Assembly: GCA_949296075.1 (NCBI GenBank)
Contig: CASFNG010000012.1
Span: 1-53,565 of the forward strand
Source of the DNA: an uncultured Parabacteroides sp.
Lineage (GTDB): Bacteria > Bacteroidota > Bacteroidia > Bacteroidales > Tannerellaceae
Length of the DNA: 53,565 bases
Direction: 5' to 3'
Shown here: positions 1-53,565 of the stretch, piece after piece
Numbering within the stretch: the stretch's first letter is position 1
Layout of the letters: each line of letters begins with the position of its first letter
Notes under the pieces: model-generated
The model's input: only the letters and a program-made list of their open reading frames with translations
Database searches by the model: none
What the model was told of the DNA's origin: nothing
Made by a program: the position numbers and the translations under genes

Positions 1-73
1 ATCCCGAACAGAGAAGTTAAGCCCCGTCACGCCGATGGTACTGCGTAAGAGTGGGAGAGTAGGTAGCCGCCGC
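1..73 (+). rRNA. rrf: 5S ribosomal RNA, 3' part (5' end outside window)
   Basis: The first ~73 bases read as the 3' two thirds of a bacterial 5S rRNA: the CCGAACAGAGAAGTTAAG block (loop B/helix III region) is followed by GATGGTACTGC and the closing GGGAGAGTAGG element. The 5' end is cut by the window edge. A strong intrinsic terminator follows at 86-121, so this is the end of an rRNA operon on the plus strand. The exact 3' end is estimated to within a few bases. Confidence 0.93.
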
Positions 74-85
74 TTTTTAGAGCGA

Positions 86-121
86 GGGGAGCTGTCCGTA
101 GGAGGGCGGCTCCCCTTTTTT
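86..121 (+). terminator. Intrinsic terminator of the upstream rRNA operon
   Basis: GGGGAGC (86-92) pairs with GCTCCCC (109-115) and is followed directly by six T (116-121). It sits about 13 bases after the 5S rRNA end and is the natural end of the rRNA transcript. Confidence 0.88.
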
Positions 122-440
122 CGTGCCCTTGGGGAAGGGGCGCCACCGTTCCCCCTGGATCCCTCTCCCATCCCCTCTCCCTGCCCTCCGCCTCACGCGG
201 GCTTCCTGGATTTCCGCGAGCCCCTCCCTCCCGTACACGGCATCCCCTTGTCCCCTCGTTCCCTTTATGGGGCACTCATGTTGGGACGTCTCTTCCTTCC
301 AACTCTGATCGGGGGCCTCAAGGGGCTTGAGTGTCTCGTTGGCATGAGTCTTGCTGATGCCTCTCCCCCCCCGGTCGTGGAGGGGGGCTGTCCGCTTGGC
401 GCTCGCTACTTCTTGTATTTCCTTGTTGGAATGAGGGGGA

Positions 441-479
441 TAAAAAACGTGCGGGGAGGTCTCCCCGCACGTACAAAAC
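441..479 (-). repeat. 39-base hairpin element, copy 1 (terminator-like on minus strand)
   Basis: ACGTGCGGGGAG (447-458) and CTCCCCGCACGT (461-472) form a perfect 12-bp stem with a 2-base loop. Read on the minus strand the stem is followed by TTTTTTA, the layout of an intrinsic terminator. A near-identical copy lies at 1113-1151, and flanking TAAAAA and ACAAAAC are shared. No gene that it would terminate is recognisable to its right, so it may be the end of a lost minus-strand gene or a dispersed repeat. Confidence 0.8.
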
Positions 480-1112
480 GAATGAACTACGTTTTGTGTT
501 TTTCCATAGTTAAGTAAACGTCATTTCACCCGTTCTTGCATACGGACGAGGATGCCGCTTAGATCTTTCCGCATGGGAAGCCGGTTCAGGATGGATAATC
601 CTTGACTCCGCCCTTACCTGTTCCCTTGTGGGAAGGTGGCTGCCCATGACTGTCGTGATGGAGAAACGTTCCCGGGCGGTGACTCCCGCCCGTTGTCGCT
701 TGGAAGGTTGGCTTTCTCGTCGTTTAGATCCGGTTCCGGCCTCGGGAAGACCTCTCTTGAGTGTCCTGCCCCGTGCTCCTCTTAGCGATCGATACGTTGT
801 CTCTATCTCGCATGACAAACGTACGGCTTATAAATGGATAAAGCTACCTTTTCCCGGTTTATTTCCGGAATTATGTATTAAATAAGGTTAAATATCGGCT
901 TTCCCTTATTTTGTTCGTGCTTAAAAACAATGTTTCTTTTGAAAGGGATAAGTGAAACATGGAAAATACGCTATCCCGAAAGAGCAATAAGGAGTGGAGT
1001 ATCCTTGGGTGCATCTCTTGTCCTGCCTCTGCCTTGCGGAGTGGCTTTCCGTTATTGCCATCTCGTGCATTCCTTCCGCTTGCGGGATGTGTTGGGTGTT
1101 GGGATGGGGGAA

Positions 1113-1151
1113 TAAAAAACGTGCGGGGAGGCTTCCCCGCACGTACAAAAC
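1113..1151 (-). terminator. 39-base hairpin element, copy 2; terminator of the fimbrial operon
   Basis: ACGTGCGGGGA (1119-1129) pairs with TCCCCGCACGT (1134-1144). On the minus strand the stem is followed by TTTTTTATT. It starts about 10 bases beyond the stop codon of the last fimbrial gene (1162), so it very probably ends that transcript. It differs from copy 1 at 441-479 only in the loop bases. Confidence 0.85.
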
Positions 1152-1161
1152 CCTGTCCAAT

Positions 1162-3171
1162 TTATTCCCATTTGATTTGATCTTCATTCTCCTTGCATAT
1201 CCCATAATAATCATTGTTAGGAGTATAATCGATGGGTTCTCCGGTCTTATCATTGAGATATTCCACATTGGTTGGAATCGGACAATTCGATATTTCCAGG
1301 CCACTGCCGGTATTTATTTGACCGATAAATCCTGATTTATTCTTAGAATAGGAAGAGGTCATCCGGATCGTAATCTTATCGGCTTGGCAATTCTTTATTC
1401 CGACATAACGACCGCTTACGACCTGCCCGATCAAACCTCCTACTTGATAGCCACTAATCAAATAGGCATCTTCGACCGAACAACCGTCTAACCATGTATT
1501 GTCACCTCCGATGCCAATCCAGCCAATCAGTCCGCCAACATTCTGTGTAGTGGTAGCGGAAGCTTTGATCTGTACCCGTTTAGCATGAACGTTGCTGATG
1601 TTGACCGTTGTACTATAGTTAGCTCCCGTATATCCGATACAGCCGGCAAAGTAGGCTGACTCATTACTGTGATCCACCGGATTGCCGTCTATATCTGTAT
1701 GGACTTCATCGTCCGCGCGTCCGTTGATAGTGATATTCTCGAAAGTTAGATCTTTCATTGTGCCCTCGAATTTTCCCCAAACACCGGTATAAGCATTATA
1801 TTCCAGTTTGATTAAACCACCCAAAGCGGAATACACATAAACCGTACCGAACTTCCCGTTCATGGAGAAGTTTCGTAGCACGTGTCCCTGTCCATCCACC
1901 GTGTAAGTTGTTTCACCTTGTGTAAAAATGGGTTGCCAATCTATACCACTCATATCGATGTCATTAGCCAGGACAATTGTTTTTCCGGCCAGGCTTTCGG
2001 CATTCTGTACGGTACGCCCTTCTGATTCGGATTTTTCAACATCGGTGGCAGAGAACCATGCGAACTGGTCGCGTGTTGATACCGTATAAGTTTGGGTGGC
2101 TTCATCGTAAGGAGGCTCTACTGGATTGATGTCCTGCCCATTCCACCATTCCTCACCGATAATCCATTCGTTCTCGAAATTCTCGGTAATCGAAATATCA
2201 AACTTGGCATCCACGGTCAGGATATTCCCCAATATGGTCGTCAGCCAATTGCGCTTGATAGGTACATTGGTCTTCAAATCATGTTTAGCGATTTGGGTTG
2301 TACCATCCAATGCCTCAAATGTCAGATGGATAGGAGTTTGTTCGTTTGGGTCAGTCATCAGGTAATCGACCGTCAATGTGCGATTGTTTTCACTAAGATC
2401 GTAATTGAGCGCATATTCTTTTTCCTCCTTGTTGATAGAGCCTGTATAAACAGTTGTCTCACTCTCGGGTAAATCCTCGCTTTCCGATACGCCCGTTACG
2501 GCATTGATGTTCGTGAAACGCTTACAATTGTAATATGTGATTCTGAAATTGTCTGGCATTTCCAGATCATAAAGATTCCAGTCCGTGGTTACTATACGTA
2601 CCTTTGCAAATGGACGTTTCAACACCAAATCTTCACTGATGCCGTCATCTTTCACCGTAAATTCCTTGGTGATGAAGTAAGCATCACGGCTTTCGTCGTT
2701 CAATTGCTTATCTTCCGGATCAAGACAGGTGATATTTTCGAAATCTCGCGTGTCGTAATGTAAATCACCATCTTCTCCTTGTTTTACGAAATCAGCCCAT
2801 ACTACCACCTTATACGTGCGGTTTGGAGTCAGGCGCAATGAATAGGTTACGGGCTGATAACTATCTACGACCTTTTTCTGTGGGGTTATGACCTGTACGA
2901 GATCTTCTTCGCCGTCCACACGATAAACCGCTAATTGGTAACGTAAGTCATAGGTACGTTCGCAATCCACATTTGTGATACCCCCGCGGGCACTGTTGCT
3001 TTTTTCTCCAAAGGTAGCACGGGTGACCATCATTTCTTTTGGCACGGAAATGCTAAAATTCAAATTCCCGTCCCCACTCAAGGAAACTTCGTCTTTAAGG
3101 AAGTCGTCCTGCTGGCATCCAGCCAAGAGCATACATAAGCTCAGAATTACATAGCGAACTTTGTCCTTCAT
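1162..3171 (-). CDS. Fimbrillin-like surface lipoprotein with C-terminal beta-helix (DUF6562/GLUG-like)
   Basis: A 669-residue protein. A lipoprotein signal peptide (MKDKVRYVILSLCMLLAGC, lipobox LAGC, acylated Cys19) is followed by an acidic stretch. Residues about 70-330 resemble the DUF6562 fimbrillin-like fold (VTYSLRLTPNRTYKVVVWADF, aromatic and strand-rich). Residues about 375-640 show repeated Gly-Leu-Ile-Gly and Phe-Ala-Gly-Cys-Ile-Gly blocks and strand-turn repeats of GLUG/right-handed beta-helix type. It is the last gene of a minus-strand operon behind the FimB/Mfa2-like anchor (57-base gap). By analogy with Porphyromonas/Bacteroides type V pili it would be an accessory or tip subunit on the cell surface. 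The operon is AT-rich compared with lepA next door. Alternative: a free-standing surface adhesin. Family call is from memory of sequence style, not a search. Confidence 0.8.
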   Translation of the reverse strand: MKDKVRYVILSLCMLLAGCQQDDFLKDEVSLSGDGNLNFSISVPKEMMVTRATFGEKSNSARGGITNVDCERTYDLRYQLAVYRVDGEEDLVQVITPQKKVVDSYQPVTYSLRLTPNRTYKVVVWADFVKQGEDGDLHYDTRDFENITCLDPEDKQLNDESRDAYFITKEFTVKDDGISEDLVLKRPFAKVRIVTTDWNLYDLEMPDNFRITYYNCKRFTNINAVTGVSESEDLPESETTVYTGSINKEEKEYALNYDLSENNRTLTVDYLMTDPNEQTPIHLTFEALDGTTQIAKHDLKTNVPIKRNWLTTILGNILTVDAKFDISITENFENEWIIGEEWWNGQDINPVEPPYDEATQTYTVSTRDQFAWFSATDVEKSESEGRTVQNAESLAGKTIVLANDIDMSGIDWQPIFTQGETTYTVDGQGHVLRNFSMNGKFGTVYVYSALGGLIKLEYNAYTGVWGKFEGTMKDLTFENITINGRADDEVHTDIDGNPVDHSNESAYFAGCIGYTGANYSTTVNISNVHAKRVQIKASATTTQNVGGLIGWIGIGGDNTWLDGCSVEDAYLISGYQVGGLIGQVVSGRYVGIKNCQADKITIRMTSSYSKNKSGFIGQINTGSGLEISNCPIPTNVEYLNDKTGEPIDYTPNNDYYGICKENEDQIKWE

Positions 3172-3228
3172 AATCGAATTAAATTGAATTTAGAAAACAG
3201 TTATTGTTAATTTAAAAGTGTTGTTGGT

Positions 3229-4335
3229 CTAATGGATTTCCACAATATATTCACCCTCAAAATTCTCATCAATCGAGATATGGCTGTCTTTTTCCACTTT
3301 ATTGGTTAAAAAACAACCTCTGACAATGGTTTCATGGTCTCGTTTTAAGGGTATCTCGATATTTTCGCAATGGTTGAATTCGTTGCCCGACGAATCATAG
3401 AAATAGAAATCGGCGATAACGATGTCCTCCTTATTGGAACTGGAAAACAAATAATCACCAAACAGGCTTATATGGCCATCCTCTTGGCCGAAAAGTTCCT
3501 GCGAGAGCGGAGAGTTGAAACTATAAGTGCTGATAAATAGATTCGGTTCGCTGGTTGCGACATTATATCCCACGGTTACATACTGCTTATAAACGACTTT
3601 GACGACTGCGCTATCCAGAGATCCGCCATCTTTTATAAATTCCGCGAAATCAGAAGCTATCACTCGATAGCGGGCAGACGGGCGGTTCATTATGATCGGG
3701 ATGATCCGGGATTGTATCGGTGAGTATCGGTCTGCTTGAGTAACCGGATAACCTTCCGGCCCTAAATTGTAATCAATGGCAAAAGACTCCTGGCCTGCTG
3801 ACGCACTTCGGTGATGGGTATTTGCCGGATAGTTTTTTATGTTATTCTTTATATTCGATAAAGTGTCAGCTTTGTAAAAAACGGCTTTTTGCCGGTCTTT
3901 GTAGCAATAATCCGCCCATGCCAATACATAATAATCGCCCATCGGTAAGAAAACATGCACGGTGTCTTGCGGAGATCGCGCGTCTTTATCCAAGCGTAAT
4001 TCCCGTCGCTCTACCTTGAGCCCTTGCTTTTCGGCAGTCTGGGTGTCGCTGATCTGCCCGTTATACACATCCAGCAATATACGCATTTCAAACTCTTCCC
4101 ACGGGATATAGGGTCGCGCGGGTACTTCGTCCAAATCACGCACGGTCCGATTCCATTTGTTATCATAAATCACTTCCTTATAATACAAGGGTGGTTCCCG
4201 GTTTATATGAGGTTCCAAGATGACCAGCGACTTCCCGGAGTCAGGATACTCGTGTATGGTGGCATCGCAGGCCACCAGAGACAAAACAAATCCCCCTATA
4301 AAAATGATTCTGCATTTCACTATATGCCACATCAT
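3229..4335 (-). CDS. FimB/Mfa2-type fimbrial anchor lipoprotein (DUF5119-like)
   Basis: I place the start at 4335 (MMWHIVKC...), 8 bases after the previous stop, giving 368 residues. The frame stays open to 4368 and would then overlap the upstream gene by 25 bases. From the chosen start there is a hydrophobic signal ending in the lipobox LSLVAC (Cys about 23). The rest is a strand-rich two-part protein with the motif DYYVLAWADYC near the middle, typical of the FimB/Mfa2 and DUF5119 group, which anchors fimbriae to the outer membrane and limits their length. It lies between a DUF3575 gene and a fimbrillin-like gene, a usual arrangement for these pili. No frameshift or truncation is seen. Confidence 0.78.
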   Translation of the reverse strand: MMWHIVKCRIIFIGGFVLSLVACDATIHEYPDSGKSLVILEPHINREPPLYYKEVIYDNKWNRTVRDLDEVPARPYIPWEEFEMRILLDVYNGQISDTQTAEKQGLKVERRELRLDKDARSPQDTVHVFLPMGDYYVLAWADYCYKDRQKAVFYKADTLSNIKNNIKNYPANTHHRSASAGQESFAIDYNLGPEGYPVTQADRYSPIQSRIIPIIMNRPSARYRVIASDFAEFIKDGGSLDSAVVKVVYKQYVTVGYNVATSEPNLFISTYSFNSPLSQELFGQEDGHISLFGDYLFSSSNKEDIVIADFYFYDSSGNEFNHCENIEIPLKRDHETIVRGCFLTNKVEKDSHISIDENFEGEYIVEIH

Positions 4336-4343
4336 GTCGATCT

Positions 4344-5033
4344 TTATTTTTTTCTTTCCTTGTACCATTTATAAGAGAGGGAAATACCCGCTTTCGTAAT
4401 CCCCCAGTACCAATCAGAGCCAGAACGAAATTTGGGCCCGTTAGTCCAATTCCGATATACATCGTACTGGTATTCGGCAAAACCCACTCCAAGATTGAAC
4501 TCTAATCCCCATCGTTTATGTTTGTCGAGGTGAGTGGCATAACCATAACTTAACCCCATTCCCCACAAGGCGTGGTTAGGGTCTTGATAGCGTTCATGTT
4601 TGTTGATGGCGACATTGAAACCGGCTACATGGGTATGCAAACCGAAGAAATGCCCCTTGCCCGCTTTTTCCCTCCAATACCGGATTTCGGGTTGTACGGC
4701 CAACAGCCGCAGCTTCCAGGTAGAAGTTATATTATAAGGAGAATACCATACCGGGACATCCAATGACCATTTTCTCCATAACTCTACTTCAAAACCCAGA
4801 TTAGCGATGAGCACCGCCAAAAAGAGAGCGTTAGTCTTCACGGACCAGAAACGGAGCTCCGGCAAAGGCCTCAATCCGGATACGGAATCCGATTCGTTAT
4901 AAGGAAGGTAAGTCTCATGTCTTGAATGCCTTTCATTGGCAAAATCGGGTACAGAATCCTTCGGGCTTTGAGCCTGGGAGATTCCGCAAGACAGTATGCA
5001 GGACGCGATTATTGTCAAGGTAGTGTTCCTCAT
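4344..5033 (-). CDS. DUF3575 family outer-membrane protein, first gene of the fimbrial operon
   Basis: A 229-residue protein with a cleavable signal peptide (MRNTTLTIIASCILSCGISQAQ, cut after AQA/Q region). It has a short polar linker, then a region beginning at WSVKTNALFLAVLIANLGFEVEL that matches the DUF3575 pattern: alternating aromatic strands, GLHTHVAGFN and a final Trp/Tyr-rich strand. The family is thought to be a small beta-barrel and is regularly the first gene of Bacteroidales fimbrial operons. The downstream anchor gene follows 8 bases later. The promoter is not certain: a minus-strand TAACTTTG lies about 400 bases upstream (5436-5443), with an inverted repeat between it and the gene. 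Confidence 0.82.
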   Translation of the reverse strand: MRNTTLTIIASCILSCGISQAQSPKDSVPDFANERHSRHETYLPYNESDSVSGLRPLPELRFWSVKTNALFLAVLIANLGFEVELWRKWSLDVPVWYSPYNITSTWKLRLLAVQPEIRYWREKAGKGHFFGLHTHVAGFNVAINKHERYQDPNHALWGMGLSYGYATHLDKHKRWGLEFNLGVGFAEYQYDVYRNWTNGPKFRSGSDWYWGITKAGISLSYKWYKERKK

Positions 5034-5191
5034 ACAAGCAGGGTCTTTTCTCCGTCTGGCTGCCTTAACAGAGGTTCACTTGATAATAGATAAAGTACAT
5101 ATACAAAAAACGTGGAGCCAGTCTTGCCGCTCGTTCCACTGTTTGAAGGCCTTCGCATTGCCCGATTAGTCGAAACGAGCAACGTCGAAAG

Positions 5192-5425
5192 CCCCACGCC
5201 GATGTGAATATATAATCCCTCCCTGCTCCCCGGTATCAAAACACGGCGGAGCAAAACAGGTAGTATATAATACACCCACGGGGCATTCACCGTTGCTTTG
5301 TTTTTGACTAATCGTTTTCAGAATTTGCGAAGTTCTCAAACAGTCAAAACCAAAGCGTCTCAGTAAACGCCTTTATGTATATGTGTCCCTCCCTGCCTCT
5401 GCTCACAAAGTGTATCGGCGTGGGG
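5192..5425. repeat. 12-bp perfect inverted repeat bracketing 210 bp upstream of the fimbrial operon
   Basis: CCCCACGCCGAT at 5192-5203 recurs inverted as ATCGGCGTGGGG at 5414-5425. The bracketed segment also contains an 11-base direct repeat, TCCCTCCCTGC, at 5216-5226 and 5386-5396. The layout (short inverted repeats about 200 bp apart just upstream of a surface-fibre operon) resembles phase-variable invertible promoters of Bacteroidales, but no recombinase gene lies nearby and the promoter inside the segment is not clear. Confidence 0.55.
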
Positions 5426-5561
5426 GGAGACGGTGCAAAGTTATATATTTCGGGGCTTTTAAGCTATTTTTTTCTTACATTTCTGCCGGAGGTAACTGGG
5501 TGCGGTGCGAAGAACGGCCTCCTCCGGGGGAAATAGAGGAGTCGATACCCGGTTCCTACGT

Positions 5562-5602
5562 AAAATCCCCATCTCATTCAACGCGAATGGGATGGGGATT
5601 TT
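5562..5602 (-). terminator. lepA terminator (bidirectional hairpin)
   Basis: AAAATCCCCAT (5562-5572) through CATTC (5575-5579) pairs with GAATG (5585-5589) through ATGGGGATTTT (to 5602), an almost continuous 18-bp stem with an AACGC loop. A and T runs lie on both sides, so it can act on either strand. It lies about 20 bases past the lepA stop codon. Confidence 0.85.
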
Positions 5603-5622
5603 GGTTTATCCATGAGGTTCGC

Positions 5623-7410
5623 TTAGTCTAACTTCAGTACGGCGAGGAACGCCTTTTGCGGGACTTCCACGGTCCCGATCTGCTTCATCCGTTTCTTTCC
5701 CTCTTTCTGCTTCTCCAACAGCTTACGTTTGCGGGAAATATCACCGCCGTAGCACTTCGCTGTCACGTCCTTACGCACGGCCTTCACCGTCTCGCGGGCG
5801 ATGATCTTCGCCCCGATAGCCGCCTGGATGGCGATGTCGAACTGCTGGCGCGGGATCAGCTCTTTCAGCTTCTCACACATCCGCCGTCCGAAGCTCACGC
5901 TATTGTCCACGTGCGTCAAGGTAGACAAGGCATCCACCGGCTCGCCGTTCAATAATATATCCAGCTTCACCAACTTGCTGGGGCGGTAGTCGTAGAGGTG
6001 ATAGTCAAACGACGCGTATCCCTTGGAGATACTCTTCAGCTTGTCGTAGAAATCGATCACGATCTCGCCCAAGGGCAGGTCGTAATGCAGCTCCACCCGG
6101 TCGCCCGAGATATACTCCTGCTTGATTAATACCCCCCGCTTCCCGAGGCAAAGCGTCATGATCGGGCCGATATACGCCGTGTTCGTGATCACCGACGCAC
6201 GGATAAACGGCTCGTCGATATGGTCGATCAAGGTTGGGTCCGGCAATCCCCCCGGGTTATGCACCTCGATCTCCGCCCCCTTCTTCGTATGCACGATATA
6301 CGATACGTTAGGTACGGTGGTGATCACGTCCATATTGAACTCCCGGTCCAGCCGTTCCTGCACGATCTCCATGTGCAGCAATCCCAAGAACCCGCAGCGG
6401 AAGCCGAAGCCCAAGGCTGCCGAGCTCTCCGGCTGGAAGGTCAGCGAGGCGTCGTTCAGTTGCAGTTTCTCCAGCGAGGAGCGCAAGTTCTCGAAATCCT
6501 CACTGTCGATCGGGTAGACACCGGCGAACACCATCGGCTTCACCTCCTCGAAGCCCGCTATCCCCTCCGATGCCGGGCGGGCCACGTGCGTGATCGTGTC
6601 GCCCACACGCACCTCCCGCGAGGTCTTGATACCCGATATGATATAGCCCACGTCGCCCGTCCGGATCTCGTCGCGGGGCGACATATCCAGTTTCAGGATA
6701 CCCACCTCGTCCGCGTCATACTCCTTGCCCGTGGCGATGAATTTCACGTGATCCCCCTTATGGATCACGCCGTTCACCACCTTGAAGTAGGCGATGATCC
6801 CCCGGAACGAGTTAAATACCGAGTCGAAGATCAGGCATTGCAGCGGCGCGTCGGGATCCCCCTTCGGAGCGGGCACCTTCTCCACGATGGTGTTCAGGAT
6901 GTCGATCACACCCTCGCCCGTTTTCCCGCTCGCTCGCAAGATGTCCTCGCGCGGGCAGCCCAGCAGCTCCACGATCTGGTCTTCCACCTCCTCCGGCATG
7001 GCGCTGGGCAGGTCTATCTTGTTTATCACGGGGATGATCTCCAAGTCGTTGTCGATCGCCATATAAAGATTCGAGATCGTCTGCGCCTGGATCCCCTGCG
7101 CCGCATCCACGATCAGCAGCGCCCCCTCGCAGGCGGCGATAGACCGGGAGACCTCGTACGAGAAATCCACGTGACCCGGCGTGTCGATCAGGTTCAGGGT
7201 ATATTCCTCTCCCTTGTAGTTATACTTCATCTGGATCGCGTGGCTCTTGATCGTGATGCCCCGCTCGCGTTCCAGATCCATGTCATCGAGCACTTGCGCC
7301 TGCATATCCTTCCCTTCTACGGTCTTGGTATATTCCAGCAGGCGGTCGGCCAGCGTACTTTTCCCGTGGTCGATATGGGCGATGATACAAAAATTGCGGA
7401 TATTCTTCAT
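5623..7410 (-). CDS. lepA: Elongation factor 4 (LepA), ribosome back-translocating GTPase
   Basis: A 595-residue protein, the usual LepA length, if started at [19 protein letters not shown] (7410). The frame is open 25 codons further upstream, but that extension is basic and unlike the family. The GTPase motifs are AHIDHGKST (G1), RERGITI (G2), DTPGHVD (G3) and NKIDLPSA (G4). The EF-G-like domains and the LepA-specific C-terminal domain follow, ending in [21 protein letters not shown]. LepA binds stalled or initiating ribosomes and hydrolyses GTP. A TATCTTCG box reading minus lies at 7433-7440, just upstream of the start. Codon use is strongly GC-biased, which creates long meaningless antisense frames here. 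Confidence 0.97.
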
Positions 7411-7490
7411 ATACGTGATCTGATTTGCCTCGCGAAGATACGTTTTTTTCGGGATTTTTTCCCGTGTGGGGCGGGGGCGAGGCATAAAAA

Positions 7491-7519
7491 AGAGGACATC
7501 TTACCTGAAGATGTCCTCT
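7491..7519 (-). terminator. rpsP terminator (bidirectional)
   Basis: AGAGGACATCTT (7491-7502) pairs with AAGATGTCCTCT (7508-7519), a perfect 12-bp stem with a 5-base loop. An A run precedes it and a T run follows, so it works on both strands. It lies about 24 bases beyond the rpsP stop and separates rpsP from lepA. Confidence 0.9.
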
Positions 7520-7542
7520 TTTTATTTGGCTTTTAGCTTGAA

Positions 7543-8097
7543 TTACTCAGCGCTCTCGGCTGCCGGTGCTGCCTCCTCCTCCGCGGGAGCGGCTGCCGCT
7601 GCCTCTTCTGCTTGCTTAGCAGCCTCAGCTGCCGCTAATTCAGCCTTTTTCTTCGCTACGATCTCTGCCTTAGCCTTGTTCACCTCCTTCTCAGCCTCCA
7701 GACGAGCCTTGGCGGCCATGCGTGCGGCCTCGCTGTTCTTGTCCTTGATAGCCTGTACGGAAGCCTGCTTGTTCTTCAGCCAAGCCTGGAATTTCTCCTC
7801 GGCGGCTGCCTCGTCGAACGCGCCCTTCTTCACGCCTTCCAGCAGGTGCTTCTTCAAGCATACGCCTTCGCGTGAGAGGATGTTACGAACCGTGTCAGTA
7901 GGTTGCGCGCCTACCTGTAACCAATACAAAGCTCTCTCGAATTTCAAATCTACTGTAGCAGGATTAGTGTTCGGATTATAAGAACCTATCCTCTCAATAA
8001 ACTTTCCATCACGTGGAGCCCTGCTGTCTGCGATCACGATCTGATAGAAGGGATAACCCTTGCGACCGTGTCTTTGCAATCTGATTTTTGTTGCCAT
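7543..8097 (-). CDS. rpsP: 30S ribosomal protein S16 with long Ala/Glu/Lys-rich C-terminal tail
   Basis: The first ~85 residues are canonical S16 ([19 protein letters not shown], then [21 protein letters not shown]). S16 binds 16S rRNA early in 30S assembly. At 184 residues the protein is about twice the usual bacterial length. The extra part, from about residue 95, is Ala/Lys/Glu-rich, probably helical, and ends in an acidic [16 protein letters not shown] tail. Such tails are common in Bacteroidetes S16. It is transcribed alone from a strong promoter (8139-8169) and ends at the hairpin 7491-7519. Confidence 0.97.
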
Positions 8098-8138
8098 TTG
8101 TTTGAATAATTAATTTAAGCTGTTTGTATTAGCGACCG

Positions 8139-8169
8139 CGAAGATAGTCGTTTCTCCCGAACCGGCAAA
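8139..8169 (-). promoter_or_regulatory. rpsP promoter
   Basis: On the minus strand TTTG (8166-8169), a 19-base spacer and TATCTTCG (8139-8146) match the Bacteroidetes primary-sigma consensus TTTG-N19-TAnnTTTG with one change. The start codon follows about 40 bases downstream. Confidence 0.8.
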
Positions 8170-8252
8170 TACTTGGGCAAGGAAATGCGGAAGCATCCGC
8201 TTGTTTTTCCGTTTTCCTCGGCATCCTTTATCCGCTTCATGGGGAAGATCGG

Positions 8253-8283
8253 TTCGGTATTCGCTCCCGATTTCGTACCTTCG
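8253..8283 (+). promoter_or_regulatory. Probable promoter of the ABC-F gene
   Basis: TTCG (8253-8256), 19 bases, TACCTTCG (8276-8283). Both boxes carry one change from the Bacteroidetes consensus, and the position about 40 bases before the ATG is right. Confidence 0.6.
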
Positions 8284-8322
8284 CGGCTTTATTGTACATA
8301 ATATAGTAGTTAGCGAAAGACG

Positions 8323-9954
8323 ATGATTTCAGTAGATGGATTGACCGTGGAGTTTGGCGGGAGCGCGCTGTTCTCGGACATATCGTTCGTGATCAACGAG
8401 AAGGAGCGGATCGCCTTGATGGGGAAGAACGGGGCAGGCAAGTCGACTTTGTTGAAGATCCTGGCGGGTGTCCGCGAGCCGACACGGGGGAAGGTGACGG
8501 CGCCCAAGGATGCCGTGATCGCCTATCTCCCGCAACACCTGATGACGGAGGACGGGCGAACCGTCTTCGAGGAGGCGGAGCAGGCTTTCGCCCATCTCCA
8601 CGCTATGGAGGCGGAGATCGGGGAATTAAACCATCAGCTGGAGACCCGTACGGACTATGAGTCCGACGAGTATATGGCGCTGATCGAGCGGGTGGCGGCG
8701 CTGAGCGAGAAGTTCTACTCCATCGAGGAGATCAATTACGAGGCGGATATAGAGAAGACCTTGATGGGGTTAGGCTTCAAGCGCTCGGATCTCGGACGGC
8801 AGACGAGCGAGTTCAGCGGGGGATGGCGGATGCGCATTGAGCTGGCGAAGTTGCTTTTGCGGAAACCGGACGTCCTGCTGCTCGACGAGCCGACGAATCA
8901 TCTCGACATCGAGTCGATCCAGTGGTTAGAGGATTTCCTGATCGAGAGCGGGCAGGCGGTGGTGCTCATCAGTCACGACCGGGCCTTCGTGGATCATATC
9001 ACGACCCGCACGATCGAGGTGACGATGGGGCGGATCTATGATTATAAGGTGAATTACAGCCAATACCTCCAGTTGCGCCAAGAGCGGCGCGAGCAGCAGC
9101 GTAAGGCCTACGAGGAGCAGCAAAAGATGATCGCCGAGACGAAGGAGTTCATCGAGCGTTTCAAGGGGACCTACTCGAAAACCTTGCAGGTGCAGAGCCG
9201 GGTGAGGATGCTGGATAAGCTAGAGTTGGTGGAGGTGGACGAGGAGGATACCTCCGCCTTGCGGTTGCGTTTCCCGCCCTCGCCCCGCTCGGGCAGCTAT
9301 CCGGTGACGATCGACGGGGTGTCGAAGGCGTATGGGGATCATGTCGTCTTCCGCGACGCGAGCCTGATGATCGGCCGGGGGGATAAGATCGCCTTTGTCG
9401 GGAAGAACGGGGAGGGAAAATCGACCTTGGTGAAATGTATCATGGGGGAGATCCCGTATGAGGGGACGTTGACCTTGGGGCATAACGTGCGGATCGGTTA
9501 TTTCGCGCAGAATCAGGCCTCCCTGCTCGACGAGGAGCTGACGGTGTTCCAGACGATCGACGACGTGGCGCAGGGGGAGATCCGGACGAAGATCAAGGAT
9601 CTGCTGGGCGCGTTCATGTTTGGCGGGGAGAACTCGGCGAAGAAGGTGAAGGTGCTCTCCGGGGGCGAGCGCACGCGGCTGGCGATGATCAAGCTGCTGC
9701 TTGATCCGGTGAACCTGCTGATCTTGGATGAGCCTACGAACCACTTGGACATGAGGACGAAAGATATATTGAAGCAGGCCTTGATCGATTTTGACGGGAC
9801 GCTGATCGTCGTCTCCCACGACCGGGATTTCCTGGATGGTTTGGTGACGAAGGTATATGAGTTCGGCAACCGGAGGGTGACGGAGCATTTAGAGGGGATT
9901 TACGACTTTATGCGGCGGAAAAAGTTAGAGAACCTCCGCGAGCTGGAGCGATAA
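8323..9954 (+). CDS. ABC-F family ATPase (ribosome-associated, two ATP-binding domains)
   Basis: A 543-residue soluble protein with two ABC cassettes and no membrane segment. Domain 1 has Walker A GKNGAGKST (residues 34-42), signature FSGGW (about 164) and Walker B LLLDEPTNHLD (about 185-195). A charged helical linker (about 245-310, rich in Arg/Gln/Glu) follows, as in ABC-F proteins that reach into the ribosomal E site. Domain 2 has GKNGEGKST (about 360), LSGGE (about 445) and LLILDEPTNHLD (about 465-476). This pattern fits housekeeping translation factors of the EttA/YbiT/Uup group. Whether it protects against antibiotics cannot be judged from sequence. It is transcribed alone, divergently from rpsP. 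Confidence 0.93.
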   Translation: MISVDGLTVEFGGSALFSDISFVINEKERIALMGKNGAGKSTLLKILAGVREPTRGKVTAPKDAVIAYLPQHLMTEDGRTVFEEAEQAFAHLHAMEAEIGELNHQLETRTDYESDEYMALIERVAALSEKFYSIEEINYEADIEKTLMGLGFKRSDLGRQTSEFSGGWRMRIELAKLLLRKPDVLLLDEPTNHLDIESIQWLEDFLIESGQAVVLISHDRAFVDHITTRTIEVTMGRIYDYKVNYSQYLQLRQERREQQRKAYEEQQKMIAETKEFIERFKGTYSKTLQVQSRVRMLDKLELVEVDEEDTSALRLRFPPSPRSGSYPVTIDGVSKAYGDHVVFRDASLMIGRGDKIAFVGKNGEGKSTLVKCIMGEIPYEGTLTLGHNVRIGYFAQNQASLLDEELTVFQTIDDVAQGEIRTKIKDLLGAFMFGGENSAKKVKVLSGGERTRLAMIKLLLDPVNLLILDEPTNHLDMRTKDILKQALIDFDGTLIVVSHDRDFLDGLVTKVYEFGNRRVTEHLEGIYDFMRRKKLENLRELER

Positions 9955-9977
9955 AGGGATTTTTTTGAGATATAGGC

Positions 9978-10007
9978 TTGCGTATTCCCGCGAATTGCCT
10001 ATTTTCG
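9978..10007 (+). promoter_or_regulatory. Probable promoter of the fimbrillin-like gene
   Basis: TTGC (9978-9981), an 18-base spacer and TATTTTCG (10000-10007) resemble the Bacteroidetes promoter. The predicted transcript would carry a leader of about 100 bases that includes the stem-loop at 10043-10082. Confidence 0.6.
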
Positions 10008-10042
10008 CGGCGTAAGAATCTAAGCAAAAAACGAAGGATTGG

Positions 10043-10082
10043 GGCGCGTTTGTTCCGCCTACGGATGGAAACCAAACGCGCC
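10043..10082 (+). promoter_or_regulatory. Stem-loop in the leader of the fimbrillin-like gene
   Basis: GGCGCGTTTG (10043-10052) pairs perfectly with CAAACGCGCC (10073-10082), and TTCC (10053-10056) with GGAA (10067-10070) extends the stem. No T run follows, so it is not a standard terminator. It ends 25 bases before the chosen start codon and could affect mRNA stability or translation. Confidence 0.6.
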
Positions 10083-10107
10083 ACTTTCTGAAATTGTTCA
10101 ACGCCTT

Positions 10108-12861
10108 ATGAATCAAAATCATGTCATTCCCTGCCGCGTTATTGAAATCGTCTTGGCGGTCAGTTGTTTAGCTTGTGTTTTTTCGTGTGAGGATGAGACG
10201 GAGCGTTCGCTTCGCTCCGACCGGATCCGGTTCGAGCCGGCTATGTGGCAAACCTCTTCTGCCTTGACGAAAGGCGAGGCGGAGGCTGAGCCGGATACGC
10301 CCGCCAATACCGTGGCGGAGCTGTCGGCGGAGGGCTTGGGTTCGCTCTATCTTCATACCTTATATATAGACAGTATCGCGTCGCCCGGGCCGGAGATGCC
10401 GGAACGGGACAGCCTGCCGCTGACGAAGGCGGCTCCGGTCCGTGCGATGTACGATAATTTCAGCGTATCGGCTTGTAAATACGCGGGCTCTTGGGACGGG
10501 CTTCAGTCGCCCGACTTCATGTACGACGTATCGGTGAGCCAATCGGGTACGCCTTCGGGCGACTATTATTGGCCGGGTTCATCTTATAAGCTGCGTTTCT
10601 TCGCCTACGCCCCGAAGGAGACGGCTTACCGCCTCTCGGCACAGGCGGAGGGGATCCCTACGCTGCACTGCACGGTGCCTCAGGAGGTGGAGAAGCAGAA
10701 AGATCTCTTGGTGGCGGCTTCCGCTGAGATGGCGGGAGATCATAAAGCCGCGGTGAGATTGACTTTCCGCCACGCGCTCACGGCGGTGAGGTTCGTCTGC
10801 GGGGATGACGTGCAGGCGGGTACGATCAAGCGTGTCACGCTGAGGAATGTCTATTCCAAGGGGGATTACGATTTGAATTTGGAACGCTGGAGCGGCTGGG
10901 AAGCGAAGGCCTCTTTCTCGCAGACCTTGGACAAGGCTGCCGCGGCGAACCAGCCGATCACCACGGAGGCGCAGACTTTCATGATGCTGCCGCAGACGCT
11001 TCCGGACGACGCGGAGATCGAGGTGGTGTTTAATGATGGCACGGCGGATCAGACGCTGAAAGCCCCGATAGGTGGGAATGGCGAGGTCTGGCCGAAGGGC
11101 AAGACGGTGACTTACAAGATCTCCACCTCTTCCGTGGATTGGGAGTACTTCTTGGATGTGACGGCGCCGGGGGCGTTCACCTACGCGGGCGGAACAAATA
11201 CGTATAGCGTGAAGAGTTACCGGAAGAGCAGCGCAGGCAAGATAGAGCCGGTGGCGTGGAAAGCCCAGTTCTCCGAGGATGGCACGACATGGAGCGATAC
11301 CGCTCCCGATTGGCTGACGGAGTTCACCGCCTCTGGTGCGGGAGGAAACACGGCGGCTACCTATAATGCGACGGTAAAAGCGCAAACAGAGGTTCCTAAG
11401 CAATACCAATCAGATAAATTGGATGAGGCCATGCTGAAAGGATCTGTCGTGGAACCTTATAATTTATCCAATCAAAAAGGTTTACCCGAAGTAGAGAACA
11501 CGGCAAATTGTTATGTGGTAAGTGCTCCGGGCGTATATAGTTTTCCGTTGGTTTATGGCAACGCCATCAAGAATGGATCCGATAATAAGAGGGCATATAC
11601 CTCTACGGCAACCGGGAAATACATGATGAATACGTTTGTCAACCACTTAGGAAATGGGATCATGGAGCCTTATATCGCGAAAAATGCAGGTTGTGTGCCA
11701 GCCAAGGCGGAATTGATTTGGCAGGATGCCAAGGATCTGACCACGGACATCCGTTATAATCCGGGTGATAATGGAGGCACGATCTCTTTTAAAGTGGATA
11801 AGGCAACTATCCAACAGGGTAATGCCGTAATCGCTATCAAGGACGCGAGTGATGCCATCTTGTGGAGCTGGCATATATGGGTGACTGATGAAGATGTGGA
11901 GAATACGAACGATATGACGAATGAGGAGGGGATAACTCATAAGGTGATGCCGGTTAATTTGGGATGGTCTGAAGGCGCGATTGGTTCTTTTTATGTAGAG
12001 CGTAGTTGTAAGGTGAAGATCGAGATCGACAATGTGGAGAAAGAGATCATGCTTACACAGAAAAAGGGTTCCAATAATATCAAAGGGAAATCGATAGGAG
12101 ATTACCCCTATTATCAATGGGGGCGGAAAGATCCGTTTCAACCGTCCGACGGTATCACGGATAATAATAAGGTTTGGTATAATTCCGCGGGTATTGCCTT
12201 GACGGAGAGTCCATCCGTAGAGCTACATGCTGATAATATGATGGATCATAGCAGGATATGTATCATACATCCGAATGTTATACAGGGAATTAGTAGTGAT
12301 GATTATGGACGAGATACTCCTGTGGCCTCAAATGCCTGGGGATATGAGGAGGAGGATCCTTATGCGACTACGGATCGGATAAAAACCATTTACGATCCTT
12401 GCCCCGTAGGGTTTGCCGTACCAAAGCCTGAGACTTTTTCTGCTTTTGTTCCCGGACGAGGAGATGCTGACTATGCTTACCAGATAAATGGTGTCAGTGA
12501 TCATGTCCGGGTAGGATTTAATTTTTATAATGTCCTTAATGAGACAGGCAGTAATGCTTCTGAGAAGCAGGGTGTAACCTATTTTTTCCCGGCTCGCGGT
12601 ATGCGCTCCTATCACATAGATGCAGCATCAATGAGTCCATCGAGTCCCTCTGTGCCATCAGGTGGGGTCATGAATGGATTTACGCCATATAGTTTTATGT
12701 ACATAGGTTTTTATTGGATGGCTAATGGTGGAATTGCTTTTTTTGGATTGGCTGATGGTAAATCAATATATTCTGAGGATGCGATTGCGGATGTAACAGG
12801 TCGGGTTTCTGAAAGAGAGTTTATTAGCCTCTATTCCATCCGCCCCGTACGGGAGGAGTAA
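10108..12861 (+). CDS. Fimbrillin-family lipoprotein with C-terminal FISUMP-like domain
   Basis: Started at 10108 (MNQNHVIPCR...), this is a 917-residue lipoprotein with several Cys near the end of the signal, the best lipobox being VFSC (Cys27). The frame continues 23 codons upstream through the leader stem-loop, which I reject as coding. Residues about 100-360 resemble a fimbrillin/Mfa-like domain: DYYWPGSSYKLRFFAYAP, then LTFRHALTAVRF and VTLRNVYSKGDYDL. Residues about 620-917 resemble C-terminal domains seen in many Bacteroidales fimbrillins and FISUMP proteins (YPYYQWGRKDPF, YDPCPVGFAVP, FFPARGMR, SLYSIRPVRE). Base composition changes near 11390: lines before are above half G+C, lines after are about one third, suggesting a mosaic gene. 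Role: surface fibre subunit or adhesin, inferred. Confidence 0.82.
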   Translation: MNQNHVIPCRVIEIVLAVSCLACVFSCEDETERSLRSDRIRFEPAMWQTSSALTKGEAEAEPDTPANTVAELSAEGLGSLYLHTLYIDSIASPGPEMPERDSLPLTKAAPVRAMYDNFSVSACKYAGSWDGLQSPDFMYDVSVSQSGTPSGDYYWPGSSYKLRFFAYAPKETAYRLSAQAEGIPTLHCTVPQEVEKQKDLLVAASAEMAGDHKAAVRLTFRHALTAVRFVCGDDVQAGTIKRVTLRNVYSKGDYDLNLERWSGWEAKASFSQTLDKAAAANQPITTEAQTFMMLPQTLPDDAEIEVVFNDGTADQTLKAPIGGNGEVWPKGKTVTYKISTSSVDWEYFLDVTAPGAFTYAGGTNTYSVKSYRKSSAGKIEPVAWKAQFSEDGTTWSDTAPDWLTEFTASGAGGNTAATYNATVKAQTEVPKQYQSDKLDEAMLKGSVVEPYNLSNQKGLPEVENTANCYVVSAPGVYSFPLVYGNAIKNGSDNKRAYTSTATGKYMMNTFVNHLGNGIMEPYIAKNAGCVPAKAELIWQDAKDLTTDIRYNPGDNGGTISFKVDKATIQQGNAVIAIKDASDAILWSWHIWVTDEDVENTNDMTNEEGITHKVMPVNLGWSEGAIGSFYVERSCKVKIEIDNVEKEIMLTQKKGSNNIKGKSIGDYPYYQWGRKDPFQPSDGITDNNKVWYNSAGIALTESPSVELHADNMMDHSRICIIHPNVIQGISSDDYGRDTPVASNAWGYEEEDPYATTDRIKTIYDPCPVGFAVPKPETFSAFVPGRGDADYAYQINGVSDHVRVGFNFYNVLNETGSNASEKQGVTYFFPARGMRSYHIDAASMSPSSPSVPSGGVMNGFTPYSFMYIGFYWMANGGIAFFGLADGKSIYSEDAIADVTGRVSEREFISLYSIRPVREE

Positions 12862-12901
12862 GCGGGGGACGTAGGGGGCGGAAGCCTGTTCTTTTATCGC
12901 G

Positions 12902-12950
12902 ATAGCCCAAGGTTGGCGGGAGAGAATCTCCCACGCAAGCCTTGGGCTAT
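12902..12950 (+). terminator. Long hairpin after the fimbrillin-like gene, probable terminator
   Basis: ATAGCCCAAGG (12902-12912) pairs with CCTTGGGCTAT (12940-12950), and a second inner helix forms from GGGAG and CTCCC around 12920-12932. The following T tract is weak (TGATTTTATG), so the terminator role is likely but not certain. Confidence 0.65.
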
Positions 12951-13025
12951 TGATTTTATGGATGGGAATGTGGGTCGATATGCGATTATTTGCGAACTAT
13001 TCCGTACTTTCGCGAGAAAAACAAA

Positions 13026-13637
13026 ATGATAGATTTTATCACCCTTTGCGACTATGTGGGGACCTTCGCGTTCGCCATAAGTGGTATTCGGTTGGCCTCG
13101 GCGAAACAATTTGATTGGTTTGGCGCTTATGTGGTGGGGGTTGTCACGGCGGTAGGAGGCGGTACGATACGCGATATACTGCTCAACGCCGTGCCATTCT
13201 GGATGACGCAAGCCTCGTACCTGATCGTCTCGGCGCTGGCTCTGCTGTTCGTGATCGTTTTCCGGAAATACGTGATCCGGCTGAACAATACGTTCTTCAT
13301 CTTCGACGCGATCGGGCTGGGCCTGTTCGTGGTGGTAGGTATCGCCAAGACCTTAGACTTCGGGTTTCCCGTATGGGTGGCGATCGTGATGGGCACGATC
13401 ACCGGCTCCTTCGGGGGGATGGTGCGCGATATACTGATCAACGAGGAACCCTTGATCTTCCGGAAAGATATTTACGCGATGGCGTGCGTGTTCGGGGGGC
13501 TTATCTATTATCTATGTATGTTTACCCCCCTCTCGTCGGCGATGACCCAGTTTATCTCGGCGCTGAGCGTCTTCCTCGCGCGTATTATCGCCGTGAAATA
13601 CCATATCAGTATGCCGGTGTTAAAAGGAGAAGAATAA
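13026..13637 (+). CDS. TRIC/UPF0126 family cation channel membrane protein (YadS/YicG-like)
   Basis: A 203-residue polytopic membrane protein started at MIDFITLCDYVGTFAFAISG (13026). An upstream in-frame ATG at 12990 would overlap the promoter-like TACTTTCG (13005-13012). It contains the two internal repeats of the family, each ending in Gly-rich plus Arg-Asp: GVVTAVGGGTIRDILL (about 38-53) and MGTITGSFGGMVRDIL (about 124-139), with about seven hydrophobic helices. Bacterial members form trimeric monovalent-cation channels. The asparaginase gene follows 22 bases after the stop but has its own promoter box. Confidence 0.9.
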   Translation: MIDFITLCDYVGTFAFAISGIRLASAKQFDWFGAYVVGVVTAVGGGTIRDILLNAVPFWMTQASYLIVSALALLFVIVFRKYVIRLNNTFFIFDAIGLGLFVVVGIAKTLDFGFPVWVAIVMGTITGSFGGMVRDILINEEPLIFRKDIYAMACVFGGLIYYLCMFTPLSSAMTQFISALSVFLARIIAVKYHISMPVLKGEE

Positions 13638-13642
13638 TTTAT

Positions 13643-13650
13643 TAACTTTG
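13643..13650 (+). promoter_or_regulatory. -7 box of the asparaginase gene, very close to its start
   Basis: TAACTTTG at 13643-13650 matches the Bacteroidetes -7 box exactly and ends only nine bases before the ATG at 13660, leaving a leader of just a few bases. Confidence 0.65.
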
Positions 13651-13659
13651 CGATAGAAT

Positions 13660-14724
13660 ATGGACATACATGCTCAACAAGATAAAGCGTCTATCCTGCT
13701 GATTTACACGGGAGGGACGATAGGGATGATAGAGAACCCGGAGACGGGCGTGTTGGAGTCGTTCAACTTCCAGCACCTGCGGGACAATATGCCGGAGCTG
13801 AAGAAGCTGGGCTACGAGGTGGCGACGATCCAGTTCGATCCACCGTTAGACTCCGCGGAGATGGGGCCGGACTCGTGGATGAAGCTCGTGAAGATCATCG
13901 CCGAGAATTATCAGCGGTACGATGGCTTCGTGGTCTTGCATGGCACGGATACGATGTCGTATACGGCCTCGGCGCTTAGCTTCATGTTGGAGAACCTGAG
14001 CAAGCCGGTGATCCTGACCGGGTCGCAGCTGCCGATCGGCATGTTGCGTACCGACGGCAAGGAGAACCTGATCACGGCGATCGAGATAGCCGCCGCCAAG
14101 GAGAACGGCCTGCCCTTGATCCCCGAGGTTTGCGTCTTCTTCGAGAACGACCTGTTGCGCGGGAACCGTACGAGCAAGATCAACGCAGACAACTTCAACG
14201 CGTTTCGCTCCTATAACTATCCCGCGCTCGCCCATGCCGGGATCTATATCAAGTATGATCTGCCGCAGGTATATCATCCCGTCTCGCGCAAGCCGCTGAA
14301 GCCGCATTATCTGCTCGACCGGAACATCGCGATCCTGAAGCTGTTCCCGGGGATCTCGCCGCAAGTGGTGGAGAGCATCCTGAATATACCGGGCTTGAAG
14401 GGGGTCGTGATGGAGACGTTCGGGAGCGGTAACGCCCCTTGCGAGGAGTGGTTCCTGAGTATGTTGAAGGGAGCGGTAGAGCGAGGGATCGTGATCGTGA
14501 ACGTGACGCAATGCCGGGCCGGTAGCGTGGAGATGCACCGCTACGAGACGGGGCATAAGCTGCTGGAGGCCGGCGTGACGAGCGGGTACGACAGCACGAC
14601 CGAGAGCGCCGTGACCAAGCTGATGTTCCTGTTCGGGCATGGGCTGACTCCGGAAGAGGTGAAGGAGCATATGAACTGCTCGCTGATCGGGGAGGTGACG
14701 ATCCCCGAGACATTCCGGATGTGA
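13660..14724 (+). CDS. ansA: Type I (cytoplasmic) L-asparaginase
   Basis: A 354-residue protein without a signal peptide. The two threonine-containing active-site motifs of L-asparaginases are present: YTGGTIGM (Thr17/Thr20 region) and LHGTDTMSYTA (residues 93-103). Conserved ILTGSQLPIG and the allosteric-type C-terminal domain (GVVMETFGSGNAP) also fit. It hydrolyses L-asparagine to aspartate and ammonia. Length and motifs fit the E. coli AnsA group rather than the periplasmic type II enzyme. It is probably transcribed from the box at 13643. The next gene starts 42 bases downstream and may be co-transcribed. Confidence 0.95.
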   Translation: MDIHAQQDKASILLIYTGGTIGMIENPETGVLESFNFQHLRDNMPELKKLGYEVATIQFDPPLDSAEMGPDSWMKLVKIIAENYQRYDGFVVLHGTDTMSYTASALSFMLENLSKPVILTGSQLPIGMLRTDGKENLITAIEIAAAKENGLPLIPEVCVFFENDLLRGNRTSKINADNFNAFRSYNYPALAHAGIYIKYDLPQVYHPVSRKPLKPHYLLDRNIAILKLFPGISPQVVESILNIPGLKGVVMETFGSGNAPCEEWFLSMLKGAVERGIVIVNVTQCRAGSVEMHRYETGHKLLEAGVTSGYDSTTESAVTKLMFLFGHGLTPEEVKEHMNCSLIGEVTIPETFRM

Positions 14725-14766
14725 GTGATACGAGAAAAATAGAAACAGTGTTGAGGATAGGAGGGT

Positions 14767-15570
14767 ATGAAATTATCATTTTTAAGTTTGGCGAGCGGTA
14801 GCAGCGGCAACTGCTACTATTTAGGCACGCCGGAGTTCGGGGTCTTGATCGACGCGGGCATAGGTATCCGGACGATCAAGAAGGTGCTGAAGGATCATGC
14901 GATCGATTTCTCTAAGATAGCGGCCGTGCTGGTCACCCACGATCACGCGGATCACATCAAGACGGTAGGCTATTTAGGCGAGAAGATGGGTATCCCGGTC
15001 TATACGACAGAGGGGGTACACCGCGGGATCGACAAGAGCCGTTATGTGGAGGAGACATTGAGCGCCTCGCGCAAGGTCATCGAGAAGGAGGTGCCTTTCC
15101 TTATCCGGGATTTCCGGATCACGGCGTTCGAGGTGCCGCACGACAGCACCGATAGCGTAGGGTATCATATCGAGTACGGCAATCACGCCTTTACCGTGGC
15201 GACGGACGTGGGGCATATCACGGAAACCGTAGGCCGATATATCTGTAAGGCGAATCATCTGATCCTGGAGGCGAACTACGACGAGGAGATGCTTCGCGAC
15301 GGCAGCTATCCCGCCTTCTTGAAAGAGCGGGTGGCCAGTCCGACAGGCCATCTGAGCAACCGGGAGGCGGCGGAGTTCCTGGCTACCCATTACCAGCCCA
15401 GCTTGAAGGATATTTGGCTTTGCCACCTCAGCCGGGACAACAATCATCCGGAGCTGGCCTATAAGACCGTGGATATCCGGTTGTTCCAGGAGGGGATACG
15501 GGTTGGGAAAGACGTGACCTTAGTCGCGCTAAAGCGGACAACCCCGTCGGATATTTACGAGTTCGAGTGA
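14767..15570 (+). CDS. MBL-fold metallo-hydrolase (YycJ/WalJ-like)
   Basis: A 267-residue metallo-beta-lactamase fold protein. It opens with LSFLSLASGSSGNCYYLG, a signature of the YycJ/WalJ group, and has the metal motif THDHADH (H58, H60, D62, H63). Further ligands lie in EVPHDS (about 118-123), TDVGH (about 141-145) and CHLSRDNNHPE (about 219-229). Members are nuclease-like hydrolases linked to cell-wall and DNA-repair phenotypes in Gram-positives. The role in Bacteroidetes is not established. It lies just downstream of the asparaginase gene on the same strand. Confidence 0.9.
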   Translation: MKLSFLSLASGSSGNCYYLGTPEFGVLIDAGIGIRTIKKVLKDHAIDFSKIAAVLVTHDHADHIKTVGYLGEKMGIPVYTTEGVHRGIDKSRYVEETLSASRKVIEKEVPFLIRDFRITAFEVPHDSTDSVGYHIEYGNHAFTVATDVGHITETVGRYICKANHLILEANYDEEMLRDGSYPAFLKERVASPTGHLSNREAAEFLATHYQPSLKDIWLCHLSRDNNHPELAYKTVDIRLFQEGIRVGKDVTLVALKRTTPSDIYEFE

Positions 15571-15597
15571 TTTTTCTCGAAAAAACAGGTCGGAATG

Positions 15598-15628
15598 TTT
15601 GCGGGTAAAAATAAAAGACCTATCTTTG
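15598..15628 (+). promoter_or_regulatory. Promoter of the tRNA-Lys/Lys/Ser cluster
   Basis: TTTG (15598-15601), exactly 19 bases, TATCTTTG (15621-15628) is a perfect Bacteroidetes consensus promoter. It lies about 55 bases before the first tRNA. Confidence 0.88.
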
Positions 15629-15683
15629 CACCCGCAATCGAGAGTTAACAGAGGTTGATGCAGCGGTTGCGAGAAGCAAGAAT

Positions 15684-15756
15684 GACTTGGTAGCTCAGTT
15701 GGTAGAGCAAATGACTCTTAATCATTGGGTCGAGGGTTCGAGCCCCTCCCAGGTCA
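15684..15756 (+). tRNA. tRNA-Lys (anticodon CTT), copy 1
   Basis: A 73-base cloverleaf: acceptor GACTTGG/CCAGGTC, D arm GCTC/GAGC, anticodon stem AATGA/TCATT with loop CTCTTAA, T arm GAGGG TTCGAGC CCCTC. The discriminator is A. CCA is not encoded. Confidence 0.96.
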
Positions 15757-15776
15757 CTTCATCTTGATTAAACGTT

Positions 15777-15849
15777 GACTTGGTAGCTCAGTTGGTAGAG
15801 CAAATGACTCTTAATCATTGGGTCGAGGGTTCGAGCCCCTCCCAGGTCA
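15777..15849 (+). tRNA. tRNA-Lys (anticodon CTT), copy 2
   Basis: Base-for-base identical to copy 1 at 15684-15756, separated from it by 20 bases. It is in the same transcript and is probably a recent tandem duplication or kept identical by gene conversion. Confidence 0.96.
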
Positions 15850-15857
15850 CATTTAAC

Positions 15858-15942
15858 GGAAAGATGGCAGAGTGGTCGATTGCGGCGGTCTTGAAAACCG
15901 TTGAACCGAAAGGTTCCCGGGGTTCGAATCCCTGTCTTTCCG
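15858..15942 (+). tRNA. tRNA-Ser (anticodon TGA)
   Basis: An 85-base type II tRNA: acceptor GGAAAGA/TCTTTCC, anticodon loop CTTGAAA (anticodon TGA), long variable arm, T arm with GGTTCGAATCC, discriminator G as usual for serine tRNAs. It is the last gene of the tRNA transcript. Confidence 0.95.
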
Positions 15943-15992
15943 CATGAAACGATGAGCGATGCCGATTGAGGCATCCGATTGAGAAGAGTTAA

Positions 15993-16025
15993 AGCGCCAC
16001 GGTTCAAAAACCGTGGCGCTTTTTT
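15993..16025 (+). terminator. Terminator of the tRNA cluster
   Basis: AGCGCCACGGTT (15993-16004) pairs with AACCGTGGCGCT (16009-16020) and is followed by TTTTTT. Confidence 0.92.
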
Positions 16026-16124
16026 ATGCCTTCGTCCCTCCCGAGGAGTGTGGAATGGGGACGTCTTTCTTGATGGATCGCTTGAAAAATAAGGGATAGG
16101 AAGATATTTTTTTGCCGAAAAGTA

Positions 16125-16154
16125 TTGCGGATTCAAAGCATAAAGTTAAATTTG
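16125..16154 (+). promoter_or_regulatory. Probable promoter of the GH20 gene
   Basis: TTGC (16125-16128), an 18-base spacer and TAAATTTG (16147-16154) match the Bacteroidetes pattern. The start codon is 37 bases downstream, after an unusual run of 13 A. Confidence 0.72.
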
Positions 16155-16191
16155 CAAAAAAAAAAAAGAATATCTATTAAACCCTTAGAGA

Positions 16192-18156
16192 ATGAGACTT
16201 GTTAACCGAATGATCTGGATTTTGCTCGCATGCTGCATGATGGATGCGGGCGTCGTATTAGCGGCGATAAATCCCAAGCCTTTTGTGATACCGGAACTGA
16301 AAGAGTGGAAAGGGGAGGAAGGATTCTTCACCCCGACGGAACGTAGCCGTATCGTCTGTCCCAAGGGCGACACGGAGTTGCTCCGTATCGGCCGGATGAT
16401 GGCGGACGATTGTGAGTCTATGTTTGGTTACCGCTTGGAGGTGGTAGAGGGCAAAGGGGAGCGCGGGGATCTTGTGCTTGCGCTCCGTAAGGATAAGCGA
16501 TTAGGTAAGGAGGGCTATGCGATCCGGATAGATGACCGGATACGGCTGACCGCTCCCGAAGCGATTGGAATCTATTGGGGTACCCGTACGTTACTCCAGA
16601 TGGCGGAGCAGAGCGAGGATTTCCGCCTGCCTAAAGGGGAGATCCGCGATTTTCCGGATTATGGCTTGCGGGGATTCATGATCGATTGCGGGCGTAAGTT
16701 CATCCCGCTCTCTTATCTACAAGACTATGTGAAAGTGATGGCTTATTATAAGATGAATACCTTCCAAATTCATCTGAACGATAATGGATTCAAGCAGTTC
16801 TTCGGACACGATTGGTCGAGTACCTACGCCGCTTTCCGTCTGGAGTCAGACACTTATCCGGGGCTGGCGGCTCGTGATGGCTTTTATACGAAACAGGAGT
16901 TTATCGATCTGCAAAAGTTGGCTGAGGATCATTTCGTGGAGATTATCCCCGAGATTGATGTCCCCGCTCATTCTTTAGCCTTTACTCATTACCTTCCGGA
17001 GATCGGGAGCAAGGAGTATGGGATGGATCACTTGGATCTGTTTAATCCCGAGACTTATCGTTTCTTAGATAATCTTTTCAAGGAATACTTGGAAGGTGAT
17101 GCGCCCGTCTTCCGGGGGCCGCGTGTGCATATCGGTACGGATGAGTATTCGAACAAGGATCCACGGGTCGTAGAGAAATTCCGGGCTTTCACCGACTATT
17201 ACATCCGTTATGTAGAGAGCTTTGGCAAGCAGGCGATGGTATGGGGAGCGTTGACGCACGCGAAAGGGGAGACTCCCGTGAAGTCGGAGAACGTGATCAT
17301 GAACGCTTGGTATAATGGATACGCCGATCCGGTGGAGATGGTCAAGCAAGGATATAAGCTGATTAGCATCCCCGACGGCATGGTGTACATCGTTCCTGCC
17401 GCAGGTTATTACTCTGACTATCTGAATACAGAGTTCTTGTATAACAAGTGGACACCGGCTCGGATCGGGAAAGTGGAGTTTAAGGAGCAGGATCCTTCCG
17501 TGTTAGGTGGGATGTTCGCTATCTGGAACGATCATGTGGGGAACGGGATCTCCACGCAGGATATTTATCATCGGGTATTCCCTGCCATGCAGACCATCGC
17601 GGCGAAGACGTGGAGCGGGGTATCCATATCATTGCCCTATGAGCGGTTTGATTCTCAACGGCACTTGCTGAGTGAGGCACCCGGCGTGAACCGTCTGGGC
17701 CGTATCGGTAAGGGGAAAGGTGTCGTGCACGAGCAAGCCACAGTGGCCCCAGGCAGCGAGTTGCCTTATCAGGAGATAGGTTATGATTACCGGGTAAGTT
17801 TTGACATTGAGGCGGAAGACGAGGTGAAAGGGACAGAATTGTTTCGCTCGCGGGAGGCGGTGTTTTACCTCTCCGACCCGATCCGCGGCCAATTGGGCTT
17901 CGCCCGTGACGGCTATCTGAACACGTTCCGGCAGAATGTGCGGAAGGGTGACCGGCTGCGTATCGCTGTTGAGGGCGACAATCGTTCGACCCGTCTTTAT
18001 GTGAATGATAAGTTAGTGGAGAACCTGGACATCAGTAAGATTTATTTCAATAGCGGGAAAGACTCTATCAATTATGTGCGGACCTTGGTATTCCCGTTGG
18101 GACAGGCCGGACAGTTTAAAAGTACGATTAATAACCTGAAGATCGAGCGTAAATGA
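16192..18156 (+). CDS. GH20 beta-N-acetylhexosaminidase, secreted
   Basis: A 654-residue protein with an N-terminal signal (hydrophobic core IWILLACCMMDAGVVLA). A GH20b-like domain (about 30-150) precedes the GH20 barrel (about 155-500). The catalytic pair D317-E318 lies in HIGTDEY. A C-terminal beta-sandwich (about 535-654) follows. GH20 enzymes remove terminal beta-linked N-acetylglucosamine or N-acetylgalactosamine by substrate-assisted catalysis. Placed 182 bases before a SusC/SusD pair on the same strand, it suggests that the locus handles amino-sugar-containing glycans such as mucin O-glycans, N-glycans or chitin/peptidoglycan fragments (inference). It has its own promoter; the gap to susC carries an imperfect stem (18164-18173 with 18208-18217) without a T run. 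Confidence 0.92.
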   Translation: MRLVNRMIWILLACCMMDAGVVLAAINPKPFVIPELKEWKGEEGFFTPTERSRIVCPKGDTELLRIGRMMADDCESMFGYRLEVVEGKGERGDLVLALRKDKRLGKEGYAIRIDDRIRLTAPEAIGIYWGTRTLLQMAEQSEDFRLPKGEIRDFPDYGLRGFMIDCGRKFIPLSYLQDYVKVMAYYKMNTFQIHLNDNGFKQFFGHDWSSTYAAFRLESDTYPGLAARDGFYTKQEFIDLQKLAEDHFVEIIPEIDVPAHSLAFTHYLPEIGSKEYGMDHLDLFNPETYRFLDNLFKEYLEGDAPVFRGPRVHIGTDEYSNKDPRVVEKFRAFTDYYIRYVESFGKQAMVWGALTHAKGETPVKSENVIMNAWYNGYADPVEMVKQGYKLISIPDGMVYIVPAAGYYSDYLNTEFLYNKWTPARIGKVEFKEQDPSVLGGMFAIWNDHVGNGISTQDIYHRVFPAMQTIAAKTWSGVSISLPYERFDSQRHLLSEAPGVNRLGRIGKGKGVVHEQATVAPGSELPYQEIGYDYRVSFDIEAEDEVKGTELFRSREAVFYLSDPIRGQLGFARDGYLNTFRQNVRKGDRLRIAVEGDNRSTRLYVNDKLVENLDISKIYFNSGKDSINYVRTLVFPLGQAGQFKSTINNLKIERK

Positions 18157-18338
18157 CTTTGTTCCTCCTTGGCGGCAAATGAGTAAGAGGGTATGTTTTC
18201 GAGGAGTGCCGAGGAGGATCTTACCTGATCGTATAAGTTGCGAAATGAAAAAGTGTTGTTAGCATTTATGAAGAGCCCTAAGTATGAGCTTGAATCTATT
18301 GTGATCAACTTAAATCTAAATTTACAAAATGTTTTATT

Positions 18339-21300
18339 ATGAAAAAGGAACCAGTATTTGCCAGTTTAGTGTTGCTGTTGGTGGTCGCTTCACCGGCAGT
18401 CATGGCGGCATCAAGGGGGGAGACCGGTCCGGAGTCGGCCATGAACCGGACAAGCCCTGTCGTGAATGACACAAACGCGAAGAAAGTAAGAGGAACGGTT
18501 CTCGATGAGAGCGGTATCCCCGTGATTGGGGCGAATGTCGTCGTCGCGGGAACGACAAATGGAACGATCACGGACATGGACGGTAACTTCGTCTTGGATA
18601 ACGTGGAGGATGGTGCGAAACTGACCGTCTCGTATATCGGATACATCGATCATACCATTACGGTCGTCGCTTCTCAGTCGGAATACCGGATTACCTTGAA
18701 AGAGGATTCACAGAGCCTGGATGAGGTGGTAGTCGTCGGTTATGGTGTACAGAAGAAGGTGAACCTTACCGGTGCTGTGGCCGCGATCGGGGCGGATGAG
18801 ATTATCCAGGCTCCGGTGGCCAATATCTCGAATGCCATCGCCGGACGTTTGCCGGGTATCCGTGTGCAGAACACGGGAGGAACGCCGGGTGCGGAGTCAA
18901 CTGTCGATATTCGTGGTTTCGGTAAGCCGTTGATCTTGGTGGATGGGGTGGAACAACCCGGTTTCCAGATCGACCCGAACGAGATCGAGAGTATCTCCGT
19001 CTTGAAGGATGCCTCGGCGGCTATCTATGGTGTGAAGGCTGGTAATGGTGTGTTCTTGATTACGACCAAGAAGGGTGCTGCCGGAAAGGCGAAGATTACC
19101 TATAACGGATCAGTCGGTTTCCAGAACTTTACTGATTATCCGGATATGGTGGATGCGGCCGGGTACGTGGAATTGGCGGATGAGAACGCGATCAACCGCG
19201 GGAATGCCCCTGTGTTCGGACCGGATCAGTTGGCTCTCTATCAGGAGGGCACCCAAGAGGGGTACAAGAGTTATGATTGGAAGGACATTCTGACTCGCAG
19301 TAACGCCCCGCAGACCCAGCATAACATTAACGTGAACGGTGGATCGGAGAAGATCAAGTACTTTATGTCTGTCGGTTACTTAAACCAGGCGGGACTTTAC
19401 TCCACAGGGGATATTAACTTCTCCCGTTATAATTTCCGTTCCAATATATCTGCCCAGATCTCGAAATATCTGACGGCTGAGATGCAGTTGAGCGGTCATG
19501 TGCAGGACAAGATGTCGCCTTACGATGAGGATACTTACATCATTCACGGTATTACCCGTATGCACCCCTACTATTCGCCCTACGCGAACGACGAGGAGGG
19601 AGAGCATTATGGATTGACGAATTTCCAGAACCCGTTGGCTCGTTCGGACGCGGATGTCTCGGGTTATCGGAAAGAGCGGAAGAAATTGTTCAATGGCATT
19701 TTCTCCTTGAAATATGATATGCCGTTTATCCCTGGCTTGTCTGCCAAGGTGCTTTTCTCTTACCTGACGAAGGTGGAAGAGTATAAGACTTTTGCCAAGG
19801 AGTTCCAGCTGTACTCGTATGACAAGGCTACGGGCGCTTATAACTCCGTGTTTACAGGGAACTCTCCCTCGAACCTGACCCGGAAGGATTACACCTCGGA
19901 GCAGAACATGCTTCAGTTCTCCTTGAACTACAACCGGACATTCTTGGACGATCATAATATTTCCGCCTTGTTCTTGTACGAGCAGCGGGAGGACTTGGAT
20001 GATTATGTGGAGGCTTACCGGCAGTTCGCGATCGACGCGATCGACCAGATCAACTCGGGTTCCGATACGAACAAGAATAACGCCGGCGTGGCGAGCGAGC
20101 TGGCGAATGCCTCATTCGTGGGTCGTCTGAATTACGATTACGCGGGTAAGTATTTGTTCGAGTTCGCTTTCCGCGAGGATGGTTCCGCCAAGTTCTACAA
20201 GAACAACCGCTGGGGATTCTTCCCGAGCGTATCCGTGGGATGGCGCTTGTCCGAGGAGTCGTTCATCAAGGAGCGGACACAGATTTTCGATAACTTGAAG
20301 ATCCGTGCCTCTTACGGTGTGATGGGTGATGACCAGTTCCTGGATGCCAACGGAAATCCGCAGGTTCTTCCGTTCCAATATTTGGTAGGATATAATTATC
20401 CGGGCGGCACGAACTATATCTTCGGCAGCGAGGTTGTCAATTCCTTGGTTACGAGAGGTCTTGCCAATACGGAATATTCTTGGTTGACCTCCAAGATCTT
20501 GAACGTCGGTTTCGACGCCTCTTTGTGGAACCGTAAGTTAGAGGCCAGCTTGGATGTGTTCTACCGGAAACGGGATGGTTTGTTCGCTTACCGCTCGGGT
20601 TCTCTCCCGAATACTTTCGGAGCGTCTTTCCCGCAGGAAAACTTGAATAGTGATGACTTCCGCGGTTTTGAGTTGGTGCTGGGCCATACGAATACGGTAG
20701 GGGATTGGACTTACTCGATCAAGGGTAACGTATCGTACACCCGTGCGAAGAATCGCCATATCGAGCAGGCAGACCCGATCAACTCTTATTTGAACTGGAC
20801 GAGCAATTTCAGTGATCGCTGGAACAACATGGAGTTTGGCTATAAGTGCGTTGGACAGTTCCAGAACCAAGAGGAGATCAATAACTGGGCTATCCAAGAT
20901 GACGCGGGCAACACGACTTTGCTCCCGGGTGACTTGAAGTTCGAGGATTTCAACGGGGATGGCGTGATCGACAGCAACGATATGCAGCCGATCACTCGTA
21001 GCAATACGCCAGAGATCTACTTCGGCTTGGATCTGAGCGCGTCGTGGAAGGGATTCGATTTCTCCTTGTTGATGCAGGGAGCCACGAATTACAATGTTTA
21101 TATGTCCGGCTGTCTGGGGAACGCTATGTTTAATGGCTCGAATACCTTGGAGTGCTTCATGGATCGTTGGCACCGGGAGGATTTGTATGATCCCGAATCA
21201 GCTTGGATCCCGGGCAAGTATCCTTCGACTTGGGATTCCGGAAAGCCTTCCAATCTCCGGGTCTCTACGTTTAACCATATCAGCTCGTATTATTTGCGTG

Positions 21301-21503
21301 TGAAGAACCTTGAGTTTGGTTATACTTTCCCGAAAGAGTGGTTGAGCAAGATCTATGTGGATAGATTACGTTTGTATGTTTCCGGTAATAACGTGCTGAC
21401 CTTTGATAACCTCCCGTTTGGTGACCCGGAGGCTCCCAGCAGCGACCGAATCTTGTATCCGCAGTTGAAGATTTGGAATATTGGCGTAAATGTTACATTT
21501 TAA
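18339..21503 (+). CDS. SusC/RagA-family TonB-linked outer-membrane transporter
   Basis: A 1054-residue protein. It has a signal peptide (about 1-24), then a CarboxypepD_reg-like domain (VRGTVLDESGIPVIGANV, TDMDGNFVLDN, about 50-115). A TonB-box-like segment SLDEVVVVGYG precedes the plug domain with IRGFGKPLILVDGV and VLKDASAAIYG, and the beta-barrel ends in terminal Phe. A Ca-binding-like DFNGDGVIDSND lies near residue 870. It imports oligosaccharides or other large ligands across the outer membrane with its SusD partner (start 18 bases downstream). The promoter is unclear: a partial box around 18233 is weak. No SusR/HTCS or anti-sigma regulator is adjacent. Confidence 0.96.
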   Translation: MKKEPVFASLVLLLVVASPAVMAASRGETGPESAMNRTSPVVNDTNAKKVRGTVLDESGIPVIGANVVVAGTTNGTITDMDGNFVLDNVEDGAKLTVSYIGYIDHTITVVASQSEYRITLKEDSQSLDEVVVVGYGVQKKVNLTGAVAAIGADEIIQAPVANISNAIAGRLPGIRVQNTGGTPGAESTVDIRGFGKPLILVDGVEQPGFQIDPNEIESISVLKDASAAIYGVKAGNGVFLITTKKGAAGKAKITYNGSVGFQNFTDYPDMVDAAGYVELADENAINRGNAPVFGPDQLALYQEGTQEGYKSYDWKDILTRSNAPQTQHNINVNGGSEKIKYFMSVGYLNQAGLYSTGDINFSRYNFRSNISAQISKYLTAEMQLSGHVQDKMSPYDEDTYIIHGITRMHPYYSPYANDEEGEHYGLTNFQNPLARSDADVSGYRKERKKLFNGIFSLKYDMPFIPGLSAKVLFSYLTKVEEYKTFAKEFQLYSYDKATGAYNSVFTGNSPSNLTRKDYTSEQNMLQFSLNYNRTFLDDHNISALFLYEQREDLDDYVEAYRQFAIDAIDQINSGSDTNKNNAGVASELANASFVGRLNYDYAGKYLFEFAFREDGSAKFYKNNRWGFFPSVSVGWRLSEESFIKERTQIFDNLKIRASYGVMGDDQFLDANGNPQVLPFQYLVGYNYPGGTNYIFGSEVVNSLVTRGLANTEYSWLTSKILNVGFDASLWNRKLEASLDVFYRKRDGLFAYRSGSLPNTFGASFPQENLNSDDFRGFELVLGHTNTVGDWTYSIKGNVSYTRAKNRHIEQADPINSYLNWTSNFSDRWNNMEFGYKCVGQFQNQEEINNWAIQDDAGNTTLLPGDLKFEDFNGDGVIDSNDMQPITRSNTPEIYFGLDLSASWKGFDFSLLMQGATNYNVYMSGCLGNAMFNGSNTLECFMDRWHREDLYDPESAWIPGKYPSTWDSGKPSNLRVSTFNHISSYYLRVKNLEFGYTFPKEWLSKIYVDRLRLYVSGNNVLTFDNLPFGDPEAPSSDRILYPQLKIWNIGVNVTF

Positions 21504-21521
21504 TTAAGAGTTAATTAAGTT

Positions 21522-23279
21522 ATGAAAAGCATAAAATTATTCGCGCTATCTCTATTGGGCCTATTCGGTATGTCGTCTTGCGTGAACGATTTCTTGGATA
21601 GGGAGCCCATGGATATAATCACCGAAGACTTGATTTGGTCTAACGAGAATGCCATCGAAGCCTATATGGCGGGGATGTATGAGGATATGTTCGTGGAGCC
21701 CCACGCTTGGTTGATCAACTGGGGCGTATTAGGGCATTATACGGACGAGTCCATGCGTAGCTATTCTTGGGGTTATCCCTATACGCCGGTGTTGGATCTG
21801 TCCAGCTTGGCGCAATGGGAGTACACGAAAGTCCGTACGGTAAACGAGTTCTTGGAGAAGATCCCGGAATCTCCCTTCACCGAGGAGCAGAAGCAGCGTT
21901 GGATCGCGGAGGCGCATTTCGTGCGTGCGTTCCATTATTTCACGATGGCGAAACGATATGGCGGAGTGCCCTTGGTTAAGGAGGTGCAGGAATATACCGG
22001 CGATAACGTGGAAGACCTGAAGATCCCTCGGAATACGGAGGAGGAAACCTGGAATTTTATAGCGGAGGAGTGTGATCTGGCGATAGCGGGCTTACCTGAA
22101 AGTTATGATGCCACGGAGCAATTCCGTGCCTCTAAGTACGCCGCCGCGGCGTTGAAGGCACGGGCTTTGCTGTATGCCGGCTCGATCAGTCGCTACGGCT
22201 CCGTTCAGTTGAATGGATTGGTTGGTATCCCGTCTGACAAGGCGGACGATTTCTTCCGTCGCTCGATGGAGGCTTCCAGCATGATTATCGAGTCCGGACA
22301 GTTCGAGCTGTTCAATCAAGAGGCAGACCCGGCGACGAATTACCAGCAGTTGTTCCTTGATAAGACCATGAATAGCGAGGCGATCTTCGTGAAGGCTTAT
22401 TCGACTCCGGATAAGGCGCATAATTTCGACTATGCGATGGCGGCTCCTTCCTTCAAGATCGACTGGGGAACGAATACCAGCCCCACGCTTGAGCTGGTGG
22501 AATCGTATGAGTATGTGGATGGATCGCCCGGTACCTTGAAGACGGCTGATGAAAACGGAAACCCGATCTATTATGAGAATGTGGAGGATATTTTCAAGGA
22601 TAAGGATCCGCGATTCTTCGCCTCGATCCTGTATCCCGGATGTCCGTGGCAGAATAGTGAGGTAGAGATCCGTAGAGGTATCATAAAGAGTGACGGGACA
22701 CGGGAGACAGCCTCGACATTTACGGATGTCTTTAGTGAGGATGCGTCATTGACCATTTCCGGAAAAGACGGTCTGGTCATGTCGGGCGACTGTAGCCGTA
22801 CGGGATTCTATATCAAGAAATTCATGGATCCTGTAAATCGAGTGGAACAAGACCGGTCGGAAACGAATTTCATGGTGTTCCGGTATGCGGAAACTTTGTT
22901 GAATTATGCGGAGGCCGCCTTTGAATTGGGACAGACAGATCAAGCCCTCCAAAAGGTGAACGAGGTGCGCAGGCGTGCCGGAATCCGGGAAAAGACCAGC
23001 TTGACGATGGAGGATATCCGGAACGAGCGACGGGTGGAGCTGGCTTTCGAGAACTTACGTTATTGGGATCTGGTACGTTGGCGTATCGCTACGGATGTCA
23101 TGAATAATACCGTATTCTCAGCCTTGATCCCTTGGCTGGACTATCGAACCGGGCAATATGTTTTCGAGAAATCGGGAAATACGCTAAATCTGCCTAAGAC
23201 ATTCTTGGAACGACAATATTATTTGGAGATTCCAGGTGTGGCGCAAAACGAATTGTTGGAGCAGAATCCGGGTTATTAA
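21522..23279 (+). CDS. SusD/RagB-family nutrient-binding lipoprotein
   Basis: A 585-residue lipoprotein (signal with lipobox MSSC, Cys20, followed by VNDFLDREP as in SusD proteins). It has TPR-like helices and the conserved C-terminal pattern NYAEAAFELG, VNEVRRRAGI, RRVELAFENLRYWDLVRW. It caps the SusC barrel and binds the ligand at the cell surface. It is separated from susC by 18 bases and from the DUF3823 gene by 21 bases, so the three form one transcription unit. Confidence 0.96.
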   Translation: MKSIKLFALSLLGLFGMSSCVNDFLDREPMDIITEDLIWSNENAIEAYMAGMYEDMFVEPHAWLINWGVLGHYTDESMRSYSWGYPYTPVLDLSSLAQWEYTKVRTVNEFLEKIPESPFTEEQKQRWIAEAHFVRAFHYFTMAKRYGGVPLVKEVQEYTGDNVEDLKIPRNTEEETWNFIAEECDLAIAGLPESYDATEQFRASKYAAAALKARALLYAGSISRYGSVQLNGLVGIPSDKADDFFRRSMEASSMIIESGQFELFNQEADPATNYQQLFLDKTMNSEAIFVKAYSTPDKAHNFDYAMAAPSFKIDWGTNTSPTLELVESYEYVDGSPGTLKTADENGNPIYYENVEDIFKDKDPRFFASILYPGCPWQNSEVEIRRGIIKSDGTRETASTFTDVFSEDASLTISGKDGLVMSGDCSRTGFYIKKFMDPVNRVEQDRSETNFMVFRYAETLLNYAEAAFELGQTDQALQKVNEVRRRAGIREKTSLTMEDIRNERRVELAFENLRYWDLVRWRIATDVMNNTVFSALIPWLDYRTGQYVFEKSGNTLNLPKTFLERQYYLEIPGVAQNELLEQNPGY

Positions 23280-23300
23280 TTTATTTATTACATTTGAGAT

Positions 23301-23969
23301 ATGAAGAAAGTATTATTATATGCAGCGCTGGTTTGTGGCTTATGTGCCTGCGGACTGGATAATTATGATGCGCCTACCGCGACCTTGACAGGGGCGGTCA
23401 TTGATAGTGAGACGCGGGAGAATGTACCCGGGCAGGCTCAGAACGGCGCGAGAGTGCGTATGTATGAGTTCTACAACGATAAATGGACCGTTCAACCGAA
23501 TGACTCTTGGGTGACTCAGGAGGGTACGTTTACGAATGCGGCGGTTTTCACGGGAAGGTATCGCATCACGGTGGAAGGACCGTTCGAGACTGTGGAGCCT
23601 ATCGAGGTTGAGGTATCAGGTACGACCGAGCTGAATTTTGAGGTGACCCCGTTCTTGCGTATCTCCGCGGATGCTGTTTCTAACGAGGCCGGCAAGGTGA
23701 CGATGAACGCGTCTGTCGAGAATGTGCTGGGCCAGACCCTCCAGCTTGTTGAGTTCTACTGTGGAAAGACCCCTTACGTGGATCGGAATACATTTACGAG
23801 TAAAGGTTCCGCGACAATTCCGGACGAGATGACGGGGACCACTACTTATTCTTATACATTTGAGGGGCTGGATAGTGGCAAGACGTTCTATTTCCGGGTT
23901 GGAGGTTTAGCGGTTAATCCTGGTGGCTATTACAACTATAGTCCAGTGATTGAGGTTACTATCCATTAA
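23301..23969 (+). CDS. DUF3823 family lipoprotein
   Basis: A 222-residue lipoprotein (lipobox LCAC, Cys17, then GLDNYDAP) with two beta-sandwich domains. The first resembles a carboxypeptidase-regulatory-type fold (ATLTGAVIDSETRE, GRYRITVEGP). DUF3823 proteins regularly sit third after SusC/SusD and are thought to be surface glycan-binding or accessory proteins. The end of this gene is followed by a long imperfect hairpin (23989-24043) before the next gene set. Confidence 0.88.
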   Translation: MKKVLLYAALVCGLCACGLDNYDAPTATLTGAVIDSETRENVPGQAQNGARVRMYEFYNDKWTVQPNDSWVTQEGTFTNAAVFTGRYRITVEGPFETVEPIEVEVSGTTELNFEVTPFLRISADAVSNEAGKVTMNASVENVLGQTLQLVEFYCGKTPYVDRNTFTSKGSATIPDEMTGTTTYSYTFEGLDSGKTFYFRVGGLAVNPGGYYNYSPVIEVTIH

Positions 23970-23988
23970 AATAGAGGAGAAGTCTTAT

Positions 23989-24043
23989 AAAGGGTTGCCC
24001 TTTTCTTAGGTCTCATGATGGATTTAAGAAAGGACAACCCTTT
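23989..24043 (+). promoter_or_regulatory. Long imperfect hairpin between the SusCD locus and the carbamoyltransferase cassette
   Basis: AAAGGGTTG (23989-23997) pairs with CAACCCTTT (24035-24043), and the stem continues imperfectly with CCTTTTCTTA against TTAAGAAAGG. No T run follows. It could be a weak terminator, an RNA-processing site or a stabiliser that sets different levels for the genes on either side. Confidence 0.6.
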
Positions 24044-24063
24044 CCTAACAGAAGATCAGCGAC

Positions 24064-25875
24064 ATGAAGAAAGTATCCAAATACCTGTTAATCATAGGTG
24101 TATATGTATTGTTACCTTTTGTGATCCTTGGAAGTATTGAGCTTGGATTGCGGGTTTGTGGATACGGGGTGGACTTGGATCATCTGTTTTTGCAAACGCC
24201 TCAAGGCGATTATCTTTATCTAAACAAAGACATTAGCCGCCGTTATTTTACCCATTCGCAAGCGACCAACGGGAATGTGGAGTTCTTTCGGAAGAAGAAG
24301 CGGGCGAACACCTTTCGGGTCTTTGTCTTGGGGGAATCAGCGGCGATGGGATTTCCGTATCCTAATAATATCTCTTTCCAGCGAATGCTGAAATACCACT
24401 TGCGGAAGGCCAATCCAGACAAAGATGTGGAGATCATCAATCTTTCGCTGACCGCGATCAATTCATATACCTTCTACGATTTCGCGAAAGAGATTATCCA
24501 CCAAGAGCCGGATGCGGTGTTTATCTATGGCGGTCATAATGAGTATTATGGAGCTTTGGGGGTTGCTTCCAATAATAGGTTGGGAAGTTTTCCTGATTTG
24601 ATCCGGTTGTTTCTCCGATTGCGTCAGCTACGTATTTCCCAATGGTTGGATGCCCTGAAGACAGACTTGTCTCCGCGAGTGGACCAATCAGATAATTTGA
24701 TGAAATATGTGGTCAGGGAACAGGTGATCCCTTACCAAGGCGAGCTGTTTGAACGTGGGTTGGAGCAGTTCCGGTTGAACATGGAGTTGACATTGGGGCT
24801 CTTCAAGCGACACCAGATCCCCGTGTTTTTGTCAACAGTCGGCGTGAATTTGAGCGATCTGAAACCCTTTAAGAGCATTCCTGCCGAAGATAGGGCTGTC
24901 CCCGGGAGCGCTGATGATTATTATGAGCTGGGTCAACGTCAACTCCGGGAACGGGATAGTGTGGCGGCCTATGCCTCTTTTAGTCGGGCGAGGGATCTGG
25001 ATGCCCTGCGTTTCAGGGCTCCTAAGGAGATCAACGAGATTATCCGGGAGTTGGCCGCGACGGACGATAATGTCTATCTGGTGGATTCTGAAAAGGAATT
25101 CAACCGCCAAAGTCCGTATGGCATTCCTGGTCGGAAATTGTTGTTGGAACATGTGCATCCGACGATCGAAGGGCATCGGGTTATCGCGGGATGCTTCTTG
25201 GAATCCTTGCGGCAAGGGACGTTCGCGCGGATGAAGAATTTGCGGCTTGCCGATACGTTCGACCTATATGATTTTCCGGTTCTGGAATTCGATTCGTTAG
25301 CGGGCGAGTATGCCTGCCTGCAATTGCGTAAAGGTTTTCCTTTTTACGAGAAAGATCTGCCCGAGATCGTTCCACATACGGAGGTCGAGAAAATGGCCTG
25401 GGCTTTTGTACGGCAGAAGAACTGGTTCCAGTCGATGGATCAATTATATACGTATGCGCTTAACGCAAGGAACGATAGCTTGTGCTTAGAAATACTAAAA
25501 GTCCGAAGTTTAGATAATCCGTATGATATAACGTTCTTGGACCAGGGCGGAGAATTCGCCGAGATCCGGAAAGACTATCCTTTGGCGGTCGCTTTCTATA
25601 CGCGGAGTTTCCGGTTACGGCCGACTGTGCAAATGGCTCAAAATCTTGTGTCGAATCATTTGCGGTTGGATCAGCCAGATAGGGCGCTTCCGTATATCGA
25701 TTATATACTCCGTAATGGAGGAACCCGGTTCAAGGGATTGCAGGAGATGTGCCGAGAGATCATCCAATACAAGCAACGGTTGAATCAGCATCCAAGCGAT
25801 TCCATCCGGCATTCGATCGGGAGGATTTATCGGCAAATGGGTAATCAAGAGGCTGCGAGGAGGTATGATTTATGA
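24064..25875 (+). CDS. SGNH/GDSL-hydrolase-like membrane protein with TPR-like C-terminus
   Basis: A 603-residue protein with one N-terminal membrane helix (about 6-28) and the bulk outside the cytoplasm. SGNH blocks are visible: LGESAAMG (nucleophile Ser92), YGGHNEYYG (Asn159, block III) and EHVHPTIEGH (block V His, about 362-370). An insertion with a short tetratricopeptide-like stretch (YELGQRQLRERDSVAAYASFS) lies around residue 290, and the last ~130 residues are helical and TPR-like. Family members are esterases or O-acyltransferase-related enzymes acting on glycans and lipids. The exact substrate is unknown. It overlaps the carbamoyltransferase gene by four bases (ATGA) and so is translationally coupled to it, which suggests that both act on the same product. 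Confidence 0.82.
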   Translation: MKKVSKYLLIIGVYVLLPFVILGSIELGLRVCGYGVDLDHLFLQTPQGDYLYLNKDISRRYFTHSQATNGNVEFFRKKKRANTFRVFVLGESAAMGFPYPNNISFQRMLKYHLRKANPDKDVEIINLSLTAINSYTFYDFAKEIIHQEPDAVFIYGGHNEYYGALGVASNNRLGSFPDLIRLFLRLRQLRISQWLDALKTDLSPRVDQSDNLMKYVVREQVIPYQGELFERGLEQFRLNMELTLGLFKRHQIPVFLSTVGVNLSDLKPFKSIPAEDRAVPGSADDYYELGQRQLRERDSVAAYASFSRARDLDALRFRAPKEINEIIRELAATDDNVYLVDSEKEFNRQSPYGIPGRKLLLEHVHPTIEGHRVIAGCFLESLRQGTFARMKNLRLADTFDLYDFPVLEFDSLAGEYACLQLRKGFPFYEKDLPEIVPHTEVEKMAWAFVRQKNWFQSMDQLYTYALNARNDSLCLEILKVRSLDNPYDITFLDQGGEFAEIRKDYPLAVAFYTRSFRLRPTVQMAQNLVSNHLRLDQPDRALPYIDYILRNGGTRFKGLQEMCREIIQYKQRLNQHPSDSIRHSIGRIYRQMGNQEAARRYDL

Positions 25876-27686
25876 GCTATTTATTAGGAATATCCGCATA
25901 TTATCATGACGCTGCCGCTGCCTTGTTGAAGGATGGTGAGATCGTGGCCGCCGCGCAAGAAGAGCGTTTCAGCCGGAAAAAGAATGATCCCTCTTTCCCG
26001 GTGAACGCGATCAAGTATTGTTTGCGACAAGCCGGCATTACGCTCTCGGAGGTGCCCGAGATCGTCTATTACGAAAAACCTTATTTGAAATTCGAGCGGA
26101 TCTTGGAGATCTTTTACCGATACGCCCCGTGGGGAGCCGGACAATTCATACAAGGGCTTCCTTTGTGGATCGAGGAGAAACTGTTTTGCCGACGGATGCT
26201 TAGACGGGCGCTCTCCCAGATCGAAGGCTTCGATGCCGCGAAGCACAAACTTCTGTTTTCCGAGCACCATTTGTCACATGCCGCATCGGCATTCTTTGGC
26301 TCTAATTTCCGGGAAGCCGCGATCGTCACCGCGGATGGCGTGGGAGAGTGGAGTACCCTCTCCATCATGCGTGGGGAAGGTAATCGGATCTCTTTGTTGA
26401 AAGAGATGCGCTTCCCTGATTCCTTAGGCTTGTTGTATTCTTCCTTTACCTATTATTTGGGTTTCAAGGTGAATTCCGGGGAATACAAGATGATGGGGCT
26501 GGCGCCTTATGCCGATCGGGATGGAGAGCTAACCCGCTCTTACGTAGAGCGTATCAAGCGGCATTTATTGACACTTCATCCGGATGGCTCGATCTCATTG
26601 AACATGCGTTATTTCTCTTTCCATAAAAAGATGCGGATGGTCGATGAGAGGCGTTGGGAAGCCTTGTTCCAACTTAAGCCCCGTAAACCGGAGAGCGAAT
26701 TGCTCCCCCAGCATGCCTGTCTGGCGCTTGCCGCTCAGATTGTCGTGGAAGAGGCGCTTCTACGGATCGTGAAAACGGCGAAAGAGCTTACAGGATCCTC
26801 CAATTTGTGCTTGGCGGGCGGGGTTGCCCTGAACTGTGTGGCTAATGGAAAAATCTTGCGTTCGGGATTGTTTGAGCGGATGTTTATCCAGCCCGCTTCC
26901 GGTGATGCGGGAGGGGCGCTGGGAGCCGCTTGGGCGGCATATTATATCTACCAAGGGCATGAGCGTATTATCCGGGAGGGAGAAAAAGACCGGATGTGCC
27001 ATGCCCAGACAGGTCCGTCGTTCACGGATCAAGAAGTCCGGATCTTTTTAGATTCTTTGGAAGTTCCCTATACGTATATGGAAGAGGAACAGTTGTGTCA
27101 GCGTGTGGCGGAGCTGATCGCCTCGGGCTTATGCGTGGGATGGTTCCAGGGGCGTATGGAGTATGGCCCCAGAGCGTTGGGAAACCGGAGCATCTTGGCG
27201 GATCCGAGGGGAACAGGGATGCAGAAACGGCTAAACCTGAAGATCAAATTCAGGGAGAGTTTCCGGCCATTCGCCCCCGTTATATTGAAAGAGCGAGTGA
27301 GCGAGTATTTCGAGGGAGTACCTGAATCCGATTATATGCTACTGACTGCTGAGGTCACCCGCGCTCATCGGTTGGCTCTGCCCGATCATTATAAGGAACT
27401 AAGCGGGAAGGAGCGGTTGGCGTTGCCCAAGTCGGACGTACCTGCTATCACCCATGTGGATTTTTCTGCTCGGGTACAGACGGTTGATGCCTGCACCAAT
27501 CCGCGACTGACCCAGCTGATTCGTGCTTTCGACCGGCTTACCGGTTGCCCGTTGTTAATCAATACCAGTTTTAACGTACGGGGAGAGCCGATTGTCTGCT
27601 CTCCGCAAGATGCCTATCGCTGCTTCCGGGCGACTGACCTGGATGTGCTGGTACTCGGGAATTTCCTGATTTTGAAAAATAAATAA
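25872..27686 (+). CDS. NodU/CmcH-type O-carbamoyltransferase
   Basis: A 604-residue cytoplasmic enzyme. The N-terminal Kae1-like domain (LGISAYYHDAAAALL, EERFSRKKND, HHLSHAASAF, ADGVGEWST, GEYKMMGLAPYA, CLAGGVALNCVANGK) forms carbamoyl-adenylate from carbamoyl phosphate and ATP. The C-terminal domain carries GRMEYGPRALGNRSILADPR and NTSFNVRGEPIVCSP and completes transfer to a hydroxyl acceptor. Known relatives carbamoylate Nod factors, cephamycin, tobramycin and saxitoxin. This one sits in a membrane-protein operon with no antibiotic-biosynthesis genes, so the acceptor may be a glycan, lipid or envelope molecule (inference). It starts inside the end of the SGNH gene and ends one base before the 54-codon gene. 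Confidence 0.95.
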   Translation: MSYLLGISAYYHDAAAALLKDGEIVAAAQEERFSRKKNDPSFPVNAIKYCLRQAGITLSEVPEIVYYEKPYLKFERILEIFYRYAPWGAGQFIQGLPLWIEEKLFCRRMLRRALSQIEGFDAAKHKLLFSEHHLSHAASAFFGSNFREAAIVTADGVGEWSTLSIMRGEGNRISLLKEMRFPDSLGLLYSSFTYYLGFKVNSGEYKMMGLAPYADRDGELTRSYVERIKRHLLTLHPDGSISLNMRYFSFHKKMRMVDERRWEALFQLKPRKPESELLPQHACLALAAQIVVEEALLRIVKTAKELTGSSNLCLAGGVALNCVANGKILRSGLFERMFIQPASGDAGGALGAAWAAYYIYQGHERIIREGEKDRMCHAQTGPSFTDQEVRIFLDSLEVPYTYMEEEQLCQRVAELIASGLCVGWFQGRMEYGPRALGNRSILADPRGTGMQKRLNLKIKFRESFRPFAPVILKERVSEYFEGVPESDYMLLTAEVTRAHRLALPDHYKELSGKERLALPKSDVPAITHVDFSARVQTVDACTNPRLTQLIRAFDRLTGCPLLINTSFNVRGEPIVCSPQDAYRCFRATDLDVLVLGNFLILKNK

Positions 27687-27851
27687 ATGATGAATAGAGA
27701 CATGGAAACACTGAAAGAATTGCTGTTGTTTATAAAGGAACGAAAGAAATGGTGGTTACTGCCTGTCCTGATTTTTGTGCTATTGATCGGGCTTCTCTTG
27801 GTCGCCACGGGGAATCCGGTGGTCGCTCCGTTTATTTACACCTTATTTTAA
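27687..27851 (+). CDS. DUF5989/SxtK-like 54-residue membrane peptide
   Basis: The frame starts ATGATG directly after the carbamoyltransferase stop and encodes 54 residues. A charged amphipathic start (ETLKELLLFIKERKKWW) is followed by one membrane helix (LLPVLIFVLLIGLLLVATG) and the C-terminus PVVAPFIYTLF. The KERKKWWLLP and APFIYTLF pattern matches, from memory, the DUF5989 peptides found beside carbamoyltransferases, including the sxtK position of saxitoxin clusters. Function is unknown; it may recruit the enzyme to the membrane. It is easily missed by length cut-offs. The next gene starts four bases after its stop. Confidence 0.85.
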   Translation: MMNRDMETLKELLLFIKERKKWWLLPVLIFVLLIGLLLVATGNPVVAPFIYTLF

Positions 27852-27855
27852 ACCA

Positions 27856-28083
27856 ATGAACTGGAAAACTCTTTATCGCTGGTTGCTGAATGGCTGGATT
27901 CGCTTGGGCAAGGCACTGAACAAGATAACCTCACCTATCTTGTTAGGAAGCGTCTATTTTTTTGTCCTTACTCCGGTTGCGGCCGTATATCGTCTGTTCC
28001 ATCGGCAGGAAGAGAAGAGAGAAAGTACATTGGTCGATGTGCTTAAAACTTATACCAAAGACGATTTTATCAAGCTATGGTAA
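27856..28083 (+). CDS. SxtJ-like 75-residue membrane protein
   Basis: A 75-residue protein with an amphipathic Trp-rich N-terminus (NWKTLYRWLLNGWIRLG) and one membrane helix, SPILLGSVYFFVLTPVAAVYRLF. The C-terminus is charged and ends in DDFIKLW. The SPILLG...TP...R pattern resembles the second half of SxtJ-family proteins, which also neighbour carbamoyltransferase genes, but here only one helix pair remains, shorter than cyanobacterial SxtJ. It overlaps the next gene by seven bases. Function is unknown. Confidence 0.72.
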   Translation: MNWKTLYRWLLNGWIRLGKALNKITSPILLGSVYFFVLTPVAAVYRLFHRQEEKRESTLVDVLKTYTKDDFIKLW

Positions 28084-29813
28084 CGACGAGACACCTTAAT
28101 CCTTTTTCCTGCGCCTTGGGATTGCCGGTTTTTCTTTTGTTCACGGCGATCCTTTATGCCTTTTTCTACAATTATCACGTGTTATTCGTGGAGCAATTGC
28201 GCCTTTTCGAGTGGAATGGAGCTTATTTTAACGAGACGATTCGCGAGCCCGGTGGGCTGTCTGCCTATATAGGAGAGTTCATCTCGCAATTTTATCACTG
28301 GAACCATTTCGGTGGCTTGCTGATCGCCATCGGGATCGGAGGGGTATGTATGGCCTATAAGAGGCTGTTAGCCCATTGGGGATTGCCCGGGAGCGCTTCT
28401 TGGGCGTTGTTCCCTGCGGGAGCCCTATCGTTGGCTTTCTTGAGTTTGGATACCTCTTTTGGGTTGATTGTCGGGCTTCTGATCACCTTTTTGTTCGCAC
28501 GGATAACGATCCGGGAGCGATCGGGCTGGATCCGTCGGGCCCTCTCGCTCGTCGGGTTGCCGATTTGTTATTTCTTGACGGGGGCGGGTGTTTTTCTGTA
28601 TTTAGGGATTCTTTTGTTGGACGAGGCTATTTACTCCCGGGACCGGCGTTATGGCTGGTGGATAGTCTATGGGCTTCTCGCCATTCTTCCACCGCTTCTT
28701 GCCTATTACCGGTACGATATAACCGAGACCCAGGCATGGATCGGTACGGGCTGCTTGTTGACCGGTGAGTCTTTGTCCGGACTTTATATTCTTGCGGCGA
28801 CCTTGCTGCTTCCGCCCTTGCTCGCTGATTGGCTGAAAGGGATGCCGTGGTGGGGGAAGCGGAAGGTCGTTTTTGCGCTCGACCTGCTTGTTTGCCTCGC
28901 GGCCATCGGACTTGTCGTGAGCCATGTGAAGCTGAAAGACGAGCGGCTTTATCGCTTGCACCATTTGACAGCGCATGCCCAATGGGATCAGGTGCTCAAG
29001 GTGATGGAGGGAGAGTCGTCCAAGAATATCTTGCTCTCTTCTTATGCTAACATCGCGTTGCTGAACAAGCATTGCCTTTCGCAAAAGCAATTCCAGTTCT
29101 ACCAGACACCCCACGTGAATGAGTTCTGGTCATCTAACCATTTGCTGAATTACCTGACGGCAGAGACGTATTACCAATTGGATATGCTCTACGCCGCCCG
29201 GGCGTATATGTTCATGGCGAATACCCAGACTCCTTTAAGTCGATCTCCGCTTTACTTGAGACGTTTGGCGGAGATCGAATACCGCCGTGGAAATGCCGCG
29301 GCAAGCCTGAAATACGTGACCTTATTGGAGTCAACCCTGTTTTACGCAGATTGGGCGAGAGACTTCCGGAAGGCCATGAACGTCTCTTCTACATCGACGG
29401 ATGATGTACCCGCTTATCCGGAAAATGACTCCTTTCTGGCAAAAGAGATGCTCTACAACGTGGAGCAACATTGGCGGCAAAGTGGAGGCGACAATCCGAA
29501 AGTGGCCGATTTCCTGCTGGCCAGATATATGCTCAACAACCAGTATAATGCGTTCATCCAGTTGGCTAAGCGAACCAACCTGTCTCTTTCCGGTTGTGAG
29601 GCGTACCAAGAGTTCTTGTTGATGTACGCTTACCTGCTGAAAGATAATGCCCTGATCCAAGATTGGGGTATCGGTCAACCGGTGTTGGAGCGTTTTTACC
29701 GGTATTTGCGGATCAACCAGTCCGGAAAGTCCGACGAGGAAGTCAAGCATTTGTTAGAACCATACAGAGATACCTATTGGTATTACGTCCAATATAATAA
29801 GAATACGAAATGA
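28077..29813 (+). CDS. Polytopic membrane protein with helical-repeat C-terminus (DUF6057-like)
   Basis: A 578-residue protein. The first ~280 residues contain about eight hydrophobic helices (LPVFLLFTAILYAFFYNY, GGLLIAIGIGG, LIVGLLITFLFA and others). From about 290 to 578 it is soluble, helical and TPR-like (LNYLTAETYYQLDMLYAARAYMFMA, RRLAEIEYRRGNAAASLKY). I recognise it, from memory, as a Bacteroidales-specific family of unknown function (DUF6057). With an integral membrane half and a repeat-containing exposed half, it could be a scaffold or transport component for the product of the upstream carbamoyltransferase (inference). Start and stop overlap both neighbours, which indicates tight coupling. 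Confidence 0.78.
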   Translation: MVTTRHLNPFSCALGLPVFLLFTAILYAFFYNYHVLFVEQLRLFEWNGAYFNETIREPGGLSAYIGEFISQFYHWNHFGGLLIAIGIGGVCMAYKRLLAHWGLPGSASWALFPAGALSLAFLSLDTSFGLIVGLLITFLFARITIRERSGWIRRALSLVGLPICYFLTGAGVFLYLGILLLDEAIYSRDRRYGWWIVYGLLAILPPLLAYYRYDITETQAWIGTGCLLTGESLSGLYILAATLLLPPLLADWLKGMPWWGKRKVVFALDLLVCLAAIGLVVSHVKLKDERLYRLHHLTAHAQWDQVLKVMEGESSKNILLSSYANIALLNKHCLSQKQFQFYQTPHVNEFWSSNHLLNYLTAETYYQLDMLYAARAYMFMANTQTPLSRSPLYLRRLAEIEYRRGNAAASLKYVTLLESTLFYADWARDFRKAMNVSSTSTDDVPAYPENDSFLAKEMLYNVEQHWRQSGGDNPKVADFLLARYMLNNQYNAFIQLAKRTNLSLSGCEAYQEFLLMYAYLLKDNALIQDWGIGQPVLERFYRYLRINQSGKSDEEVKHLLEPYRDTYWYYVQYNKNTK

Positions 29814-31336
29814 GACTTGCCGCTTTTTATGTTTTCCTGCTATCCATCTGTTGCCTGTCCGGTTGCGACGGGAACCGCCTGCCTGTCGCGAAATCCGAAT
29901 GGGGGACTACTCCCCCTATTTATCCGGAGTACCAAGATGCCACTATCCCTGTGAATATAGCCCCGCTGAACTTCGAGATTCGTGACGAGGGGGAAGAGCA
30001 CATCGTCCAGATCAAGGGGAAGGGGGAACCTCTTGTGGTGAAAGGAAGAGGGGTGGTGGATATTCCGCTCAGGGCCTGGCGGAGACTGCTGGGCGAGAAT
30101 CAGGGAGACTCCCTTTCCGTCACCGTGTTTAGCCGACAAAAAGAGGATTGGTATCGTTATCAGCCGTTCGCATGGACCGTTTCCTCAGATTCCATCGACG
30201 GTTATGTGGCTTATCGTCTGATCGAGCCGACTTACGCTAACTGGAACGGTATGGCCATCTGTCAGCGGGATCTCGCCTCGTTCGAGGAGACGGAGATCCT
30301 CTCGAACCGGAAGAGCGGGAACAATTGTATCAACTGCCATACTTTCAATCAGGGTAATCCCGACGAGCTGGTCATGCACATGCGCAAGGTGAATGCCGGC
30401 ACGCTCTTGATCCGGGATGGGGTATGCCAGAAACTGAACACCCAGACCCCTTATACCATCTCCAATTTTGTCTATCCGGACTGGCATCCCTCGGGGGAGC
30501 AGATCGCTTTCTCCACGAATATTACGCAGATGTCGTTCTACGATGCCCACCCCAAGATCATCGAGGTATATGACGCTCAATCCGATATCGTGATGTATGA
30601 CATCCAAAGGAACGAGGTTTATACGAGCCCCATGCTTTCTGATCCTGATAAGTTGGAGAACTTCCCCTTTTTCGCTCCTGACGGGAAGCGGCTCTATTTC
30701 TGTACCTGCGACCGGGTGGATAGCCTGCCCCAGCAGTTCGAGAAGGTGAGGTACCGCATTTGCTCGATCGGGTTTGACTTGGCGAGCCGCTGTTTTGACG
30801 AACGTGTCGATACGCTTGTCGATCTCACCGCCTCCGGCAAGAGCGCTACCTTACCCAGCGTGTCGCCTGATGGACGATTCATCCTCTGTTCTGTTGCCCC
30901 AAGCGGCTGTTTCTCCAGTTGGATCCCGGAATCCGACCTTTACCTGTACGATCTGCGGGAAAAGACCGTCCGCCCCGCCTCCGAATGGAACAGCGAACAG
31001 GCGGAGAGCTGCACGAGCTGGTCATCGAACAGCCGTTGGGTCGTGTTCAGCAGTCGCCGGGAAGATGGGGTGTATAACCGGCTTTACATCGCCCACATAG
31101 ATGCGTCGGGCCGCTTGGGTAAACCTTTCTTGTTGCCCCAGCGGGATCCGGCGTTCAACTTGCGCGACATGAAGGCTTACAATCTGCCTCGCCTTGTCAA
31201 GGGAGCGGTGCGCGTCTCGCCCGTGGCGATTGGCCGTTGTGCCGAGTCGGCCTCGGAAAAGGCGGTTCGTTTCAACGAACAGCTCTATAAGCCGGAGATC
31301 CATACTCCGACGGGGAGCGTGAGCGAGGTGAATTAG
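29810..31336 (+). CDS. TolB/PD40-like lipoprotein with a c-type haem motif (CxxCH)
   Basis: A 508-residue lipoprotein (lipobox CLSGC, Cys19). A beta-rich N-terminal domain (about 40-160) is followed by NNCINCHTF, a perfect CxxCH haem-attachment motif (C173, C176, H177). A PD40/TolB-like propeller then follows, with repeated Asp-Gly-Lys/Arg-x-hydrophobic blocks (FVYPDWHPSGEQIAFSTN, FFAPDGKRLYFC, SVSPDGRFILC, SWSSNSRWVVFSS). It faces the periplasm or surface. A haem protein in a carbamoyltransferase cassette is unexpected: it could be an electron-transfer partner, or the motif could bind metal. It overlaps the preceding gene by four bases and is the last gene of the cassette; a terminator lies at 31397-31434. 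Confidence 0.83.
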   Translation: MRLAAFYVFLLSICCLSGCDGNRLPVAKSEWGTTPPIYPEYQDATIPVNIAPLNFEIRDEGEEHIVQIKGKGEPLVVKGRGVVDIPLRAWRRLLGENQGDSLSVTVFSRQKEDWYRYQPFAWTVSSDSIDGYVAYRLIEPTYANWNGMAICQRDLASFEETEILSNRKSGNNCINCHTFNQGNPDELVMHMRKVNAGTLLIRDGVCQKLNTQTPYTISNFVYPDWHPSGEQIAFSTNITQMSFYDAHPKIIEVYDAQSDIVMYDIQRNEVYTSPMLSDPDKLENFPFFAPDGKRLYFCTCDRVDSLPQQFEKVRYRICSIGFDLASRCFDERVDTLVDLTASGKSATLPSVSPDGRFILCSVAPSGCFSSWIPESDLYLYDLREKTVRPASEWNSEQAESCTSWSSNSRWVVFSSRREDGVYNRLYIAHIDASGRLGKPFLLPQRDPAFNLRDMKAYNLPRLVKGAVRVSPVAIGRCAESASEKAVRFNEQLYKPEIHTPTGSVSEVN

Positions 31337-31396
31337 GATTGTCTTTCGGGAAGCCTTCGCGAGGGGCTTCTCCGCTGATGAGGAAAAATGGGAATG

Positions 31397-31434
31397 AAGT
31401 CGGTTTGTTTATTAAAAAACATGCCGACTTTTTT
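31397..31434 (+). terminator. Terminator of the carbamoyltransferase cassette
   Basis: AAGTCGG (31397-31403) pairs with CCGACTT (31424-31430) with an A/T-rich inner helix, followed by TTTT. The remaining sequence of the 372-bp gap to 31708 holds the next promoter (31554-31584) and nothing else recognisable. Confidence 0.78.
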
Positions 31435-31553
31435 CTTGTTTCCATGTCAACTTTTCCGGGAAAATCCGGCATGGTTCTGGGAAGTACTTGCAGCGTTTCG
31501 CTCCATTTACGCATCTTCTTATTAGGAATGGTAAGTTAAAGTATATGTAAATG

Positions 31554-31584
31554 TTGTGGCGTTCAGGTGTAACGCATATATTTG
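31554..31584 (+). promoter_or_regulatory. Promoter of the low-complexity protein/FadL-type porin pair
   Basis: TTGT (31554-31557), exactly 19 bases, TATATTTG (31577-31584) is an almost perfect Bacteroidetes promoter. It gives a leader of about 115 bases ending in an unusually good Shine-Dalgarno-like GAGGAG about 10 bases before the ATG at 31709. Confidence 0.82.
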
Positions 31585-31708
31585 TATAATGCTTTAGTGT
31601 GGGAAATGGCGCCGTAACGTTATAAAAGCATAAGGCGTTTAAACCCTTCGGTCGGGAAAGGATCGAAACAAAAAACAGAAATTCATTTAAAGTAGAGGAG
31701 AAACAATT

Positions 31709-33016
31709 ATGAGACCCATGAAATTAACAACTTTGGTGATGATGCTCTCGATCGCGCTCAGTGCCGCGGGTCAGGAGGTCTTCTTCGATGATGTCTATTT
31801 CTCTTCAAAAAACAAGAAACAGAAAGAACAGGTTGAGGAGAAAAACACCGTTCAGGCCAAGCCGGTAGCCGAGGCTCGGACGGTGACGACGGTGAAGCCG
31901 GCCTCCTCTGATATACGGGATGTGGACGAATATAACCGCCGTTATACCTCGGTGGAGGTGGAGGAACCCTATCGGGGAGAGGAGCCTGAGGCTGTCGAGG
32001 AAGAGCGCGGATCTTCCGCGGATCGCCGCTCGGACATGGAATATTCGGAGCGTATCATCCGGTATCATTCCCCCAGCAAGATCACGATCGCCGGGGCGGA
32101 TCAGGTCGACCTGTATCTGAGTGACGGCTATTACGCGTATGGATATGATACGGACTATTCCGATAATGGCGCCAACGTAAGCCTGAATATCAATATCGGC
32201 AACGGCTGGTGGGGTCCCTCCTGGTGGTACTCCAGCTGGTACGATCCTTGGTTCTATGGCTATAGCCCGTGGTGGACCTATTCCTCTTTCTACTATGGTC
32301 CCTCTTGGCGTTGGGGCTGGGGATGGGGTGGCTTCTATGCCGGGCTTTACAGCCCGTGGTACGATCCTTGGTATGGCTCGTATTGGGGCTGGGGCGGCTA
32401 TTGGGGCGGTTATTACCCGCATTACCACCACCATCACTACGCGCCTCCCGTGAAGTATTACGCAAACGGTCGTTCCTCGTATCGGAATAACCGGAGCTAT
32501 TCGGGGGGTGGCAGCCGTGGCGCCGCTGGATATTCGAACGGCCGTAGCGCCGCTTACGCGAATGCCCGGGATAACGCGGGGAACACGACGTTCCGGAATT
32601 CGGGCGGCACTACTTCCCGCTCCTCGGCGAGGTCGTTGAGCAATGGGAATGTAGGGACCTCAAGGCGATCGATCGCTGAGGCTTCCGGAGCCGGAAGACG
32701 TTCCTCTACCGGTAATAATACGGCGATTACCCGGAGCGCTTCGAGCGTGAACAGCGGTTCCGCACGGACACGGATTTCGCGGGAGCAGTCGAGCGGAGCT
32801 TCCCGGAGCCGGTATTCGACCCCGATCACCCGCTCCTCTTCGAGAAGTAACAGCGGCTTTTCTACCGGTCGTTCTTCCTCCTCCTCTTCGCAGTTCAGGA
32901 GTTACACGCCTTCGCGTAGCAGCTCGGTGGGCTCGTCGCGTAGCTTTGGAGGCGGACGTTCCAGTGGTGGCGGAGCCTCGATGGGAGGTGGACGTTCCGG
33001 AGCGGGACGCAGATAA
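31709..33016 (+). CDS. Secreted low-complexity protein, Trp/Tyr/Gly-rich core and Ser/Arg-rich tail
   Basis: A 435-residue protein with a signal peptide (cleavage near SAAGQ). An acidic/basic linker is followed by a strand-like segment. Residues about 160-245 consist almost entirely of Trp, Tyr, Gly, Ser and Pro (SWYDPWFYGYSPWW, WRWGWGWGG, YWGWGGYWGG) and end in a histidine cluster (YHHHHY). The last ~180 residues are Ser/Arg/Gly/Asn repeats. No enzyme domain is recognisable. Aromatic/Gly repeats of this kind occur in adhesive, amyloid-like or surface-layer proteins; that role is only a possibility. A FadL-type porin gene follows after 19 bases, so they are probably co-transcribed. An internal second start (Met4) is equally possible. 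Confidence 0.8.
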   Translation: MRPMKLTTLVMMLSIALSAAGQEVFFDDVYFSSKNKKQKEQVEEKNTVQAKPVAEARTVTTVKPASSDIRDVDEYNRRYTSVEVEEPYRGEEPEAVEEERGSSADRRSDMEYSERIIRYHSPSKITIAGADQVDLYLSDGYYAYGYDTDYSDNGANVSLNINIGNGWWGPSWWYSSWYDPWFYGYSPWWTYSSFYYGPSWRWGWGWGGFYAGLYSPWYDPWYGSYWGWGGYWGGYYPHYHHHHYAPPVKYYANGRSSYRNNRSYSGGGSRGAAGYSNGRSAAYANARDNAGNTTFRNSGGTTSRSSARSLSNGNVGTSRRSIAEASGAGRRSSTGNNTAITRSASSVNSGSARTRISREQSSGASRSRYSTPITRSSSRSNSGFSTGRSSSSSSQFRSYTPSRSSSVGSSRSFGGGRSSGGGASMGGGRSGAGRR

Positions 33017-33035
33017 ACGTTTAGGTTGATAAATA

Positions 33036-34652
33036 ATGACAAGGATGAATAGGTTAGCAATTATCATGACGGTGCTGGCTTTAGGAGGCGGCACCGCCTT
33101 CGCGCAATCGCAATTGGATGCCTTTAAGTACGCGCAGCGGGAGTTGAGCGGTACGGCGCGCTATATGAGTATGGGAGGCGCTTTTGGCGCCTTGGGTGGC
33201 GATATTTCCGTACTGAATACGAATCCCGCGGGATTGGCGATCTATAAGAGCTCGGAAGTGGTGACTACATTGAGTGTCTCGTCCGCAAAGACAAACGTGA
33301 ATTGGCTGGGTACGGAAGTGGACAACAGCCGGACGAAAGTGAACTTCGACAATATCGCTTATGTAGGCTATTTCCCGACGGCTAACGACGAGGGAATCGT
33401 CAGCTGGAATGTCGGCTTTTCGTATAATCGCTTGAAGAACTTCAACCGGAACTATACGATGGCTACGGGTGGAAACATGAATACCTCTCTTTCCGACTAT
33501 ACGGCCATGCGTGCGACCGGCCTGAACAGCTCGGATCTGTTGTCGAGCGATAATTATAATCCGTACGACAATGGAGATATAGGAGACTGGTTGTCGATCC
33601 TTGGATACGATGCGGGATTCATGGACGCGTATAGCGATAACCAGAAGCTCTATTATAGCGCGTTCGGCGATAACAACGCGGTCGGGCAATGGGAGCCTTA
33701 TAAATTGAAAAGTGGGCAGTTGTCTGTCTCGGAACGGGGATCGGTAGGCCAATACGATTTGGCTTTTGGCATGAATATCTCAGAGCTTGTGATGCTGGGG
33801 GCGACGGTGGCGATCACGGATCTGGATTATCGCTACCAGTCGATGTATGAGGAGACGTTTGAGAATGCCGATAATATGTACTTGTCCAATTATCTGCGGA
33901 CAGATGGAACAGGGTATGCCTTCAATATCGGTGCGATCGTACGTCCGGTGGATTTTCTCCGTTTTGGCGTGGCATACAACTCGCCGACTTGGTATAAGAT
34001 GACGGATACCTATTATGCGGAGGCGGGATCAACCTTGACACGTATGGTGAATGGAAGCGCTGCCAGCCGTAAGTGGGATAGCGCGACGCCGGAGGGATAC
34101 TATGATTATGAGTACCGTGCGCCGGATCGTTGGATATTCAGCGCGGCGGCTATCTTGGGCACAAAGGCCTTGCTGAGCGTGGATTATGAGTTGACCAACT
34201 ATAACCATATGCGCATGTACCATACCGATGGAAGCAGTAACGTGTATACCAATCAGGATATAAAGGACGACTTCAAGATCGGGAACACGTTGCGTGTGGG
34301 CGCAGAGTATAAGGTGACACCTCAGTTCGCTATCCGGGCAGGAGTGGCTTATAGCGATAGCCCGATCAAGGATCCTTTTAGGAATGGCGAAAAGGAGGTT
34401 GTCACGGTCGGGACGATACCTCATTATACGATCGAAAAGAACACTACGGATTATACGGTCGGTTTCGGTTATCGTTTCACGCCTAACTTCTATATGGATC
34501 TGGCCTGTGTTTACCGTACGCACAAAGATGATGTGTATGCGTTCTCCAGTATGTTTGACGGGGATAGCGGGCAAGCGGTGATCCTGTCGCAGCCCGCTAC
34601 CATGAAGACGAATACCACTCGGGTAGCGCTTACGTTAGGATATAAGTTCTGA
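33036..34652 (+). CDS. OmpP1/FadL-family outer-membrane porin
   Basis: A 538-residue protein with signal peptide (cut near AFAQS). A FadL-family N-terminus follows, with SGTARYMSMGGAFGALGGDISVLNTNPAGLAIY, where the NPAGLA motif is typical of OmpP1/FadL long-chain fatty-acid transporters. The barrel ends in a terminal Phe (LTLGYKF). The gene lies 19 bases downstream of the low-complexity protein gene and ends before a strong terminator at 34674. It probably transports hydrophobic compounds across the outer membrane; the ligand is unknown. An internal Met4 start (MNRLAI) is possible. Confidence 0.9.
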   Translation: MTRMNRLAIIMTVLALGGGTAFAQSQLDAFKYAQRELSGTARYMSMGGAFGALGGDISVLNTNPAGLAIYKSSEVVTTLSVSSAKTNVNWLGTEVDNSRTKVNFDNIAYVGYFPTANDEGIVSWNVGFSYNRLKNFNRNYTMATGGNMNTSLSDYTAMRATGLNSSDLLSSDNYNPYDNGDIGDWLSILGYDAGFMDAYSDNQKLYYSAFGDNNAVGQWEPYKLKSGQLSVSERGSVGQYDLAFGMNISELVMLGATVAITDLDYRYQSMYEETFENADNMYLSNYLRTDGTGYAFNIGAIVRPVDFLRFGVAYNSPTWYKMTDTYYAEAGSTLTRMVNGSAASRKWDSATPEGYYDYEYRAPDRWIFSAAAILGTKALLSVDYELTNYNHMRMYHTDGSSNVYTNQDIKDDFKIGNTLRVGAEYKVTPQFAIRAGVAYSDSPIKDPFRNGEKEVVTVGTIPHYTIEKNTTDYTVGFGYRFTPNFYMDLACVYRTHKDDVYAFSSMFDGDSGQAVILSQPATMKTNTTRVALTLGYKF

Positions 34653-34673
34653 TAGAGCGTTGGATCGTGAATA

Positions 34674-34717
34674 TCCCCTGTTCGTACGTTAAAAGTACGG
34701 GCAGGGGACATTTTTTT
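34674..34717 (+). terminator. Terminator of the FadL-type porin unit
   Basis: TCCCCTG (34674-34680) pairs with CAGGGGA (34702-34708), with an inner CGTAC/GTACG helix, followed by CA and seven T. Confidence 0.9.
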
Positions 34718-34755
34718 AGGTTTTGAAATGAAAAATTTGCCGGTCTAAAATATTT

Positions 34756-34785
34756 TTTGTTTTTTTGCCAACATAAATAACATTG
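34756..34785 (+). promoter_or_regulatory. Probable promoter of the ECF sigma factor gene
   Basis: TTTG (34756-34759), an 18-base spacer and TAACATTG (34778-34785) match the Bacteroidetes pattern with one change, in a very AT-rich stretch about 65 bases before the ATG. Confidence 0.55.
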
Positions 34786-34849
34786 TATAACTATTAAAAC
34801 CTCACGCCTATAGCATAACATTACTCGAATAAACCAAAAGATTAAGGTA

Positions 34850-35443
34850 ATGAAGACTTTGAGAATGATGGCTGATGAAGAATTGGTCATCCTTTATGCA
34901 AGAGGTAATAATGCCGCTTTCGACGTTTTGTTGAATCGGCATAAAAGTAGTATTTACTCCTATATCTATTTTATAGTCCATAATAAAGAATTGGCGGAAG
35001 ATATTTTTCAAGAGACTTTCGTGAAGGTCATCATGACGATAAAGCAAGGTCGATATACCGAGAACGGGAAGTTCAAGGCTTGGATTACCCGTATCGCGCA
35101 TAACTTGATTATCGATAATTTCCGGCAGGAGCGTAGCGAGAACACGATCTCGAATGATGAGGTGGAGGTCGACTTGTTCAACAATATTAAATTGTGTGAC
35201 GGGACGGTAGAGGACGATTTGGTGCAACATCAGGTGCTCTCGGACGTGAAGAAGCTGGTTAAGCATTTGCCGGATAATCAACGGGAGGTTCTTGAGATGC
35301 GTTATTATCAGGATCTTAGTTTTAAGGAAATCGCTGATATAACGGGCGTTAGCATTAATACGGCATTAGGACGTATGCGCTATGCGATCCTGAACATGAG
35401 ACGTATGGTGTGCGAGAACCAAATCGAATTGTCGATGGCATAA
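34850..35443 (+). CDS. ECF-type sigma-70 family RNA polymerase sigma factor
   Basis: A 197-residue protein with region 2 (FDVLLNRHKSSIYSYIYFIVHNKELAEDIFQETFVKV, then FKAWITRIAHNLIIDNFR, about 22-95). A region-4 helix-turn-helix follows (LPDNQREVLEMRYYQDLSFKEIADITGVSINTALGRMRYAI, about 143-185). It binds RNA polymerase core and directs it to a specific promoter set, which is not identifiable here. No FecR-type anti-sigma gene follows; instead a 57-codon gene lies 72 bases downstream. It is therefore not of the usual SusCD-linked sigma/anti-sigma type and its control is unknown. Confidence 0.93.
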   Translation: MKTLRMMADEELVILYARGNNAAFDVLLNRHKSSIYSYIYFIVHNKELAEDIFQETFVKVIMTIKQGRYTENGKFKAWITRIAHNLIIDNFRQERSENTISNDEVEVDLFNNIKLCDGTVEDDLVQHQVLSDVKKLVKHLPDNQREVLEMRYYQDLSFKEIADITGVSINTALGRMRYAILNMRRMVCENQIELSMA

Positions 35444-35515
35444 AATAATGATCGTTTCATGCAATAAGTGATAGGCGGATCCGTTTTATTAATGTGACAT
35501 AAAAAGAGGATGCCT

Positions 35516-35689
35516 ATGAGGAAACTTTCTACACGATGCATGAATGATTTGAATCAAAAAGAGAAGCCTTCACGGGAAGAGAAAAGCTCGCCCCGGAAAC
35601 AGACGATAGATCTTTTGAGACAGTTCGCCCGGGCATATCAGGTGGAGGCGATGAAGCGACAAGAACTTTGTGGATTTGTGCTTAATTAA
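35516..35689 (+). CDS. 57-residue hypothetical protein behind the ECF sigma factor
   Basis: The frame encodes 57 residues: a polar, charged N-terminal half (NQKEKPSREEKSSPRKQT) and a helical C-terminal half (IDLLRQFARAYQVEAMKRQE) ending in LCGFVLN. The LRQFARAY...GFVLN ending resembles short Bacteroidales proteins of unknown function that I recall. It starts 72 bases after the sigma-factor stop, on the same strand, with AAAGAGGA upstream of the ATG, and its stop is followed at once by a terminator. It may be a small partner of the sigma factor; this is only inference. Confidence 0.75.
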   Translation: MRKLSTRCMNDLNQKEKPSREEKSSPRKQTIDLLRQFARAYQVEAMKRQELCGFVLN

Positions 35690-35698
35690 GATTCAGGG

Positions 35699-35735
35699 AA
35701 GAGAACTTATTGATTAGGTTCTCTTTCTTTTTTTA
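35699..35735 (+). terminator. Terminator after the sigma factor unit
   Basis: AAGAGAAC (35699-35706) pairs with GTTCTCTT (35718-35725), followed by TCTTTTTTT. Confidence 0.87.
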
Positions 35736-35767
35736 TATACTTTTGTGAAAACACAAAAAAGGAAGTT

Positions 35768-36418
35768 ATGAAGCATTTGATAGCCCCCTCGCTCTTGTCC
35801 GCTAATTTCCTGGACTTGAGGAAAGAATTGGATTGGATTAATGGCAGTGAAGCGGATTGGCTGCATTTAGATATTATGGATGGTGTGTTCGTCCCGAATA
35901 TATCGTTTGGTTTCCCGGTGCTGAACGCGTTGAAGGCGGTCTGCCGTAAACCGATGGATGTGCATCTGATGATCGTGGAGCCGCAAAAATTCATCCCGGA
36001 GGTGGCAGCCTCGGGCGCTTATATGATGAACGTGCATTATGAGGCATGCACGCATTTGCATCGTACTGTGGCGGCTATCAAGGAGGCGGGCATGAAGGCT
36101 GGCGTTACCCTGAATCCCCATACGCCGGTTTGCCTCCTGGAGGATATTGTGCAGGATGTGGACATGGTATTGCTGATGTCCGTGAACCCGGGATATGGGG
36201 GACAGCGGTTTATCGAGCATTCCGTGGAGAAAGTCGCCCGCTTGCGGGAGATGATCGATCGGAAGGGTTTACGTACCTTGATAGAGGTGGATGGGGGCGT
36301 GAACTTAGAAACGGGCAGACGGCTGGTAGATGCGGGCGCGGATGTGTTAGTGGCAGGTAATTTCGTGTTTAAGTCTGCTGATCCTGTCCGGACGATCAAA
36401 GAGCTGAAAGCCTTGTAG
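35768..36418 (+). CDS. rpe: Ribulose-phosphate 3-epimerase
   Basis: A 216-residue TIM-barrel enzyme, the usual length. Conserved motifs: APSLLSANF at the N-terminus, LDIMDGVFVPN (metal and catalytic Asp), DVHLMI, HYEA, NPHTP, LLMSVNPGYGGQRFI and EVDGGVN, with VAGNFVF near the end (phosphate binding). It interconverts ribulose 5-phosphate and xylulose 5-phosphate in the pentose phosphate pathway. A TACTTTTG promoter box lies at 35738-35745. The ComEC gene starts 53 bases after its stop. Confidence 0.97.
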   Translation: MKHLIAPSLLSANFLDLRKELDWINGSEADWLHLDIMDGVFVPNISFGFPVLNALKAVCRKPMDVHLMIVEPQKFIPEVAASGAYMMNVHYEACTHLHRTVAAIKEAGMKAGVTLNPHTPVCLLEDIVQDVDMVLLMSVNPGYGGQRFIEHSVEKVARLREMIDRKGLRTLIEVDGGVNLETGRRLVDAGADVLVAGNFVFKSADPVRTIKELKAL

Positions 36419-36471
36419 CTTCGTCTCTCCCCGAGAAATCACCAAAACCAAATACGCCAAAACCGAATACG

Positions 36472-37746
36472 ATGATTGAAGAGATCGTGAGGCGGCCTTT
36501 TGCGCGGCCTCTTTTTTTGTGGATTATGGGTATTATGCTATACCGGTATGTGTCCGGCGTATGGCTGGCGTGGATCGGGGGCCTGCTTTTAGCTTGGGCC
36601 GTTTTCGCCATGATCTTATATATATGGTGTACCTCTTCAGATTATGCTTATGCATATCGATGGGTCCGGGGATCCATGTTCTCGGCTTTGGCTGTCTGCG
36701 TGGCGATGCTGATCAGTTGCGTAAACGACCGTTATATAGACCGATCCGACCGGCCTCCTTCCCGGATAGAGCGGTTGGCCGCGGCCACGCAAGTCTCGTT
36801 GACAAGCCGATTCCGTCAACTGCACGTCTCTCGGGAGGAACGATCGGTCTTGTCTACGTTGACGTTCGGTTATAAGAAGGGGATGAGATGGCAGACGAGA
36901 AGGCGTTTTTCCTTAGCGGGCGTGGCCCATATCTTGGCGGTGAGCGGCTTTCACGTGTCGGTGGTCTGTGCTTTTCTCTCGTTATTCTGTTCCTTTCTCC
37001 CCCGCTGGGGTATTGGGCGCTGGATTCGCTTCTTCGTCGTGGAGGGAGGCCTATGGGTATTTGTTTTCATCACGGGATTGGCGGCACCTGCGGTAAGAGC
37101 CGCCGTGATGTTGACGATTTATCTGACCGGCAAGGTGCTTCGGCGTACCCCGGACAGCTATAACACTTTGGCGGCGGCAGCCTGTTTCATGTTGGTTTAC
37201 AATCCCGGTTATTTGTTTGATGTCGGTTTTCAACTCAGTTTCTTGGCGGTCTTCTTTATCTTGTTCTGGGTCCCTCGCTTGAACCGATGGCTTGGGGCGG
37301 AGCGTACGATATGGGCGATTCCCTGTGGCTGGGTGACGGTCTCGATAGCGGCGCAGATAGGGACGGCCTTGCTTTGCTTTTATTATTTTAAGCAATTCTC
37401 GACGGTATTCTTGTTCACTAATCTTCCTGTCACCCTGTTGACCACGTTCCTGCTTCCTCTCACCTTCTTGTGGTTGGCTTATCCGGAGGCGCTTTGGGGG
37501 CATGAATGGATACAATGGGGAGTGGAGAATATGTTACATCTATTGGTAAAGGTGGTGAATTGGTTCAGCTCGCTGCCCTACGCGGCGGTCAAGGGGAGTT
37601 TTGGCGTGTTTGATCTATGGGTCGGCTACATAACCCTTATCTTATGGATGATCTATCTCAAGACACGTGTGCCCAAGGTCGCGTTAATGGCTGTTGGTTG
37701 TGCCTTGGCTTGGGTCGCTAAATATCTTATTGCCCGATTGGGGTAG
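36472..37746 (+). CDS. ComEC/Rec2-family membrane protein, short form
   Basis: A 424-residue protein with about ten membrane helices. The competence domain is clear: RFSLAGVAHILAVSGFHVSVV (about 143-163), ITGLAAPAVRAAVM, PDSYNTLAAAA, NPGYLFDVGFQLSFLAVF. In full-length ComEC this channel carries transforming DNA across the inner membrane. Here the N-terminal OB-fold is largely absent and the C-terminal metallo-beta-lactamase domain is missing, although the frame ends cleanly. Short forms are frequent in Bacteroidetes. It may be a DNA channel using a separate nuclease or may have another role. No other competence genes are adjacent. Confidence 0.88.
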   Translation: MIEEIVRRPFARPLFLWIMGIMLYRYVSGVWLAWIGGLLLAWAVFAMILYIWCTSSDYAYAYRWVRGSMFSALAVCVAMLISCVNDRYIDRSDRPPSRIERLAAATQVSLTSRFRQLHVSREERSVLSTLTFGYKKGMRWQTRRRFSLAGVAHILAVSGFHVSVVCAFLSLFCSFLPRWGIGRWIRFFVVEGGLWVFVFITGLAAPAVRAAVMLTIYLTGKVLRRTPDSYNTLAAAACFMLVYNPGYLFDVGFQLSFLAVFFILFWVPRLNRWLGAERTIWAIPCGWVTVSIAAQIGTALLCFYYFKQFSTVFLFTNLPVTLLTTFLLPLTFLWLAYPEALWGHEWIQWGVENMLHLLVKVVNWFSSLPYAAVKGSFGVFDLWVGYITLILWMIYLKTRVPKVALMAVGCALAWVAKYLIARLG

Positions 37747-37798
37747 GGAAAGAATCAAAAAAAATCGTAACTTTGACGGGAATTAGAGAAGAGATTAT

Positions 37799-38848
37799 AT
37801 GATCACTAAAATCATTCACGAGGAAGAGATCCAGAGAGCTAAAAAATATGTGGAGAAAGGTGACCGTTTTGTCATCGTTACCCATGTATCTCCTGATGGT
37901 GATGCCTTAGGATCCTCTTTAGGCTTGTATCACTTCCTCTTGGCTTATGGAAAAGATAACGTGGCGGTGATTGTACCGAACAACTTTCCTGCGTTCTATC
38001 GTTGGATGCCGGGAGCGAAAGACGTGGTGATCCATGAGAAGTATCCCGAATTCGCGGAGAAGCTGATCCGGGAGGCGGACGTGATTTTCTGCCTGGATTT
38101 TAACGAGCCGAAACGAATCGAGAAACTGGCGCCGGCTGTTTTGGCGGCGGAGGGGCGTAAGGTCATGATCGACCATCACCTGAATCCTGCGGATTTCTGT
38201 CGGGTCACTATGTCCTACCCGGAAATATCCTCGACGAGCGAGATGATATTCCGCTTTATTTGTCGTATGGGATTGTTTGACCTGTTGAACAAGGACGCTG
38301 CGGTTTGTATCTACACCGGGATGATGACGGATACGGGGGCGTTCACTTATAATTCGAATAAGCCGGAGATCTACACGATTATCAGCCAATTGATAAAGAA
38401 GGGAATAGACAAGGACTTGATATATCGAAAGGTAAATCAGGTGTATTCGGAAAATCGGCTGAGGATGATGGGGTATGTCTTATACGAGAAGATGAGAATC
38501 TATCCTGAGTATCAGGCGGCTCTGATCACGCTGTCTAAAGAGGAGTTAAGCCGTTTCCAATACCAGACGGGTGATACGGAGGGATTCGTGAACCTGCCGT
38601 TGAGCATAGAGAACGTGTGTTTCAGTACATTCATCCGGGAAGACCAGGATTACGTGAAAATATCCTTCCGCTCCGTAGGCGATTTCCCATGTAATCAATT
38701 CGCGTCCTCTTATTTTAACGGAGGCGGGCATAAGAACGCTTCCGGCGGAGAGTTCTATGGCTCATTAGAGGATGCCATAGCCTTGTTTGAGAAGGGCTTA
38801 CGTGAATTTAATCCTAATAAATCAGAAGAAATCCATAAACTTGCGTAA
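37799..38848 (+). CDS. DHH/DHHA1 phosphoesterase (NrnA-like oligoribonuclease/pAp phosphatase)
   Basis: A 349-residue protein. The DHH domain has VTHVSPDGDALGSS (D33, D35), FCLDFNEP, MIDHHLNP and MMTDTGAF. The C-terminal DHHA1 domain has the substrate-binding GGGHKNASGGEF. NrnA-type enzymes degrade nano-RNAs and dephosphorylate 3'-phosphoadenosine 5'-phosphate. The promoter box TAACTTTG (37768-37775) is consensus and lies 24 bases before the ATG. The next gene is 52 bases away on the same strand. Confidence 0.93.
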   Translation: MITKIIHEEEIQRAKKYVEKGDRFVIVTHVSPDGDALGSSLGLYHFLLAYGKDNVAVIVPNNFPAFYRWMPGAKDVVIHEKYPEFAEKLIREADVIFCLDFNEPKRIEKLAPAVLAAEGRKVMIDHHLNPADFCRVTMSYPEISSTSEMIFRFICRMGLFDLLNKDAAVCIYTGMMTDTGAFTYNSNKPEIYTIISQLIKKGIDKDLIYRKVNQVYSENRLRMMGYVLYEKMRIYPEYQAALITLSKEELSRFQYQTGDTEGFVNLPLSIENVCFSTFIREDQDYVKISFRSVGDFPCNQFASSYFNGGGHKNASGGEFYGSLEDAIALFEKGLREFNPNKSEEIHKLA

Positions 38849-38900
38849 GGTTTGGGGAAGATTATATACATTTGCAATTCATTCATTTAAAAACGTATAT

Positions 38901-39473
38901 ATGAAGAGCGGATTGAATAGGCTGTTGATTCTGTGTATCTCGATTGTGGCTGTCTCTTGCAGCAACACGAAGTCGTACACGGAGATGTTGGAGGATGAGG
39001 AAGACGCGATTGATCGTTTGTTCGACGAGAAGGGTTTTGAGGTCTTGCCCGATTTCCCGGAAGATACGGTTTTCTTGGAAAACCAATTCGTGAAGTTGAA
39101 GAGCGGATCCTATTTGAATATCATTGACAAGGGATCTGATGAGAGGGCTGTGTATAACCAGAAGATATTGTATAGGTGCTATGTCTCCTATCCGATGGAT
39201 TCCAGCTATATCTATAACACGCCTTATTATATCCAGAATTATGGGCCACATAGCAATGGAACTTCCCCCTTCGAGTTTACGTATGGTAGCTACGCTACCT
39301 CCTCGGATCCCATGTATGTGAGTGAAGGCTTGCAAGATCCCTTGCAGTATGTGGGTGATCGTGCGAAAGTGAAGTTGATTGTCCCGTTCAGGAAAGGAAC
39401 GTATAATGATCAATCCTCCGGGCAACCTGTGTTTTATGAGACATTAGAATATATATTTGAAGATAATTTATGA
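38901..39473 (+). CDS. DUF4827 family lipoprotein
   Basis: Started at 38901 (MKSGLNRLLIL) it has 190 residues and a lipoprotein signal ending in VAVSC. The open frame begins earlier (38787) but that part overlaps the end of the phosphoesterase gene and the promoter-like TACATTTG at 38867-38874. The mature part begins SNTKSYTEMLEDEEDAIDRL, a DUF4827 hallmark, and has the YVSYPMDSSYIYNTPYY region. The fold may be related to peptidyl-prolyl isomerases of the FKBP type, but no catalytic signature is evident. It overlaps glmM by four bases, so the two are translationally coupled. Confidence 0.85.
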   Translation: MKSGLNRLLILCISIVAVSCSNTKSYTEMLEDEEDAIDRLFDEKGFEVLPDFPEDTVFLENQFVKLKSGSYLNIIDKGSDERAVYNQKILYRCYVSYPMDSSYIYNTPYYIQNYGPHSNGTSPFEFTYGSYATSSDPMYVSEGLQDPLQYVGDRAKVKLIVPFRKGTYNDQSSGQPVFYETLEYIFEDNL

Positions 39474-40858
39474 CATTAATTAAATCTATTTCTGGCATTC
39501 GAGGCACGATTGGAGGTAATCCGGAGGAGGGCTTGAATCCTTTGGCGATCGTGAAGTTCGTGGCCGCTTATGCCACTTTTATCCGGAAGAACACGAGCGT
39601 GACAACAAATAAGATCGTTGTGGGACGCGATGCCAGGATCTCAGGTCCGATGGTGAAACAGGTCGTTTTAGGGACCTTGATCGGTATGGGATTCGATGTG
39701 ATAGATATAGATTTGGCAACGACGCCCACGACAGAATTGGCTGTCGCCCTGGAAGGAGCCTGCGGAGGGATTATCTTGACCGCCAGTCATAATCCGAAGC
39801 AATGGAATGCCTTGAAACTCTTAAATGCGAAAGGAGAGTTTCTGGACGCCAAGGAAGGGGCGGAGGTTTTGCGTATCGCCGCCGCTGAGGAGTTCGAGTT
39901 CGCTGATGTGGATCATCTCGGTAAGATCATCTCGAACACGACCTATAAGCAGAAACACATCGAGAATGTATTGAATCTGGATCTCGTGGATGTCGAGGCT
40001 ATCAAGGCAGCGAATTTCCGTGTCGCCATTGATTGCGTGAATTCTGTTGGCGGGATTGTCATCCCTGATCTGTTGTATGCCTTAGGCGTGAAAGAGATTT
40101 TCAAGTTGCATTGTGCGCCTCATGGCAACTTCTCCCATAATCCGGAGCCTATCCCCGAGAATCTGACGGAAATCTCCGCATTGATGAGCCATGCGAAGGC
40201 AGATGTGGGTTTTGTGGTGGACCCGGATGTGGATCGTTTGGCGATCATTTGCGAGAATGGCGAGATGTTTAACGAGGAATACACGCTGGTCGCGGTCAGT
40301 GATTATGTGTTAAGCCATACGCCCGGGAATACGGTAAGTAATTTGAGCTCAAGCCGTGCGCTTCGTGATGTTACCCGTGCTCATGGATGCGAATACAATG
40401 CGTCAGCGGTGGGAGAGGTAAACGTAGTCGCCAAGATGAAAGAGACGAATGCCGTGATTGGTGGCGAAGGTAATGGCGGCGTTATCTATCCGGCCTGTCA
40501 TTATGGACGTGACGCATTGGTTGGTATAGCCTTATTCTTGACTCATTTGGCTAAAAAGAAGATGAAGGTCAGCGAATTAAAGGCGTCTTATCCCTCTTAT
40601 TATATCTCGAAACAGAAAATACAATTGACTCCTGAGATCGATGTGGATGCCGTGTTGGCAAAAGTGAAGGAGAAGTATTCCCAATACGATATTACAGATA
40701 TTGATGGGGTGAAGATTGATTTCCCTGATAAGTGGGTGCATTTGCGCAAGAGCAATACGGAACCGATTATCCGTATCTACTCTGAGGCGCATACGATGGA
40801 AGAGGCTGAGGAATTAGGCGGCCGGTTAATTCAAGATATAAGTGAGATAAGCAACTGA
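39470..40858 (+). CDS. glmM: Phosphoglucosamine mutase
   Basis: A 462-residue alpha-D-phosphohexomutase. Key motifs: SGIRGTIGG at the N-terminus, LTASHNPKQWN with the phosphoserine Ser106, DPDVDRLAI (metal-binding loop, about 229-237), GGEGNGGVIYP and the phosphate-binding RKSNTEPIIRIY near the C-terminus. It converts glucosamine 6-phosphate to glucosamine 1-phosphate for UDP-GlcNAc, peptidoglycan and LPS synthesis. A phosphomannomutase/phosphoglucomutase role cannot be fully excluded by sequence, but motif pattern favours GlmM. It overlaps the DUF4827 gene and ends before a strong terminator. Confidence 0.9.
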   Translation: MTLIKSISGIRGTIGGNPEEGLNPLAIVKFVAAYATFIRKNTSVTTNKIVVGRDARISGPMVKQVVLGTLIGMGFDVIDIDLATTPTTELAVALEGACGGIILTASHNPKQWNALKLLNAKGEFLDAKEGAEVLRIAAAEEFEFADVDHLGKIISNTTYKQKHIENVLNLDLVDVEAIKAANFRVAIDCVNSVGGIVIPDLLYALGVKEIFKLHCAPHGNFSHNPEPIPENLTEISALMSHAKADVGFVVDPDVDRLAIICENGEMFNEEYTLVAVSDYVLSHTPGNTVSNLSSSRALRDVTRAHGCEYNASAVGEVNVVAKMKETNAVIGGEGNGGVIYPACHYGRDALVGIALFLTHLAKKKMKVSELKASYPSYYISKQKIQLTPEIDVDAVLAKVKEKYSQYDITDIDGVKIDFPDKWVHLRKSNTEPIIRIYSEAHTMEEAEELGGRLIQDISEISN

Positions 40859-40934
40859 TTCCTGCGGGGAATCTGATTTGCGGCACCTTGTTTAATAAAG
40901 AATAGCGGAACGTTTGGGTTCTGCCTGGTAAGTA

Positions 40935-40973
40935 AAAAGGGTTCGGTATATCACCGAACCCTTTTATTTTTTT
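40935..40973 (+). terminator. glmM terminator
   Basis: AAAAGGGTTCGGT (40935-40947) pairs with ACCGAACCCTTTT (40953-40965), a perfect 13-bp stem, followed by ATTTTTTT. Confidence 0.93.
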
Positions 40974-40988
40974 GAAAACTCTTGTCCT

Positions 40989-41132
40989 GACTATATCGCA
41001 CTTTCAAAAGTGTTGGCCGATCTCTATTTCCACAACAGCGATACGATCCATACGGATTCCTGCCTTTTGGAGTTACGCAAGAATCCATATATGGAAGGGT
41101 TCTTCAAGGAGGAAGAGGGGATTGAGAAATGA
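40989..41132 (+). pseudogene. C-terminal remnant of an unidentified gene
   Basis: Reading GAC at 40989 onward gives 47 residues of protein-like sequence ending in a stop at 41130-41132: DYIALSKVLADLYFHNSDT, then LLELRKNPYMEGFFKEEEG. It has no start codon before Met near its end, and the frame runs back into the glmM terminator. The amino-acid composition is that of a real protein. I read it as the tail of a gene whose front was deleted. The rest of the 516-bp gap to 41374 holds only the promoter box of the next gene. Confidence 0.5.
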
Positions 41133-41314
41133 GGTTGAGGATTAGATCCCTGTTCCGGCGGAATCCTTCTTGGATAGGGATCGGCCATGAGGAATTGCTG
41201 GGCGTTGGGCGGAGGTCGTTTATTGGTTAGGCTCGTCCTTGTATTTCAATCCTTTTTGGAATGTGTGCCCTCAGAAATAAAATCTTCAGTAAACAGAGGT
41301 ATGGATTTTTTCCT

Positions 41315-41322
41315 TATATTTG
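41315..41322 (+). promoter_or_regulatory. -7 box of the PPi-phosphofructokinase gene
   Basis: TATATTTG (41315-41322) matches the consensus TAnnTTTG. The -33 box is not clear. The ATG is 52 bases further on. Confidence 0.65.
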
Positions 41323-41374
41323 CATCGCTTTTAAGGAGTATGTATCAATCAATTTCCAAATAAATCAGAAAGAA

Positions 41375-43021
41375 ATGGTAAAGAGTGCATTACAAATCGC
41401 GAGAGCGGCTTACCAACCGAAGGTACCCGCCGCTTTGAGAGGTGCGGTAAAAGCCGTTGACGGTGAATATACCCAATCCGTGGCCGATCAGGAAGAGATC
41501 AAGAAATTGTTCCCGAACACGTATGGGATGCCGATCGTCACGTTCGAGAAGAGCAACGAGTCGAAGGCGATGCCCGCTATGAACGTGGGCGTGATCCTCT
41601 CCGGGGGACAGGCTCCCGGCGGACATAACGTGATTGCCGGCCTGTTCGATGGCATCAAGGCGCACAACGCCGATTCCCGTCTGTATGGCTTCATCCTGGG
41701 CCCGGGCGGTTTGGTGGATCATAAATATATGGAATTGACCGCCGACATCATCGACGAGTATCGTAATACGGGTGGTTTCGACATGATCGGCTCCGGACGT
41801 ACGAAATTAGAGCAGAAAGAGCAATTCGATAAGGGCTTGGAGATCTTGAAGGAACTTAATATCAAGGCGTTGGTTATCATCGGCGGCGACGATTCCAATA
41901 CGAACGCTTGTGTGTTGGCCGAGTATTACAAGGCGATCGGCGCGGGTGTCCAGGTGATCGGTTGCCCGAAGACGATCGATGGCGACTTGAAGAACGCCCA
42001 GATCGAGACCTCTTTCGGCTTCGATACCGCTTGTAAGGTATATTCGGAGGTGATAGGCAATATCCAGCGCGATTGTAACTCTGCCCAGAAATATTGGCAC
42101 TTCATCAAGCTGATGGGCCGTTCCGCCTCGCATATCGCCTTGGAGTGTGCCTTGCAGACGCAACCGAATATCTGCATCATTTCCGAGGAGGTCGAGGAGA
42201 AGAACATGTCGTTGGATGACATCGTGACCTATATAGCTGACATCGTGGCTAAACGTGCCGCCGAGGGACATAACTTCGGAACGGTGTTGATCCCTGAGGG
42301 ATTGATCGAGTTCGTACCGGCCATGAAGCGCCTGATCGCCGAGCTGAACGACTTCCTGGCTAAGCACGACGCGGAGTTCAAGATGATCAAGAAGAGCGAG
42401 CAACGCGCTTACATCATCAGCAAGCTGACGAAGGAGAACTCCGAGCTTTACGCCTCGCTGCCGGAAGGGGTGGCTCGCCAGTTGTCGCTGGATCGTGATC
42501 CGCACGGGAACGTACAGGTATCCTTGATCGAGACCGAGAAACTGCTGTCCGAGATGGTAGGCAAGAAGCTCGCCGAGTGGAAGGCCGAGGGCAAGTATGT
42601 GGGTAAGTTCGCCGCCCAACATCACTTCTTCGGGTATGAGGGCCGTTGCGCCGCCCCGTCGAACTACGACGCTGACTATTGCTATTCGTTGGGTTACACG
42701 GCATCTTGCCTGATCGCTGCCGGTAAGACGGGATATATGTCGTCCGTACGTAACACGACAGCGCCCGCTGACCAGTGGATCGCCGGCGGTATCCCTGTCA
42801 CGATGATGATGAACATGGAGAAGCGTCATGGCGAGATGAAGCCGGTTATCCAGAAGGCTTTGGTGAAGCTGGATGGCGCTCCTTTCAAGGAGTTCGCCGC
42901 TCACCGCGACGAATGGGCGTTGACGACCAGCTACGTCTATCCGGGTCCGATCCAGTATTTCGGCCCGACGGAGGTTTGCGACCAGCCGACCAAGACGCTT
43001 CAGCTGGAGCAAGCGAAGTAA
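41375..43021 (+). CDS. pfp: Diphosphate--fructose-6-phosphate 1-phosphotransferase (PPi-PFK)
   Basis: Started at [18 protein letters not shown] (41375) it has 548 residues, the length of long-type PPi-dependent phosphofructokinases. The open frame continues upstream to 41261 through the promoter box, which I reject. Motifs: [16 protein letters not shown] (pyrophosphate/nucleotide site), [13 protein letters not shown] (the Asp after GGD favours PPi over ATP), [11 protein letters not shown] (catalytic loop), [13 protein letters not shown]. It catalyses reversible phosphorylation of fructose 6-phosphate by pyrophosphate in glycolysis, typical for Bacteroidales. It is monocistronic, with the terminator at 43061-43098. 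Confidence 0.96.
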
Positions 43022-43060
43022 AAATGGGGCATAGGATTTCCCTTTAAGGGCTTTTATAGC

Positions 43061-43098
43061 GAGGCTCCGCCGGTAAGGGCGGGGCCTCATTCGTTTTT
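43061..43098 (+). terminator. pfp terminator
   Basis: GAGGCTCCGCC (43061-43071) pairs with GGCGGGGCCTC (43078-43088) with one G-T wobble. ATTCGTTTTT follows. Confidence 0.85.
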
Positions 43099-43178
43099 AA
43101 CGTTTAATCGTGTAGGCATATTGGCTTAAAGCCGCTATCTTTGTTCGTCAGAGAGTATAAATGAAAAGCGATAGGATT

Positions 43179-43781
43179 ATGTTTTCAGGTATTGTAGAGG
43201 AAGCGGCCCAGGTGGTAGCGCTTCAACAGGATAAGGGGAATCTTCATCTGACGTTGAGATGCTCATTCGTGAATGAGCTGAAGATAGACCAGAGCGTGGC
43301 GCATAATGGCGTTTGCCTTACGGTGGTTAGCATGACGGAGGATACTTATACCGTCACCGCGGTCAAGGAGACGCTGGAACGTTCCAACTTGGGGAGCTTG
43401 AAGGTGGGCGACAAGGTGAACGTGGAGCGTAGCATGATGATGAATGGCAGGTTGGATGGCCATATCGTACAAGGGCACGTGGATCAGACCGCTGTTTGTA
43501 CCGACGTGGCGGAGGCGGACGGAAGCTGGTATTATACCTTCGATTACCCGTTCGATAAGGAGATGGCCCGGCAAGGCTACATGACCGTAGAGAAAGGTTC
43601 TGTCTGCGTGAATGGCGTGAGCCTGACGGTCTGCGACTCGCGTGTGGACGGATTCCGGGTCGCTATCATCCCTTACACGCATGATAACACGAATTTCTGT
43701 CAGATCGAGAAGGGCTCGGTTGTCAACTTGGAGTTCGACATCGTAGGGAAGTATATCAGCAAGATGATGCAATTCAAGTAA
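43179..43781 (+). CDS. ribE: Riboflavin synthase (alpha subunit)
   Basis: A 200-residue protein if started at MFSGIVEEAA (43179), the conserved family N-terminus. An in-frame ATG six codons upstream (43161) is less likely. The two lumazine-binding repeats are visible: NGVCLTV (43-49) in the first half and NGVSLTV (145-151) in the second, with GHIVQGHVD at the junction (94-102). It dismutates two molecules of 6,7-dimethyl-8-ribityllumazine to riboflavin. A TATCTTTG box at 43136-43143 is the likely promoter. No FMN riboswitch is visible in the short leader, and no other riboflavin gene is adjacent. Confidence 0.96.
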   Translation: MFSGIVEEAAQVVALQQDKGNLHLTLRCSFVNELKIDQSVAHNGVCLTVVSMTEDTYTVTAVKETLERSNLGSLKVGDKVNVERSMMMNGRLDGHIVQGHVDQTAVCTDVAEADGSWYYTFDYPFDKEMARQGYMTVEKGSVCVNGVSLTVCDSRVDGFRVAIIPYTHDNTNFCQIEKGSVVNLEFDIVGKYISKMMQFK

Positions 43782-43808
43782 GGCTGGCGATCGCCTGTAT
43801 TGATGTAG

Positions 43809-43860
43809 GGCTTTAGCCTGCCTGTTTATACCGGCGGGCCAAAGCCTCTGTCTCTTTTTT
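43809..43860 (+). terminator. ribE terminator
   Basis: GGCTTTAGCCTGCC (from 43809) pairs with GGCGGGCCAAAGCC (to 43846) with one mismatch and one wobble. CTCTGTCTC and six T follow. Confidence 0.75.
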
Positions 43861-43950
43861 AAGCATATTTACACTGCGGATACCGCTTGTTGGTATATTT
43901 CTTGTGGGGATACTTTCGTATGAGATGGATAACTAAAATAGATTTAATGT

Positions 43951-44859
43951 ATGGCCTATATCGATTATTATAACATTTTAGGAGTGTCGAAAGACGCTTC
44001 CCAGGAAGAGATCAAGAAGGCCTATAAGAAATTGGCCCGTAAGTATCATCCCGACTTGAATCCGAATGATCCTGACGCGCAGCGCAAGTTCCAGGAGATC
44101 AACGAGGCGAACGAGGTGTTGAGCGATCCGGATAGACGGAAGAAATATGATCAATACGGGGAGAATTGGAAGCATGCGGATGAGTTCGAGGAACAGCGGA
44201 GGCAATCAGCCGGGGGAGGCGCCGGTTTCGGTGGCTTCACGGACGGAGGCTCCACTTTCTGGTCGTCGTCAGGAGGCGACGGCGAGTTCTCCGACTTCTT
44301 CGAGTCGCTGTTCGGTTCCCGTAGAGGAGGCCGCCGCTCGACTTATGGCTTCCGGGGCCAGGATTATACGGCTGAGTTGCATCTGTCGCTGATGGATGCG
44401 TCGAAGACACATAAGCAAGTGATTACCGTAAACGGGAAGAACTTGCGGATCACGGTGCCGGCAGGCGTGGCGAACGGACAGACCATCAAGCTAAAAGGCC
44501 AGGGAGGGCCGGGCGAGAATGGTGGCCCCGCCGGTGATTTGTATATTACTTTTGTTATTCCGGACGACGTTCGCTTCAAGCGGGTTGGTGACGATTTGTA
44601 TCAAACGGTACCCTTGGATCTCTATACTGCCGTGTTAGGAGGGGAGCAGATCGTGGATACGTTGGATGGGAAAGTGAAATTGAAGGTAAGTCCCGGTACG
44701 CAAAATAATGCGAAGGTACGTCTGAAGGGGAAAGGTTTCCCGCGTTATAAGCAAGAGGGCGCGTTTGGCGACTTGATTATTACCTATTTGATCGAGGTCC
44801 CGACGAACCTCACGGAGAGACAAAAGGAGTTGTTCCGGGAAATACAGCGTTTGAGTTAA
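43951..44859 (+). CDS. cbpA: DnaJ-like co-chaperone, CbpA type
   Basis: A 302-residue protein. The J domain (1-70) has the HPD motif (33-35) that stimulates DnaK ATPase. A Gly/Phe/Ser-rich linker follows (about 85-125), then two C-terminal substrate-binding beta domains ([39 protein letters not shown]). The cysteine-rich zinc domain of DnaJ is absent, as in CbpA (type B). It is followed after 12 bases by the CbpM modulator gene, which supports the assignment. A candidate promoter is TTGT (43887-43890), 20 bases, TACTTTCG (43911-43918). Confidence 0.93.
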
Positions 44860-44871
44860 AAATGGGGTATT

Positions 44872-45162
44872 ATGCAAACAGATTTGATTATTGTCAGTGA
44901 ATACTGCCAGAAGTGCCATATAGAGCCTTCCTTTATCGTCTTGCTGGAGGAAGAGGGCTTGATCGATGTCGATGTGCAGGAAGGGGAGCGTTATCTGCTC
45001 GCTTCTCAACTCCGGGATTTGGAGCGGTATGCCCGGATGTATTACGACCTTTCGATCAATATAGAGGGGATAGGGGCGATTCATCACCTCTTAGACCGGG
45101 TAAGAAACCTGCAAGATGAAGTGCGCTCGTTAAGATCTCAACTGCGTATGTATGAGCCATAA
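44872..45162 (+). CDS. cbpM: CbpM-like chaperone modulator, MerR-type fold
   Basis: A 96-residue protein with an N-terminal winged-helix-like part (IIVSEYCQKCHIEPSFIVLLEEEGLI) and RYLLASQLRDLERYARMYYDL. It ends in a coiled-coil-like tail (LLDRVRNLQDEVRSLRSQLR). CbpM inhibits CbpA by binding its J domain. The gene starts 12 bases after cbpA and is almost certainly co-transcribed. Confidence 0.88.
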   Translation: MQTDLIIVSEYCQKCHIEPSFIVLLEEEGLIDVDVQEGERYLLASQLRDLERYARMYYDLSINIEGIGAIHHLLDRVRNLQDEVRSLRSQLRMYEP

Positions 45163-45229
45163 ACGAGCTCGTGCGGAGTGGTGTCAGAAGGTAGGGTGAA
45201 CAATGCTTGAAAAAATAAACAGCGAAAAG

Positions 45230-45260
45230 TTTGGATTTAAAAAAATAATCCCTACCTTTG
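45230..45260 (+). promoter_or_regulatory. Promoter of the initiator tRNA gene
   Basis: TTTG (45230-45233), exactly 19 bases, TACCTTTG (45253-45260): a perfect Bacteroidetes consensus, 31 bases before the tRNA. Confidence 0.88.
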
Positions 45261-45291
45261 CAATCGAAATCAGAAATGATGGTGTTAATAT

Positions 45292-45363
<72 letters not shown>

Positions 45364-45371
45364 CTTTGGAG

Positions 45372-45402
45372 AGTGCCTAAGATGATTCTTGGGCACTTTT
45401 TA
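45372..45402 (+). terminator. Terminator of the tRNA-fMet gene
   Basis: AGTGCCTAAGA (45372-45382) pairs with TCTTGGGCACT (45387-45397), with one wobble. TTTT continues to 45401. It lies between the tRNA and the converging MATE gene. Confidence 0.88.
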
Positions 45403-45434
45403 TATGCTTGTATATGTCGTTTGCCATGAGTCTG

Positions 45435-46796
45435 CTATGATTTCCGTGCCACTCCGTTCTTTTTCCAGATCCCGGATTTGTAATAAGCGTAAGTGACCGC
45501 TAATCCGATGCTGAAGCTGGCGCCGATAGCCCACCAAATGCCGGCTCTGCCCCAGATGGAGCTGAACCAATAGGCGAGGGGAATGCGTATCAGCCAGAAG
45601 CAGACAATGCTGACCACCATCGGGAAGAAGGTGGCGCCAGCGCCTCGAAGGGCACCGTTGAAGACGTTAAGTCCGCCATGCACGACAAAGAAGCCGCCGA
45701 TGATCAGCAGATATTCCTTGCCGATCTGGATGACATTCGGGTCGTTGGTGAAAGCCCGCATCATCCAATCACCAAAGAAATAGATCGCCGCGACGGTGGC
45801 TATCCCGAGCGACAGGTTCACCCGCATGGAGAAGCGAACACCGGCACGCAGGCGATCTAAGCGTCCCGCGCCTATGTTTTGTCCGCTGAAGGCGGCGAGT
45901 GCGCTGGAGAGGGTCAATACGGCTTGGGTGATGATCGTGTCTATCTTCCCGGCCGCGCCATAAGCGGTAAGTGTATCTGTGCCGAATCCGTTCACGATCC
46001 CTAACAGGGCGATCAAGCCGAGCGAGATGGAGCATTGTTGTACGCTGGTCGGGAGCCCGATCCGAAGCCCCTCCTTGAATAGGTTCATGTCGAAAAGCAG
46101 ATCCTTTTTCTTGATGGAGAGCAAGGGGTGGGTGTTGTTTACGTAGCCGAGCGCCACGCACATCCCGATCCCTTGGGCGATGACTGTCGCCCTCGCCGCC
46201 CCTTCGATTCCCCACTTGAATACGACGATGAAAAGTAGGTCTAATGCGATGTTAAGCAGGGTCGTCAGCAGGATGAACAGCATGGGGCGAACCGATTCGC
46301 CTACGCCTCTCAGAATGGATATGATGCTGTTGAACGTGACGAACAAGAAGGTCCCGCCGACATAAATCCGGAAGTAAATCACCGCTTGCGGGATCACGTC
46401 CTCAGGGGTATTCGTCAGCCGGAACATAGGCTCGGCGAAGATGATCCCGGCGATCGACAATAGAATACCGGCTACCAGCATGAAAATAAAGAAGGAAGAG
46501 AAGGCTCGCTGTACTTTATCGAACTGTTTGGCCCCGAAGAATTGGGAGATGACCACAGAGGTGCCGCTCCCGATGCCGATGACCAGCGAGATGATGAAAT
46601 AGTAGATGAAGAAGGAGGCTGACACGGCTGCCAATGCCTGTTTGCCCAAGAACTGGCCTACGATGACGCTGTCGGTCACGTTGTAAAGCTGTTGCAGCAA
46701 GTTGCCAAGCAAGAGGGGGAGAGCGAAGCGTAAGATCACGCTTCCCACCGCGCCTTCCGTCAGATCCCTATGTCCTACATCAGCTTTCAGTTTCAT
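45435..46796 (-). CDS. MATE-family multidrug/sodium antiporter
   Basis: A 453-residue inner-membrane protein with about twelve helices in two similar halves. N-terminal family signature: ILRFALPLLLGNLLQQLYNVTDSVIVGQFLG. The second half has GIVNGFGTDTLTAYGAAGKID and FSGQNIGAG. MATE proteins export cationic drugs or metabolites using Na+ or H+. It starts six bases after the stop of the BrkB/YihY gene, on the same strand, so the pair is an operon. Substrate unknown. Confidence 0.94.
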   Translation of the reverse strand: MKLKADVGHRDLTEGAVGSVILRFALPLLLGNLLQQLYNVTDSVIVGQFLGKQALAAVSASFFIYYFIISLVIGIGSGTSVVISQFFGAKQFDKVQRAFSSFFIFMLVAGILLSIAGIIFAEPMFRLTNTPEDVIPQAVIYFRIYVGGTFLFVTFNSIISILRGVGESVRPMLFILLTTLLNIALDLLFIVVFKWGIEGAARATVIAQGIGMCVALGYVNNTHPLLSIKKKDLLFDMNLFKEGLRIGLPTSVQQCSISLGLIALLGIVNGFGTDTLTAYGAAGKIDTIITQAVLTLSSALAAFSGQNIGAGRLDRLRAGVRFSMRVNLSLGIATVAAIYFFGDWMMRAFTNDPNVIQIGKEYLLIIGGFFVVHGGLNVFNGALRGAGATFFPMVVSIVCFWLIRIPLAYWFSSIWGRAGIWWAIGASFSIGLAVTYAYYKSGIWKKNGVARKS

Positions 46797-46802
46797 GGTT
46801 GG

Positions 46803-48173
46803 TTATAGATCCTTGAGTAAGATATGGTCGTTGGCCTTGACCATGTCCTCACGTGTTTTCAATAGCACTTCCCATTCCTTGTTGAAGAGCTGGCTGGTAT
46901 CTATCTTGAAGTTCTCGGATCCATACTTGTCCATCCGGCTGAACAGGTAACTTACCGTGATCTGATTGATGTCGATCGCCGGTTGGTAATAGGCTACTCG
47001 GTCGTCGTCTCCGTAATTCACCTCTATAATGATGCCTAATTCCATGAGATGGTATAGGATCTGGGTCGTTATGCGGATCGGTATGCGGTACGCGTCGGAT
47101 AGCTCATCCGCTGTATAGGGCTTGTCTCCCCGCTCGAATCGCTTTACGATCAGTGAGGTTATCAATAGGGTGAGGAAATCCTTGTAGCGCCTGCTGATGT
47201 TCTTGCTATCTCGCTCGAAGCTGAATTTCTTCACGTTTTGGGACGCATACGATAATTCCGCCCCGAACAAGCAGATCAGCCACGAGAGTTGCAGCCAAAG
47301 CAGCAAGAGTGGCAGGGCGGCGAAGCTACCGTAGATCGCGTTGTACTTACTTACCCAGATTTGTCCGCTGATATAGATGTATTGGAAGAGCTGGAACGCG
47401 CAGCCGGCTATGAAGCCTGCTGCCAACCCGTTCATGAACTTCACTTTCGTGTTCGGGAGTGATATGTAGAGCCCCGTGAATGCCAGCGTGGTGATGAGAT
47501 AGGGCAATATATGCAGGCTCAGCTCTACCAAGGGAGTCAGGAAGAGGTAGTGCCCCATGAAGGTACTTTGCAAGGTGGAAATGAAGATCGAGAGCCCGCT
47601 CGAGGTCGTCATCAGGACTGGCAGGATGAGGAACAAGGCGAGGTAATCGGATATTTTCCGGTACCAGGGCCGGGATTTCTGTATCTGCCAGATGGCGTTG
47701 AAGGTGGACTCGATCGAGGAGATCAGGCTGATTACCGTATAGAACAGCAGGATCAACCCAACCCCGATGATCACGCCTCCCTGCGCTTGCGTCAGGTAAC
47801 TCTCCACGAACTGGAACGCCGTGTCGAGCTCTGCCTCATGGCCGGGGAAGTAATCGGACAGTTCTTGCTGCACGGTACCTTGGAACCCGAACCCCTTGGC
47901 TACGCCTACCAGCACGGCCAGCAAAGGCACGATCGCGAGCAGCGTGTTGTACGTGAGCGCCGAGGCCTTGGTTTGCAGGTTGTCGTTACGGAAGCCCCGG
48001 ATAGCGAGGATAAGGGTCTTGATGATGTTGATATAGACCTCTTTGAGCCCGCTTACCTCATTCTCGGTGATTCTCCATATGTCGTAGGTGATGAAGCGGA
48101 TCACCCGTGCCAGTAGCGCGCTGATCCGTTCTCCGATGGACTTTTTTTCTTCACGTGGCTCGTTCTTGGGCAT
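46803..48173 (-). CDS. YihY/BrkB (virulence factor BrkB) family membrane protein
   Basis: A 456-residue protein. The core has about six membrane helices, with the family pattern FRNDNLQTKASALTYNTLLAIVPLLAVLVG (about 61-90), WQIQKSRPWYRKISDYLALFLILPVL and WLQLSWLICLFGAELSYA. A ~150-residue cytoplasmic C-terminus contains a winged-helix-like part (PYTADELSDAYRIPIRITTQILYHLMELGII), found in many members. The family was once annotated as RNase BN; its function is unsettled. It is the first gene of an operon with the MATE gene, and lies 35 bases downstream of rnpB on the same strand. Confidence 0.92.
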   Translation of the reverse strand: MPKNEPREEKKSIGERISALLARVIRFITYDIWRITENEVSGLKEVYINIIKTLILAIRGFRNDNLQTKASALTYNTLLAIVPLLAVLVGVAKGFGFQGTVQQELSDYFPGHEAELDTAFQFVESYLTQAQGGVIIGVGLILLFYTVISLISSIESTFNAIWQIQKSRPWYRKISDYLALFLILPVLMTTSSGLSIFISTLQSTFMGHYLFLTPLVELSLHILPYLITTLAFTGLYISLPNTKVKFMNGLAAGFIAGCAFQLFQYIYISGQIWVSKYNAIYGSFAALPLLLLWLQLSWLICLFGAELSYASQNVKKFSFERDSKNISRRYKDFLTLLITSLIVKRFERGDKPYTADELSDAYRIPIRITTQILYHLMELGIIIEVNYGDDDRVAYYQPAIDINQITVSYLFSRMDKYGSENFKIDTSQLFNKEWEVLLKTREDMVKANDHILLKDL

Positions 48174-48208
48174 CTTGGCTCTTGATTAAGTTAGGTATAA
48201 TGAAAAAA

Positions 48209-48565
48209 ACGCAGCCTGCCTGTAAGCCGGGTCCCGTACCTCCCCGAAAGGGAAGGCGCCTGCCATTTATCTTGTCTTACCGTCACCGGTAAGCTTTAGC
48301 GGTCTACCCCCCGGCATCGGACGAGCCATCCTACTGCGCCGGTATACATGACCTTACAACCCATAAGGCGTACGGCATCTTGTATCGCTACAAGACCCGG
48401 TGAGCTCTTGCCTCACCTTTTCACCCTTACCAGAGCGAGTCTGGCGGTTCTTTTCTGTTACGCTACTCTACCCTCGCGGATAGCTTCCCGTTAGGAAGTA
48501 TGGCGCTCTGTGTTGCCCGGACTTTCCTCACACCCGAAGGTGAGCGACAGGCCGGCAGGCTGCGT
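48209..48565 (-). ncRNA. rnpB: RNase P RNA, class A
   Basis: Read on minus, the ~357-base RNA begins AACGCAGCCTGCC and ends with the complementary GGCAGGCTGCGTT (P1 helix; 48554-48566 with 48208-48220). The conserved GAGGAAAGTCCGGGC lies at 48515-48529. The ACAGAAA-like and GGTAAGGGTGAAAAGGTG-like core segments follow, and AGATAAATGGCAG lies near the 3' end. Poly-T after the P1 helix on minus (48202-48209) provides termination. It is the catalytic RNA that matures tRNA 5' ends. Confidence 0.95.
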
Positions 48566-48570
48566 TCGGG

Positions 48571-48601
48571 CAAAGATACGTGTTTTCGGTGAGTTGGAAA
48601 A
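48571..48601 (-). promoter_or_regulatory. rnpB promoter
   Basis: On minus: TTTT (48598-48601), 19 bases, TATCTTTG (48571-48578), about six bases before the RNA 5' end. Good fit to the Bacteroidetes consensus. Confidence 0.85.
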
Positions 48602-48951
48602 GTCTGCCCATGTTTTCTTCGATGCTTGACCCGCGTTTCGCGAGAATGCCCGCGACTTTTTTGAGCGTGTCGGCAAGTATGTCAGGGGAGGGCGGGGCTT
48701 TCGGAGGGAATATGGTGCGTCTTGGCGGAATATCCTGCCAGGAGGATGATTATATGGCAGAATTGTCAGTCGTTTAATTGTTAAAAAGGTACTTTGCTTT
48801 GCATAGTACAGTTAAGTGCGGTTAAGTCCCTGTGACACCTCGTTAAAAGTGATAAAAAATACGGGCTGAAAGGAATATCCGTACGTTTTTTGCTCTTTCT
48901 TTGTCGTAAAGATTCTGTTAAAATTAAGTGTTTAATTAAATATTCAGGAGT
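48602..48951. other. Intergenic region between rnpB and the HtrA gene
   Basis: A 350-base stretch. Short open frames present here look like chance. Possible promoter-like sequence TACGTTTT lies at 48882-48889 about 65 bases before the HtrA start, but the -33 box is not convincing. No other structure was recognised. Confidence 0.5.
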
Positions 48952-50475
48952 ATGAGAACAATCTGGAAGAATGTGCTTGGCGTTGCTTTAGTAGCCGTGA
49001 TTAGTTCGGGTGCCGCTATCGGTACGAGCGCTTATCTGATGAATAGGAACCAACGTCCGGCGGAATTGACCTCCGGAAATGAGAATAGCTTCAAGCAGTC
49101 GTCGTACCGGTTGGCGAACTTGGCGACGGTAGCCGCCGAGAACACCGATTTCACGGTAGCCGCCGAGAGCGCCGTGCATGGCGTGGTCCATATCAAGGCT
49201 ACGACCAATGCCCGGATGGCAGGTGGTGACGAGGGACAATACATCGACCCGTTCGAGTATTTCTTCGGTTTCGGGAACAGGGGCGGATTCCAGCGTCCGC
49301 AGCCGCAACCGCGCGTGGGAGCCGGGTCGGGCGTCATTATCTCGACGGATGGTTATATCATCACTAACAATCATGTGATAGAGGGAGCCGACGAGTTGGA
49401 GGTGACCTTGAACGATAACCGGGAGTTCCCGGCGAAGGTGATCGGGGCCGACCCGACCACGGATATCGCGCTGATCAAGATCGACGCCAAGGATCTGCCT
49501 ACCATCCCGTTTGGCAATTCGGAGAAGCTGAAGGTAGGTGAGTGGGTGCTGGCTGTCGGTAATCCGTTTAACCTGACTTCCACCGTTACCGCGGGTATCG
49601 TGAGCGCTAAGAGCCGCGGAAATATCGGGACAGGGGGGAGAGACCGTAGCAAGATCGAGTCGTTTATACAGACTGATGCCGCCGTGAACCCCGGCAATAG
49701 CGGTGGAGCCTTGGTGAACACGAAAGGGGAGCTGGTTGGTATCAACACCGCCATCTACTCGGAGACAGGTAACTTCGCGGGGTATTCTTTCGCCGTGCCT
49801 ATCAGCATCGCCGGTAAGGTGGCGAACGACCTGAAGCAGTATGGTACCGTACAGCGCGCCGTGCTGGGTGTCTTGATCCAGGATCCCCAGTATGTGACTG
49901 ACGAGGAGAAGGAGAACGTGAAGGTGTTCGAGGGCGCTTATGTCGGCGGGTTTGCGGAGCGTAGCTCGGCGAAGGAGGCCGGTGTGGAGAAAGGCGACGT
50001 GATCGTGGCCGTGAATGGGGCTAAGGTGAAATCGTCGAGCGCCCTCCAGGAGCAGATCAGCAAGTATCGCCCGGGCGATAAGGTAGAGCTGACCGTGAAC
50101 CGTAAGGGCGACACGAAGAAACTGACCGTGGAGCTGCGCAACGCGCAAGGGAGCACGAAGGTCGTGAAGGCCGGGGATAGCACCGAGGTGATGGGCGGAG
50201 CCTTCAAGGCGCTGAGCAAGGAGCAAAAACGGAAGTTGGGCGTAAGCTATGGCATCGAGGTGACGGGCCTGACTAACGGCAAGCTGCGGGATGTCGGCAT
50301 CAAGAAGGGCTTCATCATCATGATCGTGAACAACCAGAAGATCTCCACGCCCGAGGATCTGGAGACGATCGTGGAGAATATCCTGCAAGGGCGCTCGGAG
50401 GATCAAGGCTTGTTCATCAAGGGATTCTACCCGAATGGGCGTACGAAATATTACGCGATCGACCTTGCGGAGTAA
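48952..50475 (+). CDS. htrA: Periplasmic serine protease/chaperone of the HtrA/DegP (Do) family
   Basis: A 507-residue protein with an N-terminal membrane signal (about 1-30). The trypsin-like domain has the catalytic triad H141 (NNHVIEG), D171 (TTDIALIK) and S250 (PGNSGGAL). Two PDZ domains follow (about 310-400, starting VLGVLIQDP, and about 420-500, with GIKKGFIIMIVNNQKI). It degrades or refolds misfolded envelope proteins. Length and domain order match DegP/DegQ. It is transcribed alone; a terminator follows at 50519. Confidence 0.95.
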   Translation: MRTIWKNVLGVALVAVISSGAAIGTSAYLMNRNQRPAELTSGNENSFKQSSYRLANLATVAAENTDFTVAAESAVHGVVHIKATTNARMAGGDEGQYIDPFEYFFGFGNRGGFQRPQPQPRVGAGSGVIISTDGYIITNNHVIEGADELEVTLNDNREFPAKVIGADPTTDIALIKIDAKDLPTIPFGNSEKLKVGEWVLAVGNPFNLTSTVTAGIVSAKSRGNIGTGGRDRSKIESFIQTDAAVNPGNSGGALVNTKGELVGINTAIYSETGNFAGYSFAVPISIAGKVANDLKQYGTVQRAVLGVLIQDPQYVTDEEKENVKVFEGAYVGGFAERSSAKEAGVEKGDVIVAVNGAKVKSSSALQEQISKYRPGDKVELTVNRKGDTKKLTVELRNAQGSTKVVKAGDSTEVMGGAFKALSKEQKRKLGVSYGIEVTGLTNGKLRDVGIKKGFIIMIVNNQKISTPEDLETIVENILQGRSEDQGLFIKGFYPNGRTKYYAIDLAE

Positions 50476-50518
50476 AGGAAGCGATCTTATAGGTGTAAAA
50501 AGATTGTTAAAGGTTTAT

Positions 50519-50555
50519 AATTGGCTGGTTGTGGGTGCATCCAGCCAATTCTTTT
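50519..50555 (+). terminator. htrA terminator
   Basis: AATTGGCTGG (50519-50528) pairs with CCAGCCAATT (50541-50550), followed by CTTTT. Confidence 0.88.
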
Positions 50556-50569
50556 CCGATAAAAAAGAG

Positions 50570-50577
50570 TATCTTTG
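50570..50577 (+). promoter_or_regulatory. -7 box of the primary sigma factor gene
   Basis: TATCTTTG (50570-50577) is the exact preferred -7 box. The -33 element overlaps the preceding terminator and is not distinct. The ATG is 28 bases downstream. Confidence 0.72.
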
Positions 50578-50605
50578 CATTCCATATTCTCAATTAAATA
50601 ATTAA

Positions 50606-51466
50606 ATGAGGCAATTAAAGATTACAAAGTCTATAACCAACCGCGAGAGCGCTTCTTTGGACAAGTATCTTCAAGAGATTGGTCGTGAGGACCTTATTAC
50701 GGTAGAGGAAGAGGTTGAGTTGGCGCAGGCTATCAAAAGAGGGGATCGGAAGGCATTGGAAAAACTGACGAGAGCGAATCTCCGTTTTGTCGTTTCCGTG
50801 GCTAAGCAATACCAAAACCAAGGATTAAGTCTGCCGGACTTGATAAATGAAGGGAATCTGGGTTTGATCAAGGCGGCGGAGAAGTTTGACGAGACCCGAG
50901 GCTTCAAGTTCATCTCTTATGCCGTATGGTGGATCCGCCAGTCTATTTTGCAGGCTTTGGCTGAGCAATCGAGAATTGTCCGTCTTCCGTTGAACCAGGT
51001 AGGATCATTGAACAAGATCAGCAAGGCCTTCTCGAAATTTGAGCAAGAGAACGAGCGTAGGCCGTCGCCCGAGGAGTTGGCGGATGAGCTGGATATACCG
51101 GTCGATAAGATCTCGGATACGTTGAAGGTGTCAGGGCGCCATATCTCGGTGGATGCCCCCTTCGTGGAAGGCGAGGACAATAGCCTGCTTGATGTCTTGG
51201 TGAACGACGACGCTCCGGTGGCCGACCGTTCGTTGATGAACGAGTCGTTGGCGAAGGAGATAGACCGGGCGCTGGCTACGCTGACAGAGCGGGAGTGCGA
51301 GATTATCAAGATGTTCTTCGGGATCGGCTGTCAGGAGATGACGCTCGAGGAGATCGGTGATAAGTTCGGTTTGACGCGTGAACGTGTCCGCCAGATCAAG
51401 GAGAAAGCGATCCGCCGGTTGCGACAGGGGACGCGCAGCAAGCTCCTCAAGTCATATCTGGGTTGA
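50606..51466 (+). CDS. rpoD: Primary (housekeeping) sigma factor RpoD, Bacteroidetes short type
   Basis: A 286-residue protein. Region 1.2 ([26 protein letters not shown]) and region 2 ([42 protein letters not shown], then [19 protein letters not shown]) are complete. Region 3 is [13 protein letters not shown] and region 4 is [28 protein letters not shown]. The long non-essential region 1.1 is absent, as in sigma-ABfr of Bacteroides. It is the sigma factor that recognises the TTTG-N19-TAnnTTTG promoters seen throughout this window. Transcribed alone, ending at the hairpin at 51498. Confidence 0.96.
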
Positions 51467-51497
51467 TACAGTAAAGATAAATAGATACTTTAAGAGC

Positions 51498-51533
51498 AGA
51501 GGCCTCTACCCGTTTGGGTAAAGGCCTCTTTCC
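51498..51533 (+). terminator. rpoD terminator
   Basis: AGAGGCCTCTACCC (51498-51511) pairs with GGGTAAAGGCCTCT (51516-51529) with one mismatch, followed by TTTCC. Confidence 0.88.
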
Positions 51534-51729
51534 TGTTCTGGCCTTCCCCTTCGCCCTTCTGGAGAGCAAGTGAGCGGGCGATCCCCGTATAGGTGGGCTG
51601 AAGGCTCTCTGGTAGGTTAATCAAGGGCTCAAGTAGCATCTCGTGAGCGATTCTTTGCGTTTTTTATGTCAGATTCCAGGTTTTTACTTACATTTGTGGT
51701 TAGAGCTAAATACATTAAAAACTTTATAA

Positions 51730-53202
51730 ATGACAACAAGACGTAATTTCCTGAAAGCAGGATCACTTTCCTTGGCCGGGCTGATGGTTGGCGGGAAGGT
51801 TTACTCCGCCGTAGGCGCGCCTGACAAGAAAAAAAGTTTCAGTACGATAGCTTCCAAGGTGACGGGAGACTATACCTGTAAGCGCCCCGCTCCCGAGGCT
51901 CGTAAATTCACGTCGAAAGCCGTGGAGGAGCAGCTCAAGGCGGCGAAAGCCCGTATCAAGGATCCTAAGTTAGCGTGGATGTTCGAGAACTGCTATCCGA
52001 ACACGCTGGATACTACTTGCGAGTTCAAGATCGTGGATGGCAAGCCGGATACTTTCGTGATCACGGGAGATATTCATGCCATGTGGTTGCGAGACTCTTC
52101 CGCTCAGGTGTACCCGTTTGTCACGTTGGCTAAGCATGACGACGACTTGAGGCAGATGCTTATAGGGGCGATCAACCGGCAGACGGCCTGTATCTTGATC
52201 GATCCGTACGCGAACGCATTCAACGAGGGGCCGACTGGCAGCGAGTGGGAGAGTGACCGCACGGAAATGAAAAAAGAACTGCATGAGCGTAAGTGGGAGA
52301 TTGACTCGCTCTGCTACCCGATACGCTTGGCATATCATTACTGGAAAGAGGTGGGTGATACCTCCGTGTTCGACGCTAAATGGGAGAAGGCGATGGAAGC
52401 GGTCTATCGTACGTTCCGGGAGCAACAGCGGAAAGAGGGCTTAGGTCCTTATCGCTTTGGCCGGGTGACGGATCGGCAGAGTGATACTTTGCTCAACGAC
52501 GGCTGGGGAAGTCCCGTGAATCCGGTAGGGCTGATCGTCTCTTCTTTCCGTCCGTCAGACGACGCTACCTTGTTCGGTTTCCTGGTGCCCTCTAATATGT
52601 TCGCGATCGTGTCTTTGCGGCAGGCCGCCGAGATCTTGCGTGCCGTACGCAAAAACGCGGAACTGGCCGGACGTTGCGAGGCGTTGGCGAATGAGGTGGA
52701 AGCGGCGGTGAAGAAATATGCCATCGTGGAGCATCCGGAATTCGGGAAGGTATATGCCTTTGAGGTGGATGGATATGGAAGCCATGCCTTTATGGACGAC
52801 GCTAATGTCCCCAGTCTGTTGGCTTTGCCTTTCCTGGGCTGTGTGGATGTGAACGACCCGGTATATCAAAATACGCGCAAGCTGGTGTTGAGTCCGGCTA
52901 ATCCTTATTTCTTCAAGGGTAAGGCGGGTGAAGGTATCGGCGGTCCCCATATCGGTTTCGATTATATTTGGCCGATGAGCTTGATCATGCGTGCTACGAC
53001 TTCCAATGATGAGGCCGAGATCCGGTATTGCATAGAGACTCTTCGGGATACGGATGGAGGAACAGGCTTCATGCATGAGTCTTTCCATAAAGATGACCCG
53101 AGTAAATACACCCGTTCTTGGTTCGCTTGGACCAATACGCTATTTGGCGAGTTGATCGTTAAGCTGCAATCCGAAGGGAAGGTGAAAGATTTGTTAGGAT
53201 AA
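51730..53202 (+). CDS. GH125 exo-alpha-1,6-mannosidase, probably Tat-exported
   Basis: A 490-residue protein with a twin-arginine signal (TTRRNFLKAG, residues 2-11, then a hydrophobic stretch). The mature part carries GH125 landmarks: ITGDIHAMWLRDSSAQVYPF, DPYANAFNEGP, WEIDSLCYPIRLAYHYW, SFRPSDDATLFGFLVPSNMF, DANVPSLLALPFLG and GGPHIGFDYIWPMSLIMRA, with GFMHESFHKDDPS near the end. GH125 enzymes are metal-independent exo-acting alpha-mannosidases that release alpha-1,6-linked mannose from N-glycans. Box TACATTTG at 51689-51696 is the likely promoter. No SusCD genes are adjacent. Confidence 0.95.
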   Translation: MTTRRNFLKAGSLSLAGLMVGGKVYSAVGAPDKKKSFSTIASKVTGDYTCKRPAPEARKFTSKAVEEQLKAAKARIKDPKLAWMFENCYPNTLDTTCEFKIVDGKPDTFVITGDIHAMWLRDSSAQVYPFVTLAKHDDDLRQMLIGAINRQTACILIDPYANAFNEGPTGSEWESDRTEMKKELHERKWEIDSLCYPIRLAYHYWKEVGDTSVFDAKWEKAMEAVYRTFREQQRKEGLGPYRFGRVTDRQSDTLLNDGWGSPVNPVGLIVSSFRPSDDATLFGFLVPSNMFAIVSLRQAAEILRAVRKNAELAGRCEALANEVEAAVKKYAIVEHPEFGKVYAFEVDGYGSHAFMDDANVPSLLALPFLGCVDVNDPVYQNTRKLVLSPANPYFFKGKAGEGIGGPHIGFDYIWPMSLIMRATTSNDEAEIRYCIETLRDTDGGTGFMHESFHKDDPSKYTRSWFAWTNTLFGELIVKLQSEGKVKDLLG

Positions 53203-53220
53203 AAATAGTCTGTTAGATAC

Positions 53221-53260
53221 AGCCCCTCCTGTAAGCATCTTCTTGCGGGAGGGGCTTTCT
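53221..53260 (+). terminator. Terminator of the GH125 gene
   Basis: AGCCCCTCCTGTAAG (53221-53235) pairs with CTTGCGGGAGGGGCT (53242-53256), with two wobbles, followed by TTTC. Confidence 0.88.
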
Positions 53261-53318
53261 ATATACATTAATATATTAAGTTAATCCATTCCTTTTCTGT
53301 CCCTTTGGAATGCCCCGT

Positions 53319-53434
53319 GAAAAAAAGATCAGGCAGGGCTTGGATATTATGTTTTATAACATTACTTTTGCGTCCGCATTCGGGAGAGAATGGCGGGGGG
53401 ACGCCCCGGGAAGATTTTTTTTGAAAAAAAGATC
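53319..53434 (+). repeat. Direct repeat from tandem duplication of the rRNA promoter unit
   Basis: GAAAAAAAGATC occurs at 53319-53330 and again at 53423-53434, a spacing of 104 bases. The downstream -7 boxes are 105 bases apart and both are followed by CGTCC. The two promoter units therefore look like copies of one ~105-bp segment. Confidence 0.7.
53340..53370 (+). promoter_or_regulatory. rRNA operon promoter P1
   Basis: TTGG (53340-53343), exactly 19 bases, TACTTTTG (53363-53370), followed by CGTCCGCATTCG. It is the first of two tandem promoters for the rRNA operon that begins beyond the window. Confidence 0.78.
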
Positions 53435-53442
53435 GCGAGGGA

Positions 53443-53475
53443 TTTGGAAGTTCGGGACAAAAGTCCTTATCTTTG
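53443..53475 (+). promoter_or_regulatory. rRNA operon promoter P2
   Basis: TTTG (53443-53446), 21 bases, TATCTTTG (53468-53475), followed by CGTCCACGTTCG. An AT-rich UP-like stretch (53412-53432) precedes it, as expected for a strong rRNA promoter. Confidence 0.82.
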
Positions 53476-53565
53476 CGTCCACGTTCGCCATCCGCTGGAC
53501 GGATGCGACACGAGTTCTTTGAGGATATTACATAACGCAACGAGAAGTAGTACAAGTATTATGGA
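53476..53565 (+). other. Leader of the next rRNA operon, 16S begins just beyond the window
   Basis: The sequence downstream of P2 is non-coding. It contains GTTCTTTGA (53514-53522), which resembles the boxA antitermination element found before Bacteroidetes 16S genes, and ends in TATTATGGA, the kind of sequence that lies immediately before the mature 16S 5' end. The 16S gene itself is not in the window, so this is an inference. Confidence 0.75.

Follow-up and report, generated by a model that had tools for sequence, protein, structure and literature searches.

The locus lies in a stretch of 53,565 nucleotides from an uncultured Parabacteroides sp., hereafter the window, and all features described here are on its forward strand. 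A SusC-type TonB-dependent receptor gene (18339..21503, Pfam Plug and CarbopepD_reg_2) is followed by a SusD-type lipoprotein gene (21522..23279, Pfam SusD_RagB) and a DUF3823 gene (23301..23969, Pfam). The copies of these three proteins in another genome, G504, are 88%, 84%, and 72% identical, respectively. Similar to known SusCD polysaccharide utilization loci, the SusC–SusD pair with DUF3823 is directly 5' of a cassette, but the downstream genes here form a modification cassette and not hydrolases only. SusC–SusD lies upstream in at least five of the six genomes of the genus that have DUF5989. A GH20 beta-hexosaminidase gene (16192..18156, Pfam) is a neighbour outside the block common to the window and G504, and DNA homology with locus L066 starts at 18320, 3' of the GH20 gene. 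The original prediction took the position 3' of GH20-SusC-SusD-DUF3823 as a hint of a link to glycan metabolism. The association with SusCD is real and recurrent, while the 620 bases compared in G504 show no GH20 gene immediately 5' of the block. A hairpin of 55 nt (23989..24043) lies between the DUF3823 gene and the next gene. The RNA fold of 23970-24063 has an energy of -28.4 kcal/mol (z -2.6; 3 of 200 shuffles were equally good), and the hairpin is possibly an attenuator between the SusCD part and the cassette.

Six genes follow the hairpin. They encode an SGNH protein (24064..25875) with an N-terminal membrane anchor, an SGNH domain, and a C-terminal helical, TPR-like part; an O-carbamoyltransferase of the NodU/CmcH type (25872..27686); a DUF5989/SxtK-type microprotein (27687..27851); a short, 75-aa SxtJ-type membrane protein with one membrane segment by hydropathy (27856..28083); a DUF6057 polytopic protein (28077..29813); and a PD40 lipoprotein with a CINCH motif (29810..31336). 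The ORF coordinates confirmed that these genes overlap or abut as predicted, with an overlap of 4 bases, gaps of 0 and 4, and overlaps of 7 and 4, in gene order. The six genes are two modules downstream of SusC–SusD. One is a carbamoylation core, which consists of the carbamoyltransferase, DUF5989, and SxtJ, usually with the SGNH protein, and the other is the pair of DUF6057 and CxxCH/PD40 proteins. Conservation of gene order had been expected in related genomes; the co-occurrence of the core and the upstream SusCD recur, while the full six-gene order is kept in only two of the six genus genomes with DUF5989.

The carbamoyltransferase matches Pfam Carbam_trans_N (2.2e-79) and Carbam_trans_C (8.6e-71), the domains of class III enzymes, and its nearest solved structures are novobiocin carbamoyltransferase and GdmN. 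By alignment, H132, H136, D155, and D345 correspond to the metal ligands H133, H137, D156, and D333 of GdmN, and they are invariant across 10 aligned sequences. The GdmN paper gives the last two ligands (D156 and D333) as Glu, while the GdmN chain has Asp. With 150 bits against a curated cut-off of 1000, the enzyme fell below the NodU nodulation equivalog NF041651 and was not assigned to it. Judged from its sequence, it is likely to be a class III O-carbamoyltransferase of the NodU/CmcH type, for which carbamoyl-AMP chemistry would be expected from the class. TobZ, GdmN, and the novobiocin enzyme, all class III, resemble it in full-length sequence and metal ligands. Those enzymes act on antibiotics or other secondary metabolites, whereas the window type co-occurs with DUF5989 and SxtJ. 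Genes for carbamoyl phosphate synthase were found beside the core in 12 loci: six after DUF5989, four before the carbamoyltransferase, one shortly after it (L218), and one divergent about 1 kb off. A carB match in L227, 5-6 kb distant on the opposite strand, was left out of this count.

The microprotein matches Pfam DUF5989 (7e-22), and given the family length of 49 its real start is probably the ATG at 27702. It ends in FIYTLF. The motif FxYxxF was at the extreme C-terminus in 181 of 182 DUF5989 copies (166 distinct tails), and Tyr at -4 and Phe at -1 were present in all 182. Among 20,596 other ORFs, only four had such an end; three of the four are 478-493 aa long and end in FIYFQF, and the one long ORF of this kind that was scanned is an MBOAT by Pfam. 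PMC12148441 describes FxYxxF as the motif by which DltX and the C-termini of MBOATs shuttle acyl groups, with its Tyr passing them to SGNH transferases; PMC11035591 gives FLYFGF as the end of DltX. DUF5989 proteins have a basic N-flank and the last 14 residues are without K or R in 165 of 182 copies, suggesting an N-in/C-out orientation by the positive-inside rule. With about 50 aa, one membrane segment, and this orientation, all from hydropathy and charges, they are similar to DltX-type microproteins. Long frames in L078 and L079 looked like natural DUF5989 fusions and were rejected as chance open frames 5' of the gene. The SxtJ-type protein matches its Pfam profile above the cut-off (3.5e-6), covering profile positions 53-93 only.

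The SGNH protein matches Lipase_GDSL_2 weakly (2.1e-6, 28.8 bits, under the 32.9 cut-off), but the SGNH-block residues S92, N159, H363, and H365 do not vary among the 11 relatives aligned. Its structural model (mean pLDDT 86.6) has an N-terminal helix (2-31) and a C-terminal helical repeat part, and the profile matches to solved structures, among the best 60 of 365, were TPR proteins. By alignment and model, it has the Ser, Asn, His, and membrane anchor of SGNH transferases, and we propose that it is an extracytoplasmic carbamoyl transferase. Of the 106 genomes that encode this type of carbamoyltransferase, 92 have the long SGNH form. Among 80 named loci, 50 have an SGNH-like gene no more than 2.5 kb from the core, and the density of such genes is 0.114 per kb near the core versus 0.019 far from it. 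Of the 96 near-core SGNH-like proteins with a length of 280 aa or more, 91 carry a membrane segment at the N-terminus. Moreover, 13 of 106 near neighbours of the core match the GDSL family and five match the AlgX acetyltransferase family, and the list of 25 families for the 103 far genes contains neither.

Among 296 genomes of the phylum, DUF5989 and a high-scoring carbamoyltransferase occurred together in 103, DUF5989 alone in one, the enzyme alone in three, and neither in 189. All 93 genomes with SxtJ (E up to 0.001) were inside the carbamoyltransferase set. The small proteins therefore co-occur with the carbamoyltransferase (103 of 104 DUF5989 genomes), as had been predicted. Only 61 of 99 phylum loci have the carbamoyltransferase and DUF5989 genes at most 3 kb apart, plus four where gene picking had dropped DUF5989. 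The co-occurrence at the genome level holds even where the genes sit apart. A local DUF5989 was found in 73 of 80 named loci from many phyla, and in three cyanobacterial loci (L240, L248, and L253) the carbamoyltransferase, SxtJ, DUF5989, and SGNH genes are in a row. Glycosyltransferase families were listed about equally near and far (GT2 in 3 of 106 near versus 3 of 103 far genes; group 1 in 4 of 106 near genes and not listed far), and thus the neighbours alone do not show glycan synthesis; no enrichment was seen near the core. Epimerases made up 5 of the 103 far genes. A supposed link between a Sinorhizobium locus and an arabinose polysaccharide cluster was dropped, as the neighbours differ and those locus tags had no literature match. 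In Sinorhizobium meliloti 1021, a laboratory strain, an SxtJ-type gene, DUF5989, and the carbamoyltransferase gene are arranged consecutively, with an SGNH-type gene in divergent orientation; the SxtJ-type and SGNH-type genes were identified there by visual inspection.

The saxitoxin genes sxtI, sxtJ, sxtK, and sxtL likewise bring a carbamoyltransferase, SxtJ, DUF5989, and a GDSL/SGNH gene into one cluster. All four components are at the window locus, with the GDSL profile below its own cut-off. Unlike the saxitoxin clusters, the window set lies behind SusCD, its SxtJ is short, and its SGNH protein has a C-terminal repeat part. The SGNH protein, to which the original prediction gave a role in export or further modification of an envelope molecule, belongs with the carbamoylation machine, and its saxitoxin counterpart, which that prediction did not name, is the GDSL protein SxtL. 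The Dlt system (DltB, DltX, and DltD), as described in PMC12148441 and PMC11035591, also has a single-pass microprotein ending in FxYxxF and an anchored SGNH-type transferase, but it transfers D-alanine where carbamoyl is proposed here, and no MBOAT, carrier protein, or sequence link between DUF5989 and DltX was seen for the window set. According to PMC12148441, PatA/PatB and alginate-type AlgI/AlgJ/AlgX O-acetylation similarly combine a C-terminal FxYxxF acyl shuttle with an SGNH partner, whereas the window set has the motif on a microprotein of its own, with a soluble carbamoyltransferase as donor enzyme.

Our main reading, with a probability of about 0.55, is that the core is an MBOAT-free transmembrane O-carbamoylation machine, similar to DltX/DltD or PatA/PatB, and that the DUF6057 pair is a separate accessory. 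This agrees with the original prediction of carbamoylation machinery in the membrane that acts on an envelope molecule. The cytoplasmic carbamoyltransferase would form carbamoyl-AMP from carbamoyl phosphate and ATP, as established for the class. SxtJ may assist the loading of the carbamoyl group onto the Tyr of the C-terminal hexapeptide of DUF5989, which would be positioned on or close to the outer side of the membrane. The externally anchored SGNH protein would then accept the carbamoyl group from DUF5989 on its own serine and transfer it to a surface glycan hydroxyl. Since the machine lies behind SusC–SusD in the genus, the carbamoyl group may end up on a glycan of the surface or on a captured one. 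With slightly less than even odds, DUF5989/SxtK would be a tyrosine carbamoyl shuttle and the core a third acyl route across the inner membrane, beside MBOAT–SGNH and AT3–SGNH, in many phyla including SAR11, and the source of the saxitoxin carbamoylation genes.

Several observations argue against the shuttle. FxYxxF belongs to the DUF5989 family profile, and its constancy therefore partly reflects how the copies were selected. No DltX profile matched DUF5989 at E up to 1, and no DltX chain was matched. SxtJ proteins strongly conserve W and P and are without an invariant histidine. No MBOAT was found among 19 window genes scanned with Pfam, and no component known to carry carbamoyl through the membrane is at the locus. 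The long SGNH form is missing from the other 14 of the 106 genomes, and of 72 loci from the phylum and genus, only 33 have an SGNH-like gene no farther than 2.5 kb from the core. The genus locus L063 has SGNH-SxtJ-DUF5989 with a GH127 gene at the expected place of the carbamoyltransferase. Furthermore, a carbamoyl-serine intermediate may turn over slowly.

Alternatively, the carbamoyltransferase might modify a small molecule or a lipid-linked sugar inside the cytoplasm, with DUF5989 and SxtJ anchoring or regulating it and the SGNH protein being a decarbamoylase or an unrelated esterase. SxtJ and SxtK, given as 'unknown' next to the carbamoyltransferase in 2009 (PMC2679770), are listed as 'regulatory' in the 2020 review PMC7073992, DUF5989 and SxtJ are plausible anchors, and the Pseudomonas WapO carbamoyltransferase is assigned to the LPS core heptose with no partner named in the excerpted source. 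A mere anchor, however, needs neither the invariant Tyr and Phe nor an acyl-shuttle-type end, and the near-core SGNH proteins are mostly membrane-anchored, so we consider this explanation rather unlikely.

The DUF6057 protein (1.3e-101) and the PD40 lipoprotein (3.3e-16) have strong Pfam matches, and in 22 of 25 loci a gene for such a lipoprotein is next to DUF6057. The CxxCH motif of c-type cytochromes is in all 12 aligned lipoproteins, and haem binding is putative from the sequence. No solved structure matched the lipoprotein at E up to 0.1. A ResB match was found in the window's own genome. It had been predicted that these two proteins belong to the same machine as the core, as export or finishing parts. 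The genes do overlap, G504 has the same block with DNA homology (72% and 67%) that stops near the end of the lipoprotein gene, and in L177 the core trio and DUF6057-PD40 are adjacent too, in convergent orientation. The distribution of the pair argues against the prediction. Five stretches of the window genome match DUF6057, two of them within one gene, which makes four genes. No core gene lies in the 17-18 kb around the three other than the cassette copy, and core genes are likewise missing from 20 more DUF6057 loci in the family. DUF6057 is present in 87 of 98 family genomes, versus DUF5989 in 6 of 38 genomes of the genus, and the pair occurs without the core but with SusCD or glycoside hydrolases nearby and is absent from four of the six genus loci. 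The L177 and window copies show no special relationship in the DUF6057 tree. A single six-gene machine is thus improbable, and the best explanation, together with that of the core machine, is that DUF6057 and the CxxCH lipoprotein are an accessory pair in their own right, belonging to glycan loci, and have joined the operon. It is less probable still that the genus set serves glycan breakdown, with the SGNH protein stripping esters off SusCD-imported glycans and the carbamoyltransferase recycling or detoxifying something: SusCD is directly upstream in five of six genus loci, with GH20 or GH127 nearby in some, but outside the genus the core is found in an exopolysaccharide cluster of Ensifer canadensis and in many other phyla, where SusCD is not expected.

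The link of the carbamoyltransferase with SxtJ and SxtK has already been published, and the new point is the shuttle reading of DUF5989, which was not found in the literature searched. If true, it would assign a testable role to every one of the four proteins, with the invariant Tyr as the decisive residue, and would extend the acyl-tyrosine mechanism to an MBOAT-less system. A further prediction is that a great many bacteria have surface glycans with carbamoyl groups.

ORF calling in the window reproduced the six genes of the original prediction exactly, including strand, overlaps and gaps. On the forward strand at 24064..31336 they encode an SGNH protein, a carbamoyltransferase, DUF5989 (SxtK-type), SxtJ, DUF6057 and a CxxCH/PD40 lipoprotein. 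Five of the six passed the curated Pfam cut-offs; the SGNH gene had a profile score below its cut-off, and its assignment is upheld by conserved residues and a structure model. The genome carrying the window is 2.7 Mb and 84% complete. A stable hairpin at 23989-24043, between the DUF3823 and SGNH genes, is possibly an attenuator dividing SusCD from the cassette. Past the operon, 31709-35443 contains a 435-aa protein for which Pfam gave nothing at E up to 1e-4, a FadL-type outer membrane protein and an ECF-type sigma factor.

DUF5989 was present in 6 of 38 Parabacteroides genomes, and the expectation that relatives would share the gene order held in part. The whole order, SusC-SusD-DUF3823-SGNH-carbamoyltransferase-DUF5989-SxtJ-DUF6057-PD40, recurred in one genome (G504, locus L066), but loci L062 and L065 have SusC-SusD-SGNH-SxtJ-DUF5989-carbamoyltransferase and lack DUF6057 and PD40. 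DNA matches to L066 spanned 18320 to 31203 of the window, with 72% and 67% identity over two long pieces and a gap between them. The GH20 end had no match in the 620 comparable bases upstream in L066, and the genes downstream of the block differ. L064 is arranged similarly to L062 and L065, with broken SGNH and carbamoyltransferase frames. L063 also follows their order, with GH127 instead of a carbamoyltransferase beside it; at L063:833-4805, SGNH-SxtJ-DUF5989 is followed by this GH127-like gene, named by eye from its likeness to a gene of L065. SusC and SusD matched upstream in all five loci examined (the window, L062, L063, L065 and L066). Since the SusC of L062, L063 and L065 shares only 27-30% identity with the window's SusC, the SusCD association spans divergent loci.

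The small proteins were also predicted to accompany the carbamoyltransferase, and they do. We searched 296 Bacteroidota genomes with the DUF5989, Carbam_trans_N and SxtJ profiles. The Pfam cut-off of 24 for Carbam_trans_N was passed in 145 genomes. At a threshold of at least 269 bits, picked after the scores were known (next lower score, 260.7), 103 genomes had both the enzyme and DUF5989, one had DUF5989 alone, three had the enzyme alone (G211, G227, G291) and 189 had neither (Fisher p 3e-75, a naive value that ignores kinship). G273 and G140, with DUF5989 matches under the family cut-off, were excluded. Thus, DUF5989 accompanied the enzyme in 103 of the 104 genomes that have it, the exception (G047) being a short contig with an internal stop, and SxtJ (E up to 0.001) in 93 of 93. 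Genomes of this set with only weaker-scoring carbamoyltransferases had neither SxtJ nor DUF5989 over the cut-off. The core genes are far apart in many genomes: outside the genus, the enzyme lay within 3 kb of DUF5989 in 61 of 99 loci, some of which end at contig ends, and in 4 further linked loci the gene picker had skipped DUF5989. Co-presence without linkage is good evidence for a joint function of the core genes.

The core is not confined to Bacteroidota. The best 80 of 561 matches to four such enzymes, a sample hence biased to this carbamoyltransferase type and overlapping slightly with the phylum genomes (G054/L181, G127/L193), carry titles including Bacteroidetes, Pelagibacteraceae (SAR11), Nitrospira, Omnitrophota, Gemmatimonadota, Pyrinomonadaceae, Pirellulaceae, cyanobacteria, Bdellovibrionaceae and others. 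SxtJ was found in 76 of these loci, and DUF5989 in 68 at first pass and 73 after a frame search, some of the remaining 7 being at contig ends. On a Methylosinus plasmid (L256:7932-13994), an AMP-binding protein and a small hypothetical gene (240 bases) precede SGNH-SxtJ-DUF5989-carbamoyltransferase.

The SGNH protein belongs to the core system. Its long form (E up to 1e-40) occurred in 93 of the 296 genomes, 92 of them inside the carbamoyltransferase set; the remaining hit, in G226, is a fragment. Fourteen genomes of the set lack the long form, and at least four of these carry a shorter SGNH-like gene among or next to the core genes, recognized by Pfam in G190 (L077), G108 (L156) and G275 (L082, weak matches) and by profile in G194 (L072). 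By an iterated profile, in which some drift is possible, SGNH-like density in the 80 loci was 0.114 per kb near the core and 0.019 far from it (one near in 50/80); in the phylum and genus loci it was 0.070 and 0.025 (one near in 33/72). Among 106 operon-like neighbours scanned (148 found), 13 were GDSL and 5 AlgX-type, and both were absent from the 25 families listed for 103 far genes scanned (of 179). Glycosyltransferases did not differ clearly between these 106 near and 103 far genes. In saxitoxin clusters, the GDSL gene sxtL goes with sxtI, sxtJ and sxtK (excerpts of PMC2679770, PMC2684587), matching the SGNH protein of the core, and thus the saxitoxin comparison originally drawn should take in SxtL.

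DUF6057 and the lipoprotein are, we take it, an accessory pair of glycan loci, which was added to the operon in the lineage that includes the window and G504. Four DUF6057 genes, covering five matching stretches, are present in the window genome, and DUF6057 occurs in 87 of the family's 98 genomes. The lipoprotein gene adjoins DUF6057 in 22 of 25 loci, with contig ends cutting two of the three exceptions, and in 19 of 20 further loci, often in tandem or near SusCD; in L067 the pair is near GH26 and GH130. CxxCH was present in all 12 aligned PD40 proteins, and the window genome encodes a ResB-type maturation protein. Five family loci (L263, L264, L274, L275, L276) have tandem DUF6057-PD40-DUF6057-PD40 behind SusC-SusD. 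In a Rikenella MAG (L177:158-6010), carbamoyltransferase-DUF5989-SxtJ is convergent with a DUF6057-PD40 pair that has no special kinship to the window pair.

Carbamoyl phosphate is the inferred donor. Genes for its synthase, carA and carB, directly follow DUF5989 in L129, L138, L142, L143, L158 and L162, from three families; the carbamoyltransferase of these genomes is encoded at another site. A carB-like gene lies ahead of the enzyme in L118, L121, L125 and L217. In L218 one comes shortly downstream of the enzyme, and in L175 a divergent carA-carB pair stands about 1 kb away. In the alignment, the enzyme retains the metal ligands of GdmN, whose positions are from PMC9633730, where class III enzymes are described as forming carbamoyl-AMP.

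The C-terminus of DUF5989 may be where the carbamoyl group is carried. All 182 copies (166 distinct tails) have Phe at the C-terminus and Tyr at -4, and 181 fit FxYxxF (commonest last eight residues, APFIYTLF), a constancy that is partly selection, since the profiles that found the copies include this end. The motif also closes four of the 20,596 other ORFs (40 aa or longer) examined across 194 loci, and none of 2,643 hydrophobic-tailed other ORFs fits it. Three of the four (L082, L083, L195; 478-493 aa) end in FIYFQF, and the fourth (231 aa) in FKYRIF. The L082 protein is an MBOAT by Pfam; length and tail suggest that those of L083 and L195 may be as well. In L082:8949-17169 and in L083, the carbamoyltransferase is separated from DUF5989-SxtJ by the FIYFQF gene and SGNH-like genes, as though one locus housed both an acetylation and a carbamoylation machine. 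The original paper on the shuttle motif reportedly dates from 2023. With an almost constant RKK in the N-terminal flank and a nearly charge-free tail, the tail of DUF5989 should lie on the outer side of the membrane. Catalytic serines can be carbamoylated by aryl carbamates, and therefore transfer from Tyr to Ser would be chemically reasonable. According to PMC12148441, FXYXXF is the motif by which DltX and the C-termini of MBOAT proteins shuttle acyl groups, handing them to the serine of an SGNH protein. DltX ends in FLYFGF (PMC11035591) and DUF5989 commonly in FIYTLF, both fitting FxYxxF; the other known route runs through AT3-SGNH proteins (PMC9833829). In the literature searched, which left subscription journals largely outside, no mention of DUF5989 or DUF6057 was found, and none of the matches listed joined SxtK with DltX, an acyl shuttle or MBOAT.

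SxtJ is the candidate for bringing the carbamoyl group to the outer-face tyrosine, although no histidine is invariant in its alignment. Its hydropathy indicates three segments in 105 of 148 proteins and one in the window form. The DUF5989 tyrosine would then pass the group to the SGNH serine. O-carbamoyl groups are known on envelope glycans such as the Pseudomonas LPS core (PMC8005017, in part). In Ensifer canadensis, an exopolysaccharide cluster contains a GDSL gene, DUF5989 and the carbamoyltransferase, with a hypothetical protein where SxtJ would stand, and thus points to a surface polysaccharide as the acceptor.
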